A stretch of DNA of 64,000 bases from Halichondria panicea (Eukaryota; Porifera; Demospongiae; Suberitida; Halichondriidae), in the NCBI RefSeq assembly GCF_963675165.1, contig NC_087379.1, positions 2,050,201 to 2,114,200 of the forward strand. The letters run 5' to 3'. Both the position numbers and the translations under genes were made by a program. Each line of letters opens with the position of its first letter. The stretch's first letter is position 1. Under the pieces are notes generated by a model. It worked only from the letters and a program-made list of their open reading frames with translations. It made no database searches and was not told the origin of the DNA. This document shows positions 1-64,000 of the stretch, one piece after another.

Positions 1-794
1 TGCTCAGACATAAGATATCCCTCGTACTCCTTGGTCCAGTATTGAGGGCATGAAGTCTTTGCTGGAATCATGAGAACAATTGATCGACTCGCCACAAGGC
101 AGACCGAACATGGAATATTGTGGTCCTGTGTGCCTCGGACTGGTTGTTCATATTCAGCTCCATAGACGTATATGTACCCTTGGGTACCACTTCGAAAAGG
201 TAGAGTGTATTTTCTGGATCAAGAGGTAAGCATAGATGATTTGCTGCCCCACCACTGTGAGTGTAGTGACTTCCCCCAACTATCCCGTTGTATATCTGCT
301 CTGTTCCAGGCACGTTTGGACAAGTGCTGTTCCCCCACCTTGTGTACACAACACGCGCGCTCTTTGGTCCCGGTGTACCAGTATTTCCTTGAGGGCCGGC
401 CTCCCCCTTCACTCCAGGCAATCCTCTAGGTCCTTGCGGCCCATTGGCTGGGCCTGGATCTCCTCTGAATCCAGGTGGTCCTGTTATTCCATCCCTCCCA
501 TCTCTTCCTGAGCTCCCTGGTTGACCATCACTTCCCGCAGATCCAGGCTGACCATCACGACCATCTCTGCCTGGAATCCCTCGTTGTCCTTTAGGTCCCA
601 TTAGCCCTGGTGGTCCTGGAAGCTCACCTTTGGCACATATTAGTATGGTGTAGTAGCAAGTATGTGCATGTTATAAGTGTTGTGGTCAAATTACGAATCT
701 GACTCAATTACCTGATGCCATGTGTACAGCAACTATAATCACAACAAACACGCTCAACTTCATGTTCATCATGTACCAAGCTCTGTCTTCTTAG
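1..794 (-). pseudogene. Short-chain collagen, copy 1 (frameshifted, runs off window)
   Basis: Spongin-like short-chain collagen: a secreted matrix protein with a signal peptide, a short Gly-X-Y triple helix and a Cys-rich C-terminal domain. The signal-peptide exon is 712-794 (ATG cluster at 761-772; the hydrophobic VFVVIIVAV run follows). It ends in a GT donor at 711-710. The acceptor AG is at 629-628, so the helix exon begins at 627 and the join is in phase with copies 2 and 4. Near 215 this copy has two extra T's (plus strand) compared with copy 2, which shifts the frame inside the C-terminal domain just after the LCLPLDPE motif. Downstream to position 1 the other frame still reads the conserved domain (for example [15 protein letters not shown]), so the lesion looks young. 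It could be a sequencing or assembly error rather than a true pseudogene. A 5'UTR exon probably ends at 993 (donor GTGAGT). Confidence 0.8.
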
Positions 795-1093
795 CTGCAA
801 TGAAAGAATTATGTGCAAAGGAACACGGAGTGTATATGCATGTATATATATAGGAAAACATTGCAATCGTCACTGTGTATAGTGTGCATGCATGGTTATG
901 ATAATTATGGTAATAGATTTTGCACCTTGGCCTCAAATACACTAGCTTGTATATAGCTTGCAAATTTACGAACAACATTTAAATGAACTCACCAGCTATA
1001 ATTGTAGATGAAGCACTTATACTGTACATGTAGCAAGTGTTTTTTTCTTAACCAGAGCTTAGATTTTGTTTCGCCAATATATGTACTAAACGT

Positions 1094-1112
1094 GCCATCT
1101 CCTTTTTATAAC
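1094..1112 (-). promoter_or_regulatory. Core promoter (TATA box) of collagen copy 1
   Basis: On the minus strand this reads GTTATAAAAAGGAGATGGC. The same 19 bases occur upstream of all four collagen copies (also at 3261-3279, 33961-33979 and 35807-35825), about 330-370 bases upstream of each start codon. Each is followed by a candidate 5'UTR exon ending in a GTGAGT donor. Spacing fits a TATA box with transcription starting around 1075. Conservation across copies otherwise diverged in their flanks supports function; the start site itself is inferred. Confidence 0.6.
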
Positions 1113-1932
1113 CATGCATGTGTGCATGCAAGTCTGCACTTTTAGCACTATAATTATTGCTGCATGTGTATGCATGGCTGGCCTGGCAGGTGGTAGGGTC
1201 TGTACATGTGTGACCTTCATTGTATGTAGCACTCTAAACCACAATGTAGCACTCTAAACTATACAATGAAATATCGCTGTCAACATGTTGATATCATACA
1301 TGCACAGTCAGGTGTCCTCCCCATGTGTTTGGTGCATTTTGAGTGGGCAGATCAAAGGAAACACTGTGCCAATATCTGCCATATGGCATAGGTCAAGCCT
1401 TGAACTGTGCCACTATCTAGATACTGGCATAGTATGGCTGAAGTTACCTAAAGCCCACGCTCCACCCAGTAACCTGAAACGATCCGTATAACACTGTTAA
1501 ACAGATTCAGTGGTTAGGCAGAAAACGTTTTTCATGCGTCTGGAGCATTCCACAGCCACCACAAGTAGTTGAAACTAGTTGTCCTATAAAAGAAGTGATG
1601 TGTACACGGAAAGGAATGCACAAGGAATGCAACAAATCAGTTGTTACACAGCTCACTCGTGTGTGCGCACATGGGATAATATTGGCTCAGTAGTGCCTTT
1701 GCCCTCGAGGCCTGCGGCCCTCGGGCCTAAGTCACTACTGAGCCAATGTATCCCATGTGGCACTTGTGCATGTGTCACAACTATAATAAATGCAGTGTCA
1801 GAACCTTATATGGCCCAGGAGCCATGTTTTATTCTACCAACTTCTTAGCCATAAAATTAACTACTTGATCTCTATACTAAACTGCATGTTCAGAACGTTT
1901 ATGCACCATACACTGGACAATGTTATTGTTGT
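1113..1932. other. Spacer between collagen copies 1 and 2
   Basis: No convincing gene. It contains a piece of the repeat (around 1280-1330) that also flanks the other collagen genes (AACATGTTGATATCAT type, see 36300-36710) and the palindrome listed separately. Short open frames here have no recognisable domain. Confidence 0.5.
1668..1759. repeat. Palindromic foldback MITE with GC-rich loop
   Basis: The arms CACATGGGATAATATTGG at the left and their near-complement at the right end enclose a loop made of CCCTCGAGG/CCCTCGGG. Arms are about 28 bases. A related loop style occurs in the foldbacks at 19415 and 47280. No target-site duplication was resolved. Confidence 0.6.
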
Positions 1933-2882
1933 TTACTTTGTGCAGACAACACAGTGGACTTCTTTGTAGTCATTGTAAGGAGGGCAGGGTAGTCCAGCTG
2001 TACCACAGTTAGCTTCAACATGATAGAACAGAGCACCATTGGCATTAGCATTACTTCCAGGCACCGACTCCTGTCCTTTGTCAACACATTCGAACATCGA
2101 GCGTTTATGGGTGTGACTCTCGGACATAAGGTATCCTTCGTACTCTTTGGTCCAGTATTGAGGGCACGAAGTCTTTGCAGGAATCATGAGAGCAATCGAT
2201 CGACTCACCACAAGGCAGACCGAGCAGGGAACATTGTGTTGATGTGTTCCTCGGACTGGATATTCATATTCGGCTCCATACATGTACATTTTCCCTTGTT
2301 TACCACTATGAAAAGGTAGAGTGTATTCTGGATCAAGAGGTAAGCATAGATGATTTGCTGCCCCCCCATGAGAGTAATGACTTCCCCCAACTATCCCGTT
2401 GTATATCCGCTCTGTTCCAGGCACGTTTGGGCAAGTGCTGTTCCCCCACCTTGTGTACACAACACCCCCGCTCTTTGGTCCCGGTGTACCAGTATTCCCT
2501 CGAGGGCCGGCCTCCCCCTTCACTCCAGGCAATCCTCTAGGTCCTTGCGGCCCATTGGCTGGGCCTGGCTCTCCTCTGAATCCAGGTGGTCCTGTTATTC
2601 CATCCCTCCCATCTCTTCCTGAGCTCCCTGGTTGACCATCACTTCCCGCAGATCCAGGCTGACCATCACGACCATCTCTGCCTGGAATTCCTCGTTGTCC
2701 TTTAGATCCCATTAGCCCTGGTGGTCCTGGCAGCTCACCTTTGGTAAGGTGTAGCATGCAAGTATAATATGATAATAATAATAATTATGTGCATGCATGT
2801 TGTAGTAAAATTATGAGTCAATACCTGATGCCATGTGTACAGCAACTATAATCACAACAAACACGCTCCACTTCATGTTCAT
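1933..2882 (-). CDS. Short-chain collagen, copy 2 (intact)
   Basis: Two coding exons, 2825-2882 and 1933-2738 (864 bp, 287 aa), joined in phase (G|GT gives Gly). Exon 1 encodes the N-terminal signal peptide ([15 protein letters not shown]). Exon 2 gives a triple helix of about 27 Gly-X-Y triplets, with RDGRDG and SDGQPG blocks and one imperfection at [10 protein letters not shown]-terminal globular domain of about 175 residues follows, with repeated Cys (NSTCP, NHLCLP, VPCSVC, TSCPQYW, LPCPPYN) and the terminal motif CVVCTK. This matches the sponge short-chain collagen/spongin C4-like family and would be secreted to the extracellular matrix. The 5'UTR exon near 3170-3245 ends in GTGAGT, and the TATA box is at 3261-3279. 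Copy 4 is the closest intact paralogue in the window. Confidence 0.88.
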
Positions 2883-3260
2883 GTACCAAACTCTGTCTGC
2901 CTGCAATGAAATAATTATATGCAAAGTAAATTAATTCTTCCATAGAGTATACGTATATAGATATAACTACTGAACGGTGTTACTGCGGTATACACGTGTA
3001 AATAATTAGTTTAGTGTTGTATATAGGTGCATGATCAGAAACACTTTCTCTACAATCGTCACAGTTCATTGTGCAGGTATATAGAGTTTGCTTGCAATTG
3101 TGGCCTCAAATACACATAATTATAACTATAGCTTGCAAATGTATACTAACAACATGTAAATGAACTCACTGCATGGCATTGCATGATGAAGTAGTGCCTA
3201 GCGTTTCCTCTTCTTTTAATCAAGTTTTAATATGATCTTGTTACACTACAAACACGCGTT

Positions 3261-3279
3261 GCCATCTCCTTTTTATAAC
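3261..3279 (-). promoter_or_regulatory. Core promoter (TATA box) of collagen copy 2
   Basis: Identical 19-base block to the other collagen copies, reading TATAAAAAGGAG on the minus strand, upstream of the candidate untranslated exon that ends with a donor at 3169-3168. Confidence 0.6.
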
Positions 3280-3701
3280 GCATGCACGTCTGCATTCACT
3301 TGTAGCACTTTATTGCTGTGTGTGGTATGACAGGTGGCAAGGTCTATAATTATGTGTATGTCTATAATAACCTTTCATGGTTTAGAGTGTGGTCGCTGTC
3401 ATGTTGATATAATTATCTTTCACTGTCAAGTTTTCACCCCATGCATTTTGTGTTTGCATATAGTGGGTATATATTTTATGACATACTTCTTGAGTTGTGT
3501 AACTTCAATTGTGTGCTGTACATGTAGAGACCATTTGACAACTCCAAGACGCCCTTGTACAGTATTTCACAAGCTATATATGTATCTATATGATAAATCT
3601 GTGGCCATTATGTCACAGTATACTTTTGATTTGTTTTATAGACATGTGTGCATGTGTACATGTACACGCTTGTCACATCACCTGAGCACCTCTCCCCACA
3701 G
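3280..3701. other. Spacer upstream of collagen copy 2
   Basis: AT-rich DNA with a partial copy of the collagen-flanking repeat (around 3390-3470). The open frame at 3334-3705 has no recognisable domain and is Cys/His/Ile-rich, as expected of chance translation. Confidence 0.4.
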
Positions 3702-3791
3702 TTGAAGGTTTGTCTACTATACCTGCACCTGCAGCTGTGTCAGGAGACGAGCAGTGGAGTTCAGCTGGGAAACCTGGTCCAGTTAGAGTGG
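3702..3791 (+). other. Candidate orphan exon, unidentified protein
   Basis: A pyrimidine tract plus CACAG acceptor (ending 3701) and a consensus donor G|GTAAGT (3792 on) bracket 90 bases that are open in one frame and translate to a Pro/Ala/Gly/Ser-rich peptide (IPAPAAVSGDEQWSSAGK). I do not recognise the protein. No neighbouring exon was found, so it may be an exon fragment stranded by rearrangement, or chance. Confidence 0.35.
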
Positions 3792-3832
3792 GTAAGTGCA
3801 AGCATGCATGTATGCTTGCACTTATAATTATA

Positions 3833-4785
3833 GCCAAGCGCAATTGGTGCTCTATAACGGCTTCTGAATACAGTACATTTGTAAGCCCCCATGTAGGTTT
3901 TCCTCTGATCTGAGATCAAAGGAAAACCTAAAACCCATACACATGCGTGTGGTACACGTATACAGCTGTGGAAACCACAATGCTACAGTACTAATAATTA
4001 TTGCCAAGCGCAATTGGTGCTCTATAACGGCTTCTGAATACAGTACATTTGTATGGAAGCCCCCATGTAGTTTTTCCTTTGATCTCAGATCAAAAGAAAA
4101 CCTAAAAACCCATACACATGCGTGTGGTACATGTATACAGCTGTGGAAACCACAATGCTACAGTACTAATATTGCCAAGCGCAATTGGTACTCGATAACA
4201 TTGAGCTATTTGAGCTTCTGCAGTAATTATTACAAAACAACGGATCTGCATAGTGTATACGTCAGTATATTCCTCGAAGCAGAGCCAGGAACAACATTCA
4301 CAGGCAACAGCAGCAGAACGACTCACTGTCAAGGTTGAAATAGCAATAGCATGTTTTCTGAATACAGGCATGGCCCGACCTTCCGTTAAGACGGGAGGTT
4401 GGGTTGCAAGCTTATCTAGGATTTGTTCTGCTACATTATGTAACACTGCTATTGAATATTATTATTCTCAGTGAGTGTTAACCAATTTGATTTGATGACG
4501 TAGCTAAACCACAGCATACACTGCATGCGGTTTCGCAACTAGGAAGTATAACGAACCACGTGAAAAATGCTGCAATCTGATAAGGTGCCACTATATTGGC
4601 GGCAGAACAAATCCCAGATTGTTTGCAACTCGACCTCCCGTCCTAACGGAAGGTCGGGCCACACCCAACTACATTTGTGTCAGTATGGGAGCCCCCATAT
4701 AGTTTTTCCTTTGATTTGAGATCAAAGAAAAACCCATGTGTGCCCCTTGTATGTATAGTACAGCTGTGGCAACCACAATGCTATA
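3833..4785. repeat. 170-bp tandem repeat array, last unit interrupted
   Basis: Units begin GCCAAGCGCAATTGGT at 3833, 4003 and 4174 (periods 170 and 171). Each full unit holds GAATACAGTACATTTGTA, a small hairpin around GATCTGAGATC, and CAGCTGTGGAAACCACAATG. The third unit is broken by unrelated sequence (about 4205-4355) and by the MITE at 4372-4660. Its remainder resumes at about 4665 and ends where the pogo-like MITE inserts at 4786. Confidence 0.8.
4372..4660. mobile_element. MITE with about 64-bp inverted repeats
   Basis: Left end GGCCCGACCTTCCGTTAAGA and right end its complement (TCCTAACGGAAGGTCGGGCC) pair for roughly 64 bases with a few mismatches, running inward to GGATTTGTTCTGC. It sits inside the third tandem-repeat unit, between AATACAG and CTACATTTGTG. 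Target duplication not clear. Confidence 0.75.
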
Positions 4786-5084
4786 CAGTAGAACCTCGAT
4801 TATCCAGCCCTCCATTATCCGGAACCTCGATTATCCGGCTTGGCAGTTTTCTTGTTATCAGATTAGAAAATGGGCGTGTCCCTTAAACGCGCATACGCGT
4901 TGCAGCTGTTACCATGGAGACATGCCTGCTTATCTTCTACGCATGCGCAGACAACCATGTGGCACTGCTGTTTATCAATAAAGTGGGTGGATCAAGGCGT
5001 GGTTTATATATTCGATTATCCGGCATATTCACTTATCCGGCCTGCTTCTGGAACCAAGGTGTCCGGATAATCGAGGTTCTACTG
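4786..5084. mobile_element. pogo/Tigger-like MITE
   Basis: Terminal inverted repeats CAGTAGAACCTCGATTATCC and the exact complement at the right end, flanked by TA on both sides (4784-4785, 5085-5086). The interior has extra TTATCCGG motifs. The TIR type and TA duplication are the signature of pogo-group non-autonomous elements. No transposase is encoded. Confidence 0.88.
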
Positions 5085-5086
5085 TA

Positions 5087-6080
5087 CATGACATGTACAT
5101 TATGCCCACAAACTGCAGGGTTTATACTAATTATCGTGTGATGTTGCTATTAGCAACTGGAGAGTGTACAGCAATTATAATCCCGTATCGCATCCGGTCC
5201 AGTAATTGCACGTCGTCATTGACTGCATGCAATTATCTGTCAAGTAATGGCATGCACGCTGTCGATGACAACGTATTGTTTTCGAAAAATGTTAACTTCA
5301 TCATACGATTAGAAATCAATAGTATATAGTTACTCGTGCAATGAAAGCACACGGGTACTGATCCCTCGCTACATAACATAAAGCTACTAATAGCTTTTTA
5401 TACACACATTATATCATGTATGATGAACATTTTATTTTGCTGCATGCAGGCAGAATCCAGAATCACAGGGAAACTCAAAGAGTGGGTAATGAGTAAATTT
5501 TAGTGGATTCATGAAATAGTAAATTCTTAGGTTTTGTTCCCACGGTGGTGGTGGTTGCTATGGTAGTGATGCAACATCCCATATACAGAGTTACTGGATT
5601 GCTTTGAACTGCCCAACTCACTGGGCAACAATAAGGGATTATAGCACTCATAACAAGCACTGGCAAGTTTAATAGCACTCGGTTATGCCTCGTTCAATTA
5701 GTAGCCTTGCCATTCACGGCTACTCGTGCTATTAATCCCATGACTCTTAGCCATACGTACCACTAATAGCACTGAGTATCTTGAGAAACTGCATGACCTT
5801 CGCCAAGCAGATCACCACTGCCTGCCTTCACTTTCATTGTGCTGCTGCATGGATCTCTGCACTATATAGACACTATAGCTATTGGTAGTAGCTGCGCAAG
5901 AGTTTACCATTATCTTCTATTGCAATAATAATTATAGAGCTAGAATTAGCTATCGTTATAATTTAATTTACATAAAAATAATGTCCATTGTTAAAATTAA
6001 TAACAAAGCAGCAACACATTATTGTTCCTATAGCTATAATTATTATAGTGCCTATAAATAAATGTATTATATATACGTAG
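5087..6080. other. Intergenic, repeat fragments
   Basis: No supported gene. Around 5505-5640 is a repeat (TAAATTCTTAGGTTTTGTTC, then GCCCAACTCACTGGGCA) that recurs near 38890-39070. The remainder up to the TRAF gene is AT-rich. Confidence 0.5.
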
Positions 6081-7400
6081 TCAAACTATAATTTTTTCGC
6101 TCGCAATTATTTTGAACTTGATGTGACCATTAACAATGTACCGCACTCCAAGAGGTGGGTAATCTATAGAGTCATAGTCTATTCGAAGTTGATCGTTATA
6201 GTCGCCCCTTGTAACTTCCAAATCTTTGGTAATCTGATAGTGGCTATGATCACCGGTCTGATTGAGCATAGTGACTGTCATTGTGAAGGTTTTTGGCCAC
6301 TTGAGGTTGACGTTTGCTCTGGTGTTCACTGGGGTGAGCTCAAACTCAATCCTGCCTGATTCGTATGTAAAGTATAAATTAACCTTCATGATGTATCCTG
6401 TTGGAACAGTACGGAAATCATAACTGTTTATCCATCTTTTAACCTTCACCTTTTCTTTTATATAGTCGACAGTCACATTAGTAACGCTAACGCCCACGTG
6501 TTGTGTGAGAGTGTCTATCTGACTGGATAAATCTAACAGCTCTTTAGATTTGGATTCAAGCTCTTCTTCTAGTTTTCCATACCTTTGTCGTAAGTTGTCA
6601 ATAATTATTAATTCTTCATTCTTTTCTCGTAGCTTAGCGTTTATATCTTCTTGTAAATTAGCAATTTTTTCGTCTTGCCTCTTCTGATTCTTGATAAAGT
6701 AGCTAGTCGATAACCTCAAGTGTTTCTGAGCAGCTTGCTCCATGTGTTTGTCCGCGTCCTTCCGTTGGACCACCTCCTCACAGCCCAGCTCCTTCAGTTC
6801 ACACTCGACCATTGCCAGAGGACACTCTCTCAGGTGCCTCTCCAGTTGACCTCTCTCTAGGAGAGCCACTCTACACTCGTTGGGGCACTCCACCAGGTAC
6901 TTTGAGCACACTGGGAGGTGGTCATCTTGGATCTCTTGATACGTTCCCTCTATCAGGCAGTAGTTACAACTGTGTGGTCTCTTGGGACAATCGTTAGTTG
7001 TGTGCTTCGATAGAAATCTCCTTTCAATAGCTTCGCCACAGTTGTATTGGCAATCCACAAAAACTAATTGGCAATTCTCACCAAGGTGTTGTTCTAGCTC
7101 TCCCAAACCACCCACCCAGTCACAATCATTAGCTTTGTTATCGCAGTAGACCTTGAGATCGAGAACTCTTCTTTGTTGCTTCTTGTCTAAAAGTGTCGTG
7201 AAACTGTTCTCTTTACAAAAAGGGCAAGGTTTGTTGTCAGTGAGTATTGTTTGGATGCAAGCTTGACAGAAATGTTGTCCACAACAGCTGGTAAGGCTGG
7301 GCTCTCGGGTCACATGCAGACACAGGGGGCATTCGTAATCCTTCACACTCTCAACAAACTCACATTGCATAGTATAGCCACTCAATTGAAGGGAGGCCAT
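6081..7400 (-). CDS. TRAF-like protein: RING, zf-TRAF, coiled coil, MATH
   Basis: Single-exon 439-aa protein. RING finger C24-x2-C27, C40, H43, C45, C48, C59, C62. Several TRAF-type zinc fingers at about 86-220 (Cys and His pairs at C110/C117/C121/H133/C138, C145/C148/H161/C165 and C172/C176/H189/C193). Coiled coil about 235-310 rich in Glu/Lys/Leu. MATH/TRAF-C domain about 320-435 (the WPKTFTMTVTMLNQTGD segment and the final VNGHIKFKI strand). This is the full TRAF order, so it probably trimerises, binds receptor tails and acts as an E3 ubiquitin ligase in cytoplasmic signalling; that role is inferred from the family. The start is the first ATG in frame; no earlier in-frame ATG is needed for the domains. 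A decayed tandem copy lies immediately downstream on the same strand. Confidence 0.92.
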   Translation of the reverse strand: MASLQLSGYTMQCEFVESVKDYECPLCLHVTREPSLTSCCGQHFCQACIQTILTDNKPCPFCKENSFTTLLDKKQQRRVLDLKVYCDNKANDCDWVGGLGELEQHLGENCQLVFVDCQYNCGEAIERRFLSKHTTNDCPKRPHSCNYCLIEGTYQEIQDDHLPVCSKYLVECPNECRVALLERGQLERHLRECPLAMVECELKELGCEEVVQRKDADKHMEQAAQKHLRLSTSYFIKNQKRQDEKIANLQEDINAKLREKNEELIIIDNLRQRYGKLEEELESKSKELLDLSSQIDTLTQHVGVSVTNVTVDYIKEKVKVKRWINSYDFRTVPTGYIMKVNLYFTYESGRIEFELTPVNTRANVNLKWPKTFTMTVTMLNQTGDHSHYQITKDLEVTRGDYNDQLRIDYDSIDYPPLGVRYIVNGHIKFKIIASEKIIV

Positions 7401-7981
7401 TTTGGTGCTTAGAATAGTGTCACATGAGCGATGTCATTTATTGTCAGTGGTTTACCGAATTAGATCATATGCACTGTGTCATTTCATGATGCTCTAACCA
7501 ATATATTCTTGGTGTTGTATCATAATTATTCATTTGCATACAGCCTTATTGTTATACTATTATTAGTGGGTACTAAATTTAGCATTTTAGCGATTTTTTA
7601 GCAAATTTGTGATTAGCATGTAATTAAGTACGCTCTAATATTAAAAAAATTATGAATCTCATAAAAAAAATTGTTTTTTCTACTTTTGAGGTTATGTTTA
7701 ATTAAGCTAGCTCTTTTTGTCATCTGTACCTGACTCCATTCAACTTTAAAACTACATCTTTTGACAAATATTGTGCTAATAAATTTGCTACAAATAGCTA
7801 GTACCCTAAAAACTGAAAAATCTGTAAAATTTACCTATCTATATCTATAATAATAGTAACATTAAGGTATACGTTATGTTCGTCCCAACCTTATAATAAA
7901 CATGTAGCTACTCTAGAGCTATATATATGGCATGTAAAAGTATAAATGCAGCAGGACTTCATAAACTAGGTAGTCTGACGA
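7401..7981. other. AT-rich spacer between TRAF copies
   Basis: Strongly A/T-rich. At about 7560-7620 it contains TGGGTACTAA and TTTAGCG motifs like those inside the MITE at 45911-46135, so it may hold an eroded relative. No gene seen. Confidence 0.45.
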
Positions 7982-9288
7982 TTATTTTTCGGTTACAAAT
8001 ATTTGGAACTTGACGTGGCCATTAACGATGTAGTTCACTCCAGGAGGTGGGTTATCTATAGTGTCATAGAATATTCGAATCTCATCGTTATGCTCCTTCC
8101 TCTTCACTTCTAAATCTTTGGTAGTGTGATAGTTGTCATAGTTACCGGCCTGGTTGAACATAGTGACAGTCATTGTGAAGATTTTTGGCCATTCGAACGT
8201 GTCGTTAGCTCGAGTATTCGTAGGAGTGAGCTCAAAATTAATCAAACTACCACCATTGAAAAACAAATTCACCTTTATGATGTATCCTGTTGGAATAGTA
8301 TGAAACTGCTCACTGTTTATCCATCTTTGGTGCTTTACCATTTTCTTTGTATAGTTTACGGACACATTAGTGGAGATAGTGGCATATGTTGTGTAAGAAT
8401 GTCCACCTGACTGGATAAATCTGACAGCTCCTTAGATTTGGATTCAATTTCTCGAGTTACATTCCCGTATTCTTGTTGTAACTTAGCAATTGCTTTATCT
8501 TGATTAGTTACTGCGGACAATTGTTGTTCGAACGGCTGTTTCAATAATCTTTCATTCTCTTCTTTTAGCCTAGCGAATGCTTTGTCTGATTCTTGCTAGT
8601 TGATAACCTCAAGTGTTTCTGAGCAGCTTGCTCCATGTGTTTGTCCGCGTCCTTCTGTTGGACCACGTCCTCACAGCCCAGCTCCTTCAGCTCACACTCG
8701 ACCATTGCCAGAGGACACTCTCTCAGGTGCCCATCCAGTTGACATCTATCTGGGGGAGCCACTCCACACTCGTTGGGGCACTCCACCAGGTACTTTGGGC
8801 ACACTGGGAGGTGGTCGTCTTGGATCTCTTGATACGTTCCCTCCAGCAGACAGTAGTCACAGCTGTGTGGTCTTTTGAGACAATCGTTAGTTTTGTGCTC
8901 TGTTAGAAATCTCCTCATATAAACTTCTCCACAGTTGTATTGGCAATCCACAACAACAAATTTGCATTTCTCGCCAAGGTGTTGTTCTAGCTCAGTCTCC
9001 CAAACCATCCACCCAGTCACAACCATCAGCTTTCTTATCGCAGTAGACCTTGAGATCGAGGACTCTTCTTTGTTGCTTCTTGTCTAGCATGGTCACGTAC
9101 CCTGTCTCTTTGCAAAGTGGGCAAGATTCTTTGTCAGTGAGTATCTTTTGGATGCAGACTTGACAGAAGTGCTGTCCACAGCAGCTGGTGAGGCTGGGCT
9201 CTCGGGTCACATGCAGACACAAGGGGCATTCGTAGTCCTTCACACTCTAAACAAACTCACACTGGTAGCCCAATTGAGGAGAGGCCAT
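7982..9288 (-). pseudogene. TRAF-like gene, decayed tandem copy
   Basis: Same order as the intact neighbour (RING, zf-TRAF, coiled coil, MATH) but broken in several places. An in-frame TAG replaces a Glu codon just before the RING (near 9248). Four extra bases near 8996 shift the frame after the DWVDGLG motif. A deletion near 8596 removes the start of the coiled coil, and a further shift lies near 8370-8390, before the MATH domain. The four open pieces are 8992-9243, 8565-9026, 8356-8544 and 7982-8365. Domain sequences remain close to the intact copy, so the duplication is probably recent. The presumed original start is the ATG at 9286-9288. Confidence 0.88.
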
Positions 9289-10337
9289 TTTGGTGTTTAG
9301 AATAGTGTCACATGAGCAATTTTAATACTAAATTTAGGTATACTAATTGGCTTGCTTTAATTTGTGTGTATATTCATGCATGTGGTTATATTTCATGATG
9401 CTGTAAGTGTAACCACGATGTTGTTTTAATCATTATAATTGTTACAGCTGCATGTATATACTTGTCCCAACCAGCTGAATTAGTAAAACCAGTAGGTTTT
9501 ACATAGGATTGGCAGTGGGTTTGCCCGTGTTTAGCAATATTTCAATTATTTTGACTCATGTTCAAACTGTTCTATCTCTGCAGGGAAAGGCCACATCAAG
9601 AAACTGGCTAGACAGATAGTTTATTTAGCCTTTTCTCTCTTTGTATCTCTCATTTCATAATCCATGAACATTTTAATGAATGAATATTGTCATTTTAAAA
9701 ATTGTACTATTTCTACGTTTCACCGCTCTTTGTCTGACTGACTAAGTAAGTAAGTAAGTGAGTAAGTTTCTTGCCCAGCATTTGCTCCAAGTACAGCCAT
9801 CTCCAGGACATTCTGCACAGGGTTTCCAAACGACTACAACCTGGATTAAAAAGCGCTTCTTCAGATTTGCGATTGCTTCCACGAGGCAGATGACCTCTCA
9901 GTCTCTATTTCTCTTACCTAGACAATTCCGCCATCTTTAATGACTCAGCAATTGCGTTGTGGCCAATTAATAATAGATAGGCGTGGCTAATAAACCGTTG
10001 CCTAAAATCAGTGCAGTGCTTTTCCAGAGCCTGAGGTGTTGCTTTTCTTCACACTGTTCAGCTCTAGCTCCCTTTCTCTGACAGGCATGCTACATGCACT
10101 GGCTAGATATCATGCTCTTAATGGCTGTCATTTAATTAATACTGATTCACAAATTCAACATATCAAGCAATATTACTCATTACTATAATTATTATAGCTA
10201 ATTATTAGTCCAGAGATATTCGAGAAGATATCTGATTAGTCCTGTCTTCTCTTCTTGAACTTCTGTACTGCCTCTTGACTTTCCACTTATGCATGTCATG
10301 ATACGTAAACTGTACTGAAAAAGAAAGGGAATCCGAC
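9289..10337. other. Intergenic, no gene seen
   Basis: Low-complexity AAGT/GTAA tract near 9744-9768, otherwise unique AT-rich sequence. Short open frames carry no domain. Confidence 0.5.
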
Positions 10338-10887
10338 TAGAAAAACATTTGCAATGTGAAAAATTGCTAGGATTGGCCAGGGGAACCACAAAAAAGCGTG
10401 GAAACAAGAAATCAGACGAGAGCATAACTCCAATCCGTTACAACGTCATGAACATGTACAATACATAGTATATTAAATAATAGACAGTGTTCCAGATCCA
10501 TCTACCAGCTTCCATCCACCACATCATTTCCATGCAGGTCACCATGCAGTACGGTCCGTGCATGTTACTACGCATGGATGGACTGTGTGTATACCTGTGC
10601 TCAACACTGCATGTATTAGGAACATCAATTCATCACAAATCATCATGATTATGTGCCCGCACATTCCAAAATGGATAATAAATATATAGGGATTAGTCAT
10701 CACTCCACCAGTAAAAATTGTGTGGCATATTGGCTGGGAAAACATGGGAAAACTACCAGTACATGTGATTGACGTTGTAACGGATTGGAGTTATGCTCTC
10801 GTCTGATTTCTTGTTTCCACGCTTTTTTGTGGTTCCCCTGGCCAATCCTAGCAATTTTTCACATTGCAAATGTTTTTCTAGTCGGAT
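10338..10887. repeat. Inverted pair of a 200-bp repeat
   Basis: 10338-10455 (minus orientation, partial) and 10686-10887 (plus) share GTAACGGATTGGAGTTATGC and TCACATTGCAAATGTTTTTC at over 90 percent by eye. A third copy is at 34050-34241. The complete copies begin near AGTCATCACYCCACCAGTAA. The family is probably a MITE. Confidence 0.7.
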
Positions 10888-10947
10888 AAAACATATAATT
10901 GGACACCGTACCAAACTCATATACCTATTGTTCACCCTCCCCTATAG

Positions 10948-11057
10948 TGGTCAGGAGCGTACTGGTATGATGTTATCTTGTGGTAGAACTCCCTCGTTTG
11001 GAGCCCAGACCCCCATGGTGGGCAGTATGACCCGCTCTCAAACACCCATGCACGACG
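10948..11057 (+). other. Isolated exon of SPT5 C-terminal repeat type
   Basis: An acceptor (TATAG, ending 10947) and a strong donor (G|GTGAGT at 11058) bracket an open 110-bp exon whose peptide contains GRTPSFGAQTPMVGSM and RSQTPMHDG. These are the GxRTPxxGxQTP repeats of the CTR of transcription elongation factor SPT5 (SUPT5H), a phosphorylation target that recruits RNA-processing factors. No other CTR or KOW exon was found nearby. A separate SPT5-like fragment lies 22 kb away (32947), downstream of this one, whereas in SPT5 that region precedes the CTR. It is therefore best read as a dispersed exon copy, not a working gene. Confidence 0.65.
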
Positions 11058-11934
11058 GTGAGTTGGGGGGGGGGGGGGTATGTAACATTTCTTAATTTGA
11101 TTTTTTTACAAGGTAGACTCCTTTATTAATTTTAAGTTTAATTTAAGTTTTGTTTTTAGCCTACATTACTTGCGTAGATTCAACTAAATCAACTTTTTTC
11201 TACATGTATATATAATTATGCAAACACCTTTTCCCTCTTCTCTGATCAATTAACTCCATGCATGTAGCCATTAGTGAAATTCATATCCTTTTGCTATAAT
11301 TATACCTTGAGTGTCTGTAACTATATATACATGAGGCTAGTAATTTTCCCCCTCTTCTCCACAACGTATATAAACACTCCAGCAAGGTGATGAGTCTGTC
11401 ACTGTGTAAAACTGTGCGCGGTTGTTTAGCTCACTCAGTATTGTTTCTCTCTGCGGTACAATCAATAGCCACTGCTTCGAGCAAGTTTGACAATGCACAT
11501 GCACACTCTATATAATTATCACTATGTGTTTGTGGATCTGGAGATGCATGCCTTCCATTGTCCCACGACCCCACAAACACTCCCACTTCTTAGTTGACTT
11601 GATATTTTTATCAACTGCTAAGTCTATCTACGTTACGTTTAATGTTGTCATACTTCACTGAAATTCAAAATATGCTGCTGGGAAATTTTTAATATCTCTG
11701 TATTACAACCTCACACATTCACACAAACGGGTCCAAACAGAGGTCACTTAGTGACACTCATCAACATTGACGAGAGGGGCGGGATTGTTAAACTGACCGG
11801 CTGGCGCGTGATGCTGACTCTGCAACTATAGCTGTCCTTGTGCATCACTGAACTTTAAACCTTGAACTCTTAAAGTTTACAACTGTACTTTGATCAGTTC
11901 TGAAAATCTATAATAATTCTACAGTTGAGGTAGC
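11058..11934. other. Intergenic, no gene seen
   Basis: Contains a G homopolymer near 11066-11078 and unique AT-rich DNA. No domain-bearing open frame on either strand. Confidence 0.5.
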
Positions 11935-12080
11935 CATCACAAGACTGAGTCCTGGTTCACATTCTTCACACAAGCTCGATTGTAGGCACATGCACTTTCA
12001 TCAGGGCTGCATAGACTTACGTTGACTGGTTTTTGCACACAATAGTCAAATGCACAGTATATACTAACAATATAACCTGT
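11935..12080 (-). pseudogene. Cys-rich receptor exon fragment
   Basis: The minus strand reads ANETGYIV, then a C-x-FDYCVQKPVNVSL-like stretch and a CEPGLSLVMATS-like stretch. These match the extracellular Cys-rich segment of the adjoining pseudogene (compare 13210-13470). It is a truncated second copy placed directly after the end of the first, with a frame break before the CEPGLS motif. It indicates a former tandem array of this receptor family. Confidence 0.55.
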
Positions 12081-12081
12081 T

Positions 12082-13490
12082 TCATTGGCTACTATAGTCT
12101 ACTGCTTCTGAGTAATTCATCTCATTGGCTACCAGCTGATACATTTCTCGGGCATTGTTAGCTCGCGATCGTCGAAGTCTCATGTCTGCAGCACTAGCTC
12201 GTAAGTTTCTTATGGTGTCCTCCATCTTCAGCCATGTATTGCTCTTCTTGAGTAGACAAATTTGTAAAAATGGTACCAGAGGGTTGTCACAAATAAGAAG
12301 CCATGCATCGACGTATTGGCTAGTACTGACTGATCTTTCTTTGTATCTTTGACATAGGAGGTGCAAAATGCAAGAATAGCAACATTGAATAGATAATATA
12401 GAGTTTCGAGGGAATCACAAATTAAACTTACTTTTGTACAAACGATTATTCAGTAGTTTCCAGACAATCAGTCCAAATGATAGAACTCCAGCTGATAGAA
12501 TAGGGAGGTAAGCCATGGCAGTGACAAGATTATGAAAAATCAAGGCAAAAAGGAGTAGTTCCACCCAGTAGCGATGCTTGGGAGTGAATGGAGCATGGTA
12601 TGTATCCATGAAACCAATGTAGTACGTGTTCTTGGTCCATATCAAAACCTTGGAACAGCGTGGAAACCATTGTCCAAAGAAGAGCAGTATACAGTGAAGA
12701 ATCCACCGGCAATGAGGATGATGGCTGCAGCAACAAACCAAGGGGATCGCGAACGAAATATTGCACATTGCTATCGTACACCCAAACTATATATCACTTT
12801 TACCATCAGGATAATCCAAGACCCTGTGTTGTAGTGCAGCAATGACAAACCGTAAGAATTTAGGAGTAGGACAAGTGTGCCTAGGGCAGCAACTGGGTTC
12901 CTGTTGGAGAGGAGTTTTGCAAAATACTTCTAAAATGAATAAAAAACATTAGAAGAAACAAGTAAGCGGGAAAAACAAGTTGAAAGCACTTTTGCTTGAG
13001 AGTTCATTCCATTGTAAAAGCATGTCTCAATGCCTAAATCAACAGTCAACCATGATAAAAATAACTATTAACTTCGAAAAGTCTATGTTAGCGTAAAAAT
13101 GAGGCCATGAATGTCCAGTTACTATAGTGATGTTGAGCACGAGAATTAAAGCAACTAGCAATATACCTGCCATCGCAAATGGTATTAGTAGAAGATTGAA
13201 AAGATTAGAGCATTCTTTACAATTTGACGTAGCCAACACAAGACTGAGTCCTGATTCACATTCTCCGCACAAGACACCACTTCGATTGTGGGCACACTGT
13301 TCATCAGGGTTGCTTAGATTTACTTTCTCTGGCTGCAGAATACAAGTCCCAACTTGTATTCTGCAGCCAGAGAAAGTAAATACTGGTTTTTGTACGCAAT
13401 AGTCAAGTGTACAACTGCTAACAACATAAATTATATATCCTGTCTCATTGGTGGTATTTATGACATGTGTTAATACTTCTTTCTAGCGTC
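12082..13490 (-). pseudogene. Multipass Cys-rich receptor-like gene, decayed
   Basis: Pieces in order on the minus strand: an extracellular Cys-rich part with the CGECESGLSLV motif; a membrane segment with NLLLIPFAMAGILLVALIL (13039-13272); an NLDLGIETCFYNGM motif near 12985; a YDSNVQYF motif near 12770; then FFGQW, TYHAPFTPKHRYW and further hydrophobic helices (12415-12700); and a basic C-terminal tail (12082-12366). This is a large sponge/cnidarian family of uncharacterised receptors with a Cys-rich ectodomain and several membrane helices. Stops and frame changes separate the pieces, and segments are missing between 12840 and 13040 and around 12370-12415. Compare the intact 602-aa protein at 21196, which shares the general layout but is not a close copy. 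Confidence 0.7.
13319..13380. repeat. Perfect 29-bp hairpin inside receptor pseudogene
   Basis: TTTACTTTCTCTGGCTGCAG and the following bases to 13347 are exactly complementary to 13352-13380, with a 4-base loop. One arm is the expected receptor coding sequence; the other is an inverted copy inserted next to it. See findings. Confidence 0.9.
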
Positions 13491-13688
13491 ATACCGTTCC
13501 ATTTTCCTCAAAACAATTTGTTATCTGATATCTTTATTGCTAGTCTGGATTACGGTCACATGCACTTGCACTCAATATCGGACTGAATTGGCTTGAGTCC
13601 ACTAGTATGTGCAGAGTTCAAAAGAAATATTAATAAGTTGTTTTGAAATTCCCAAATTGATAATGTTAGTGTTTGATGTAGATCTAGC

Positions 13689-13769
13689 CTCGAATCCACG
13701 CCGGCTTAGATTGGGGCTACATCAACAATGACAACAGCAAGAAAAAGTAAGGCCTGGGAACGAGGCTAA
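13689..13769. mobile_element. TAGCCTCG-family MITE
   Basis: Ends TAGCCTCGAATCC and GGGAACGAGGCTA. The same termini are found at 32484, 36484, 44144 and 54754. About 81 bp, Mutator-like by family resemblance; no clean target duplication here. Confidence 0.55.
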
Positions 13770-14092
13770 AATTTATTGTATTGCAAAGGGGAGGAGCTAG
13801 TTCTAGGAAAGCGAGGAATAATTATGTCCAACGTCGACCTTTGAACCATACACATAAAATACGCGTTTTAGTGGTAAAAAACCGTAAATATTATTAATTT
13901 TTTCTTCAGAGCAGACTGAGCGCTAGCTAGCTAGGGCCTGGGGCCAGGGAGAGCAGACTGCATGCAGTCGCTGCTAGCCTCCTTGTGGTGAACCATGTAT
14001 CCTCTACTATCTATGGCACAAGTAAGGTAGTCTATACATATTAAATAGCTAGCTCTAGCTGGTACACATAGATAGACGTAGACTACATGTGT

Positions 14093-14427
14093 TAGACTGG
14101 CGGCGATAGCCGCCCGAGCGCGTAGCGTGAGCGACTGGCAAACTGCCTATCAGTCACTTGTCTCAGCGGAAGTGTAATAGATCGTATGACACTACTAAAC
14201 ATGAATATCGTTATAGATAATGTGGTTAAATTTTGCTATGAGATTCAGCTACTATATGGAATGCACTGAATCCCCTGAAGTGTAAGTGCGGTTACAATTA
14301 CGGGGCTAATATGACGTTGAGCAATCTGATAGGCTGCAATGCTCGTTGCAGCTGAGACGAGTGACTGATAGGCAGTTTGCCAGTCCCTCGCGCTATGCAC
14401 GCGAGGGGCTGTCGCCGCCAGTCTCTA
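14093..14427. mobile_element. Mutator-like MITE with 9-bp target duplication
   Basis: Long inverted repeats (about 75 bases, TAGACTGGCGGCGA at the left, TCGCCGCCAGTCTCTA at the right), flanked by the direct repeat TACATGTGT at 14084-14092 and 14428-14436. A 9-bp duplication is typical of Mutator-like elements. No coding capacity. Confidence 0.82.
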
Positions 14428-14705
14428 TACATGTGTCTGATGTAGATATCTCAGTAGTACTCAGATCAGTAAAGACAGACCCTTCCCACCACCTCCACTC
14501 TTGTTTCTTCTTTTCCACTATATCCATTTACTCGATACGTTTCATACTATCTATCTCACTTTTTGTTTCACCATTTCCAATTCCCAGGCCGTACTGTGTG
14601 AGTGAAAGCAATCTTTGAGATCTGCAACATCTCAGTCTACTGAAACGGAGTCTGGTATCTTCACTTCTCATTTCTGGATTCTTTACCCATGTTCCAGTGC
14701 ATCAT

Positions 14706-15313
14706 TATGCCTCGAGGCGTAGCCGCACGAGGGATACGGTAAAGCTGACTGTGTGTGTGTCTTAGCTGTCTGTCTGTCTGTCTGTCTGTGTGTGTGTGTA
14801 TTCCAGCTATAACTGCTCAACGGTTACAATGCGACGAAAACTAACAGCTTCTATAGGCTTCTAGCCACGTTCTCTTGGATTTTGATTCGTGGATTAGCAA
14901 ACTAAAGCTTCTTTCTCGAGTTATGGCTAGTTTGACTCACATTGAAGGCTGTTGTTGGCTACAAGAGTTAGAAAGAGCTGCTAAAGAAGCTAGCTATTTT
15001 AGTAGCCATTATTGATTGAACTGCAGACACACCCCTATTCCTGGATGTAGATCTAATGCGCATGCGCGCTCAATACCACGTGTAAGAGAATCCATTTTGC
15101 GGAGAATCAGCTTTGTTGAGGTCCAGGTAAGCCACAAACCAACCTTTTCTGATAATTACTCAATTTATATTATTCGTTACTGTGTTTAATCAATTGCTAA
15201 CACCTATTCTGTCAATTTGAAATCATAATTATTGCAAATTATTAACCTTTCTAATACTTGTGAGCGAAAGCAAAAACATGGCGAGAGGCATTAGCACAGC
15301 GCCAGCTTGAACA
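14706..15313 (+). repeat. Interspersed repeat (TGCCTCG...TACGGTA family), full copy
   Basis: Starts with TGCCTCGAGGCGTAGCCGCA and includes a (CTGT)n tract. The right half recurs at 48576-48862 and the left half at 49829-50165, both in minus orientation. Related, more diverged copies are at 42130-42630 and 53845-54380. Non-coding; probably a non-autonomous mobile element. Confidence 0.65.
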
Positions 15314-15773
15314 CTAGTTTAATACTGTGTGGCTTGTGCGCGCTACAGTACACATTTTTTTATCTTCAAATTTTGATTGGAGTTCTACTGGAGCTATTGG
15401 CACAGATCTAGCATCGTCCTTGGGACCAAGACTATAGGACAAATCAGACTGCTCATATACAGTGAAATATACAGTGAAGAGACGAACACAGATGGCAGAA
15501 TGTTCTTTCATAAACTTTAACTATAATTATGATTGTTTTTTGCGCAATAAAACAATTCAGTTACTCTTTAGTCTTACAACATGTTGGGAGGAGCACATTA
15601 ATTTTAATACCCTGCAATGCAGCATAGATCTAAATGCATGCACTATATAGAGATTTTAAAGTTTCATGTGCTTGTGCATAATCCTCTGGAGCCGCCCCCA
15701 CATCACAAACAAATTATTATAAGGTCAAAGTTCATGGACATATTCCTTTAGGCTACTAGTATAAATAGTAATC

Positions 15774-18219
15774 ATGGCTAGCACTATCACTAGCAGTGAT
15801 GCTTGCTTATTGCAAGAGCTAGATTGGGATAAGCAAGATGTTGCCTTCCATAACAACAAGGGGAAAAATGTTGAGCTGTCAGAGAAGGACACAATAGTCA
15901 GCAGAGTGAAGGGGGCTACTGCAGTCCGCGGCATTGTGTTTACAAGAGAGCCTCTGTCCATTGGGCAAATATTTCAAGTAGATATACTGCAGCAAGATTT
16001 TTGGGGAACTGAGTCTGCAAATTTGGTTAGCCAGCAGTATAGCTACTAATTTGTAATATAGATCTAATTTATCCTCTGTCAATGCAATACAGAGACTTGG
16101 GTTCACTGGAGAGGATCCTTCCAGCTCAATACTGCCCCTTAAACCCCAGTTGGTGTGGGATCACGGCCTCAAGCACTTGCTCACTGTTTGCAAATCTGTC
16201 CACTACAATGGAAAACATTGTGGTACTTTCAATTCTCTTAATTTTGCGAAGTCAATCGGTATATTACTCACAAATAAGGGAGATCTTCACATTTGCACTA
16301 ACAAGAAGTGGAGCAGTGCCATTCATCTCGACAACTACCCCCTCAACATACCAATGTGGGGGGTGGTGGAAATGATTGGAGGTAGTAGAAAAATGAAGGC
16401 TGTCACTTGGACGGGTGAGTTCGTTTGAAGCTTGTATCACAGTATTTATTTTATTCATAATTATAATTATATATCTATATCTAATTATTTTTGCATGCAT
16501 GCATAAATTATAGATCTAACATAATAGAGTAAAATGGCCTATTTATTTAACCACAGTAATGTGCTTTACAGCTCTGACATGCATTAATTACGATACGTTC
16601 GTGAAGCGTCCTTATAAGTTCATGAAGTCATAAAATTAAAATCACAAATATTGTAAGTATTTATCAACTTTTTGAGACTATACACAAACTGGTGGCGAAG
16701 CCCTGAGTGAATGTGGTGACGTTTTTTTAACTTGTGGTGAATCTAGTGTACTAGGCTACTATAGCTACTCTATCTTGGTATAGATATCGTATTAGTAGAA
16801 TGTTTTGCAGGTGAAAACCTAAGTTGCGAATGAGCCAATCAGCATAAAAATTGACCTTTTGCGATCTAACTATTGCGTTCTGACAATGATCGTGTGTATT
16901 TACCAGTACTAATATTGTTGCGAATTGATCGACCCTCGCAAAGTTCGCGTATGTTTTAGTAATACAGTAGTGCAGACTCCCGGTGGTCTATTTTGTAAGC
17001 GGCTGTTACAAATAATTATTTGCCTCAAAAGTTCATGTGAGGTGCAAAGCACAGTGTCACAATTGTGTCTAACAAATGTCACTTTTTCATGCATACAGTT
17101 GGGAGCACATATCCGCCATATGCTGAGAAAAGAATGATGGACATGGGATTACTCAAAGGAAACGAAGAAGCAAGATTAGAGCCTCAAAACAAACAGGATA
17201 TCGATAAACCGGCAATGGAGGCAAATGTTATTCAACAGCTGGAAGAATCTCTTAAACTTGAAATGCAAGATAAACTACAACTACTTCAAAGAAATATCAC
17301 TAGACAATTACAACAACAAACGGCAGGCTTCAATCACCTCTTTCGAGAGATGAGAGAAGTCATCGCTTCTGGACACCATCATTGTCAATTGGATTGCCGT
17401 GGTAATCAACAGGAAGAGGAATTTTGGCAAGTATCTCCGGAAGAGGTGTCAATTAGAGAGAACGAGATAATTGGCCAAGGGGCTTGGGGCAACGTTACCA
17501 AGGGTTCCTTTAGAGGAACAACTGTAGCTGTCAAACGACCACATCGCGAAATCCTTCAGGGCATAACAGTGGAGACAATTCGTCGCGAGATTCGTACTAT
17601 GGCTCAGATTCGCCACCCCAACCTTGTCCTCTTTGTTGCCGCCGTCCTCAACGAGCAAACAGGTCCCATGATTGTCACAGAGCTCCTAGATACCTCTTTA
17701 CGTTCTGCCTACCAGGACGATCGTGTTGGTCCTAATAAGCGAAGGATCTTTGGAGACATCTCCTCAGCTCTGGTTTATCTCCACCGACAGAGAGAACCCG
17801 TCATCCACAGAGATGTGAGCTCTGCTAACGTCCTCCTTCTCTCTCTACCCAACGACAAATGGCTTGCCAAACTCTCTGACTTTGGATCAGCCAACCTAGC
17901 TCGAGATGCCACCACCCCCGGTCCAGGTGCCATCCTGTACACTGCCCCCGAGGCCTATCCTCGTCCACCTATGTCACCTCAACCACAACTACAACAGACG
18001 ACAAAGATCGATGTGTACAGTTTTGGAGTGCTTACTTGTGAGGTGGTGAATGCCAGACTTCCAGAAGCTGCTATCTTTCAGAGTCTGCTGATGCACATGG
18101 AAGGTGTATGGCCAGAGCTCCACCCACTCATCACCTCCTGCGTCTCTCATTCCCCTCAGGACAGACCCTCCATGGACACTGTGCTACAGCACATCAAACA
18201 ATTGAACTGGGAGCCTTAG
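15774..18219 (+). CDS. NHR (Neuralized) domain-coiled coil-protein kinase fusion
   Basis: Three exons, 15774-16025, 16093-16414 and 17099-18219, give exactly 1,695 bp (564 aa). Junctions: donor GTTAGC at 16026 and acceptor ACAG at 16092 (phase 0, creating the NHR motif RLGFT); donor GTGAGT at 16415 and acceptor ACAG at 17098 (phase 1). Residues about 20-110 form a Neuralized homology repeat (FHNNKGKNVELS, GIVFTREPLSIGQIFQVDI). Residues 110-190 are an extra conserved region. Residues about 205-285 are Gln/Glu-rich and probably coiled coil. Residues about 305-560 are a kinase: G317QGAWG, K337, E355, H428RDVSSANV, D452FG, APE at 474-476. All catalytic residues are present, so it should be active; it is TKL-like by eye. 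Substrates are unknown. NHR domains bind protein or lipid partners, so this is probably a regulated intracellular signalling kinase. A pseudogene piece of a close relative lies at 36838. Confidence 0.87.
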
Positions 18220-18710
18220 CATTGGTACATGTTAATTTTTTTCTGATTATTGTTATTGTTTAAACTAGTGTATAGTTATATATTATTATGTGGTGTGAAA
18301 AATGACTCTGCAAACAAGGTGGGGGAGGAGCTGCTCATGCATGCAAGGGATCACAAGCCATGTGGACTATAGTACCATAACTAGATCTATGACTATTATA
18401 ATACTAAAGCTATAGCTACAGAAGCCAGCCTTGATAGATCTAGCAGCCACGTCCTCAACACTGTCTGCTCCCTTTGCACCTACCGTGGTTTTACATCCCT
18501 GGCTAGATCTATGTCCCCTCCAGCACTGGAGTCAACTTCACTCTGAGCTACCCTCAAGGTTGCTTCTCTTCACTGTGGTCAGTGTTACTGTGTGTGTGGG
18601 GGGGGGAAGGGGATACTATAGTACAAGCTGTGCCCGTAAATCAGCAGTTAAAGTTAAAGTAGATCATTGTGTCCTTATTAAATCATTATTGTAGATCTAA
18701 ATGCCAAACG
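18220..18710. other. 3' flank of NHR-kinase gene
   Basis: AT-rich 3' region without a clear further exon. The open frame at 18431-18694 has no recognisable domain, and part of it is a G-run. Confidence 0.45.
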
Positions 18711-18932
18711 TACCGTATATATAGAGCGAAATTTTCGAGGAACTTATATTTCGTGGAATGCATGGCTTCTAAAAAGAATTTCGTTGCACAATGTTTGTGA
18801 GATGACTGCTTACCGGAAACCACGCCTTTAATCTTTGCACGTTTATAGCAGAATTTTCGTGTAAGATTGCTAACCCGCGAAAACAGCCAAAAATTAAGCC
18901 CCTCGAAAATTTCGCGTTATACGTAGTAGACT
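18711..18932. mobile_element. MITE, TACCGTATA...TATACG family
   Basis: Left TACCGTATATATAGAGCGAA and ATTTTCGAGG pair with right CCTCGAAAATTTCGCGTTATACG. It is a diverged relative of the element at 52782-52978. No coding capacity. Confidence 0.6.
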
Positions 18933-19112
18933 ATACATGCATATAGTTATTTTGCCATAATCAAAGGCCAAGGCCTTTAATTCCTGTTTCAGTAGCTATA
19001 TCGATAATAATTATGGTCAATTTGAAGTACCTATAATTATAAGTCCCTATAATATAGGCTATACTGTTTCTTTACCCCCCCCCCCCCCACACACACACAC
19101 ACACACACACAG

Positions 19113-19245
19113 CCACAGCCACGGGGCAGACACTGCGTTGTGACGCATCAATTGAGCGTATTGAGATCACAACTCGTACGAGAGAGCTGTTGTTGGGGGA
19201 GGAGCCCGAGTGTTTCAGTGTGCAGGCTTTTGATGAGGAAGATAC
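19113..19245 (+). other. Isolated NUP210 (gp210)-like exon
   Basis: An acceptor after a C-run and (CA)n tract (AG at 19111-19112) and a consensus donor (GTATGT at 19246) bracket a fully open exon. The peptide contains TGQTLRCDASIERIEI, then RTRELLLGEEPECFSVQAFDE. This matches the N-terminal luminal region of nuclear pore membrane glycoprotein 210 (LRCDAxVD...TTRELYLEDSP...QALDSEG type), from recall of the family. I found no other exon of that gene within several kb either way, so it looks like a stranded or captured exon. An uncovered short exon nearby cannot be excluded. Confidence 0.6.
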
Positions 19246-19414
19246 GTATGTTTAGAAGGGGTTAATTACAGTTAAGTAGTGGGTGTGTCGATATAGTCAT
19301 CCATCACTAGGTTGGCTGGGAAATTTGTAATCCATTCTCTTAGCCTGGATGTAATTATAGTTTTGTACCTTAACATTATTCTCTGGTCCTTATAGCTAAT
19401 TATATGTTATAGCT

Positions 19415-19532
19415 AGTTATAACATGGGCACAGGGATGTATATATATATATAGCATAACTGAAGCACAAGGGCTGAGCCACCAGTGCAATACTAATATGC
19501 CAGAATGCATCCCGAGTGCACGTGTTATAATT
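19415..19532. repeat. Foldback repeat, AGTTATAACA family
   Basis: Arms AGTTATAACATGGGCAC and GTGCACGTGTTATAA. Internal AAGGGCTGAGCCACCAGTGC matches, in inverse, the loop region of the foldback at 47280-47395, so these are two copies of one family. Confidence 0.6.
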
Positions 19533-19769
19533 TGTTTATATCCCAAGGACATAGCAACATAACTGTCGCGTCTTAGTAACACAATAAATATAGAACAGAA
19601 TAAATTGACAGAGACAACCCTTGACACAGCTCTATATGTGCTCTTCTCAGACGATAATATGCCAATATGATTATCTGCGGTGTATATAACATTGGCATGG
19701 ACAAACGAATGGCTTGATGAGACCATGCAGTTCCAATGCACTATACTGCAAAACAGCCTCACCCCTATA

Positions 19770-20170
19770 TATACGGTGTCAAACTAAGCCAAAGAAGCTC
19801 GTCTCTACACTGCTGCAAAAGCTCGAGCCCCCTCCCCCCACTGCAGCAAAAAGAGTTGCTTCTAAATGCTATAGTGCTATGATGAATCTAAGCCATGCAT
19901 CACACGCGAGGACTATAGGAACACAGAATCTCAATTTTAAAACCGGCATGGTTGCAAAGAAGAAATTCCAGCAGTGCTGAAAAATTTACAGTGCCAATGG
20001 CTGCATGGACTTAATTCAATACTTGTGTTTCTCATTATGTTATTTCATTATAATATGTCAGTCTAATGCCAGAGGGGAATTATGTGGTTAGTGCATTATG
20101 ACTGCATGTGCATGTGCACGGTTAATGCATTATTCTGCATATTGCACTTAGCAACAATGTAGCAATCGCC
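19770..20170 (+). repeat. Interspersed 400-bp repeat, copy 1
   Basis: Shares blocks with 43700-44110 in opposite orientation: ACTGCTGCAAAAGCTC, CATGGTTGCAAAGAAGAAA, TAATGCCAGAGGGG and TTGCACTTAGCAACAA. Non-coding; the open frame at 19714-19980 is a by-product. Confidence 0.6.
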
Positions 20171-21195
20171 GTGAATGGGATATAGCTATATAAATAAGTT
20201 ATAAGTCTCTTTCTCCCTTCAGACAATAATTTTTTAATTATAGCTACAGTTGGGTCACATCTTCGAGTGCATGGACACTCTTCCCTTGCGAGGAGACCAC
20301 TCACCAACAAGCATCTCTCTGAGGCAATGCATACTTAACTTTATACCTTCCTCTTATTCCACTGATCCTGTCATCGGCAGTCTATAGAGTGAGAGGTGTG
20401 TGTGTGTGTGTGTGCTGCGTGTGTGCGAGAGGGTATAGTCTGCATGGTGTGTGTGTGGGTTGGGTGTAGCAGGTACACTACTCCACTGTCCAACAGTTTT
20501 GGAGCAGAGGAGATTCAAAAGGCCACCAATTGTTTTACAACTGTAAGCAGTGACAACTGCATGTTTTGAAACGCATCAACTGTGGGTAACGCTGACTAGC
20601 GTTAATTACTGGTGCATTGGGTCTAAAGGTCAGGACTAAGTATTTTCTAAGTAGAAAATACTTGTCAAGTATAAATCACAGTACTGTGATTTATACTTGA
20701 CCTTTACCCTGTATAACCCCCTCTAGTTTCTTGAAGGTTTCATGGGTTTTTCATTACACCATGGAACTTCTAATTAATGTGTATTCTCAATCCCTCTCAA
20801 TGACTTGCTTGCAATCATTTGCGAATGACGCTGTACAAGCCTTTTTGTTGTGTTTCTAACTATTGTGATTGCATGTTCATGCTCACTTCAACTTCCGTGC
20901 GCGTGTGGTTAATTGTGGCGGTAGGCGGAGGCGGGTGACCCTTCTCGGCCACCGTATTTCTTTGCCTTTCTCTCTTTTGCGACAATTCGCAATCGAAAGA
21001 GCCTCGCATTCAAAACCGATACAGCAGATAGTAGCACTTTTTACTAAAGAATCCAATAGTAATGAAATTAAGTAAAGTGCATGTGACAAGTTTATGGCAA
21101 CATTAAGAGGATTCTCATTGCAATTTAATTATTGCTCTATGCAATCAGGCCGAGTTTTTACTCTTGCATACTATTGTGTGATAATGCTATTAAAG
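20171..21195. other. Intergenic with (GT)n tracts and palindromes
   Basis: GT/TGTG microsatellites at about 20398-20460. At 20637-20701 are an imperfect AAGTATTTTCTA hairpin and the perfect palindrome listed next. No gene recognised. Confidence 0.5.
20664..20701. repeat. Perfect 38-bp palindrome
   Basis: GTCAAGTATAAATCACAGT followed directly by its exact complement, no spacer. Adjacent to a second, imperfect palindrome at 20637-20662. Confidence 0.9.
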
Positions 21196-23004
21196 CTAGT
21201 TCGTAGGATTGTGAAGTCTGTATCTGTCTGGATTATCTACTCTGTCTGGTAGATCTTCCTCTAAGCCGTTGTCAGTGTTCATGTAGCCTTGTCTCCACGC
21301 TCTGATTCGACTGATGAGTGTGTTCATTGTTCTCATTCTTGACAGTATCCAGTAAACAGTAAGGCAAGTCATGTAGACGAGTGGGATGATTGCCACGACA
21401 ACTCGGAGTGCTTTGCTTATTTTCAAGACAAGGATTGATTTTAAACTTGAGAAGTTGGTGGTTTCTCCAATAGTATAGAAAGCTGCCAAAAAGGCCCAAA
21501 AAGTGATATCAATTTTAGCGTACTTTGACAAATGTTTCTTGTATGGTTGAATAGCTGCTGTAAGTACAATGATGATTATAATTATGAGTACTATAAAGGA
21601 GCTATAGTTGCCATCTAGTATCATAGCATAAGTTAGAGTCAGTGAAACGCGACCTACCAAAGGCACCGCTGCAAACCAGCGATAATCTCGTGTTCCATCT
21701 GTTCCGTTCTTGTAGTAACCCTGAAAAGAGTCCATCAGTGCATGGATTATTCGACCCTTGATTTTGCAGCAGTTCAAAGCATTTTGGCAACACTTCAGTT
21801 GGTAGAAAAGAAGAAAACTCGTTGCTATGATCAGTAATCCAGAACAGGTTATTGCTGGGACAGCATATGGAATATGTTCATTCCCAAAGTACTCGATGGT
21901 AGCGTCATTGTACAGCACCCAAGTAATGTTGTCGTTTGTGATGCTATAAGCTCTTACTGGAATAAGTAGGTCAGCAGACACAAAGAAAAACTTGCTATAT
22001 GAAAGCACAAAGAAAGTAGCATAAGCATCAATTACTGTAGTCTTACTCTCCCAGTTTCTACGCACAAGTGTGAATACATGACGGAATGGTCTCCACAAGA
22101 TGACTACTAGTCTAAAGTTTCTAGCATGTAACTCGATCAAGATATACGAGACAACAGTCAACATTAGTGGGTAGATAGCCACTGCATAGTCCAGAGCTAA
22201 GACTGTGAGTGTGGACACATCAAGACAAATGTCTAGATCAAGAATTCTAAAAAAGTCTAAATTCCAAATTTCGTACATAAGTTCAATTATCTGAATAGGA
22301 ACCTTCGACTCAGGGTGATTATGATTATACGTTACAACACCTCGACTGTAAGTAGGTATGGATATTATCTGGCTGAAAATAATGTAGCCATGGAGATGAG
22401 AAGAGTTTGCATTGATCTTGAAGAATAGGACCAGAAAGTAAAATACTGTAAGTGGACCGAATGCTACGAGAATGTACTTCCAGATATTTCTGTTCCTCTC
22501 AGGGCATTTCACACATCTCATGTCGTAAGAGTAAGCCAGTGGAGAGTGTCCAGGTAGACACCTCCCACACAGTCTTCCTGTTCTGTTCCACCTCTCCTCA
22601 CACATGAATTGATTTAGTTGGGATAGATCTTTTGGCAATGGAAGGTAGTCACTTTTGTAACGATTCTTCTCACAGTTTTCAATGCAATTCCCTTGAATCA
22701 ACTGATTGGTCACATTGTCAAATGTCACACAGTGGCAACGAAGAACAGACAGCTGCAGTGTATCTTTGTCACATCTGAGTGCATAATGATTCATCAACTC
22801 ATCTTTGCAAATGCACTTCGTTTTGTTGCATTCGGTCCATGGCAGACAATCGATGTCTGCTTTACAACTGTGTGGTTGAGTGCTACCTTGTGTCCATTCA
22901 TCTTTTTGACATTGCATAGAACTAGCAGACAACAGTATAATATATAGGATTGCTAGCACATTCATAACTTGGCTTTGGAACTTCTTCTTTGAGCTCATGA
23001 TCAC
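21196..23004 (-). CDS. Cys-rich multipass membrane receptor-like protein, 602 aa
   Basis: Single exon. An N-terminal signal anchor (MNVLAILYIILLSASS) is followed by a luminal/extracellular region of about 150 residues with many Cys (CKADIDCLPWTEC, CKCIC-like pairs, RCHC). The conserved juxtamembrane motif is GRLCGRCLPGHSPLAYS...RCVKCPER. About eight to ten hydrophobic helices run through residue 570 (for example YILVAFGPLTVFYFLVLFF and SSFIVLIIIIIIVLTAAI), and a short Asp/Arg-rich tail follows. Several N-x-S/T sites lie in the ectodomain. It belongs to a large, uncharacterised invertebrate family (a CGxCxxGxSP box before a multipass region). Function is unknown; a cell-surface receptor or channel-like role is only a guess. 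The first Met (23004) and the Met at residue 14 are both possible starts. Confidence 0.82.
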   Translation of the reverse strand: MIMSSKKKFQSQVMNVLAILYIILLSASSMQCQKDEWTQGSTQPHSCKADIDCLPWTECNKTKCICKDELMNHYALRCDKDTLQLSVLRCHCVTFDNVTNQLIQGNCIENCEKNRYKSDYLPLPKDLSQLNQFMCEERWNRTGRLCGRCLPGHSPLAYSYDMRCVKCPERNRNIWKYILVAFGPLTVFYFLVLFFKINANSSHLHGYIIFSQIISIPTYSRGVVTYNHNHPESKVPIQIIELMYEIWNLDFFRILDLDICLDVSTLTVLALDYAVAIYPLMLTVVSYILIELHARNFRLVVILWRPFRHVFTLVRRNWESKTTVIDAYATFFVLSYSKFFFVSADLLIPVRAYSITNDNITWVLYNDATIEYFGNEHIPYAVPAITCSGLLIIATSFLLFYQLKCCQNALNCCKIKGRIIHALMDSFQGYYKNGTDGTRDYRWFAAVPLVGRVSLTLTYAMILDGNYSSFIVLIIIIIIVLTAAIQPYKKHLSKYAKIDITFWAFLAAFYTIGETTNFSSLKSILVLKISKALRVVVAIIPLVYMTCLTVYWILSRMRTMNTLISRIRAWRQGYMNTDNGLEEDLPDRVDNPDRYRLHNPTN

Positions 23005-24680
23005 AAAATATAATTTGCTGTTTAATCATTCTTCAATTTATTCTAGCAGTTTCGTAATTATTGTGAGTACACTGTATAGATGCTTTAATTAGCTGTGTAA
23101 GCAACACTATGTTTCTTCTCCAAATGGTGCATATATTATGCTATTATGTTTAGAGTTGTGAATTCAACATTGGGGTACTTACCATTCCTATAAACATGTT
23201 GTTTATAGTCAAATACACAATTAAATTAAAGTACAGATTTTAATCACACCAATGCATAATTATGCATGTGCGCTCATTATTCTTAGAAACGTTGAGTCGC
23301 GGTATAAGATATAAGGTATGAAAGAGAATATCTTTTCAAAACAGCCAGCACATCTCTGTTGACAATCAGGTTCCCTGCAGTGTAAGATGATATACAAAGC
23401 AATAACAACAATGAAAATCTGCTTCTCTATACTCCTAACTATACATGTTGATTTCTCAATTCCACTGGTGCAGATAATGTACAACAACAGTATAATAGTG
23501 CCATACAAGTTGCCATTAATTTTAGCATAGTACACACATAGTTTAAGTAGTACTAAATAATTATTTCGAGGAAACTTTCGCGGAATGACCATTAGAAACG
23601 TTTTTGCGGATTTAATATTCGCTGAATAGTAGCCTTTTTGCAGCATGCATACATTGCGATATTAATTGGGGGTATAAATGTTTGCGGTAGATGCTTGATC
23701 AGCGAAAACCATGAACATTTATACCCTCGAAAAATATACCCGCTATACAGTATATACGTAATGTGCTATAAGCTTAGCAGACTATAATTATGGTTCCTTA
23801 TACACATGTACCATATAATTTTACCCAAGATCACAATGGCAGTATACAGGCCTTCCACTGACATTTACCACTATACGTAAGAGAGTGGTGTGTGTGCGTA
23901 CAAGGAGCATAATGAGCTAGATGATTCAATTGCTATCAAGCTGCTTGTGTGGATATGTGAGGGGGCAGTAGGAAGATAAGGTTTGAGTGGATATTAGTTA
24001 ATGTACAGTGCAAAGGGATTTATGGCTGCATGTATACATCAATTCAATTCATTCAGCAATATTATACATAATTATAACTATACAGCACAAACCTATATAG
24101 ACCAGGTAAGCTACGTTTACTTTTCAATGAGAGGGAAGTGTTGCAGGATGGTGTTCACGTCAATTCTGTTGAGTATCATGAGTTTGCAGTGAGTGGCTGC
24201 TCTCACAGTCGCAGTGCGGGGGACACCACCAAATAGGAAACCATGCAAGCTGTGGGGGGGAGGCAATTACAAAAACAGATTGTTGAGGCAGTGGATTTAT
24301 ATATGTACCACTTGTAGAACCGGTATTGATAGCAATTAATCATGACTAAACAATTACATGTACCTCTCCGATGTATTTAGCTGCCTATACCGAGGATAGT
24401 AGTGACCACCACCTGACTTAAATCTTCAGCAAGAATCTGAATTCCCGGAAAATATGGTACAATAGTGCATGAGTAAAAACAATAGCAAGTGGGTAGGCTA
24501 CAGGTGTGCATGTGATAAACATGGCGAAGTCATTATGCAGCTTAACAATGCCAATGGTATCAAACAAACACGTGATTCGTATCAGGGTGACCATACAAGG
24601 AATCTTAGAGCTTAAAGGTAGATCTCATAACAATTTGCAGTTTTCTAAGTAAGAGTATGAGCTAAATCCTTACGCTTGAA
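23005..24680. other. Intergenic between receptor and kinase-Kelch genes
   Basis: Mostly AT-rich. At about 23555-23755 is an eroded MITE-like segment (TTTCGAGGAAACTTTCGCGG, then CCCTCGAAAAATATACCCGC) related to the 52782 family. A G-run lies near 24255. No supported exon. Confidence 0.45.
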
Positions 24681-26939
24681 ATGGTCGAGGAAAGACATCC
24701 AAGGCCAGAGGAGCAATTGTTTAGTTTTAGAAATGTGCAGCTATTCAAGAATGAAATCCTTGGTACTGGTTCTATGGAACTGTGTATAAAGCCAAGTGTG
24801 ACCAGCTATTCTGTGCTGCCAAAATCCTGTATCCAGCGTTACTCAAAAGGCATGATGATCCTGATCCTGGCTTTGAGCATAGACAACCTTTCCAGAGATT
24901 TGAATTAGAATGTCGATTTCTTAAAAGCATTAACCATCCCAATATTGTGCAGTACTTGGGGACCTATTGCGATCCCGACACAAATGCACCAGTTCTTCTC
25001 ATGGAGCTCATGGACGAGAGTCTGACACACTTCCTGGAGTCATCACCTGGAGACATTCCCTACCACATCCAAGTCAACCTCTCCTATGACATAGCTCAAG
25101 CACTTGCCTTTCTCCACTCCAATGAGATCGTCCATCGCGACCTCTCCAGCAACAATGTCCTACTATTAGTCAGGCCGTGCTAAAGTTGCCGATTTTGGAA
25201 TGTCTAAAATAATAGCCACTGGTAGAGTGCACTTCGCAATGATGACAACATGCCCTGGTACACCAGCCTTCATGCCTCCTGAATCTTTAGATGAGCTACC
25301 AGTGTACACTGACAAAATAGACATCTTCTCCTTTGGTGTACTGGTCATTCAAATCTTGACACAACAGTTCCCCAATCCAACAAATCGATTTGAAGTGATA
25401 CCTGACATAGTCAATCCTAACAACCCTTCCCTCAATGTAAGAGCTCAAGTGTCTGAAGTGCAACGAAGACGCGCTCACATCAACTAGCTGGACTCCACCC
25501 ACCCTTTCTTACCGACAGCTTTAAACTGTCTCAACGATGAAGAAGCTGATAGGCCAACATCACAGGGGCTTTGCTCAGCGATTAGTTTGTTAAAAATCAA
25601 AATGACATACCATGAGAGTTGTCAACAAGATAGAGGTCAGGTGATCTGTGTGAAAGATGAAATAATCTGTGTCAAAACTGAACAGGTCCAAATTAAAGAT
25701 GAAGATTTAGTCTCCAAGATTCACCAATTTCCAGAGAACCAAAGATATCAATTGGAAGCAAAAGACGCTGAGATTGAAAGATTAACGCATGAACTACATG
25801 AAACTACCAGACAAATTCATGAAAGAACAAGACAGTTAAAAGAGACAAACCAACAAATACAAGATACTGAACAAATCATCGCTCAACTTAATAAGATTGC
25901 TAGGAAAGAAACAGAAACGGAACAGAACGATACCGATGTCAAGCAACAATCACACCCTGAACGAATTCTAGGAGCCGGCACTGCCGAAACACAGGAAATA
26001 ACAGTATCAATTGAAGGTTCAACAACAACACCATATGCCACAGTTTATGACCAAATTGCTATAGTAGACGACAAAGCATATTTCAAAGCTCACGACAATG
26101 TTATATTAGAATACAGTACAACAAGTGCGAAGTGGTCAGCAATCAAGGGCCCACTTTCTAATGGCTTCTCAATAGTTAGTGTCGACAATATCCTAACAAC
26201 TGTAGGAGGAGATGGATTGCTTTCTTATTCAAATAAACTCTACTGCTACCAGAACAAAAAATGGGTCGAAAAATTTCCTCCAATGAAGTGTAAACGTCGC
26301 TTTCCAGCAGTAGTTTATGCACAGATAAATCTGGTTGTAATTGGAGGAAGCAACACCAATAAGTTTCAGGATCAATATTTCAGTCAAGGTGCAGTAGAAG
26401 TTTTGAACACCAAAACTTCACAATGGTCTGTAGTGAAGCAAATTCCACGGGGAGATCTATACACGCTTATTTCAGCCACTGTACATGACAATCATATCTA
26501 CGTACTAACAGTTGAGGAGTTTATCTTTGAAGCAGGCATAACCAGCACTTTAGGACTGGTTCCAAAATCATGCAGATCAAGTTTATTTTCTTGCTCAATA
26601 GCTAATCTGAAAAATCCAAAGTGGCAAAAATGTTCTTCCGTACCACGATTACATACATGCATTACTTCGATTAACGGACTCCTGTTGGCTATCGGTGGCT
26701 ACAAACAAATCGTTTATCCAAATCAGTACCTTGTCTCAACAGACCCTGTAAGTAACGACATTTTCGAGTACAATCAATTGAAAGACGAATGGAATATTAT
26801 TGGACAGATGTCAGTGCCAAGATCATACTGTTCAGCTGCTGCTCTTACACAAAATAAACTTATAATTGTAGGCCGTGCTCATTTATTTAACAGTTTTGAG
26901 GCCAGATCTACAGCGGACTTTGTAAACATTGACGTATAA
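24681..26939 (+). pseudogene. Protein kinase-coiled coil-Kelch protein, kinase half broken
   Basis: One continuous architecture with three lesions. (1) In the Gly-rich loop near 24770 one base is missing (GTG then TATGGAACTGTG needs a shift). The frame then runs from 24772 to about 25165 through AAKIL, the HPNIVQYLGTY motif, FLHSNEIVHRDLSSNN. (2) One extra base near 25163 moves it back before RAKVADFGMS. (3) A single in-frame TAG at 25485-25487 follows the C-lobe. Beyond the stop the same frame is open to 26939: the end of the C-lobe (DEEADRPTS), a Gln/Glu coiled coil (about 25720-25910), then roughly six Kelch-type beta-propeller repeats with WS/W and GG motifs (KWSAIKGPLSNGF, NLVVIGGSN, LLLAIGGYKQ, DEWNIIGQMSVPRSYCSA). 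From the ATG at 25587 a 450-aa Kelch protein could still be made. Sequencing error could explain some lesions. Confidence 0.8.
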
Positions 26940-27213
26940 TTGCGTAATAATGTTCCAGTGTGGCACGCACACGCATGCTGCATGCACACTCCGCCTAAGC
27001 ACTAATTAGTGTGGTATGTATGCAAATAATTTTTTTTATGTTCAATTATCGTATATATAATTATACCAGGTAAATTTAGCTAATGAAACAATTGAGCTAT
27101 TAATTTATAGTGGTGATTTTTAATTTGAAGATTATGCTGCATGACATCAATCAATAATGATCATGTGCGATATACTGGGACATAAATTAAAAAAATGAGG
27201 GATTGGAAACGGA
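26940..27213. other. 3' flank of Kelch gene
   Basis: AT-rich. GAGGGATTGGAAACGG at 27199-27214 resembles the ends of the element at 50168-51356 and abuts the Copia relic. Confidence 0.4.
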
Positions 27214-28200
27214 TAATTACATCCACGTAGTTAAGTTCCTCGAGATCTTTCACATTGAACTGTAGAGCTTCTCTATACTTCTGTGATTCTCTCAGAGCTT
27301 TCTCCAGAGATCACAATGTCGTCGACATAGACTCCTATTAGGAATGTTTCTCCTTCAGATGCAGTGTAAATACATGGATCATTAGCAGATTGGACAAAGC
27401 CCATACTCTTGAGATGAGAGTCGAGAACATAGTTCCAACATCTGGGGCTTTGTTTCAAACTGTACAGGCTGTGCTTCAGCTTACAAACTAAATGTTCCTT
27501 TCCTTCACAACAAAACCTTTTGGCTGCTTCATGTATATACTTTCTCTTCAAGATAACCATTGAGGAGCGCTGCAGTGACATCTAATTGATGTATAACTTG
27601 AGACCTTTCTGAACAGAAATAGCAACCAGGCTACGAACAGATTCAAATCGAATGACCGAACTAAATGTTTCGTCGCAATCCAAACCTAGTCTCATGAATC
27701 AGCCGCCGTTCCTTTGGAACACCGTCTGAGCACTCTTGTCATGAAGTCAATTCAAAATGGAATGTTGATTGCTCACAAAACCAATGGAATGTAATTAAAT
27801 TCGTGATCTTACGCCCACACATATTTGCTAATTGTTAATATAAATGTACAAATCTTCAAGCGAAGGCATCTCTCTCTATTTGTGTTTTGCTTGTGGTGCT
27901 AAATCTTACCCAAGGACCCCTGCTTGGCTTGCTTATGCTTCGCAGCAGCTTCTATGTACGAAGTGTTTACCATGCGTAAATGCATGCGTAATGATTATCC
28001 AAATGCGTTGAGCAAAGTGCAGTTCTTTGCTACCTCCAAGTTCATCACCTGACTGGACTTCTGCAATCTGATTGGTCAAGACGGAATTCCGTCTTGGCAC
28101 ATAAAACGATGACGAGAGTGCTCAAACGGTGTTCCAAAGGAATGGCGGCTGATTCATGAGACTAATCCAAACCATGTCTTTGTGAAAAGCCTTGTGCAAT
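27214..28200 (-). mobile_element. Ty1/Copia retrotransposon relic, reverse transcriptase part
   Basis: Minus-strand frames give Copia reverse transcriptase: AQGFSQRHGLD (28175-28200 side), DETFSSVIRFESVRSLVA, KLKHSLYSLKQSPRCWN, the YVDDI catalytic box (near 27320) and QFNVKDLEELNY. Stops and shifts show it is dead. It is cut at 28200 by the ISL2EU-like transposon and internally by the MITE at 27687-28164. The 5' continuation is at 31661-32160. No LTR was identified. Confidence 0.8.
27687..28164. mobile_element. Mutator-like MITE in Copia, 9-bp target duplication
   Basis: Inverted ends TAGTCTCATGAATCAGCC and GGCTGATTCATGAGACTA extend about 55 bases and are flanked by ATCCAAACC at 27678-27686 and 28165-28173. 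Removing the element restores the Copia reading CATGGTTTGGATTGCGACGA, which confirms the boundaries. Confidence 0.9.
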
Positions 28201-28273
28201 GGCACACTTGCATAACGTTAAATTAGAGAAGCCGTATTTACGGTCCGGGGGTTAGAGTGTTATAATTAGGGCT

Positions 28274-30183
28274 GCACGCTATAATGAAAGCGTACTGGAA
28301 TCTGACATTCCTGGAGCGTCACTCTGCGGTAGGGACCCAAGCCAGCCTAAGATTCCAGAGTTGAAGAGGTGGCTAGTTTGTCGTGGAGGATCTGTAAGGG
28401 GGAATAAAGCAGACTTGGTTGCAAGGTATATCATAATAGTTATATGCAAGCTAAAATTAATAGTGAAATAGGTCTAGAAGACTAAGTTAGATATAGCCTA
28501 GCCAGCTTCCTATTATCTTCTATGTTTTTTACAGAGTGAGAGACTACATAAAGAATGGTTGGGCTAATCAGCTGATCAATCCTGATGGTACCACTCAAGC
28601 GTGTAGTATTCCCACCGCTTCACAGCAGATGGTTTCAAATGATCAGCCGTTGGAGTGGAATTGTATTAAGACTTTGTACAAAGACCCATCTGGTGTCCTC
28701 AATTTCACTAATGCTCAGATTGTGACCTATTTGTGGCTCTACTGTTTCGGACGGTCTTCAAGCAAGTGATTTTAAAGGCATGAATCAGAACGCATCCAAT
28801 CTGTTTCAGTGTGGACATGTATAACGTATTCAAATAGGTACAGCTACCAATATTTGGGTAAGGGCAGACTACCTACCCGAGATGAAAAAGGATCGCATAT
28901 ATAAACTCTTGTTATGCCTCAATTGTCATACTTTTGACGTTCTAAGTGCACAGTGTGGATGCCCTGCTGGCAAAGGACTGGCTGCCAACTGCAAACATAT
29001 AGGTGCATTGTGCTATGCACTCGAGAGTTTCTGTAAGCATGGACAATTTCCAGATTTCCTCACTTGCACACAGAAATTGCAAGAGTGGAACAAACCCAGA
29101 AAGAAGAAAGTGGACCCTGTACCTGTTTTGGATATAAAGGAACACAATTACAAACTTAAAGGTTCATGGGGTCACGTACCCCAACTCAGTATGACCCCAG
29201 GCCTCCAAATTTTCGGTTTAAAGACGCTACCGAGCAACTAAGAACTGATCTACTCTCGTTGCCGCACTCATATGCTCTGACCACTCTATTGGTTCCTTGT
29301 ACCCAAAAAATTATGCGTGATCATTGTTACGCCGCCAGTGAAATGACAGCACCATGTAAGGATATCTTGTATTCTGAACTTGTTTGCCCTTACACCGAAG
29401 AAGAAATGAAGACAGTGTGCCCACTTATACAAAAAGCAGTATGAATGTATCCATGCTTGAAAGGCTCAGAATAGAAGAAGCTACTAGATCGCAAAATTCC
29501 TCTTCTGTCTGGTGTGTTGAACGCTCTCAGCGTATCACTGGGTCCAAATGTGCCTGTATTATTAAACAGGTAAAGAAAACCTCATCTCTTCTTCGAAGTG
29601 TGCTGTACCCTAAACCGTTAATGGACCCCTTACCTGCCCCTATCAAGTGGGGACGGGAAAATGAGAATCGTGCTCGGCTAATGTATGAAAAGCATATGAA
29701 CGCTACTGGACACCTTGGTCTGACAGTAAGACCATGTGGATTCATCATTCATCCCTGTAAGTGTTGGCTAGGAGCCTCACCTGACGGTGTCGTTGTTGAT
29801 CCCACTGCTGATATAAATTCCATGGCTGGATTACTGGAAATCAAATGCCCTTATTCTTGGCGGGACACTAAATTTAATGAAGCTTGTAAAGATCTCAATT
29901 TTTATTGTTCACTGGATAGTGCTACAGTCTAAAGCGAGATCATAGTTACTATCATCAAGTACAGTTGCAATTGTATGTCAGTTCAGATTTGTACAACTGG
30001 TGGGATTTTTGTGTTTTTAACAACCATGGAGTGATGGTTGAAAGGCTTACTCTTGATGTGGAATGGGTTCAGAAATACATTCCGCATAACATTATTTTGA
30101 TGAATTTGTGCTCCCTGAGATTGTGTATCCTAAGAATAAGCCCCCTTACATTCTGTAACTTTTCATTATTGTATTCATGTTAA
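28274..30183 (+). pseudogene. Transposon protein: SAP-like, SWIM zinc finger, YqaJ nuclease
   Basis: Exon 1 (to 28426) reads a SAP-like DNA-binding motif (ELKRWLVCRGGSVRGNKADL). Donor AG|GTATAT and acceptor ACAG (28533) join it in frame to RVRDYIKNGW. A frameshift near 28735 and a stop near 28830 break the next part. SWIM zinc finger CGCPAGKGLAANCKHIGAL at about 28955-29015. YqaJ-type exonuclease domain at 29490-29930, with the GASPDG and LEIKCPYSW catalytic-region motifs. A further frame change near 29925 precedes the YYHQVQLQLYVS segment. The protein would cooperate with the transposase during transposition, possibly as a nuclease; its role is not established here. Disrupted, so not functional. 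Confidence 0.75.
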
Positions 30184-30214
30184 TGTTTCATTCACAAAGT
30201 TTATGTCATCAACA

Positions 30215-31345
30215 ATAATTATGTGCACAGTGGAGGCCAAAAATTAGTCAATGCAGCACAAACAAAAAACATTTGGTCCGTTAAATCAGTTAGAGTATTG
30301 GGAAGAGTACGCGCAATCCGTCTTGTCTCAACCATTTCACATTCTGTCAACTGAGGCTTTTCCCTTTAGAAAGGGGGGAATGTTCAGTTTAACACCTAGT
30401 GGGGTTAGATCATCTTGAATATCAAATCCACGGTCAGCCATCACTGAATCTCCACTCTCGAGAAGTTCCAGGAAACCACTTTCTCTCGTCAATGCCCTGT
30501 ATCGGAGATACTACCGGGAAAAAGTTTCGATATAAAAATAATTGCACCTGATGGGGATATTCCAATTAAACCTTTGAATGTGTTGTTGTTTTTATAACTA
30601 GAGAATGTCATCTGCTGCACAACCGGCAAAGATGGCTTTTCCACATAAATTTCTGTAGCGTCTATTATGACCCTTGTAAACACATTTGGCATATAAGTGT
30701 TGATGACTTCTTGAGGTGGCCATATTGGAATGTCCTTTACTTTTAAATATATCCAAGTAGTAAATATTCTAGAGACAGTGGAAGTAGACACACCAAATCT
30801 ATCTGCAAGATCTTGTTCTAGGAGCCCAAGTCTTAGCCTCATAAGAACCATGAAGAATTCTTCAATTGGCAAAAGGCTTCTAGTTTGACGACCACGGGCC
30901 TTGGTGGAAGAAATTGGGGTTCCGCTACTTTCTTTCTTCTGACTATTGGAACTCCAATATATTACATGCATCATTGACTGATGGGGCCCAGATAATGGTA
31001 GCACATGATAAAGCCATCGTATGTAGGGAATCCTGTATAGAATGCTACTTTGCGATCATCGTGAGCTGTACTTTGTATTGAAATCGGAGAAACTTGTTTA
31101 GTAAGAACTTCAACAGTATGCTCAAGCTCCTCCACACGATGCAACAAATCTTCAATATCAGTTCCTATTATGTCAGTACAAACTACCTTATCACAAACAG
31201 TTCCTGATATGTGCTCGCTCTCAGGCATACGCCGATCGGTCAATGGAGATTTTTCTCTTCTCTTCTGTGATGGTTTTCTGATAGTACTTTGAGAGGCTTG
31301 TGTAGGCAGTACAAGAAGTTTCAGAGTTGGATACTCGCCACTCAT
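30215..31345 (-). pseudogene. IS5/ISL2-type DDE transposase, decayed
   Basis: Starts at 31345 with a basic/acidic leader and a coiled coil (about 31100-31180), then FYTGFPTYDGFIMCYHYLGP. The frame changes near 30980. The second frame has the helix-turn-helix region (DLADRFGVSTSTVSRIFTTW), then VIIDATEIYVEKPS (first catalytic Asp) and FSSYKNNNTFKGLIGISPSG. Another shift at about 30490 leads to [13 protein letters not shown] (second Asp), with a stop in the PPF motif. The block that should carry the third acidic residue (HVERA type) is deleted: the sequence jumps from ETRRIA to RTLPNTL. An inactive enzyme. Confidence 0.78.
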
Positions 31346-31660
31346 TAGCAGTCGCTTGCCTCCGGGGAAATGTTCACTACAAACTCGAGAATTATCAGTT
31401 AAGGTAAGTTCTTACGACCAATCTTGTGGATCCAAGTCTTCAAGAGTGGCTTGTTTTGTAGAGGCAGCCGATGGAAAGAAAGGTGACTATCACGTACCGA
31501 TTTATTGCTACAGCCTGGCACTACACAAAAGTGCACCATGTCCGATGTATATAGCTAAAAGCGCGCTAGCAGCTATAGCTAGCTCTGCACAATAATTATT
31601 ACACTCTAATCCCCGGACCGTAAATACGGCTTTTCTAATTTAACGTTATGCAAGCGTGCC

Positions 31661-32160
31661 ATTAAGCGAGCTTTGAATATTTTCACCAGCACCAGTTTTT
31701 CGTTTAAATACTCATATTTGTTTCCAACGAGTTTGCGGTCTTTGGGTAGCTTGACAAGATCCCAGACATTATTGGAATAGATTGAATCCATCTCCTTCTG
31801 CATTGCCACTTCCCACTGCGCCTTTTCAGAACTTCTAAGAGCTCTTCCACTTGAGGATTCAGACAACATCACGACTGTGAATCACTTTTGAGGCGTCACA
31901 TCGTACAGACGGTGGCCATTCCTCTGTGCAGCATAACAAAGGAAAATACATTTCTTTGCTTTGGAATAGAGCTTCTTCCGTTGATCCTTGGGCACATGCA
32001 AATACACAACACACCTAAATGCTTTAAGATGCTTCACATAGGGTTTCTTACCATCCCAGGCGGCTTCAAAGGATGTTTTGTTACTTCTGTTGAGCAGATA
32101 GGATTCTGTAGACAAAGCTTCAGCCCATAATTGATGTGGTATATATAGCTGCTGATCGAC
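31661..32160 (-). mobile_element. Copia relic, integrase C-terminal part and RT start
   Basis: The minus strand encodes LWAEALSTESYLLNRS, FRCVVYLHVPKDQRKKL, KCIFLCYAAQRNGHRLYD (integrase C-terminal region), then WEVAMQKEMDSIYSNNVWDL and KARLMA (RT start). It is the 5' side of the relic split by the transposon at 28201-31660. Broken by a stop between the two open pieces (31882-32259 and 31606-31872). Confidence 0.8.
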
Positions 32161-32184
32161 ACTAATAGAGCTCAGATGATAAAA

Positions 32185-32271
32185 TGTCCTGGGACACCAG
32201 CCTTTATATACCTCCCGAAGATTTAGACGATTCACTAGTGCACACCCAAAAATTAACAAACTGATAGTCCA
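32185..32271 (+). pseudogene. Kinase activation-segment fragment
   Basis: The plus strand reads CPGTPAF, then after one extra base PPEDLDDSLVHTQKLTN. This matches CPGTPAFMPPESLDELPVYT of the kinase at 24681 (25250-25310). Only this scrap remains; it borders the Copia relic directly, so the retroelement probably landed in, or rearranged with, a kinase gene copy. Confidence 0.5.
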
Positions 32272-32483
32272 TACCTTCTTAAGTCGAAGGTATTTGAAAC
32301 CAACTGATCATTTTAGAACGGAAATGCTATCCTTAAAATCCTTAAATATGCCACAAGTAAATCATAGTCAAAATAAATCATCCACTCTTAAACTTAATGG
32401 CATCCTGAAAACTTTGCCATGTTTACTTCTACATTTACAAGAACTACTGTAGAGAGATTTTGTCTTCAATGAAAACTTATATA

Positions 32484-32574
32484 TAGCCTTGGTCCCAGGC
32501 CGATTTTTCTTTAATAGAATGAAGTTGGTGACCTATAGCGTTATTTAGAGACAACGCGACTGGGAACGAGGCTA
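32484..32574. mobile_element. TAGCCTYG-family MITE
   Basis: Ends TAGCCTTGGTCCCAGGCCGA and CTGGGAACGAGGCTA; 91 bp. Same family as 36484-36565. No clear target duplication. Confidence 0.6.
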
Positions 32575-32946
32575 ATGAAAACCATGCAGGCATTATAGTC
32601 TAGGAGTGATACAAAATTGTTAGGTGGTTTTGGGCGGAAATATAATAAGGCTGCAGCATCATAAATATCGATAAGTCTCAATGGTGGATTATACAGCACA
32701 TGAAAGAAAATCCGATACTCTATTCGCTATAATTTATAGTATCAGGAAGATTGATACTACTAAGATCAGGAGTGCATGAATCATGCACTTCTATTTAATA
32801 TTGTACCTTGACCTATATGTGCCTAACTTGCAGCTGGCTGAACTATTTACAAGGCTGTAGAGAAAGCTTGTACGCCTAGGTACGTACATGAGCCTGCATC
32901 CGTATAATTATGTAGTTGACCTCAAGTCCAACATAAATATTGGAAA

Positions 32947-33083
32947 ATGGCAGAAAGTCATGTGCCCATCAAGGAGATGACGGATGTGCTGCGTGTTTTC
33001 AAGGACACCAATGCACTCAAGAAGGGCTCGTGGGTGAGGATCAAACGCTCCATCTACAAGGACGACATTGCTCAAGTGCATGA
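32947..33083 (+). pseudogene. SPT5 (SUPT5H) KOW-linker fragment
   Basis: An open stretch encoding [13 protein letters not shown], then [20 protein letters not shown]. This is the highly conserved NGN-KOW linker/KOW1 region of SPT5 ([13 protein letters not shown]...[18 protein letters not shown], from recall). Homology stops at about 33083, where a (GTGGGT)n tract starts, and collagen-domain sequence in the opposite orientation follows from about 33130. No other SPT5 exon is adjacent. It is a captured or translocated exon fragment, not a functional gene. Confidence 0.78.
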
Positions 33084-33129
33084 GTCTAGTTACAGTGTGG
33101 GTGTGGGTGTGGGTGTGGGGGTGAGTGTG

Positions 33130-33631
33130 TGTATCCGCTTTGTTCCAGGCACGTTTGGGAAAGTGCTGCCCCCCACCTTGTGTACACAACACCCCCGCTC
33201 TTTGGTCCTGGTGTACCAGTATTTCCTCGAGGGCCAGCCTCCCCTTCACTCCAGGCAATTTTCTAGGTCCTTGCGGCCCATTGGCTGGGCCTGGCTTTCC
33301 TCTGAATCCAGGCGGTCCTGTTATTCCATCTCTCCTATCTCTTCCTGAGCTGCTCCCTGGTTGACCATCACTTCCTGCAGATCCAGGCTGACCGTCACGA
33401 CCATCTCTGCCTGGAACCCCTCGTTTCCCTTTAGGTCCCATATAGCCCTGGTGGTCCTGGAAGCTCACCTTTGGCACAAAATGTGTAGCATTCAAGTTTT
33501 GTGTTATATAGTATTGTGGTCAAATTACGAGTCTGGTTCAATTACCTGGTGCCACTAGTACTTGTACAGCAGCTATAATCACAACAAACACATGCACGCT
33601 CCACTTCATGTTCACAATCAAGCTCTGTCTT
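33130..33631 (-). pseudogene. Short-chain collagen, copy 3 (decayed, truncated)
   Basis: The signal-peptide exon 33546-33631 is intact (ATG at 33607-33609, [12 protein letters not shown]). The helix exon starts at 33468 with Gly-X-Y repeats, but an extra codon (GSSSGRD), an R-for-G change (GPRKLPG) and a one-base loss after GVKG shift the frame. The C-terminal domain ends abruptly at the RIY-equivalent (about 33130), where a GT-rich microsatellite and the SPT5 fragment take over. Flanks from 33480 to 33980 are nearly identical to those of copy 4 (35340-35830), so the duplication is recent and the loss later. Confidence 0.85.
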
Positions 33632-33960
33632 CTTGCAATGAAAGAAATATATGCACACAGAGTAATAATTCTTCCTATAAATATAATTATGCATGTATAA
33701 TAACCACGGTATAAGTAATAGTTTGAAGCCTGGAGGTGTGCATGATCTCATCACAATCAATGTAGTGCATGACTATGGTTGCATGTGCATGCCTCAAATT
33801 AATACACGTTATGTATACAGTCGTCAGATTTAGGAGCAACATGTAAATGAACTCACCGGCTATAATTATAGATGACACTTAGCGTTTTTTGTCCTTTTAA
33901 TCAGAGCTGATAGTTCTGTTGACTCTTTTTCACCAATATAATTATATGCGTACTAAACAC

Positions 33961-33979
33961 GCCATCTCCTTTTTATAAC
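33961..33979 (-). promoter_or_regulatory. Core promoter (TATA box) of collagen copy 3
   Basis: Same 19-base TATAAAAAGGAGATGGC block as the other three copies. The candidate 5'UTR donor GTGAGTTCATT is near 33856. Confidence 0.55.
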
Positions 33980-34049
33980 AATGTATGCAAATCTGCATGT
34001 ATTGCTGACCTGTGTACAATGTATATCCCTATATGGATGTGTATAATTA

Positions 34050-34241
34050 TAGGGATCAGTCATCACCCCACCAGTAAAAATTGTTTGGATTGGCCGGGAA
34101 AACATAGAAAACTACCAGTACATGTGAATGACATTGTAACGGATTGGAGTTATGCTCTCGTCTGATTCTTGTTTCCACACTTTTTGGTGGTTCTCCCGGC
34201 CAATCCTAGCAATTTTTCACATTGCAAATTTTTTTCTAGTC
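34050..34241 (+). repeat. 200-bp repeat, third copy
   Basis: Matches 10686-10887 (ACGGATTGGAGTTATGCTCT and TTTTTCACATTGCAAATT blocks). Probably a MITE; no duplication resolved. Confidence 0.65.
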
Positions 34242-34525
34242 AGATATATATAGGTTTTGCAAGTTAGCAGTATATACAATTAATACTGGTTCAGGACTTG
34301 TGTTACCATTCATTTTCATTTACATCGCATGGCACATGCACTGCAATGTTTGCCATCATTAAACCTTATTGGCGAGCAAAGTGAGCCCCACACTAGCGAC
34401 TTACACGGCTGTTTGTATGTAATGTACGTCACTCGATTGAATCAGACAAAACATTACAATGTCAAGTGCTAAAACTATATATGAAATGTTTATGCATGGG
34501 ACGTGCACTAGCTTGTTATTGTTGT

Positions 34526-35456
34526 TTACTTCGTGCAGAGAACACAGTTGACTTCTTTATAGTCATTGTAAGGAGGGCAGGGTAGTCCACTAATACAGTT
34601 AGCTTCGACGTGGTAGAACAGAGCACCATCGGTATTTACATGACTTCCAGGTACCGACTCTTGTCCTTTATCAACACATTCAAACATTGAGGGTTTATGG
34701 CTGTGACGCTCAGACATGAGATATCCCTCGTATTCTTTGGTCCAGTATTGAGGGCATGAAGTCTTTGCAGGAATCATGAGAGCAATTGATCGACTCGTCA
34801 CATGGCAGACTGAACAAGGAACATTGTGGGCATGTGTACCTCGGACTGGATATTCATATTCTGTACCATAGATGTACATGTTCCCTTGGATACCACTTTG
34901 AAAAGGTAGAGTATATTCTGGATCAAGAGGTAAGCATAGACGATTTGCTGCCCCCCCATGAATGTAGTGACTCCCCCCAACTCTCCCGTTGTATATCCGC
35001 TCTGTTCCAGGCACGTTTGGGCAAGTGCTGTTCCCCCACCTTGTGTACGCAACACCCGCGCTCTTTGGTCCTGGTGCACCAGTATTTCCTCGAGGGCCAG
35101 CCTCCCCCTTCACTCCAGGCAATCCTCTAGGTCCTTGCGGCCCATTGGCTGGGCCTGGCTCTCCTCTGAATCCAGGCGGTCCTGTTATTCCATCTCTCCC
35201 ATCTCTTCCTGAGCTCCCTGGTTGACCATCACTTCCCGCAGATCCAGGTTGACCGTCACGACCATCTCTGCCTGGAATCCCTCGTTGCCCTTTAGGTCCC
35301 ATTAGCCCTGGTGGTCCTGGCAGCTCACCTTTGGCAAAATGTGTAGCATGCAAGTTAGTGTTGTGGTCAAATTACGAGTCTGGTTCAATTACCTGATGCC
35401 ACTAGTACTTGTACAGCAACTATAATCACAACAAACACATGCACGCTCCACTTCAT
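34526..35456 (-). CDS. Short-chain collagen, copy 4 (intact)
   Basis: Exons 35393-35456 and 34526-35328 (867 bp, 288 aa), joined G|GT in the same phase as copy 2. Signal peptide [21 protein letters not shown] triple helix of about 27 Gly-X-Y triplets with the same GPANGPQG imperfection. A Cys-rich C-terminal domain starts at about [11 protein letters not shown] and ends CVLCTK. Secreted matrix collagen of the sponge short-chain/spongin type; trimer formation is expected from the helix. The untranslated first exon probably ends near 35696 (donor GTGAGT), and the TATA block is at 35807-35825. Differences from copy 2 are mostly single substitutions, and all Cys of the C-terminal domain are kept. 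Confidence 0.88.
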
Positions 35457-35806
35457 GTTCACAATCAAGCTCTGTCTTCTTGCAATGAAAGAAATATGCA
35501 CACAGAGTAATTATAATTCTTCCTATAAATATATGCATGTATAACCACGGTATAAGTTATAGTTTGAAGCCTGGAGGTGTGCATGATCTCATCACAATCA
35601 ATGTAGTGCATGACTATGGTTGCATGTGCATGCCTCAAATTAATACACGTTATGTATACAGTTGTCAGATTTAGGAGCAACATGTAAATGAACTCACCGG
35701 CTATAATTATAGATGACACTTAGCAAACGTTTTTTTGTCCTTTTAATCAGAGCTGATAGTTCTGTTGACTCTTTTTCACCAATATAATGATATGCGTACT
35801 AAACAC

Positions 35807-35825
35807 GCCATCTCCTTTTTATAAC
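35807..35825 (-). promoter_or_regulatory. Core promoter (TATA box) of collagen copy 4
   Basis: Identical 19-base block; same spacing to the untranslated exon and start codon as in copies 1-3. Confidence 0.6.
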
Positions 35826-35859
35826 AATGTATGCAAATCTGTATTGCTGACCTGTGTAT

Positions 35860-36060
35860 ATGGCTGGCCTGACAGATGGCAGGGTCATGTGAATGGTGGT
35901 ATGTCGTCTGTACCCCAAGTGTCTGACCCTGCATGTGTATGGTTATAGAGTGTATTTGCTCTCAACATTTGGCCTGACAGGTGGCAGGGTGTATGTGTCC
36001 CCTGTACCTCAAGTGTCTGACCCTGCATGTTTAGAGTGTATTCGCTGTCAACATGTTGAT
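35860..36060. repeat. Two tandem units upstream of collagen copy 4
   Basis: Two units of about 100 bp: GGCCTGACAGRTGGCAGGGT, then AAGTGTCTGACCCTGCATGT and TAGAGTGTATT. Single related pieces occur upstream of copies 1-3, so this repeat travels with the collagen promoters. Confidence 0.65.
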
Positions 36061-36299
36061 ATCATGCAATGCCATGCAGTCCTCCACATTTTAGGTTTTG
36101 TGTGTATACTGCAACACACAAGAGGATCACACAAAATGGGGAGGAAACCTGCAAAACAGTATTTAACTTACTCTTAATTATACATGTACAAACAAGCCGT
36201 CCACTATATTCTCAAAGCATGCTTTGGCACAGCAATTTTAGGTTTCTCATGAGATATCCATGCAGTCTTGAGTGATAGTACATTGGGGTCAATATCATG

Positions 36300-36710
36300 C
36301 ACTGTCAGGTTTCCTCCATTTGTAAATGGTGTGCATTTTATGACACACATGTATCCCAACACAAAATGTGGAGGAAACCTGGCAGTGCATGATATCAACA
36401 TGTTGACAGCATGGCACACTTCACATGTATCCCAACACAATATGGAGGAACCTGACAGTGCACGATATCAACATGTTGACAGCTAGCCTCGTTTCCAGCC
36501 GAGTTGTCTCTAGCTCGGCCGCCAACTAATTCTATTAAAAAAAAATAGGCCTGGGACCGAGGCTAGTTGACAGCATGACACATAACACTTTACATGTATC
36601 CCAACAAAATGCACCTGAGGCTGAGGTTGTTTATAAGCCATAATTACGTGGAGGAAACCTGACAGTGCATGATATCAACATGTTGACAGTGAGGTGACCA
36701 CACTCCAAAC
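36300..36710. repeat. Tandem 75-100-bp repeats (GGAGGAAACCTG...CAACATGTTGACAG)
   Basis: At least three units containing TGTATCCCAACA, GGAGGAAACCTGRCAGTGCA and TGATATCAACATGTTGACAG, plus an inverted partial unit at about 36297-36345. One is interrupted by the MITE at 36484-36565. Confidence 0.7.
36484..36565. mobile_element. TAGCCTCG-family MITE, 82 bp, 9-bp duplication
   Basis: Ends TAGCCTCGTTTCC and GGGACCGAGGCTA. Exact direct repeat GTTGACAGC at 36475-36483 and 36566-36574, lying within the tandem repeat. Confidence 0.88.
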
Positions 36711-36837
36711 TGCATACACATGCAGGGTCAGACACTTGGGGTGCCTCTTTAGCTAGTTCACAACAATTAAGATCGAATAGATAAATATTAAAAAATATAC
36801 TGATGTACCATATCATACAGGGAGTTAGCAGGGTCCC

Positions 36838-37320
36838 CGACAACCCGTCATCCACAGAGATGTGAGCTCTGCTAACGTCCGTCTTTTTTTCTCTACCCAA
36901 CGATCTGTCTTTCTCTCTATACCCAACGACAAATGGCTTTCCAAACCCTCTGACTTTGGATCAGCCAACTTAGTTCGAGATTCCACCACCCTGGTGCAGG
37001 TGCCATCCTGTATACTGCCCCCGAGGCCACTGAGCTTCACCTACTCATCACCTCCTGCGTCTGATGTAGTCCCACTAAAACAAAACAACCGGAAACGAAG
37101 GTTAATAATAGGTTAGGGTCAGGGTTACGGTTAGGGTTATGGAGATAAAGTTAGGGATAGAGTTAGGTGCCACGCCCATTATTGACTACTGTTTCATTTT
37201 AGTGGCGTTTTGTTTTAGCGGGGCAACATGTGTGTGTCTCTCATTCCCCTCAGGACAGAACCTCCAATAGACACTGTTGCTTACAGCACATCAAACATTG
37301 GACTGGGAGCCTTATAGTAT
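36838..37320 (+). pseudogene. Kinase pseudogene, relative of the NHR-kinase gene
   Basis: Close nucleotide match to exon 3 of the NHR-kinase gene (from the catalytic loop PVIHRDVSSANV, 17795 on). It has a local 27-bp duplication (CTCTACCCAACGA twice), loses about 160 bp after the CCCCCGAGGCC (APE) site, and continues with the region encoding ITSCV. It is then split by the insertion at 37063-37231 before resuming with SHSPQDR and ending at the equivalent of the parent stop. Several frame breaks. Copied DNA of one exon only; no introns to judge whether it was retroposed. Confidence 0.82.
37063..37231. mobile_element. MITE in kinase pseudogene, telomere-like core
   Basis: Ends ATGTAGTCCCACTAAAACAA and the near-complement TTGTTTTAGCGGGGCAACAT. 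Flanks TGCGTCT (37056-37062) and TGTGTCT (about 37233-37239) suggest a 7-8 bp duplication, hAT-like. The interior is dominated by GGTTAGGG/GGGTTA motifs. Boundaries are set by comparison with the uninterrupted parent sequence at about 18142. Confidence 0.75.
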
Positions 37321-37699
37321 TGGTGTACATGAATGTGCAATTAATTTTTTACTTGTTTATAGTGAGGCTAGTCAAGACGTGGGCCAGAGATCAGAAGGCC
37401 ATGTGCACTTTACTAAAGCTAAAGTATCTGTAGAAGCCAGCCTTAATTGATAGCAGTCATGTCCTCACAATGTCCGCTCCCTTCATAAAACGAGCTCTTG
37501 GGGAAGCTGAACGTAGGGGGGATACTGGTGCAAGCTGTGGCCGTGAGATACGCAGTTAAGGTTACAGTATTGTCGTGTCCTCAATGGTTAATTAGCATAA
37601 TTATTGTGTTAAAATGTTTTGGGAGCATCAGACATATGCGAACTTTGTGAGCATTAATCACTTTGCAAAACAGAACCTAAAAAGTATTGGTAAATGTAA

Positions 37700-38628
37700 C
37701 TACTAATTACACACGATCCTTGCCGGCATGGAATTATAGATCGCAAAGGGTAAATTTTTCTGCTGATTTGTCTCATTTACAAAGGCCTTCTCACGTCTTA
37801 CCTGCTGTAGTCGGGGATACGGTGTATATAAAATTAGCAAATAAAAATGATATCCTTGAATACGACACAAACAAAGGAAATTGGTCAGTGATTAAGAATT
37901 ATCCAATTTCCTCAGGAGGATTTTCGATACTTAACATCAACATTAATGTGCTCACAACTATTGGTGGTAACGGAATTTTAAGTTCCAACAAGCTTTACTG
38001 CTACAAACCTACATTAATTGAAGACATGGGCAGAAATATTCCCTCCAATGCCATTCAGGGACCGTACTCTAGCAGTTGTGTGCACTCAAAACCATTTAGT
38101 GGTAATTGCTACTGAATACGTCTTCGCGGGAGAAGCAATAAAAGTAGCAGTTATGAATACTGACACACACAATTAAATGGTTTACGTTAACTTACAAAAC
38201 TCGATTACTTGTTTTACAACCCTTATCTTTTAGCAAGTCTTTGTCTGCTGTTGTAAGTCAAGATGGACTCCATGTAAAGTTACAAATTGAGTTTGGTAAC
38301 TATGCCAAAGCATAATATATGTTTTCTCATTACCAGATATTGTTGAGAATAAGTGAATAAAGGAGGAATCAAGTGATTTAAGTGAGAGTATAGATTACAA
38401 TTTTACGTCACCCCTAACTTAGGTGGAGTATTTGGATTGAAAAAAACAGTTTCATACTTTAAAAACAAAAAAGTCGTTGGCAAAATGTCAGTACACAGAT
38501 CAAATTGCAAAGTTGCAGTTCTTTCTCACAACAAAGTTATGTTGATCGGTTATGAAAGTGATAACAAATGTTTAGCTGATATATTTACTATTAGCAACAT
38601 CATTATAATTATAGCTAGTAAATTATTT
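37700..38628 (+). pseudogene. Kelch-domain pseudogene
   Basis: 37760-38010 reads NDILEYDTNKGNWSVIKNYP and VLTTIGGNGILSSNKLYCY, parallel to 26090-26250 of the Kelch half at 24681. The frame then shifts near 38010-38040 and continues as VVCTQNHLVVIATEYVF. The middle propeller repeats are lost. 38437-38600 gives the last repeat (KMSVHRSNCKVAVLSHNKV). A degraded copy of the kinase-Kelch family; no matching kinase half sits directly upstream. Confidence 0.75.
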
Positions 38629-39169
38629 TAAGCTTACATGACTATAATTATATGTATTAGTATAATTATAGTATTATTGCCCAGCATGAGTGCAACATGC
38701 CATGCGGCCCTCAGGCAATCCAGTGCATTATATATGTGGCACGCATGTTGCACGAGGGCGCTTGCAATAACTAGATCTAACTTGTTGCCCAATAACGTCA
38801 ATTGCAAATTCTTCTGATTACTGTCAATTTTTTCCCTATAAATAATTATTGTAAACAGACATGTGTTGAGTGGAATTTTAGTGAATTCATTAGAATTCCA
38901 TAGTAAATTCTTAGGTTTTGTTCCCACAACTAACGGAAAAGGTAGTAGCCTAAAAAGGGACCAAAGGGTTGGAGGGTGGGTCATAAGTCCCAAAAGTAGA
39001 TTTCTTTCTCTGCATTTACACACAGTATAATCCCAGTGCATTATGCGATCTGCCCACTCACTGGGCATAATAAAAGTTTGTCAATTCTCACCTCAACATA
39101 TCCCCTCTGCATGCAGTACATCTCCCTACCCATGCATGTCACCATTTAAGTTAGCAATGCACACAGCAT
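38629..39169. other. Intergenic with repeat fragments
   Basis: Contains a foldback-like GCAACATGCC.../GGCACGCATGTTGC pair (about 38680-38765) and the repeat shared with 5505-5640. No gene. Confidence 0.5.
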
Positions 39170-40460
39170 AAAGTGAAGAGATTATATTAATCGGGTACAA
39201 TTACAGAGTTGGGTTGAGTCCTGGCTTGGCTCCCACGAGGGCTACGGCTCGTGCCTCTGATCCATCTGATGACTATCTTAACCCTTTCCCCGCTTTAGCC
39301 GACTATAGTCGGCATGGCTACTGATAGAGTTCAAAAAATCATTGTGCACGCTGTGTTGGAGCTATGAGGTACCAGCACATGCACATATATCAGTGTTACA
39401 GTATTGGAAACCTGATTGTTCTTGAAAAGATCTTCTCTTTCTTTCTGCTACCGTATTTAAGCATTAGTATACCCTCATGCAATGTAATGTGTGTGTTGAG
39501 AATTGTGTGTACACACTGTGACACCGACAACTCGTTTTGGTGAAGTGTAAACAGTTCATAGTTGTGGTGCCACAGTTTGTATAGCAAAGTGGTGCACAAA
39601 CTTTTAGTGACCTGCCTTACCATATCTCAGGATTGGAATGCGACACTTCTTGAAACATTTATAGTATAGGGTAAGAGTTTTAGATTGGGTTGAACTGAAA
39701 TCAGTGTCAAAAACAGATTAACATTTCATCTGATATCGCTAAATGTATGATGGTGAGCTCACCATCCAGCTAATAATTTGTTGTTCCCCAAATGGTCATT
39801 TAGAAAGTCTAAACCAGTTCTGTGCTCTTGCCTTATCTCAATATCTGGGGGAGGGGTAGCTGATGGTTCAGGGATTGGTATCTCAATATCTGGAGGAAGG
39901 GTAGCTGATGGTTCAGGGGTTGATATCTCAGGGGTAGCTGATGGTTCGGGGGGTGGTAGTTCTCTCCTGTACTCTATCGATTTGGGTAGGAAGAAACTGA
40001 GTGCAAAGATTAAAGCGGCTGAGATTATCATCAGATCAAACATGAAGTGGAAGTTTAGTGGCCAGCTGAGACCTGCACGGGAGGAGAGAAAGACGAAATG
40101 ATGACTGCATTTACATGCACTGTGACCTGTTCCTTTAAAATAGTCTATAATATACATGTACAATAATTATTAACTACATCAGTTCTGCACGCAATCAATT
40201 TTGGTCTGTTACTAGTTTTAAACCTCTCATTAGTCGGCTTAATTCATCTCACCTGTTTTCTCGCTCCATGCAAAGATTGGAGCACTGGCCACGGGTCCTA
40301 TAGAATTCCCCACGGCAGCCAGAGCCTGGTCGATTCCATTCACCATCCCCTTACTGCTGGGCTGCAGCATGGAAATGGGGGAAATGAAATTATTACAAGA
40401 ATGAATTATTGTACGCAGCTTGTTGATTTTATGGAAAGCAGCAAGCTGAGTATTTTTTGA
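39170..40460. repeat. Segmental duplication, copy A
   Basis: Near-identical to 62340-64000: both contain GCTTTAGCCGACTATAGTCG, the TGTGCACGCTGTGTTGGAGC block and the last two exons of the transporter gene. Copy A lacks the Harbinger-like MITE present in copy B and has fewer 45-bp coding repeats. Confidence 0.85.
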
Positions 40461-43253
40461 CAAGCATATACAGGTGCATGCTAACGGGGCTAGATGAAAT
40501 AATAGGATCACATGACTTATATAATTATGATACTATATAATTATAACAGGGATATAACCAGAGAGGAGTTATTGATGAGGACCATGGTGGCAGTGATGCT
40601 GGTGATTCTACAAGAGGGGATTTAAATAACACATTCCTTATAATGTTATCATGCATAAATTGAAAAAGGGATTGGAAACGACCGGTGTAAAAGGTTGAAA
40701 CACTCCACGTTATATTTCGCGTTCGCAAATATTTTCGTGGTTGATTGTTCTGTGGTTGTATTTAACTGTTTCTAGCTCTCTTATCCACTAGCGATCACTC
40801 AGGGGCTAGGAGGTACTCTAGAGAAGTAAGTTTACTGACTATAGCTCTAAGTCCCTTTTCTTTACTCTGTTTTTCGAGTTTAGCTATGCAACTTTTCTCT
40901 TTCCCTGCTGTGAAGTCAAAATAGCAAAGAACATTGCTTGACTTGGATCTAAGTGCTACATAAAATGGCTTCATGCTACGAATAAGCTGTACTGTTCATA
41001 AACGTTTGCAGTATAGTCTGCTTTAGACACACATGGGCCTGAAAATGTACTTTTGAGAGTATGCTAAGCAAGCTAGCGTTTCTGTATCTGACTCCAAACT
41101 TTCCATTCACCCATAAAACTTATACATCTTTTTTAACAAACATTAATATTGTGCTAATGAATTTGCTACAAATCCGCCGCGCCGTACCCTAAAAACAAAT
41201 AAAATTTTGAAAACGCTAAAATTACTACCCGTCTATAATAGTAACCAGTAGCACAACTGTTGTAGGGTCGCCTCTGTCTAAAATACATACAGCAAGACAA
41301 TTAACACTTGTGACTAAGCCACAATTTAGTACGCTGACACCAACCATCCTGACAATACACCGAATGCACGTACAGTATAGCTAGATAATCAACAAATCTG
41401 CCAATGGTGGCCACTGTTACGATGGAGATGAGCACAAACCAAATCTGAAAAGGGACCCTCAAAACAGAGTTGACATTGACAGAAGAATCAAAGCTAGAGT
41501 TCACTATTTGAGTGTAGTTACAGAAGTGTTCAGTCTCTTCTTCAAATAAATTTCTTCCACTGTACATGCTGTTGTCATAGACAGAGCTGTTGCTAGGCAC
41601 GATGAGTCCTGTGATCCGATTGGAGAATGGGAGGAGGAATGCCATGAGTCCAAATGTGACTATACCTAGTCTGAACGTGTTCCTGAATCCAGCCCACTTA
41701 GTCACGAGTGGAAAAAGAAAGAGCTGCAAAAAAATTAAAAATAAAGAGATGCTAATAACACATGCATACACATTACAAATATTAAGTATTGTATGAACCA
41801 CCCTGTCAATGTATGATCTGACCTAAAATGACTTTTGCTATAATGCTTACCTTAAGGTGACATATTTTCACAGGTAGATTTGTTTGCGTTTTCACTGTTT
41901 AGCTCTTTTTACTGGTATTAAATTCTGCTAAATTCTGCTCAAGTTGTGAGTTATTCATAGCGTTTTTAAGTGCTCGCAAGTGGGTTCATTGCATTTTCCA
42001 ATTATCTGCTAGTACAAATTTTGCGATTTTACTTTCATTCGCAGAAATAGCAGAAATTAATACACACGAAAATATGTCACCTTAAGGTATATACCTAGCT
42101 AACTGGTAAATTTTTTCTGGATACCAAAAATGGCTCAATGAAAGCACCGCAGGTGCTGATGCCTCGGTGGAGATGCTACAGCTACATAACATAAAGCTGC
42201 TTTTATTCAGTCCAATCATGCATGCAAATTAAACTCGTAATGAATGACCATGATTGTTGTTAACGATGCCAAAAGTTCAAGTCTAAAATTAATGGCTGCC
42301 GTCTGCAGAGCCTTGCAGCTCTCTTCTCACTCTTGCAGCTAGCGTTCTAGTGCAGAGCTAACTACTAAGTAGAGTAGCAACATTCGGTAAACAAGTTTGG
42401 CTATGTGCTCTTCTGAAAAGGCTGCAATGGCATTCCAAGTAAGCAAAACTAAGCATAACTCGAGAACGAAGCATTATTTTGCAAATCCACGAATTAAAGT
42501 CCAAGTAAACATGACTAGAAGACTCTTACTTGCACTTGATTCATCATTGAGCAGTAGCAGTCTACACACACAGACACACAAACACACTACCGTATACCTT
42601 GCTTGCGCATGCGCACCGAGGCATAATGATTAATTCCATGGTACACTATAGAAGGAACGTACATGGTACAGCAGTTGAATGACAGCTGAGACCATGAAAA
42701 CAATACCCAGCTCATTATCGTCCAAAGAATAACCACCCGGCATCCTTGTGTTTGGTCACCAGTAGCAACGGGATCAACTGGACAGCAAAGAAACACAGTG
42801 GTCATATAACAAAGATACTTTGCAGGCTTTTTTACCACTATATTATATAATTATATAGGAGCTGCATGATATGTGTGCAAATTGAACAGAGGGCCGGGAT
42901 TCGCAAAGCTAAACACTGAGACAAGACAGAGTTACAATACTCACTTCCAAACTCATAATTCCAATGAAGGCAAAGATACCGTACATGAGAGTGGAGAAGA
43001 ACACTCTTCTATCAGCCATTAACTTGACTCTTAGTTTCAATCCTCCATACATGCGTTTCGCAAACCTCGATACATTCTTACCACTGAATGTCTCTTGGCG
43101 ACCAGGAGCCTCTCTTACGATAGTTTAACAGATATCTGAGGGGGTCAAAAGAGAATTTTAAATTACATGCAATAATTCATAAAAAGGTAACCATACAACC
43201 GTCATAGAGGTAGATGAGAGCCTCTTCTGGCTTCAGACTAGTGTGAAAGCCTT
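39759..43253 (-). CDS. Major-facilitator transporter, C-terminal half (partial)
   Basis: Six exons (minus strand): 43200-43253, 42945-43111, 41398-41723, 40559-40607, 40253-40361, 39759-40072. All junction phases agree. Residues: linker GFHTSLKPEEALIYLYD; loop ETFSGKNVSRFAKRMYGG; then helices FFSTLMYGIFAFIGIMSLE|LFLFPLVTKW (joined), FRLGIVTFGLMAFLLPF, VLRVPFQIWFVLISIVTVATI, TSITATMVLINNSS, KGMVNGIDQALAAVGNSIGP and FDLMIISAALIFALSFFLP. This resembles MFS carriers of the ZIF-like/TetA-like group (pattern GMVNGxxQALAAxGxxIGP). The tail holds PEPSATPPPDIEI repeats, probably cytosolic. The first six helices were not found up to 44140. The donor after 41398 is AT instead of GT (see findings), so expression is doubtful. 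Substrate unknown. Confidence 0.75.
41850..42087. mobile_element. MITE with CCTTAAGG ends, TA duplication
   Basis: Ends CCTTAAGGTGACATATTTTC and its exact complement, flanked by TA (41848-41849 and 42088-42089). Lies in an intron of the transporter gene. Shares terminal CCTTAAGGT with the element at 45911. Confidence 0.88.
42130..42630 (-). repeat. Interspersed 500-bp repeat (TGCCTCGGTG family), copy
   Basis: Reverse complement of 53845-54380: shares TGCGCATGCGCACCGAGGCA, AGCATAACTCGAGAACGAAG and GCAGGTGCTGATGCCTCGGT. Non-coding, inside a transporter intron. Confidence 0.8.
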
Positions 43254-43550
43254 CTGGAACAACGCAATAGAGAGCTAGCTAAGCTGATGTACAAAGATAG
43301 AAAATAGATGTAAAAGAAAAAGGGGATTCCCCAGATTCATGCTGTTTAACGCCAGTTAAACATAGTTAGATCATGTTTGTCATAAATACGACAATCTGAT
43401 TGGTTAGAGGAAATGTTCTATCCAATTTAGAAAATCATGTACTTCAATAGAAAATCATGTACTTCACTTAGAAAATCATGTAGCAAAGATTAGATAAGAA
43501 AATTCAAATCTGATTGGCTAAAAACTCATGGTTGCTATGATCTAAAATGC

Positions 43551-43683
43551 TTAGACACTGTTTAGGAAGTTTCCACATGATTTAGAAGTCCTCAGGGCTA
43601 GTAGAACCCTCACTGCGTTCGGGATACTACAACCAGCCCTTTGGGCTTTTAAATCATGTAGAAACTTCCTAAACAGTGTCTAA
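43551..43683. mobile_element. MITE, TTAGACACTGTTTAGGAAG ends
   Basis: 34-base inverted repeats (TTAGACACTGTTTAGGAAGT ... ACTTCCTAAACAGTGTCTAA, one base offset), with a loop rich in GGGCT/AGCCC pairs. Confidence 0.75.
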
Positions 43684-43699
43684 CTATTATTTATATCCC

Positions 43700-44110
43700 G
43701 TTGCTACGTTGTTGCCAAGTGCAATATGCAGCATAATGCACTGCTGAAAGTCATAATGCACTGACCGCAAAGTCGTAATGCACTAACCACAAAACGCCCC
43801 TCTGGCATTAGACAATTAAATTAAATTAAAATTAATACGCATGAGAAATAACAAGTATCAAAGTATGTCCAGCCATGCAGGAATGAATGTTCAGCACTGC
43901 TGGAGTTTCTTCTTTGCAACCATGCAGGTTTTAAAATTGTCCAAGATTTCATTTTGTGGAAGATTCTGTGTTCCTAGATCGACCTAGTCCTCGACCTTGT
44001 GATGCATGTCAATTCTGCTTCACCGTAGCACTAGAAGTGGCTCTTTTTGCTGGGGGCATGAGCTGTTTTGCAGCAGTGTAGAAGCGAGCTTTCTTGGCTT
44101 GGTTATGAGG
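43700..44110 (-). repeat. Interspersed 400-bp repeat, copy 2
   Basis: Reverse-complement match of 19770-20170, including CCCCTCTGGCATTAGAC and TTTCTTCTTTGCAACCATG. Confidence 0.6.
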
Positions 44111-44143
44111 CCGAGCGTAGACCACCAGCAGCTAATGTATTCA

Positions 44144-44256
44144 TAGCCTCGATCCCAGGCCGAGTTTTCGCTTTTATAACGGGTTAGGTGAACAACTACC
44201 AGTAGTTGTTTGCCTAACCGTTATAAAAGCGAAAACTCGGCCTGGGATCGAAGCTA
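44144..44256. mobile_element. Near-perfect 113-bp palindrome, TAGCCTCG family
   Basis: Arms TAGCCTCGATCCCAGGCCGA and the complement ending GGGATCGAAGCTA pair over about 50 bases (GTTTTCGCTTTTATAACGG included). The termini are the same as those of the 1.1-kb element at 54754-55850, so this is its internally deleted form. Confidence 0.85.
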
Positions 44257-44420
44257 ATGTGTAGTGGGGTGGGGCTGATTCTTTGCAGCAGTAAGTGGGG
44301 CGGGGCTGTTTTGCAGCACCAGAAGTGGGGTGGGGCTGTTTTGCAGATTTCAGCGTTGGAACTCCAACAATTTTGTGTCAAGCCATTTGTCGGTCATGCC
44401 AATCTTATACGCTGAGAATA

Positions 44421-44586
44421 CAGAGGTTTTCAGGTAGGTTGAGGGAATACTTCAGAGTGTAAAAGTACTCATGCATAAGTTGTAATTAAATTATTGTGTA
44501 CTGTGCTGTATGTACATCCAACAGTAAACTATGCATGAGTAACTTTACACTCTGAAGCATTCCCTCAACGTACCTGAAAACCTCTG
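44421..44586. mobile_element. MITE, CAGAGGTTTTCAGGTA ends, TA duplication
   Basis: Inverted repeats CAGAGGTTTTCAGGTAGGTT / ACGTACCTGAAAACCTCTG with the CTTCAGAGTGTAAA inner arm; TA at 44419-44420 and 44587-44588. Confidence 0.8.
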
Positions 44587-44654
44587 TACTGGCGTCTAGA
44601 AGAAAGAAGAGATGGAGCTGTGTCTAGAGTTGTCTCTGTCTTTTTTTGTGCAGT

Positions 44655-47230
44655 TTATTATTATTATTATGTGAACTTTACAGCTATGCACAAAAGAAAT
44701 TAAGTGAAAAGATTGGGTGAGAGGAAATAGCTGACAGATTTACTCCAACATTGGAGCAGCTGATGTATATTATATAATCTATAGAGTGATAAGAATAGTT
44801 AACAGAGGAGCCTATAAAAATGACATTTAGAGCATGGGCAAACCATATGAAAGGAACATAAGTTATTTGTGTCAAAGTTTTCTAGAAAATCTGACACTAA
44901 AAAGTCCGAAGTCTTTTTCTTGATTGTTCCTAGAGATAAATCTAGATTTATTAAATTCGACGGCAATTTATTCCATACTTTTGCAATTCTAATGAAGTAG
45001 AAGTGTCTTGAATAGTTATTTCTAGCAAATTTAATTTGAAGGGAATGGCCTGAGCAGCCTGCCCTGGTTTTGGATGAAGTGAAAGATACTAGTTCTCTTA
45101 TATCATCTGACTGCTGCTGCATACATTTCACAATAAACATGATATCTTGCAGTTCAAACCATCTCATGAGGGGCAATAACTTTAATTTGCAGAGTCTTGC
45201 TTTGTAGTCTGATACATAATCATTAAGGATATATTTGATGGCTCTGCGTTGCACTTTTTCTAGTCCTTTATTAATTTAGGTCTCCACAACTGCGAGCAAT
45301 ATGTTAAGTGAGTTCTGACAAGAGACAGATATATTGTTTCTTTAAATTAGTTGAATAGTTTGTTGGAATGATTCTTCTAATAAGATTGAGTGACATGTAA
45401 GCCTTTCCACATATTTTACTATGCTGTTGAGACCATGAGAGATCTTGCGTAACTGTTATCCCTAAATCACGATAAGAATTGACTTGTTCTATGGTGTTAT
45501 CCTGAACAGAGTAATGACTAGTTTCTTCAGTTTGCTTCAACGATAGTCTAATAGTTTTGCATTTGGACACATTGAGTCCGATATTTCACTTTTCACACCA
45601 TAAACTCAAACCATTCAAATCATCTTGCATAAGAATTTCGTCCCTTGTATCTCTAAAGGATTTCAACAGTTTTGTATCATCAGCGAACAAGAAACACTTA
45701 GAATTCTGGATACAGTCAGGTAAGTCATTGATGTATACTAGGAATAGTATAAGACCTAAGATACTGCCTTGTGGTACTCCAGACTTTACAGGTAACATAG
45801 TTGAGCTTTTATTTTCCATTGTTACATTATGAACTCTCTGTAACAAATATTCCTTGAACCAAAGCCATAATGGGGGGCTGTTATTCCTAATTTCCAAAGC
45901 TTGAAAAGTACCTTAAGGTTGGTATTATTGGCGGGTACTAATTTTAGCGGTTTGCTGAGATACTGCATTTGGCGGGTACTAATTTTAGCGATTTGAAATA
46001 ACTAGACTGGCGACGCGACGATATTACTCTCTAATTGTACGTAATGTTGACGTGTTTGTATTATTAGCGAGTGGTTGATTTAGCGAAAAAATGTCAATTC
46101 GCTAAATTCGCTAAAATAACAACCCGACCTTAAGGTAACTCATTATGACCAACGGAGTCAAAAGCTTTTTTAAAATCTAAATAAACAGCATCAACAGCAC
46201 AGCTATTTTCAATTTCTTCTTGGATAAAAGCATAGGAACACAACAATTGAGATAAGCAAGATCTATTCTTCAAGAATCCATGTTGACATTTAGAGATTTT
46301 GCCTTTAATGAAATCTATAATTTTATCATAGACCAGCCTCTCAAGCACCTTTCCTACAATGCACAACAAAGATCGTTGAAAGCAGAGACTATGGAGGACA
46401 TGTCAGAGAGTGGACAGCCCTTATACATGATGTATTGCATATATATATATTTGGTCTATTGTCGCTTAAGCTGCTAATATAGCTGTATAGCTTCTTCGGT
46501 TGCTTATTGAAGGTTTTAGTTAGACCTGTTATGAATGTGCTCTTGGCCTCCATCATTTGAGAGGTTAAGTTATTTTCCACTTCCACAAGCTTGTTGAGTA
46601 GATAGGGTGTGCTTGAAGATCCAATACGTTTCCTTAAAGACTTGACTTTATTTAGGTTGTGTCTGATCTCAGAGGTAAACCATCTAGGAGATGTGACAGT
46701 AGGGATCCTTAACTTGGGAACAAATTGAAGGCAAGCATTGGTAATAATGTCTTTAGTGAGATTCCAGGAGTAACATGGTTGTAGAACTGATACATCCTCA
46801 AGTTGGTAATAGACATCCTCCATAAAGCCTAATAAGCCTTCTTTGTCTACCTTGGAGTAGTTTAACACGTAATCACAATTGTTTTTTTGATGAAGTTGGT
46901 TATTCCTCTTAGAAAGAAAAACAAATGTTATGAAAAAGTGATCTGAATGTAGCCTACGTTGAGAAGTATTCACTTCTAAATTGACTATTCTCTGGGGAAC
47001 ATTTGTTGCTATTATGTCCAAGATATTGCCATGTATGTGGGTAGGCTCTGTAACCAATTGTACTAAATTAAGTGAGAAGAGCGTATCACAAAGTGATGAG
47101 GAAAAATGAGAACTTGCAGTCATGATAGACCAAATAATGTCAGGACAATTAAAATCTCCAAGCAGTAGTGTAGGTTTAGAAGTATCAAGTGATGTGATGG
47201 CCGTTAAAACATTGTTTAGATATGTATTGT
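44655..47230 (-). mobile_element. CR1/jockey-type LINE relic
   Basis: Minus strand, 5' to 3': end of the endonuclease (LLLGDFNCPDI, then LVTEPTHIHGNILDIIATN, 47123-47190 side); a linker; reverse transcriptase (GKVLERLVYDKI, CQHGFLKNRSCLSQL, YLDFKKAFDSVGHN; then GVPQGSILG, the FADD catalytic box near 45680, YRDLGITVTQDLSW); then the C-terminal part (RRAIKYILNDY, FFYFIRIAKVWNKLP-like). It ends in an (ATT)n tail at 44656-44672. Broken by stops, a deletion between 46389 and 46370, and the MITE at 45911-46135. 5' truncated. Confidence 0.85.
45911..46135. mobile_element. MITE with CCTTAAGGT ends in LINE, TA duplication
   Basis: Termini CCTTAAGGTTGG and CCGACCTTAAGG, TA at 45909-45910 and 46136-46137. 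The interior repeats GGCGGGTACTAATTTTAGCG twice. It interrupts the LINE reverse transcriptase after the GHNELP region, so it is younger than the LINE. Confidence 0.82.
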
Positions 47231-47279
47231 GTTACTATATATGACAGTGTTATGTTGCTATGCCCTCGGGATATAAACT

Positions 47280-47395
47280 AGTTATAACACGTGCACTCGG
47301 GCTGCATGGCATATATTGCACTCAGCCCTCGGGGCTGGCGCCCTCGTGCTTCAGTGCAATATATTCCGTACATCCCTTGTGCCCGTGTTATAACT
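47280..47395. repeat. Foldback repeat, AGTTATAACACG family
   Basis: Arms AGTTATAACACGTGCACTCG and TTGTGCCCGTGTTATAACT, inner pair GGCATATATTGCACT / AGTGCAATATATTCC, loop CCCTCGGGGCTGGCGCCCTC. Second copy of the 19415 family; it sits at the 5' break of the LINE. Confidence 0.75.
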
Positions 47396-48058
47396 ATAAC
47401 TTAACTAGGGAATGGATTCGGGGGCGTAGTCCAGAAAAGATAAAAGGGGAGGGGCTGCTCGGGTGCAGTATCACTGTAAAGGTGTTATCAACGAAGGGGT
47501 ACAAGGGTAGCTAAGAAACGGGGGCCTGAGGGTCCTGGTAACAGTAACAATGCTCCCATTGGTCAGGGAGAGTATAGGTATCTAAGGGAACGAGAGGTAT
47601 AACCAGTTGCCAGGCTTCACTCTCAAGCTGTGTAAAGTGCATGGCCTCTCGGTTCTCGGAAATCCCATCCACCACCACCTTTTTTGTCCCATGAGTAGGA
47701 GTAATGTTGTCTACTATACTTACCTCATGGGACCAGTGCTGGAGGCATATTTAGTCGTATGTATATGGGCAAGATCCTGCTTCTCAGTTTAGAGGGTTTA
47801 GGCTATCAGGCATCCTAAAATTAGGCCATCCAAGTATATTTTCGCAATGGATGGAGGGGAAAAATAGGGCCAGTATATTCTAGGCCATTAGATATATTTT
47901 CAGGCAATGTAAGTGATGCTATATGACAGCAGGATTTATAGGTGGCAGGATCTGCAGATGATTTATGCCTACCAGCACGCCCCCCACAATAGGAGCCATG
48001 TGGAGCTATCCACATGGTTTTGTGTGTCTTAGAAAGTATATCAGATCAGTGAAACTAG
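47396..48058. other. Intergenic, no gene recognised
   Basis: Unique sequence with one good minus-strand donor context (CATGAG|GTAAGTATAG near 47723) but no supported exon. Confidence 0.4.
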
Positions 48059-48262
48059 TTAATGGTAATAAACTAACGCATGCGCATGCACTATCACCGT
48101 GCAATAGGTTAACTGATCTTTTAGCCTACATCTCATCCAATTCAGAGTTGTGCTGTATGTTTTGTCATGTTTCTCTGCCAGCATTGAAGCTAGTTTCTTG
48201 TAGACAATAGCTGCAGCCGGACCCATACCTCCAGCAGCAGAGAAAACCAAAGGCGTAAATAT
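48059..48262 (-). pseudogene. Retroelement-associated C-terminal fragment
   Basis: The minus strand reads VFSAAGGMGPAAAIVYKKLASMLAEKH and then STTLNWMRCRLKDQL. This resembles the conserved tail (SGGMGxAAxxxYKRLASL...WLRCxLSF) found at the end of predicted reverse-transcriptase proteins in sponge and cnidarian genomes, from recall. Only the tail remains. Confidence 0.4.
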
Positions 48263-48383
48263 GCAATAGGTACCAGGCCGTATTTTAATCGGCCTGGAAT
48301 CGAGGCTAGGCTAGGATCAAACTAATTGGGTGGAGCCCACCAACCCACCAAGGTCAAGAACTTAGTCGATCCCCTGTGAAATC

Positions 48384-48414
48384 ATAGATAAAGAACTCTT
48401 CTTTATCTATGATG
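48384..48414. repeat. Short hairpin TCATAGATAAAGAA
   Basis: A 14-base arm, a three-base loop and a perfect complementary arm; flanked by unique sequence. Confidence 0.7.
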
Positions 48415-48870
48415 AAATAACCTGCGTTTCCAATCCATATATCCCTCCTCGTCCCCAGGCTTTACTTTTTCTTGTTCTTGTCTAGCCTCCTTTACTTTTA
48501 GAATGAGTTAATTAACATTACATTGTGCTGTACATGAGAGTAAAGGAAATTGATGGAAAACAAAATTAACTAGTTCAAGCTGGCGCTGTGCTAATGCCTA
48601 GCACCTCTCGCCATGTTTTTGCTTTCGCTCAAAAGTATTAGAGTGTTATAGAAAAGTGTTATAGAAAGGTTAATAATTTGCAATAATTATGATTTCAAAT
48701 TGGTGTTAGCAATTGTATTAAACACAGTAACGAATTGAAAATAATGTTGGTTTGTGGCTTACCTGGACCTCAACAAAGAAGATGATTCTGATTCTGATTC
48801 TCTTAACTTGGTATTGAGCGCGCATGCGCATTAGATCTACATCCAGGAATAGGGGTGTGTCTGCAAGTTC

Positions 48871-49820
48871 CAAAGCGACTAAATACTCCAAAGTACTTTG
48901 ACCTCTAGAATAAATAAATTCTGTGCATGCGCATACAATTTAAAACTGTGTACATGTACAGGCGGCTGGCTCTGTCTTATAGCTTCATACTCCTACTCTC
49001 TCCTCTCTCCTCCTCCTTCTATATAGCGGAGTCTTACAAGGTAATGGTGGCTGGTATGAAGAATAGTGGCTAGGGTCACAAGTGCTGGTGGAATGAAGAA
49101 TGGAATGGTGGCTACAAGTTCTGGTGTGAATTAGAATGGTGGCTGATTGTGATTTTGAAATGGATGTTCATTAATTGAGTGTCATGACGAACTTTGGTAT
49201 CTATACAATAGAGCTAGTGCTCATAATCCTTGCCAGTACATGTATGGACTTTTTAGCGTCAGATTTTCTAGAAACTTAAGTTATGTTCCTTTCCTTTGGT
49301 TTGCCCATGCTCTAAATGTCATCTATAGGCTCTGAGTTTTGCTCTGTTTACCACTCTAATCACTCTATATCAGCTGCTCCAATATTGGAGTAAGTCTGTC
49401 AGCTATTTACTTATTCACCCAATTTTTAAAGCCTACTCAATTTCTTTTGCAAAGCTGTTTCACATGAAATAATAATATCATTTATATAGCCATGCATGCA
49501 GTGCCACCAGTTTATATGAACATGATTCATTATAATAAATAATAAGTGCATGCAGCATCAGCAATTGCGATAGCACACACATAACTGCAAACCAATTAAT
49601 GATCATTGCATCCCTCTGGATTGGATTCGGAGTTGACACACAGATATATTTGATGCTAGTGCTGCTGCCTAATGAGGAACACAGTCAATCTGAACCTACT
49701 CACTCACCAGTGCAGTCAAGTCAGCAGGGTCTGAACTGAATCATTCCCATTTCAACGGCGGCCTAAAAACGAGGCTATTACTCCAAAGGTCAAAGTACTT
49801 TGGAGTGTTTAGCTTCACTC
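48871..49820. mobile_element. hAT-like non-autonomous element, 8-bp duplication
   Basis: Target duplication GCAAGTTC at 48863-48870 and 49821-49828. Inverted ends share CTAAAYACTCCAAAGTACTTTGACC. The interior has direct repeats of GGAATGGTGGCTAC type and carries a LINE 3' fragment (49258-49480). Comparison with the unsplit copy at 14706 gives the empty site. Confidence 0.75.
49258..49480 (+). mobile_element. LINE 3'-end fragment (same family as 44655 LINE)
   Basis: Plus-strand sequence matches the reverse complement of 44690-44900: GGTTTGCCCATGCTCTAAATGTCAT, ATCAGCTGCTCCAATATTGG (written here in parts) and TGACAGCTATTT-like blocks, ending in ATAATAATA. Carried inside the hAT-like element. 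Confidence 0.75.
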
Positions 49821-50167
49821 GCAAGTTCAACCATAATAATGGCTACTAAAATAGCTAGCTTCTTTAGCAGCTCTTTCTAACTCTTGTAGCCAACAAAAAG
49901 CTAGCGCTTAAGGCTAACTCATAAGTTGAATAGAAAGTTTGTGCGAACAGATGATGCTATGAAAGATTCTAAAGAGACTGCAACAGCCTTCAATGTGAGT
50001 CTAGCCATAACTCGAGAAAGAAGCTTTAGTTTGCTAATCCACGAATCAAAATCCAAGAGAACGTGGCTAGAAGCCTATAGAAGCTGTTAGTTTTCGTCGC
50101 ATTGTAACCGTTGAGCAGTTACAGCTGGAACAGACAGACAGACACACGCACAGTCAGCTCATAGATA

Positions 50168-51356
50168 GTAGAGGAGAGGGATTGGAAACGCATGCGTGGG
50201 ACTCAGTACAATTTCGGCCCATCCGTGTCTCGCCTACGCCCACGCAATGCTGTAGCGGTAACTGAAGCAAGGCATCTTTTTAGAAGGACAGAGAAGTGCC
50301 TTGGCCTCAGGGATATTGCACAGGGCTATGCCAGTTAGTACTATGCTCTTAGTACCTAGTATAGTTGTAACCTTAACCTAGAAGTGTCTACTAAAGGAGT
50401 TTCATGAGTTTTTTTAAGCTTTCCTTGACTGGCTGAGGATTGTGGGATTTTTTTATCTCTCCAAAAAGAAGTACAGCCTGTTTGAGATTGAAGACAAGTA
50501 CAGTGGTATGTTAAGTGTTTTTTAAATGTAACAACTTTGTGATTGACTCTCCATGGTAGTATTTGCTGACAAATTTATTATCACACTCATGACTTTCACT
50601 TGTGGGATTTTGTGGAAGTGTAGGTGTTGAAGTAGCAAATGTATATAGGCTAGAAGTGACCCTTTAATGTTACTACATGATATTGTACACTTTATTTGTA
50701 GTTATACAAATGGATCGGCAAGTTTTTTGGGGAAGAGTTATGAGAGAATAAACGACAGAAGTGTCAGTTGTGGAAGACCCAAGGTAACTGTTATCTCAAA
50801 CTGATACTGTTTTTAATCTCAGATTGTGTGCATCTGATGATACTTCTTCAGAGTTTACATCGGCAGACTGTAGAACGTTCACTGAACCACTATATACCAA
50901 AGAGGACGTTCAAGAAAATTGAATCATTATTTCTGTCTTTACATCACGAGTAGACATACAATAATTATGTTAAATTGTTTGTATAATGAATTGTTTATGA
51001 TCTAGATCTATAAAAGAGAAGTTAACATGTTCTTGAACTTCTATTAACACTGTGTCTGATACCACTGTAAACTATTTCATACAATGGCGAAAACTCCTCT
51101 AATACTAACTTCTGAAACACGAATGGAAGCTAGTAGCCTAACTTGATCCTAGTAGCCTTCCTGCCTGTCTCATGTCTCTTTCTGGCTAGTCAGTAGTAGC
51201 CTTCCTGCCTGTCTTTTGGCTGTTAAAGATTAAAATACTAAAATTATCATAGGACAAAGGTCAATTTCTAGTGACGGAGGCAGGAAAGGAAGAAATTTAA
51301 CCGTGACACGCATGGGCCGGGCATTTACGTATGCGTTTCCAATCCCTCTCCTCTAC
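50168..51356. mobile_element. 1.2-kb element, GTAGAGGAGAGGGATTGG ends, TA duplication
   Basis: Ends GTAGAGGAGAGGGATTGGAA and its complement, flanked by TA (50166-50167, 51357-51358). The interior has no intact coding region; the open frame 50768-50953 is short and unrecognised. GGGATTGGAAACG also occurs at 27202, 40667 and 34150-like sites, so the family is dispersed. Confidence 0.72.
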
Positions 51357-51358
51357 TA

Positions 51359-51993
51359 CAGGGATTTGAGGAGGATTTGAGGAGTTCTTGCAACTGTAAT
51401 GTCGAGAGCGGAAGTACCTGTCATGTGACAGTTACGTAATTCTGGGTCATTCCAAACCAATTTTTCTCCAATAAAGCATTTAGGCCTTATTTATTTTGGG
51501 AAAAAATCGACCTATACAGGCTTTGCTCTGCATCTGCAAGCCTTTGCACCACAGCTAGCTAGCTAGCTAAAGCTATCCTTGAGCATTTCCAATCGTTTTG
51601 TGAGCTACTACTATTAGTCTGTCACACAACCTGTGTCACAGAACTGTGTATCCAGCTGCTAAGAGAGATTTTACTGAGACTTAGTGCCACTAGTCTCAGT
51701 AAAGTCACTAGTAATGATACACTTTTCAACAGCTTACGGGCAGGCTGGGGCAAGTAGTAGCTCACAAAACGATTAGAATCTCAAGGATAGCTTCAGCTGC
51801 ATGCATGCATGCTGTGGTGGTGCAAAGCCTTTGCCAAAGCTTACAATGTTTTCCCAGTTTAATAAATTAAATGGGCTCTATTGGAGAAAAATTGGATTTG
51901 TATGAGCCAAAATTTAATCTTGTTACATAACGGTTCATGTGACAGGTACTTCCGCTCTCGACATCACAGTTGCAAGAACTCCTCAAATCCCTG
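51359..51993. mobile_element. 635-bp foldback MITE, CAGGGATTTGAGGAG ends, TA duplication
   Basis: Almost the whole element is a hairpin: CAGGGATTTGAGGAG, TTGCAACTGT, GTCGAGAGCGGAAGTACCTG and CCAATTTTTCTCCAATA all recur inverted on the right. TA at 51357-51358 and 51994-51995. It abuts the preceding element and shares one TA with it. Confidence 0.82.
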
Positions 51994-52138
51994 TATCTAT
52001 GGTCAGCTTTACCGTATCCCTCGTGCGGCTACGCCTCGAGGCATAATTATACACATGCAGGACTTATAATTATATATGACATTGTGCTATTATACACGAA
52101 ACGAAAAACAACAACATAATATATAGGGTAGATCTATA

Positions 52139-53612
52139 TCAGTCTTCCAGTTCAATATCAGGAAATGGCTCCTCTGACTCTCCACCACGTAGAGTATTGA
52201 CAGTAATGAAAGGTGGATTTATTACAACCATGAGAATATTAAAGCATCCTGAGATTTGGTGAAGAATTTTTTCAGGTATTTCCATTAGGTGGAGCAATAC
52301 AAATCGACAAGACAACTCCAGCAGCATGCAATATGGAATGGGTATAATGAAATAGTTCTGTGACTCAGGGACAGCTAATAGAAAGGTTGCTGCATTAAGA
52401 GCAGCATAAACCACGATGATTCTATTTGAATCTTTGTGAGCTGTAACTGCTTTGTTGTAGCTGGGATGGGTTAACATCTGATCAGCCTTTAGGACTGGCG
52501 TCAGGCAAATCAAGATTCCTGTAAATGAGTTTACATGTAAATTGTTACTGCACTGTCTACAACCCTTTTCATCGCACTTGAATTACTAATTGTATATAGA
52601 AACTTTACAGAGCCTATCATGTGGTCTCACTGTGTACACTGTAGTGGTCGAATTATGATTATGTTCTCTCTAGCATTTCAAAAAAAATCAAACCAGATTA
52701 GTTTAAATATTAATTGTAGTTTGTGGCTTTTCACAAGTGGCTATGGTTTGTTTACTATGATAACTTACTACAAATGATGTACCGTATAGCGGGTAATTTT
52801 CGTGGGGCAAAATATTCGTGGTTTTCGTGGTTAGAGGTCTGACCACGAATATTTTACCCACGAATAGCGACCTTGCCTACCTTTACCTACAATCCAAGCA
52901 GCAACCACGAAAATATTACCCACGAAATGTCTCAATATTGCTGAACATTTTGTCCCCCGAAAATTACCCGCTATACGGTAGTTGTGAACATAATGCTGCT
53001 AACTTACCAATCAGTCAATCTTACCATTCAAAACAGCTTGGGAAACCACTGACAGAGTGGAGAACAGGTGGAGAACTTGAACGACCATGCACAGGTTACT
53101 GGTCCACTTTGATCTCACGAAAACAAACATCCTCAAAGCAGAAAGAGCACACCCAACTATAACTGCAAAGATGAACCCATTTCGCCAGATTACCCAATCT
53201 CGAATCTTTTGACGTTTGTCCCTCTTTGCTAGGTAATCCCACAAGCAGAGCAGAGTGTCAATAGTTGCTACACCATTTACAGCAAACAACAAGCAACCAA
53301 TACCAACAATGGCAATGTCAACCAGCTCGATGTGCACGTGTACCGGAGGGTGGATGGGCAAATCATCATAGTTCCATTGTACATTCAGCGTTGTAAAGAT
53401 AGTCAGTACAAAACGAAAGGCTAAGGCCAGCAGAAGTAGTGATGGTAGCCTGTAGGGGAAATTGTTTGGTATTGAAGTGCACTGAGTGTAGTAAAAGTAC
53501 AATGCTTAATACAGTGGAGTACTTATTTAGCTTTTTAGCTAGCTACTAAACCAGGTGTCGAAGCTATTTAATACCTGATTGCTTCAATGCTCAGTTGCAG
53601 AGCTGGTCCCAT
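52139..53612 (-). CDS. Orphan membrane protein, about seven helices, 280 aa
   Basis: Three exons, 53575-53612, 53025-53449 and 52139-52518, total 843 bp with consistent phases (AG|G gives Arg; G|GA gives Gly) and canonical sites (GTATTA/CTACAG, GTAAGA/TTACAG). Hydrophobic segments: about 14-33 (PSLLLLALAFRFVLTIF), 52-78 (VDIAIVGIGCLLFAVNG), 95-113 (NGFIFAVIVGCALSAL), 123-152 (CMVVQVLHLFSTLSVVS, then GILICL), 183-203 (IIVVYAALNAATFLLAV), 207-230 (FIIPIPYCMLLELSCRFVLL) and 245-260. An acidic tail ends EPFPDIELED. The seven-helix layout recalls GPCR-like proteins, but I recognise no family motif. Function unknown. Start chosen as the ATG giving a good first exon (MGPALQLSIEAI). Intron 2 carries a MITE. 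Confidence 0.75.
52782..52978. mobile_element. MITE, CCGTATAGCGGGTAATTTTC ends, TA duplication
   Basis: Exact 20-base inverted ends CCGTATAGCGGGTAATTTTC, TA at 52780-52781 and 52979-52980, in an intron of the orphan membrane gene. Rich in TTCGTGG/CCACGAA motifs. Relatives at 18711 and about 23555. Confidence 0.88.
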
Positions 53613-53844
53613 CACAGTTCAGTGCAGTCAGTGCTCCGTTGAGGATCGATTTAGGGCAGGCTATGTAACAATTAGTCTCCAGCAAAAATACAGCACCCAA
53701 GAGCTAAGATCATATCATTAGCAAGAGTGCTATCAAGTTTAAATCCTTGAAGATCTTCTTGAAAAACTCACTGTTGTTTCATGTGTTTTTTGTTTATTAT
53801 TGCCAGCTCAATATCACACCATTCAGTCATGTGATAATTATGCC

Positions 53845-54380
53845 TCGGTGCGCATGCGCAAGCGAGGTATACGGTAGTGTGTTTGTGTGTCTGTGTATCT
53901 GTGTGTGTGTGTAGACTGCTACAGCTGCTCAAGGATGAATCAAGTGCAAGTAAGAGTTTCTATAGGCTTCTAGTCATGTTTACTTGGATTTTAATTCGTG
54001 GATTTGCAAAATAATGCTTCGTTCTCGAGTTATGCCTAGTTTTGCTTACTTGGAATGCCATTGCAGCCTTTTCAGAAGAGCAAGTAGTCAAACTTGTTTA
54101 CCGAGTGTTGCTACTCTACTTAGTAGTTAGCTCTGTACTAGAACGCTAGCTATTGGTAGCTGCAAGAGTGAGAAGAGAGCTGCAAGGCTCTGCTAATGCA
54201 GCCATTAATGAACTTTTAGCATCGATCGTTTTTAACAACAATCATGGTCGATCATTACCCACTCTAAGAGTTTTTGCATGCAAATTGTTTATCATGACTT
54301 GTGTGTAAAAGCTATTAGTAGCTTTATGTTATGTAGCTTTGGCATCTCCACCGAGGCATCAGCACCTGTGGTGCTTTCAT
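53845..54380 (+). repeat. Interspersed 500-bp repeat (TGCCTCGGTG family), copy
   Basis: Begins TGCCTCGGTGCGCATGCGCA and ends CACCTGTGGTGCTTTCATT; the inverse copy is at 42130-42630. Confidence 0.8.
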
Positions 54381-54518
54381 TATAAATGAATTCCTTTGAG
54401 GTCAAAGGTGAGAATGTAAAAGCTTATCAGTGCAAGTACAGTACGTACATTGTAAGAGCTAGAGAACGCTCGCTAAAGAGAAACAGATTAATGGTGCTCT
54501 GCATCAGTGGACCAAAGT

Positions 54519-55919
54519 TAGTCTCGCGGACCCAGACCCTGAAAGAGGGTCTGGCCAATTTCACCGTACAGAGTTGTGTTGACCGCGCCACAAATATCGT
54601 GGCGCTCTAAGTGGCTGATAAGTGTTTGTAGTAAGTTGTGAAACCGCACAGCTGCTGGTAGCTAAAATAGATTTGGCAAATCTAATTTTGTGGTTTCACA
54701 CATCCGTCCTCCACCCACTAACCACTTATCAATGCAAACAGCCACTTAGACCGTAGCCTCGATCCCAGGCCGAGTTTTCGCTTTTATAACGGTTAGGCGA
54801 ACAACTGGGCCTGGTACTAGTTGTCTGCGCATGCGTCAGTCGTTCGTCAGATTCTGACGAATGGATATTCTCGTTCACTTTTGTGACATTTATATTCGTG
54901 TACTATCGTGTACTAGAAGTCAGTTCCCGTTTTATCATTATTGGAATGGCTCTTAGCTGAAGCTTCTCTCTTCTCTGAAGCTTAGAAAACATTATTCTGA
55001 AGACTGAACAACAATGGAAAAGGTATAAAGCTTTGTCAAGCTTGTTAAGGTCAGATATTTTTGTGTGGGCCCTATGCTATCATGTCAAGTCGTGTTCATG
55101 TTTGGTATTAAAAGATCTATAGTATCATCATTAATATGGTGGATCAAGTGAAGAGTGTGAGCTAGAGAACTTGGTGCTGCCATCATCAGCTCGTCGACAA
55201 TGACACTATAACCTGTTTAATACGAGAAATTTAATATGTACATGTATACAGTAGATCTACACGTATTTTGAATGTCTACTTCTCTGTACAGGAGCAATGG
55301 CTACTATCCAGCTATCCCAACATTGTTCCTCTTGGCCATACTAACGGACAAGACTGGACAGTTTAAGGTAAAGGGTTTAACCGTGTTTGGTTTCTTTAAT
55401 ATTGTCCTATACTTACAGGACTGGAGTATGACCTGATCGTTCGAGTGTTGCTGGGTAGCTCAGAGGCATCAAGAGAATCTACGTTTTCTCAAGCAAAGTT
55501 TAACTGAGTTACAAGTTGGGGCCTAGAATCAGAGAAGTCCAGCAGCCTGCTAAATCGTTGAAACGTAATTTGAAGGCATTCAATCATCTTGAAGTTGCCC
55601 TGGGTCACTGTAATCGTGCTGCAGCACAACTGGCAACTCCCCAGGCCCTTGTGAAGCAGCTCCCTATGTGCATCTTTTGTGTACTCACTCTGTGCATTTT
55701 CTGTGTACAAATTTCTATTATTGATTTATTAAATATCTTTGCCGACCACAAATACAATGAAAATTTGACGCATGCGCAGACAACTAGTACCAGGCCCAGT
55801 TGTTCGCCTAACCGTTATAAAAGCGAAAACTCGGCCTGGGATCGAGGCTACTTAGACCGCTGCACAAGTAGCATGTGTAATTTGCCAGACGATAATATAT
55901 CGGCTGGTCCACGAGACTA
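54519..55919. mobile_element. Mutator-like element, TAGTCTCG ends, 9-bp duplication
   Basis: Ends TAGTCTCGCGGACC and GGTCCACGAGACTA. Target duplication GACCAAAGT at 54510-54518 and 55920-55928, lying in the foldback arm. Without the nested element it is about 295 bp. Same terminal TAGTCTC as the MITE at 27687. Confidence 0.85.
54754..55850. mobile_element. 1.1-kb Mutator-like element, TAGCCTCG ends, 9-bp duplication
   Basis: Inverted repeats of about 87 bases (TAGCCTCGATCCCAGGCCGA, then GTTTTCGCTTTTATAACGG and TTGTCTGCGCATGCGTCA). Target duplication CTTAGACCG at 54745-54753 and 55851-55859. The interior has short open pieces (for example around 55420-55505, EYDLIVRVLLGSSEAS, not identified) but no intact transposase. 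Parent-like to the small palindromes at 36484 and 44144. Confidence 0.86.
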
Positions 55920-56253
55920 GACCAAAGTGGCCAACTTGAATTTAGCACTGTGACCACAGAATCTGAAATTAGCTTTTGACTATCAGCTCAGCTTTCACCT
56001 ATCAGCTATGAGCTTTCAGTCAGTATACAGTGGACCTAAGTGGCCAAGTTGAATTTAGCACTGTGACCACAGAATCTAATGCATATGAAATTAGATTTTG
56101 ACTATATATCAGCTCAGCATTCAGCTTTTGGCTTATCAGCTATCAGTGAACCAGATCAGATCATCACACTGAATTTTGCATAGAAATAAACTTTTCGCAA
56201 GCAGCAAATTAAATCAGCTAAGGCTGTAGCTAGCTATCAGCTATCTAGCTATC

Positions 56254-56363
56254 CAGAGAAGGTACAACATCCGCGTGTCTTTAACACACACATTCTGAAC
56301 TTTGACCTAAGGAATGTGTGTCTAAAACGTTTCCTTTGACACGCGGATGTCGTACCTCCTCTG
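56254..56363. mobile_element. 110-bp MITE, CAGAGAAGGTAC ends, 9-bp duplication
   Basis: CAGAGAAGGTACAACATCCG and its near-complement; target duplication CTAGCTATC at 56245-56253 and 56364-56372. Inserted in the left foldback arm only; the right arm (about 57345) shows the empty site. Confidence 0.88.
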
Positions 56364-57439
56364 CTAGCTATCGGCTCTCTGCATGGCCAGTCCCACATCT
56401 AGTCTGGCCACGCCCCCCAATTAAATTAAAATGAGGCTGCTAACATTACTACTAGGATTTTAACCTAACTATGTGACTTTAAATTTTTTTATGCATCCAT
56501 AACATATCAAAAATCAATCCATATAACTCGATAAAGTATTACCAAGTATCGTAATCTAGGGCGATAGGTTCTTAGTGAATCTGGATAAAGTTAAGTGTAT
56601 GGCATCTTGAAGGGATATTGTTACACATTAGTTTGGTGTATACAGATATCTTCCAACATAATGATTAATACTCAACCTGCAACTGTTCAATGTTTGTTGT
56701 TTGTTTGACCACCTTAAAGTTGTTCCTGGGAAATAAGGGCGTGTACAGGGTGAATTTGCTCCACCACACTGCACGTCACAGTCTCAATCAAGCAATACTC
56801 GACAGTGGGGACAGGAGGAGCCTAAATCAAACCACCTATGGATTATATTATGTGTGACCTGCGCCGGGCGATAGGTGATTTGATTTAGGCTCCTCATGTC
56901 CCCATGTCGAGTATTGCTTGATTGAGACTGGAACGTGCAGTGTGGTGGAGCAAATTCACCCTTTACACGCCCTTATCCCAGGAACAACCTTAGGTGATCA
57001 AACAAACAAACATTTGCAGGTTGAACTAGCTGAGTATTAATCATTATGTTGGAAGTACACCAAACTGATGTGTGACAGTAAGCATTCCCTTCAAGATGCC
57101 ATATACTTAACTTTATCCAGACTCACTAAGAACCTGTCGCCCTAGATTACGATACTTGGTAATTACTAATTAATTAATAAGTTATGGATCGATTTTTGAT
57201 ATAATTATTATGTCATGGATGCATAAAAAAATTAATGATTAGAAAATCCTAGCAGTAATGTTAGCAGCCTCATTATAATTTTCAATTTGGGAGGGCATGG
57301 TTAAACTAGATGTGGGACTGGCCAGCAAGATATATAGCCATGCAGAGAGCTAGCTACAGCCTTAGCTGATTTAGTTTGCTGCTTGCGAAAAGTTCATTTC
57401 TATGCAAAATTCAGCGTGATGATCTGATCTGGTTCACTG

Positions 57440-57980
57440 ATAGCTGATAAGCCAAAAGCTGAAAGCTGAGCTGATATAATTTTATAGTCAAAATCTAATT
57501 TCATACTCATTAGATTCTGTGGTCACAGTGCTAAATTCAACTTGGCCACTTAGGTCCACTGTACTGACTGAAAGCTGAGCTGATATAATTTTATAGTCAA
57601 AATCTAATTTCATACGCATTAGATTCTGTGGTCACAGTGCTAAATTTAACTTGGCCACTTATAAAGGTCCACTGTACTGACTGAAAGCTGAGCTGATATA
57701 ATTTTATAGCTAATTTCATACTCATTAGATTCTGTGGTCACAGTGCTAAATTCAACTTGGCCACTTAGGTCCACTGTACTGACTGAAAGCTGAGCTGATA
57801 TAATTTTATAGTCAAAATCTAATTTCATACGCATTAGATTCTGTGGTCACAGTGCTAAATTCAACTTGGCCACTTAGGTCCACTGTACTGACTGAAAGCT
57901 GAGCTGATAGCCAAAAGCTAATTTCAGATTCTGTGCACGTGGTCACAGTGCTAAATTCAAGTTGGCCACTTTGGTCCACT
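57440..57980. repeat. Tandem 103-113-bp units in right foldback arm
   Basis: GGTCCACTGTACTGACTGAA starts at 57553, 57666, 57769 and 57878. Each unit also holds AAAGCTGAGCTGATATAATT and AGATTCTGTGGTCACAGTGC. The left arm carries about two inverted units (55929-56060), so copy number differs between arms. Confidence 0.85.
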
Positions 57981-58116
57981 GATCCTCTGACCTTCTCTGC
58001 TCATATAGATCATAATCCTGTTAAACAAAAATTGGAAAAGTGTCAAAAAAATCTAAATACTAGTCTAGATCCATCTTGAATCTTTCAGCAGTGTAGGGAA
58101 GGTGAGAGGGCGGTGG

Positions 58117-58935
58117 GAATTATTATTATTATTATTATGAGAGCTTTACAGCATATGACATTACAGAAAATAGAGTAAGGTAGCAAGGTCTAGCAGGCAT
58201 ACATCCTAATGCTGACAGACTGACCCCTTTTCAGGGGCAGCTGGAACAAAACAAAACAAGAAAAAACAAACAAAAAAATCAAAAAAAAATCATTATATTG
58301 TGTGGCAGTTCTGGCATGGGCATGAATATCAGTTGGTACGAGCACACATCCGATTGTTCAAAATTCTTTCAAAGTTAGATATTAAATATTGCCGTACTTT
58401 TTGTTTTATACTGTAGACAGATGTTGAAAAGTCCAACACATCAGCCGGGAGTGAGTTCCATAATTTGGCAATTCTGTTTACTGCCAATAGGTAGAAATTT
58501 CTTGTATAGTTGGTTTTTCCCCTTGTCACGTAAAGTTTCCTTCCAGTCTGACCTGCTCTTGTTTTACTTGATGTGAAAGATATTAGTTGAGCAATGGTAT
58601 TTTGGTGATTTCAGACATTTTACAAGATACATAATGTCCTGCAATTCTAGCTAATTAATGCATTAGTGGTAACAATTTTAGTTTCAATAGTCTTGATTTG
58701 TAACATGAGGTAAAGTCGTTCAGAATGTATTTCGTAGCTCTTTTTTGTACACGTTCTATACTTTGTATGTCTTTGATATACATTGGCCTCCATAACTGAG
58801 AGCAGTATAATAGGTGACTTCTTACCAGAGATAGATATATACAGTTGTTTTTTTAGATTAGTTGAAGAGTTTGCTGGGATGGTCCTCTTGATTAGGTTGA
58901 GAGAGATGTATGATTTTTGCAGACTAGGCTGTTTT
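58117..58935 (-). mobile_element. CR1/jockey-type LINE, 5'-truncated copy
   Basis: The minus strand encodes LIRRTIPANSSTNLKKQ, HLLYCSQLWRPMYIKDIQ, RATKYILNDF, RNFYLLAVNRIAKLWNSLPA: the C-terminal part of the same LINE type as 44655. Ends in an A-rich segment and the (ATT)n tail at 58117-58138. Stops and shifts present. Confidence 0.8.
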
Positions 58936-59149
58936 TTTGTTTTTAAACTATTTATGCATACAGCAAAGGTAACAGAAAATAGCAGAATAGAAGCTAATCC
59001 AAATCAGTTACCTACACAAAAACAATACAAAAACAATACACAACAACCTACAACAGAACAAGTAAATTACACTTAATTAATCTACAGTATATAACTGATT
59101 TTTAAAGAATACAAGTGATATACCATCTGTGTCAAAACCTAATTGGTTC
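58936..59149. other. Spacer between LINE relics
   Basis: AAAACAATAC repeats and AT-rich DNA, no gene. Confidence 0.4.
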
Positions 59150-60760
59150 TAGACTAATATAGTATCCGGGAAGAAGGAAGATTAGATGTCGCAAATGGGA
59201 CCGAAAGCTGTGTATAGTGTTCAAATGTCTTAACTGGTAAGGCTGGACTCTGATGGTGAACGAAAGATTGGGATAGGATTTGTCCCCTGATATAATCTAC
59301 ATGGTTAGCAGTGTCTCATAATCCTCATCCCATTTCTTGGTGCACACTTTTAGGGCAAACTTCTGGGTGTCCTCCAGTAACTTAATGTCCTTAGCCAAGT
59401 GGGGGGGGGGGCTCCAGACAGCAGAGGCGTATTCTAAATAAGGTCTAATTAGTAATTTGTATAGTTTTGAGGTAGTGCCAGGTTTCGAGTATTTGTAAAA
59501 GCTCCTGTGGAGCATGCTAATAGGTTTTCTTGATTTATTGCATGTAGAAGTAAAATGCTTGGTCCAGGAGAAATCACTTGAGAAGTTGACGCCAAGGTAT
59601 TTGAAAACATCTACCCTTGAGAGAGAAAAATTGTCGTCAATAGTAAGAGTGGAGTTCGGAAGTGTGGGTGAGTGTTTCCTAGAGAAGGTCATGTAGCAAC
59701 ATTTTTGAACGTTTAGCTTCAAGTGATTGTGGGATATCCAGTAGCAGAGTGAGTTCACATCATCCTGGAGTTTTGAGTAGTCAGATTGTGAACTGATTGA
59801 CCTGTAGAGCGCGATGTCGTCAGCATACATTGCTATGCTGCTCGATGACACACAGTTGGCAGCCTTATCAATATAGATTAGGAAGAGTAGGGGGCCAAGA
59901 ATTGACCCCTGAGGGACTCCTGAAATCACAGGTATAGGAGGCTTGATTCTACACCATCAAGAACAACCAGCTGGAGCCTTCCCGATAGATAGCTTTCAAT
60001 CCATTTGGTGATGAATGGGTTTAATCCTATTTGTTTTAGTTTATTTAGCAAAGGAAGGTGGGGGACTGAGTCAAAGGCCTGAGATCAAAAAACACAGAAC
60101 ACATCTCACATCTCTTCCCCCCATCCAGGGATTCAAGGCAGTCGTGTGAAAAAGATATGAGGGCTGCAGTTGTGGACTTCCCTGCAGTGAATCCCCATTG
60201 TTAAGAGGACAGGGGAGAGTTAGTATTGAGATGCCGGGGTTGTCATGACACTCAGTATGTGCCTCTCCAGAATTTTGCTGATGACAGGCAGAATAGATAT
60301 TGGTCTATAGTTTGCAGGATTTTCTCTGTCACCAGACTTTGGGATTGGGACCACACGAGCGAACTTCCATTCTCTGGGAACCTTACCAGTTTTGATAGAA
60401 AGACTGAAAAGTTTGGAGAGGCTGGGGGTTATAGAATGTGCTGTGTTTTTTAGCATTAGAGCTGAGATACTGTCTGCTCCAGTTGATTTTTTTACTTCCA
60501 GCGTAGTGAGAAGTGGAAGAAGTGTATCCTCTGAGCAAAGGAAGTCATCAGGTAAATTAGACAGAGTATTAGTGTCAAACAGGCCGCTGTTTCCTGGTAG
60601 ATTGCCAGAATGGTTGTCGAAGTTTTTGAAGAACTGTTCATTGAGAATGTTTGCTCTAGCTGTTGCTGCTAGACCACTTCTGGCTACTTGCAGTGTCTCT
60701 GTACTGTACAGCCTACAAAACAGTGGAGCATCGAGGTGCCTAATGGTACCTAATCGTAAT
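59150..60760 (-). mobile_element. Second LINE family relic, reverse transcriptase
   Basis: Minus strand 5' to 3': LEVKKSTGADSISALMLKNT, KVPREWKFARVVPIPKSGD, NPANYRPISILPVISKILERH (60220-60530), a degraded stretch (59930-60220), then GVPQGSILGPLLFLIYID, the YADD catalytic box (near 59825), HLKLNVQKCCYMTFSRK, FKYLGVNFSSDFSW and LIRPYLEYASAVWSP (59297-59929). A CR1-like RT with intact catalytic residues in a 210-codon open piece, but the element as a whole is broken. A different family from the 44655 LINE. Confidence 0.84.
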
Positions 60761-60830
60761 TAGATTCTTATGAGCGCACGTGATAAAACCTGACGGTGGA
60801 TGACGCGCGTCCAAACTCCTCTGGGTCTAC

Positions 60831-60940
60831 CAGACGAGGTACGACATCCGCGTGTCAAAGGAAACGTTTTAGACACACATTCCTTAGGCCAAAGTTCGGA
60901 ATGTGTGTGTTAAAGATACGCGGATGTCGTACCTCCTCTG
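60831..60940. mobile_element. 110-bp MITE, CAGACGAGGTAC ends, second copy
   Basis: Same family as 56254-56363 in the opposite orientation (CGAGGTACGACATCCGCGTG ... GCGGATGTCGTACCTCCTCTG in parts). Flanks share GGTCTA, a degraded target duplication. Confidence 0.82.
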
Positions 60941-61101
60941 GGTCTAGAGCAGAGCATTACAGGATGTGGGATGTAACAGGATAGCCTCGAATCAAAGATA
61001 ATTATAGGCAACGGTAAAAAAAATGATGTGACACACTTAGGTCATTGGAATTGCATCACCTTGCCTCTACTTTTGTTGCCTCCAAATGGCAATAAGAATA
61101 A

Positions 61102-61177
61102 GGCCACACCTTTATGTTTCACGGATTTTCAAGGTAATATTTTAGTCCGTGAAACATAAGATCAATTTGGTGTGGCC
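61102..61177. mobile_element. PIF/Harbinger-like MITE, 76 bp, TAA duplication
   Basis: Ends GGCCACACC / GGTGTGGCC with the inner arm TTATGTTTCACGGA; TAA at 61099-61101 and 61178-61180. Confidence 0.78.
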
Positions 61178-61355
61178 TAACTGAGTGAACAAGTCTTTAT
61201 CTGAAAGAAGTCATTGATGACAGATGTAAGTTGACATATCAAGAATCTGCTTCATGTTAATTAAATACTGAGAGGGATTCTCAAAGTCAACAAAAGAGAG
61301 AGAAGCTCAGAAACTCAATACTGCTTATGCTCATGTTCATTGTCACATTTGATAA

Positions 61356-61631
61356 GGCCACTCCAAGTGATACTCTGGTTTCTGGTCCACCGCCGCATCA
61401 GATTTTATTCTTAGATTTATATCTCATTATTGGATTTCTATCTCATTATTTCTACTACGCATGCGCAGAATGGTCCATGTGGTACAAAATAGTGTGATAA
61501 TGATATTCATTTGCAAAATAATGAGATTCATAAGGTGAAATTGATAATGACGCAATGAGAAAAGCCGCCCGCCCGCATGTGCAATTAGAAAAACTTCAGG
61601 ACCAGAAACCAGAGTGTCACTTGGAGTGGCC
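61356..61631. mobile_element. PIF/Harbinger-like MITE, 276 bp, TAA duplication
   Basis: Ends GGCCACTCCAAGTGATACTC and GAGTGTCACTTGGAGTGGCC (near-complementary over 33 bases). TAA at 61353-61355 and 61632-61634. Second copy, inverted, at 62751-63019. Confidence 0.88.
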
Positions 61632-62339
61632 TAAGCTCTGGGCTTGTGTGCACAGGAACTAGAGAACATAGTTACTGTAGCTATTATCAATAAGTTCTCC
61701 GTGAATGACAGACAAACCAAAGTTGCTTTTCAATATCAACATGTACATGTCACGTCAACGTACGTACAATAAATTAACACAAACTCATAATAAGCTGCAT
61801 AATGAGCTGCTACTGAGTACTGAGGTATATAGAGCTGGTGCTATACAACCGTACAAGTCTTCAAGGCCGTAGACAGTGGGGGGGGCAGGGGGGCAGTTGC
61901 TAGTCTCGCGAGCAGACGTAGGAGGGAGGGAACGTCTGGTCACTATTGCAGCAATTCCGTGGGACCCCTGCCAGAATGTTGGCAGTGCCAATCAGATTTG
62001 TCCACGTCATAGTGGGCGGGTAACACCCCGTATATTTTCCTATTATAGCATAAAATGAACGTGAAAAGAAGGATTATTGACTCTAGCAAAGGCTAATTTT
62101 AGTATTGAACCATACCTGGCTGCGAAGGAACTCGGTACAAGGAGCTCAGACCAAGCAAGAGCTAGCTAGCTGCGAATGAAAATATTTGTCTACATGTGAA
62201 TTTGGTTAATTTACAAATATCTTGCACGTGACTACATTCCTCAGTGCCATGGAATTGCTGCAATACATCTCCCTCCCCATGCATATCACCATTTATAATT
62301 TTTTCAGTTAGCAATGCATATAATTTACAAATATCTTGG
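61632..62339. other. Intergenic, no gene recognised
   Basis: Unique sequence with a G-rich run at 61878-61895. No supported exon on either strand. Confidence 0.5.
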
Positions 62340-62750
62340 AATTGCACAGCATAAAGTGAAGATATATTAATCGGGTATACAATTACAGAGTTGGGTTGAG
62401 TCCTGGCTTGGCTCCTACGAGGACTACGGCTCGTGCCTCTGATCCATCTGATGACTATCTTAACCCTTTCCCCGCTTTAGCCGACTATAGTCGGCACATG
62501 GCTACTGTAGAGTTCAAAAAACCATTGTGCACGCTGTGTTGGAGCTATGAGGTACCAGCACATGCGCATATATCAGTGTATTGGAAACCTGATTGTTCTT
62601 GAAAAGATCTTCTCTTTCTTTCTGCTACCGTAACTAAGCATTAGTATACCCTCATGCAATGTAATGTGTGTGAGAGAGTGTGAAACAAACTTTTAGTGAC
62701 CTGCCTTACCATATCTCAGGATTGGAATGCGACACTTATTGAAATATTTA

Positions 62751-63019
62751 GGCTACTCCAAGTGACACTCTGGTTTCTGGTCCTGAAGTTTTTCTAATTG
62801 CATGCGGGCGGCGGCTTTTCTCATTATGTCATTATCAATTTCACCTTATGAATCCCATTATTTTGCAAATGAATATCATTATCACACTGTGCCACATGGA
62901 CCATTATGCGTATGCGTAGTAGAAATAATGAGATAGAAATCCAATAATGATATAGAAATCCAAAAATAAAATCTGATGCGGGCGGTGGACCAGAAACCAG
63001 AGTATCACTTGGAGTGGCC
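62751..63019. mobile_element. PIF/Harbinger-like MITE, 269 bp, TTA duplication
   Basis: Ends GGCTACTCCAAGTGACACTC and TATCACTTGGAGTGGCC; TTA at 62748-62750 and 63020-63022. The duplicated locus at 39659-39661 has a single TTA with no insert, giving a paralogous empty site. Confidence 0.92.
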
Positions 63020-63195
63020 TTATAGTAGGGTAAGAGTTTTAGATTGGGTTGAACTGAAATCAGTATCAAAAACAGATTAACATTTCATCTGATATCGCTA
63101 AATGTATGATGGTGAGCTCACCATCCAGCTAATAATTTGTTGTTCCCCAAATGGTCATTTGGAAAGTCTAAACCAGTTCTGTGCTCTTGCCTTAT

Positions 63196-63470
63196 CTCAA
63201 TATCTGGAGGAGGGGTAGCTGATGGTTCAGGGGTTAGTATCAATATCTGGAGGAGGGGTAGCTGATGGTTCAGGGGTTAGTATCTCAATATCGGGAGGAG
63301 GGGTAGCTGATGGTTCAGGGGTTAGTATCTCAATATCTGGAGGAGGGGTAGCTGATGGTTCAGGGGTTAGTATCTCAATATCTGGAGGAGGGGTGGCGGA
63401 TGGTTCAGGGATTGGTATCTCAATATCTGGAGGAGGGGTAGCTGATGGTTCAGGGGTTGATATCTCAGGG
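63196..63470. repeat. 45-bp coding tandem repeat (15-residue units)
   Basis: About six units of GAGGAGGGGTAGCTGATGGT plus GTTAGTATCTCAATATC (plus strand); on the coding strand PEPSATPPPDIEILT. Copy A (39840-39950) has only about two to three units. Confidence 0.9.
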
Positions 63471-63891
63471 GTAGCTGATGGTTCGGGGGGTGGTAGTTCT
63501 CTCCTGTACTCTATTGATTTGGGTAGGAAGAAACTGAGTGCAAAGATTAAAGCGGCTGAGATCATCATCAGATCGAACATAAAGTGGAAATTCAGTGGCC
63601 AGCTGAGACCTGCACGGGAGGAGAGAAAGACGAAATGATGACTGCATGTATATGCAATGTGACGATGTTCCTAGTCTATAATATACATGTACAATTAACT
63701 ACATCAGTTCTGCACGCAATCATATCAATTTTGGTCTGTTACTAGTTTTAAACCTCTCATTAGTCGGCTTAATTTATCTCACCTGTTTTCTCGCTCCATG
63801 CAAAGATTGGAGCACTGGCCACGGGTCCTATGGAATTCCCCACGGCAGCCAGAGCCTGGCCGATTCCATTCACCATCCCCTTACTGCTGGG
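63227..63891 (-). pseudogene. Transporter 3' end, copy B (frameshifted tail, partial)
   Basis: Exons 63783-63891 (109 bp, KGMVNGI...GPVAS region) and 63227-63609, same phases as copy A (G|GT). The last exon has six PEPSATPPPDIEI-type units. Two bases are lost near 63240 (TATCAATATC versus TATCTCAATATC), so the frame ends in DIDTNP at 63227 and misses the final 20 or so residues seen in copy A. Whether copy B is otherwise complete cannot be judged, because upstream exons lie beyond the window. The truncation affects only the tail, so the protein might still work. Confidence 0.75.
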
Positions 63892-64000
63892 CTGCATGGA
63901 AATGGGGGAAATAAATTCAAGAACGAATTATTGTACGCAGCTTATTGATTTTATGGAAAGTAGCAAGCTGAGTATTTTTGACAAGCATATACATACAGGT

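Follow-up and report, generated by a model that had tools for sequence, protein, structure and literature searches.

The gene and its surroundings

The window, by which we mean the whole stretch of 64,000 nucleotides of the Halichondria panicea genome that was analysed (G000:C3:2050201-2114200), contains on its forward strand a gene of three exons, 15774-16025, 16093-16414 and 17099-18219. When joined, they give 564 codons and a stop, with intron 1 in phase 0 and intron 2 in phase 1. The protein is predicted to begin with a Neuralized homology repeat (NHR) and to end with a protein kinase. This model had been proposed in an earlier note on the DNA, and its coordinates, phases and length are all reproduced when the exons are joined. 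The features are:

15774..16025, forward strand: exon 1, start codon and N-terminal half of the NHR, residues 1-84
16026..16092, forward strand: intron 1, 67 bases, phase 0; the paralogs have GT-AG at the homologous place
16093..16414, forward strand: exon 2, C-terminal half of the NHR, residues 85-191, with RLGFT at its start
16415..17098, forward strand: intron 2, 684 bases, phase 1
17099..18219, forward strand: exon 3, linker and kinase, including the stop codon
17101..17424, forward strand: linker, residues 193-300, Gln/Leu-rich, a possible coiled coil that is weak in this gene
17458..18192, forward strand: protein kinase domain, Pfam residues 312-556
17605..17904, forward strand: kinase core, residues 361-460, an apparently homogenised tract that differs little at silent sites from the array kinases described below
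17806..17829, forward strand: catalytic loop HRDVSSAN, residues 428-435, with Ser at D+2

Several other features lie in the window. About 6.4 kb downstream there is a second, different kinase gene (24661-26939, forward strand), found as pieces in several frames, with the motifs HRDLSSNN and ADFG. Its kinase is followed by a stretch resembling a coiled coil, and the Kelch repeats (Kelch_6, 40.2 bits) come last; the frames look split, by introns or by disruptions. A TRAF-like gene on the reverse strand (6081-7433) has TRAF zinc fingers at 61 bits, its RING-type and MATH matches do not reach their cut-offs, and the frame beside it (8565-9083, reverse) has, by eye, a similar zinc-finger part. A Cys-rich protein of 609 aa with a multi-membrane look and no Pfam match is encoded at 21196-23025 (reverse), and a shorter frame at 13039-13482 (reverse) has a Cys pattern like it, again by eye. 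Four collagen-like frames, similar by eye, stand on the reverse strand in two groups about 30 kb apart (68-670, 1933-2784, 32908-33519 and 34526-35371); one of the four was checked and matched Collagen in Pfam at 50.7 bits. Pfam also finds pieces of mobile elements, namely a YqaJ exonuclease (29378-29932, forward), a DDE_Tnp_4 transposase (30489-31055, reverse), an endonuclease-reverse transcriptase (46389-47231, reverse) and a reverse transcriptase (59297-59956, reverse). Rfam gives no match in the window at gathering scores.

Domains of the protein

Pfam supports the claim that an NHR and a kinase are encoded together: Neuralized (PF07177) matches residues 25-187 with 63.1 bits (E 3.6e-17, cut-off 23.3), Pkinase matches residues 312-556 with 102.5 bits (E 3.3e-29, cut-off 31.7), and PK_Tyr_Ser-Thr gives 99.7 bits against a cut-off of 23.1. 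Beyond these, no Pfam family matches the 564 aa at E 0.01; the scan finds a single NHR stretch with no tandem repeats, and no RING, B-box, NACHT or Death-type domain. At E 0.01 a profile of eight NHR sequences of the sponge's own genome finds three different solved sequences, each of them an NHR, namely KIAA1787 (2E63) and Drosophila Neuralized (2YUE, 4KG0), with E values of 1.1e-9 to 3.3e-9. When the whole protein is compared with solved structures, 1193 distinct sequences are matched, and the best 60 of the 1193 match through the kinase. The best are the TKL-type kinases CTR1, TNNI3K and MLK4 (E 7.1e-21 to 8.4e-19); Csk and Src kinases match too.

The earlier note saw in this kinase every catalytic motif. 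That is correct for the Gly loop (317), K337, the alpha-C Glu (in RREI), HRD (428-430), N435, DFG (452) and APE (474). It fails two positions past the catalytic Asp: Lys is the usual residue there in Ser/Thr kinases (signature HRDLKxxN), the window gene has Ser, and its catalytic loop contains no basic residue at D+2 or D+4. CTR1 has HRDLK in the alignment where the window gene has HRDVS, and TNNI3K and MLK4 carry HRDLK as well. HRDVS, with its Ser at D+2, is present in all seven aligned kinases of the same genome, which represent several subtypes; hence "catalytically complete" should be taken to mean that the core residues are present.

For the linker, we used a heptad proxy and counted how many of 200 shuffles reach the observed value. 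The count is 23 for the window gene and zero for the paralog clu_34505; across five members it is 0, 6, 23, 24 and 48, and this is a proxy only. As the signal is clear in clu_34505 and not in the window gene, dimerisation driven by the linker is a guess.

The gene model in the light of paralogs

We searched the genome (131 Mb, 39 contigs) with the protein and obtained 81 matches, 26 of which are kinase-exon matches at no less than 59% identity, the window's own included. The regions fetched contain a close family of 25 kinase exons, again counting that of the window, and these mostly stand behind NHR exons; two remoter kinase exons on C8 (64% and 45%) are outside the count of 25. C3_5877k was dropped before the list of 25 loci was drawn up. 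We modelled 22 of the 25, window included, omitting C3_95k and clu_18636 for their disrupted frames and clu_53782, which has no kinase.

One argument of the earlier note for the splice has to be withdrawn. The motif RLGFT was said to be created by splicing, while in fact it takes up the opening five codons of exon 2 (16093-16107) and is also part of the unspliced frame 16057-16428, so it lends the junction no support. The paralogs do. GT-AG stands at both homologous junctions in 17 of the 22 modelled loci, window included, on contigs C3, C13 and C15; phases 0 and 1 were imposed in this search, hence the figure supports the borders and is no independent support for the phases. The five without GT-AG at both borders are C11, C3_569k, clu_25444, clu_37342 and clu_45832. 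The donor of exon 1 (TTG followed by GTTAGC) is identical in the C13 copy. The order N-terminal NHR half, C-terminal NHR half, kinase recurs across the fetched regions, which were searched with the three window exons, and at C3_569k, clu_5206 and clu_34505 the whole of exon 2 and the kinase lie within one open frame.

It could be argued that an upstream NHR gene and a downstream kinase gene have been wrongly joined, given that the model was made from sequence alone, that a gap of 684 bases precedes exon 3, and that NHR exons exist without a kinase at clu_53782. The recurrence of exon order and borders in both subfamilies (defined below) and on three contigs, together with the three loci where one open frame spans exon 2 and the kinase, makes this hardly credible in our opinion. 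As far as the genomic sequence can tell, the NHR-kinase fusion holds as a gene model. With 25 close kinase exons in the genome, the earlier note's suggestion that the gene may represent a lineage-specific signalling architecture also stands.

An expanded family with disrupted members

Thirteen of the 25 close kinase exons are located inside one 59-kb stretch, a tandem array at C3:446-503k, about 1.6 Mb from the window gene on the same contig; clu_53782 is the unit of this array that has NHR exons without a kinase. Fifteen of the 25 kinase exons are uninterrupted and keep HRD and DFG (one of these has Asp in its Gly loop), six are frameshifted, stopped or truncated, and in four the HRD Asp is replaced by Tyr or Asn. 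Scanning prokaryote contigs gave 27 loci, all from bacterial records, at 21-30% identity, and no relative was found in the viral contigs scanned.

Two subfamilies can be distinguished. Subfamily A consists of the window gene and the C13 copy, 76% identical in the NHR and 94% in the kinase; subfamily B consists of the array, where most of its members are, and similar loci. They were compared with 13 of the 17 complete models, after C15, C3_138k, C3_5105k and C3_116k had been dropped as interrupted, truncated or short in exon 1; the 11 B members so used include three without the HRD Asp. The NHRs of A and B are 37% identical (median of 22 A-B pairs), their kinases 83%. The 55 pairs within B give a dN/dS of about 0.95 for the NHR and 0.44 for the kinase. 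The window gene and its C13 copy, the one pair that a subfamily of two sequences can offer, have an NHR dN/dS of 0.35, and this single A pair gives no sign of diversifying selection on the window gene.

Selection on the NHR of subfamily B

The selection set consisted of the 12 B loci, among 19 with readable NHR exons, whose kinase is uninterrupted and keeps HRD. The seven others were dropped (C15, C3_138k, C3_5105k, clu_15131, clu_22339, clu_53782 and clu_56897); C3_116k, with its short exon 1, is outside the 19, and exon 1 of clu_37342 was trimmed to its last 59 codons. We used our own implementation of the site models, with branch lengths proportional to the nucleotide tree and a synonymous rate that is constant inside a segment. 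All sequences come from a single assembly, so that the differences are between paralogs and not between species.

Across 176 NHR codons of the 12 genes, M0 gives an omega of 1.44, and M2a is preferred over M1a with a 2dlnL of 235.6, placing 16% of codons in a selected class with an omega of 8.2. The posterior exceeds 0.95 at 22 of the 176 codons, 12 of which fall between codons 82 and 102. In the numbering of the window protein the variable B residues are 50, 51, 78, 79, 81, 85, 102, 103, 105, 107-109, 116-119, 121, 129, 133, 134 and 181. Removal of columns near gaps (115 of 187 kept) leaves a 2dlnL of 149.8. When three NHR segments are given their own trees, the same comparison yields 65.1 for codons 1-64, 71.2 for codons 65-120 and 8.0 for codons 121-176. 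The M0 omega of the middle segment is 1.72 (2dlnL 8.45 against omega = 1); those of the first and last, 1.24 and 1.06, are indistinguishable from 1 (2dlnL 1.38 and 0.04), thus the mean is clearly above 1 only in codons 65-120.

Because recombination and uneven rates inflate a site test of this kind, we simulated two kinds of null data. With no selection and three segments having their own trees and rates, all 20 simulations stayed at or below 43.7; with blocks of about 14 codons and shuffled labels, all 25 stayed at or below 51.9. The simulated nulls average 24-27, well above the chi-square expectation. The test is therefore inflated on such data and nominal chi-square P values are too small, which is why we rely on the simulated nulls, and the observed 235.6 lies far outside them. 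For the kinases of these 12 genes omega is 0.42 and M2a is not preferred (2dlnL 4.5, P 0.1). Hence the NHR of these 12 B genes is under strong diversifying selection and their kinases are not. A fast NHR joined to a near-constant kinase is the pattern expected of receptors for changing targets.

An apparently homogenised kinase core

Silent differences (pS) between A and B change abruptly along the protein. In stretches of 30 residues pS is 0.94 at residues 271-300, 0.43-0.50 in those from 301 to 360, and 0.11 to 0.17 in the five from 361 to 450; beyond the core it is 0.45 at 496-525 and 0.13 at 541-564. The window gene and clu_9232, for example, differ at 66.4 of 107.7 silent sites in the NHR, at 54.4 of 67.3 in the linker and at 10.0 of 76.2 in residues 361-460. 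The same is seen between A and B, where most silent sites of NHR and linker differ and only 9-11 of 76 in the kinase core. Fisher tests on five of the 22 A-B pairs, which are non-independent, give P values from 2.7e-15 to 2.2e-19, and the window gene against its C13 copy gives 3.3e-4.

We considered codon constraint as the cause of the low divergence of the core and rejected it, since a C8 relative differs from the window gene in the core by a pN of 0.12 but a pS of 0.65. Five relatives on C9 and C4 likewise have a core pS of 0.63-0.78 against the window gene.

The contrast between kinase and NHR in A-B comparisons is more than constraint alone. Its simplest reading, as these silent-site profiles suggest, is gene conversion of the catalytic core among copies, some of them on different contigs; the kinase part may instead have been exchanged by another kind of recombination. 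Third-position GC in the core is no higher than in the NHR, so GC-biased conversion has left no visible mark.

The wider kinase clade

The kinase at L022 (C4), used as a query, gave 146 scored matches among 699 first-look candidates. There were 117 at 122 bits or more, with the next at 91; a few of the 117 are two pieces of one exon. L021, 87% identical to L022, has Kelch repeats in its upstream frame (Pfam, 66.4 bits), and the kinase frame of L019 starts with a CAP-Gly piece that at 25.8 bits is just below the cut-off of 26.5. Two N-terminal frames beside C8 kinases have no Pfam match. Judging from adjoining frames, this kinase clade appears to be combined with various front ends, including Kelch, CAP-Gly and unnamed N-terminal modules.

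Two observations on C9 should be added. Frames stand beside the kinases of L019 and L023 (C9:532-553k), and among these only CAP-Gly matched Pfam, under its cut-off; we take them to resemble CYLD, with CAP-Gly, ubiquitin-protease-like and B-box-like pieces. At C9:295-342k (G000) three kinase matches reappear with the same scores after about 28 kb (295744/323915, 304465/332636 and 313796/341738); either a block was duplicated recently or the assembly contains it twice.

Relation to known systems

The NHR of the window protein belongs, by Pfam and by solved structures, to the family found in Neuralized and NEURL4 (KIAA1787). It differs from these proteins in that it has no RING, has one NHR instead of two or six, and has a kinase added. 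Two repeats is one of the numbers that occur within Neuralized and NEURL4 proteins. The number six is given in the abstract of PMC4565672, and an excerpt of Gazave 2009 (PMC2770060) reports the combination of NHR with RING from Bilateria alone.

SPRY domains bind peptides via variable loops, and NHR structures resemble SPRY while forming a separate family (PMC2923778, in excerpt). Kaur and colleagues (PMC8195603) count the Neuralized repeat as one of the SPRY-like domains that figure prominently in the immunity of eukaryotes. Similar in plan by description are the NHR-caspases of Anthozoa, one of which is induced in Nematostella, under treatment with double-stranded RNA according to the title (PMC11251625, in part). 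There, too, an NHR and a signalling enzyme are in one protein; the effector is a caspase there and a kinase here. Teleost finTRIMs and TRIM5alpha also have a SPRY-type domain under positive selection, an expanded family and an effector on the same chain, the selection on finTRIM B30.2 domains being reported in the seen sections of PMC2657112; they differ in that their effector is a RING at the opposite end, and the variable domain is PRYSPRY and not NHR. The TRADD-N and Death-domain expansions of Amphimedon, as described in part of PMC8195603, are likewise a large family in a sponge, in which one unit is constant and the partner domains vary. In our family it is the kinase that is constant and the NHR that varies, and Pfam finds no Death-type domain in the window protein.

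The NHR-kinase would be a SPRY-like recognition domain plus an effector, which is a known plan, here with a kinase as the effector. No NHR-kinase appeared among the titles listed for open-licence full texts, and the excerpts of two papers on sponge immune genes (PMC6208332, PMC12909245) contain nothing on NHR. The pair may, of course, already stand in a database, such as the architectures of Pfam or InterPro.

Presentation of the hypothesis

We propose that the window gene encodes a recognition kinase, a proposal to which we give about an even chance. The NHR, a SPRY-like beta-sandwich, would bind a ligand; the linker would gather copies together; the kinase would then phosphorylate partner copies or a shared downstream substrate. 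Since B members differ mainly in the NHR, each of them would recognise a different or changing ligand, with gene conversion and purifying selection maintaining one common kinase output. From the likeness of NHR to SPRY, its listing among immunity domains, the NHR-caspases and the selection on finTRIMs, we infer a changing ligand for the NHR and a common output through the kinase. By analogy, such recognition kinases would best be read as the kinase counterpart of finTRIMs or of anthozoan NHR-caspases. The protein is presumably intracellular; it would bind a ligand, form oligomers and act as a kinase, and it may have a role in immunity or in distinguishing self from non-self.

Certain observations speak against a recognition kinase. 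The window gene itself sits in the small, slowly changing subfamily A, with the low dN/dS of its NHR against C13; two of the three NHR segments of B have an M0 omega near 1, and the site test is inflated. Furthermore, the coiled coil of the window gene is weak, its catalytic loop has no basic residue, and four of the 25 kinase exons lack the HRD Asp, with six more broken.

There are other readings. The NHR may be a targeting adaptor, as in Neuralized, which delivers the kinase to one unchanging partner, for instance a Notch ligand or a membrane lipid, in which case the genes would be developmental or trafficking kinases. The closest solved domains are indeed the NHRs of Neuralized and KIAA1787, and the window gene's own subfamily is slow (that one pair); but a fixed partner leaves both the omega above 1 in B and the array unexplained, and the RING is absent by Pfam, so we regard this reading as unlikely, if quite conceivable. 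It is also conceivable, and in our opinion somewhat less probable still, that many members are pseudokinase scaffolds and that the family works by binding and not by phosphorylation. The Ser at D+2 in every aligned kinase and the lost HRD Asp in four exons fit this. Nonetheless HRD and DFG are kept in the 15 uninterrupted exons, and a pure scaffold would need less purifying selection than the 12 B kinases experience.

Finally, the variation of the NHR might reflect relaxed constraint in a decaying repeat family and no selection at all. Birth and death are certainly visible, given that ten of the 25 kinase exons are interrupted, truncated or devoid of the HRD Asp, and the nulls demonstrate how inflated the test is. 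Relaxation, however, cannot alone yield an omega above 1, genes with an interrupted kinase had been left out, and both kinds of null fall short of the observed value; we therefore give this explanation little credence. The recognition kinase is the reading we carry forward.

Implications of the hypothesis

Given that the kinase clade adjoins varied N-terminal modules, there may be in this genome a combinatorial system of kinase receptors, which may be comparable in size to the NLR or plant receptor-kinase families. The broadest form of our reading is that NHR kinases are a new receptor class in an early-branching animal, with diversifying binding faces, a kinase shared by conversion across contigs and perhaps such a combinatorial system, the diversification being driven by an arms race or by allorecognition. 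Taken jointly, driver included, this is tentative, and we hold it to be less probable than not.

How animals without adaptive immunity recognise friend, foe and self is an open question. A diversifying family of this kind would supply receptor candidates, a defined set of variable residues and an easy biochemical assay, which makes the question directly testable. It would also be a case of an NHR that, away from ubiquitin ligases, serves recognition and diversifies, and of a multidomain gene in which homogenisation is mainly confined to the catalytic core.
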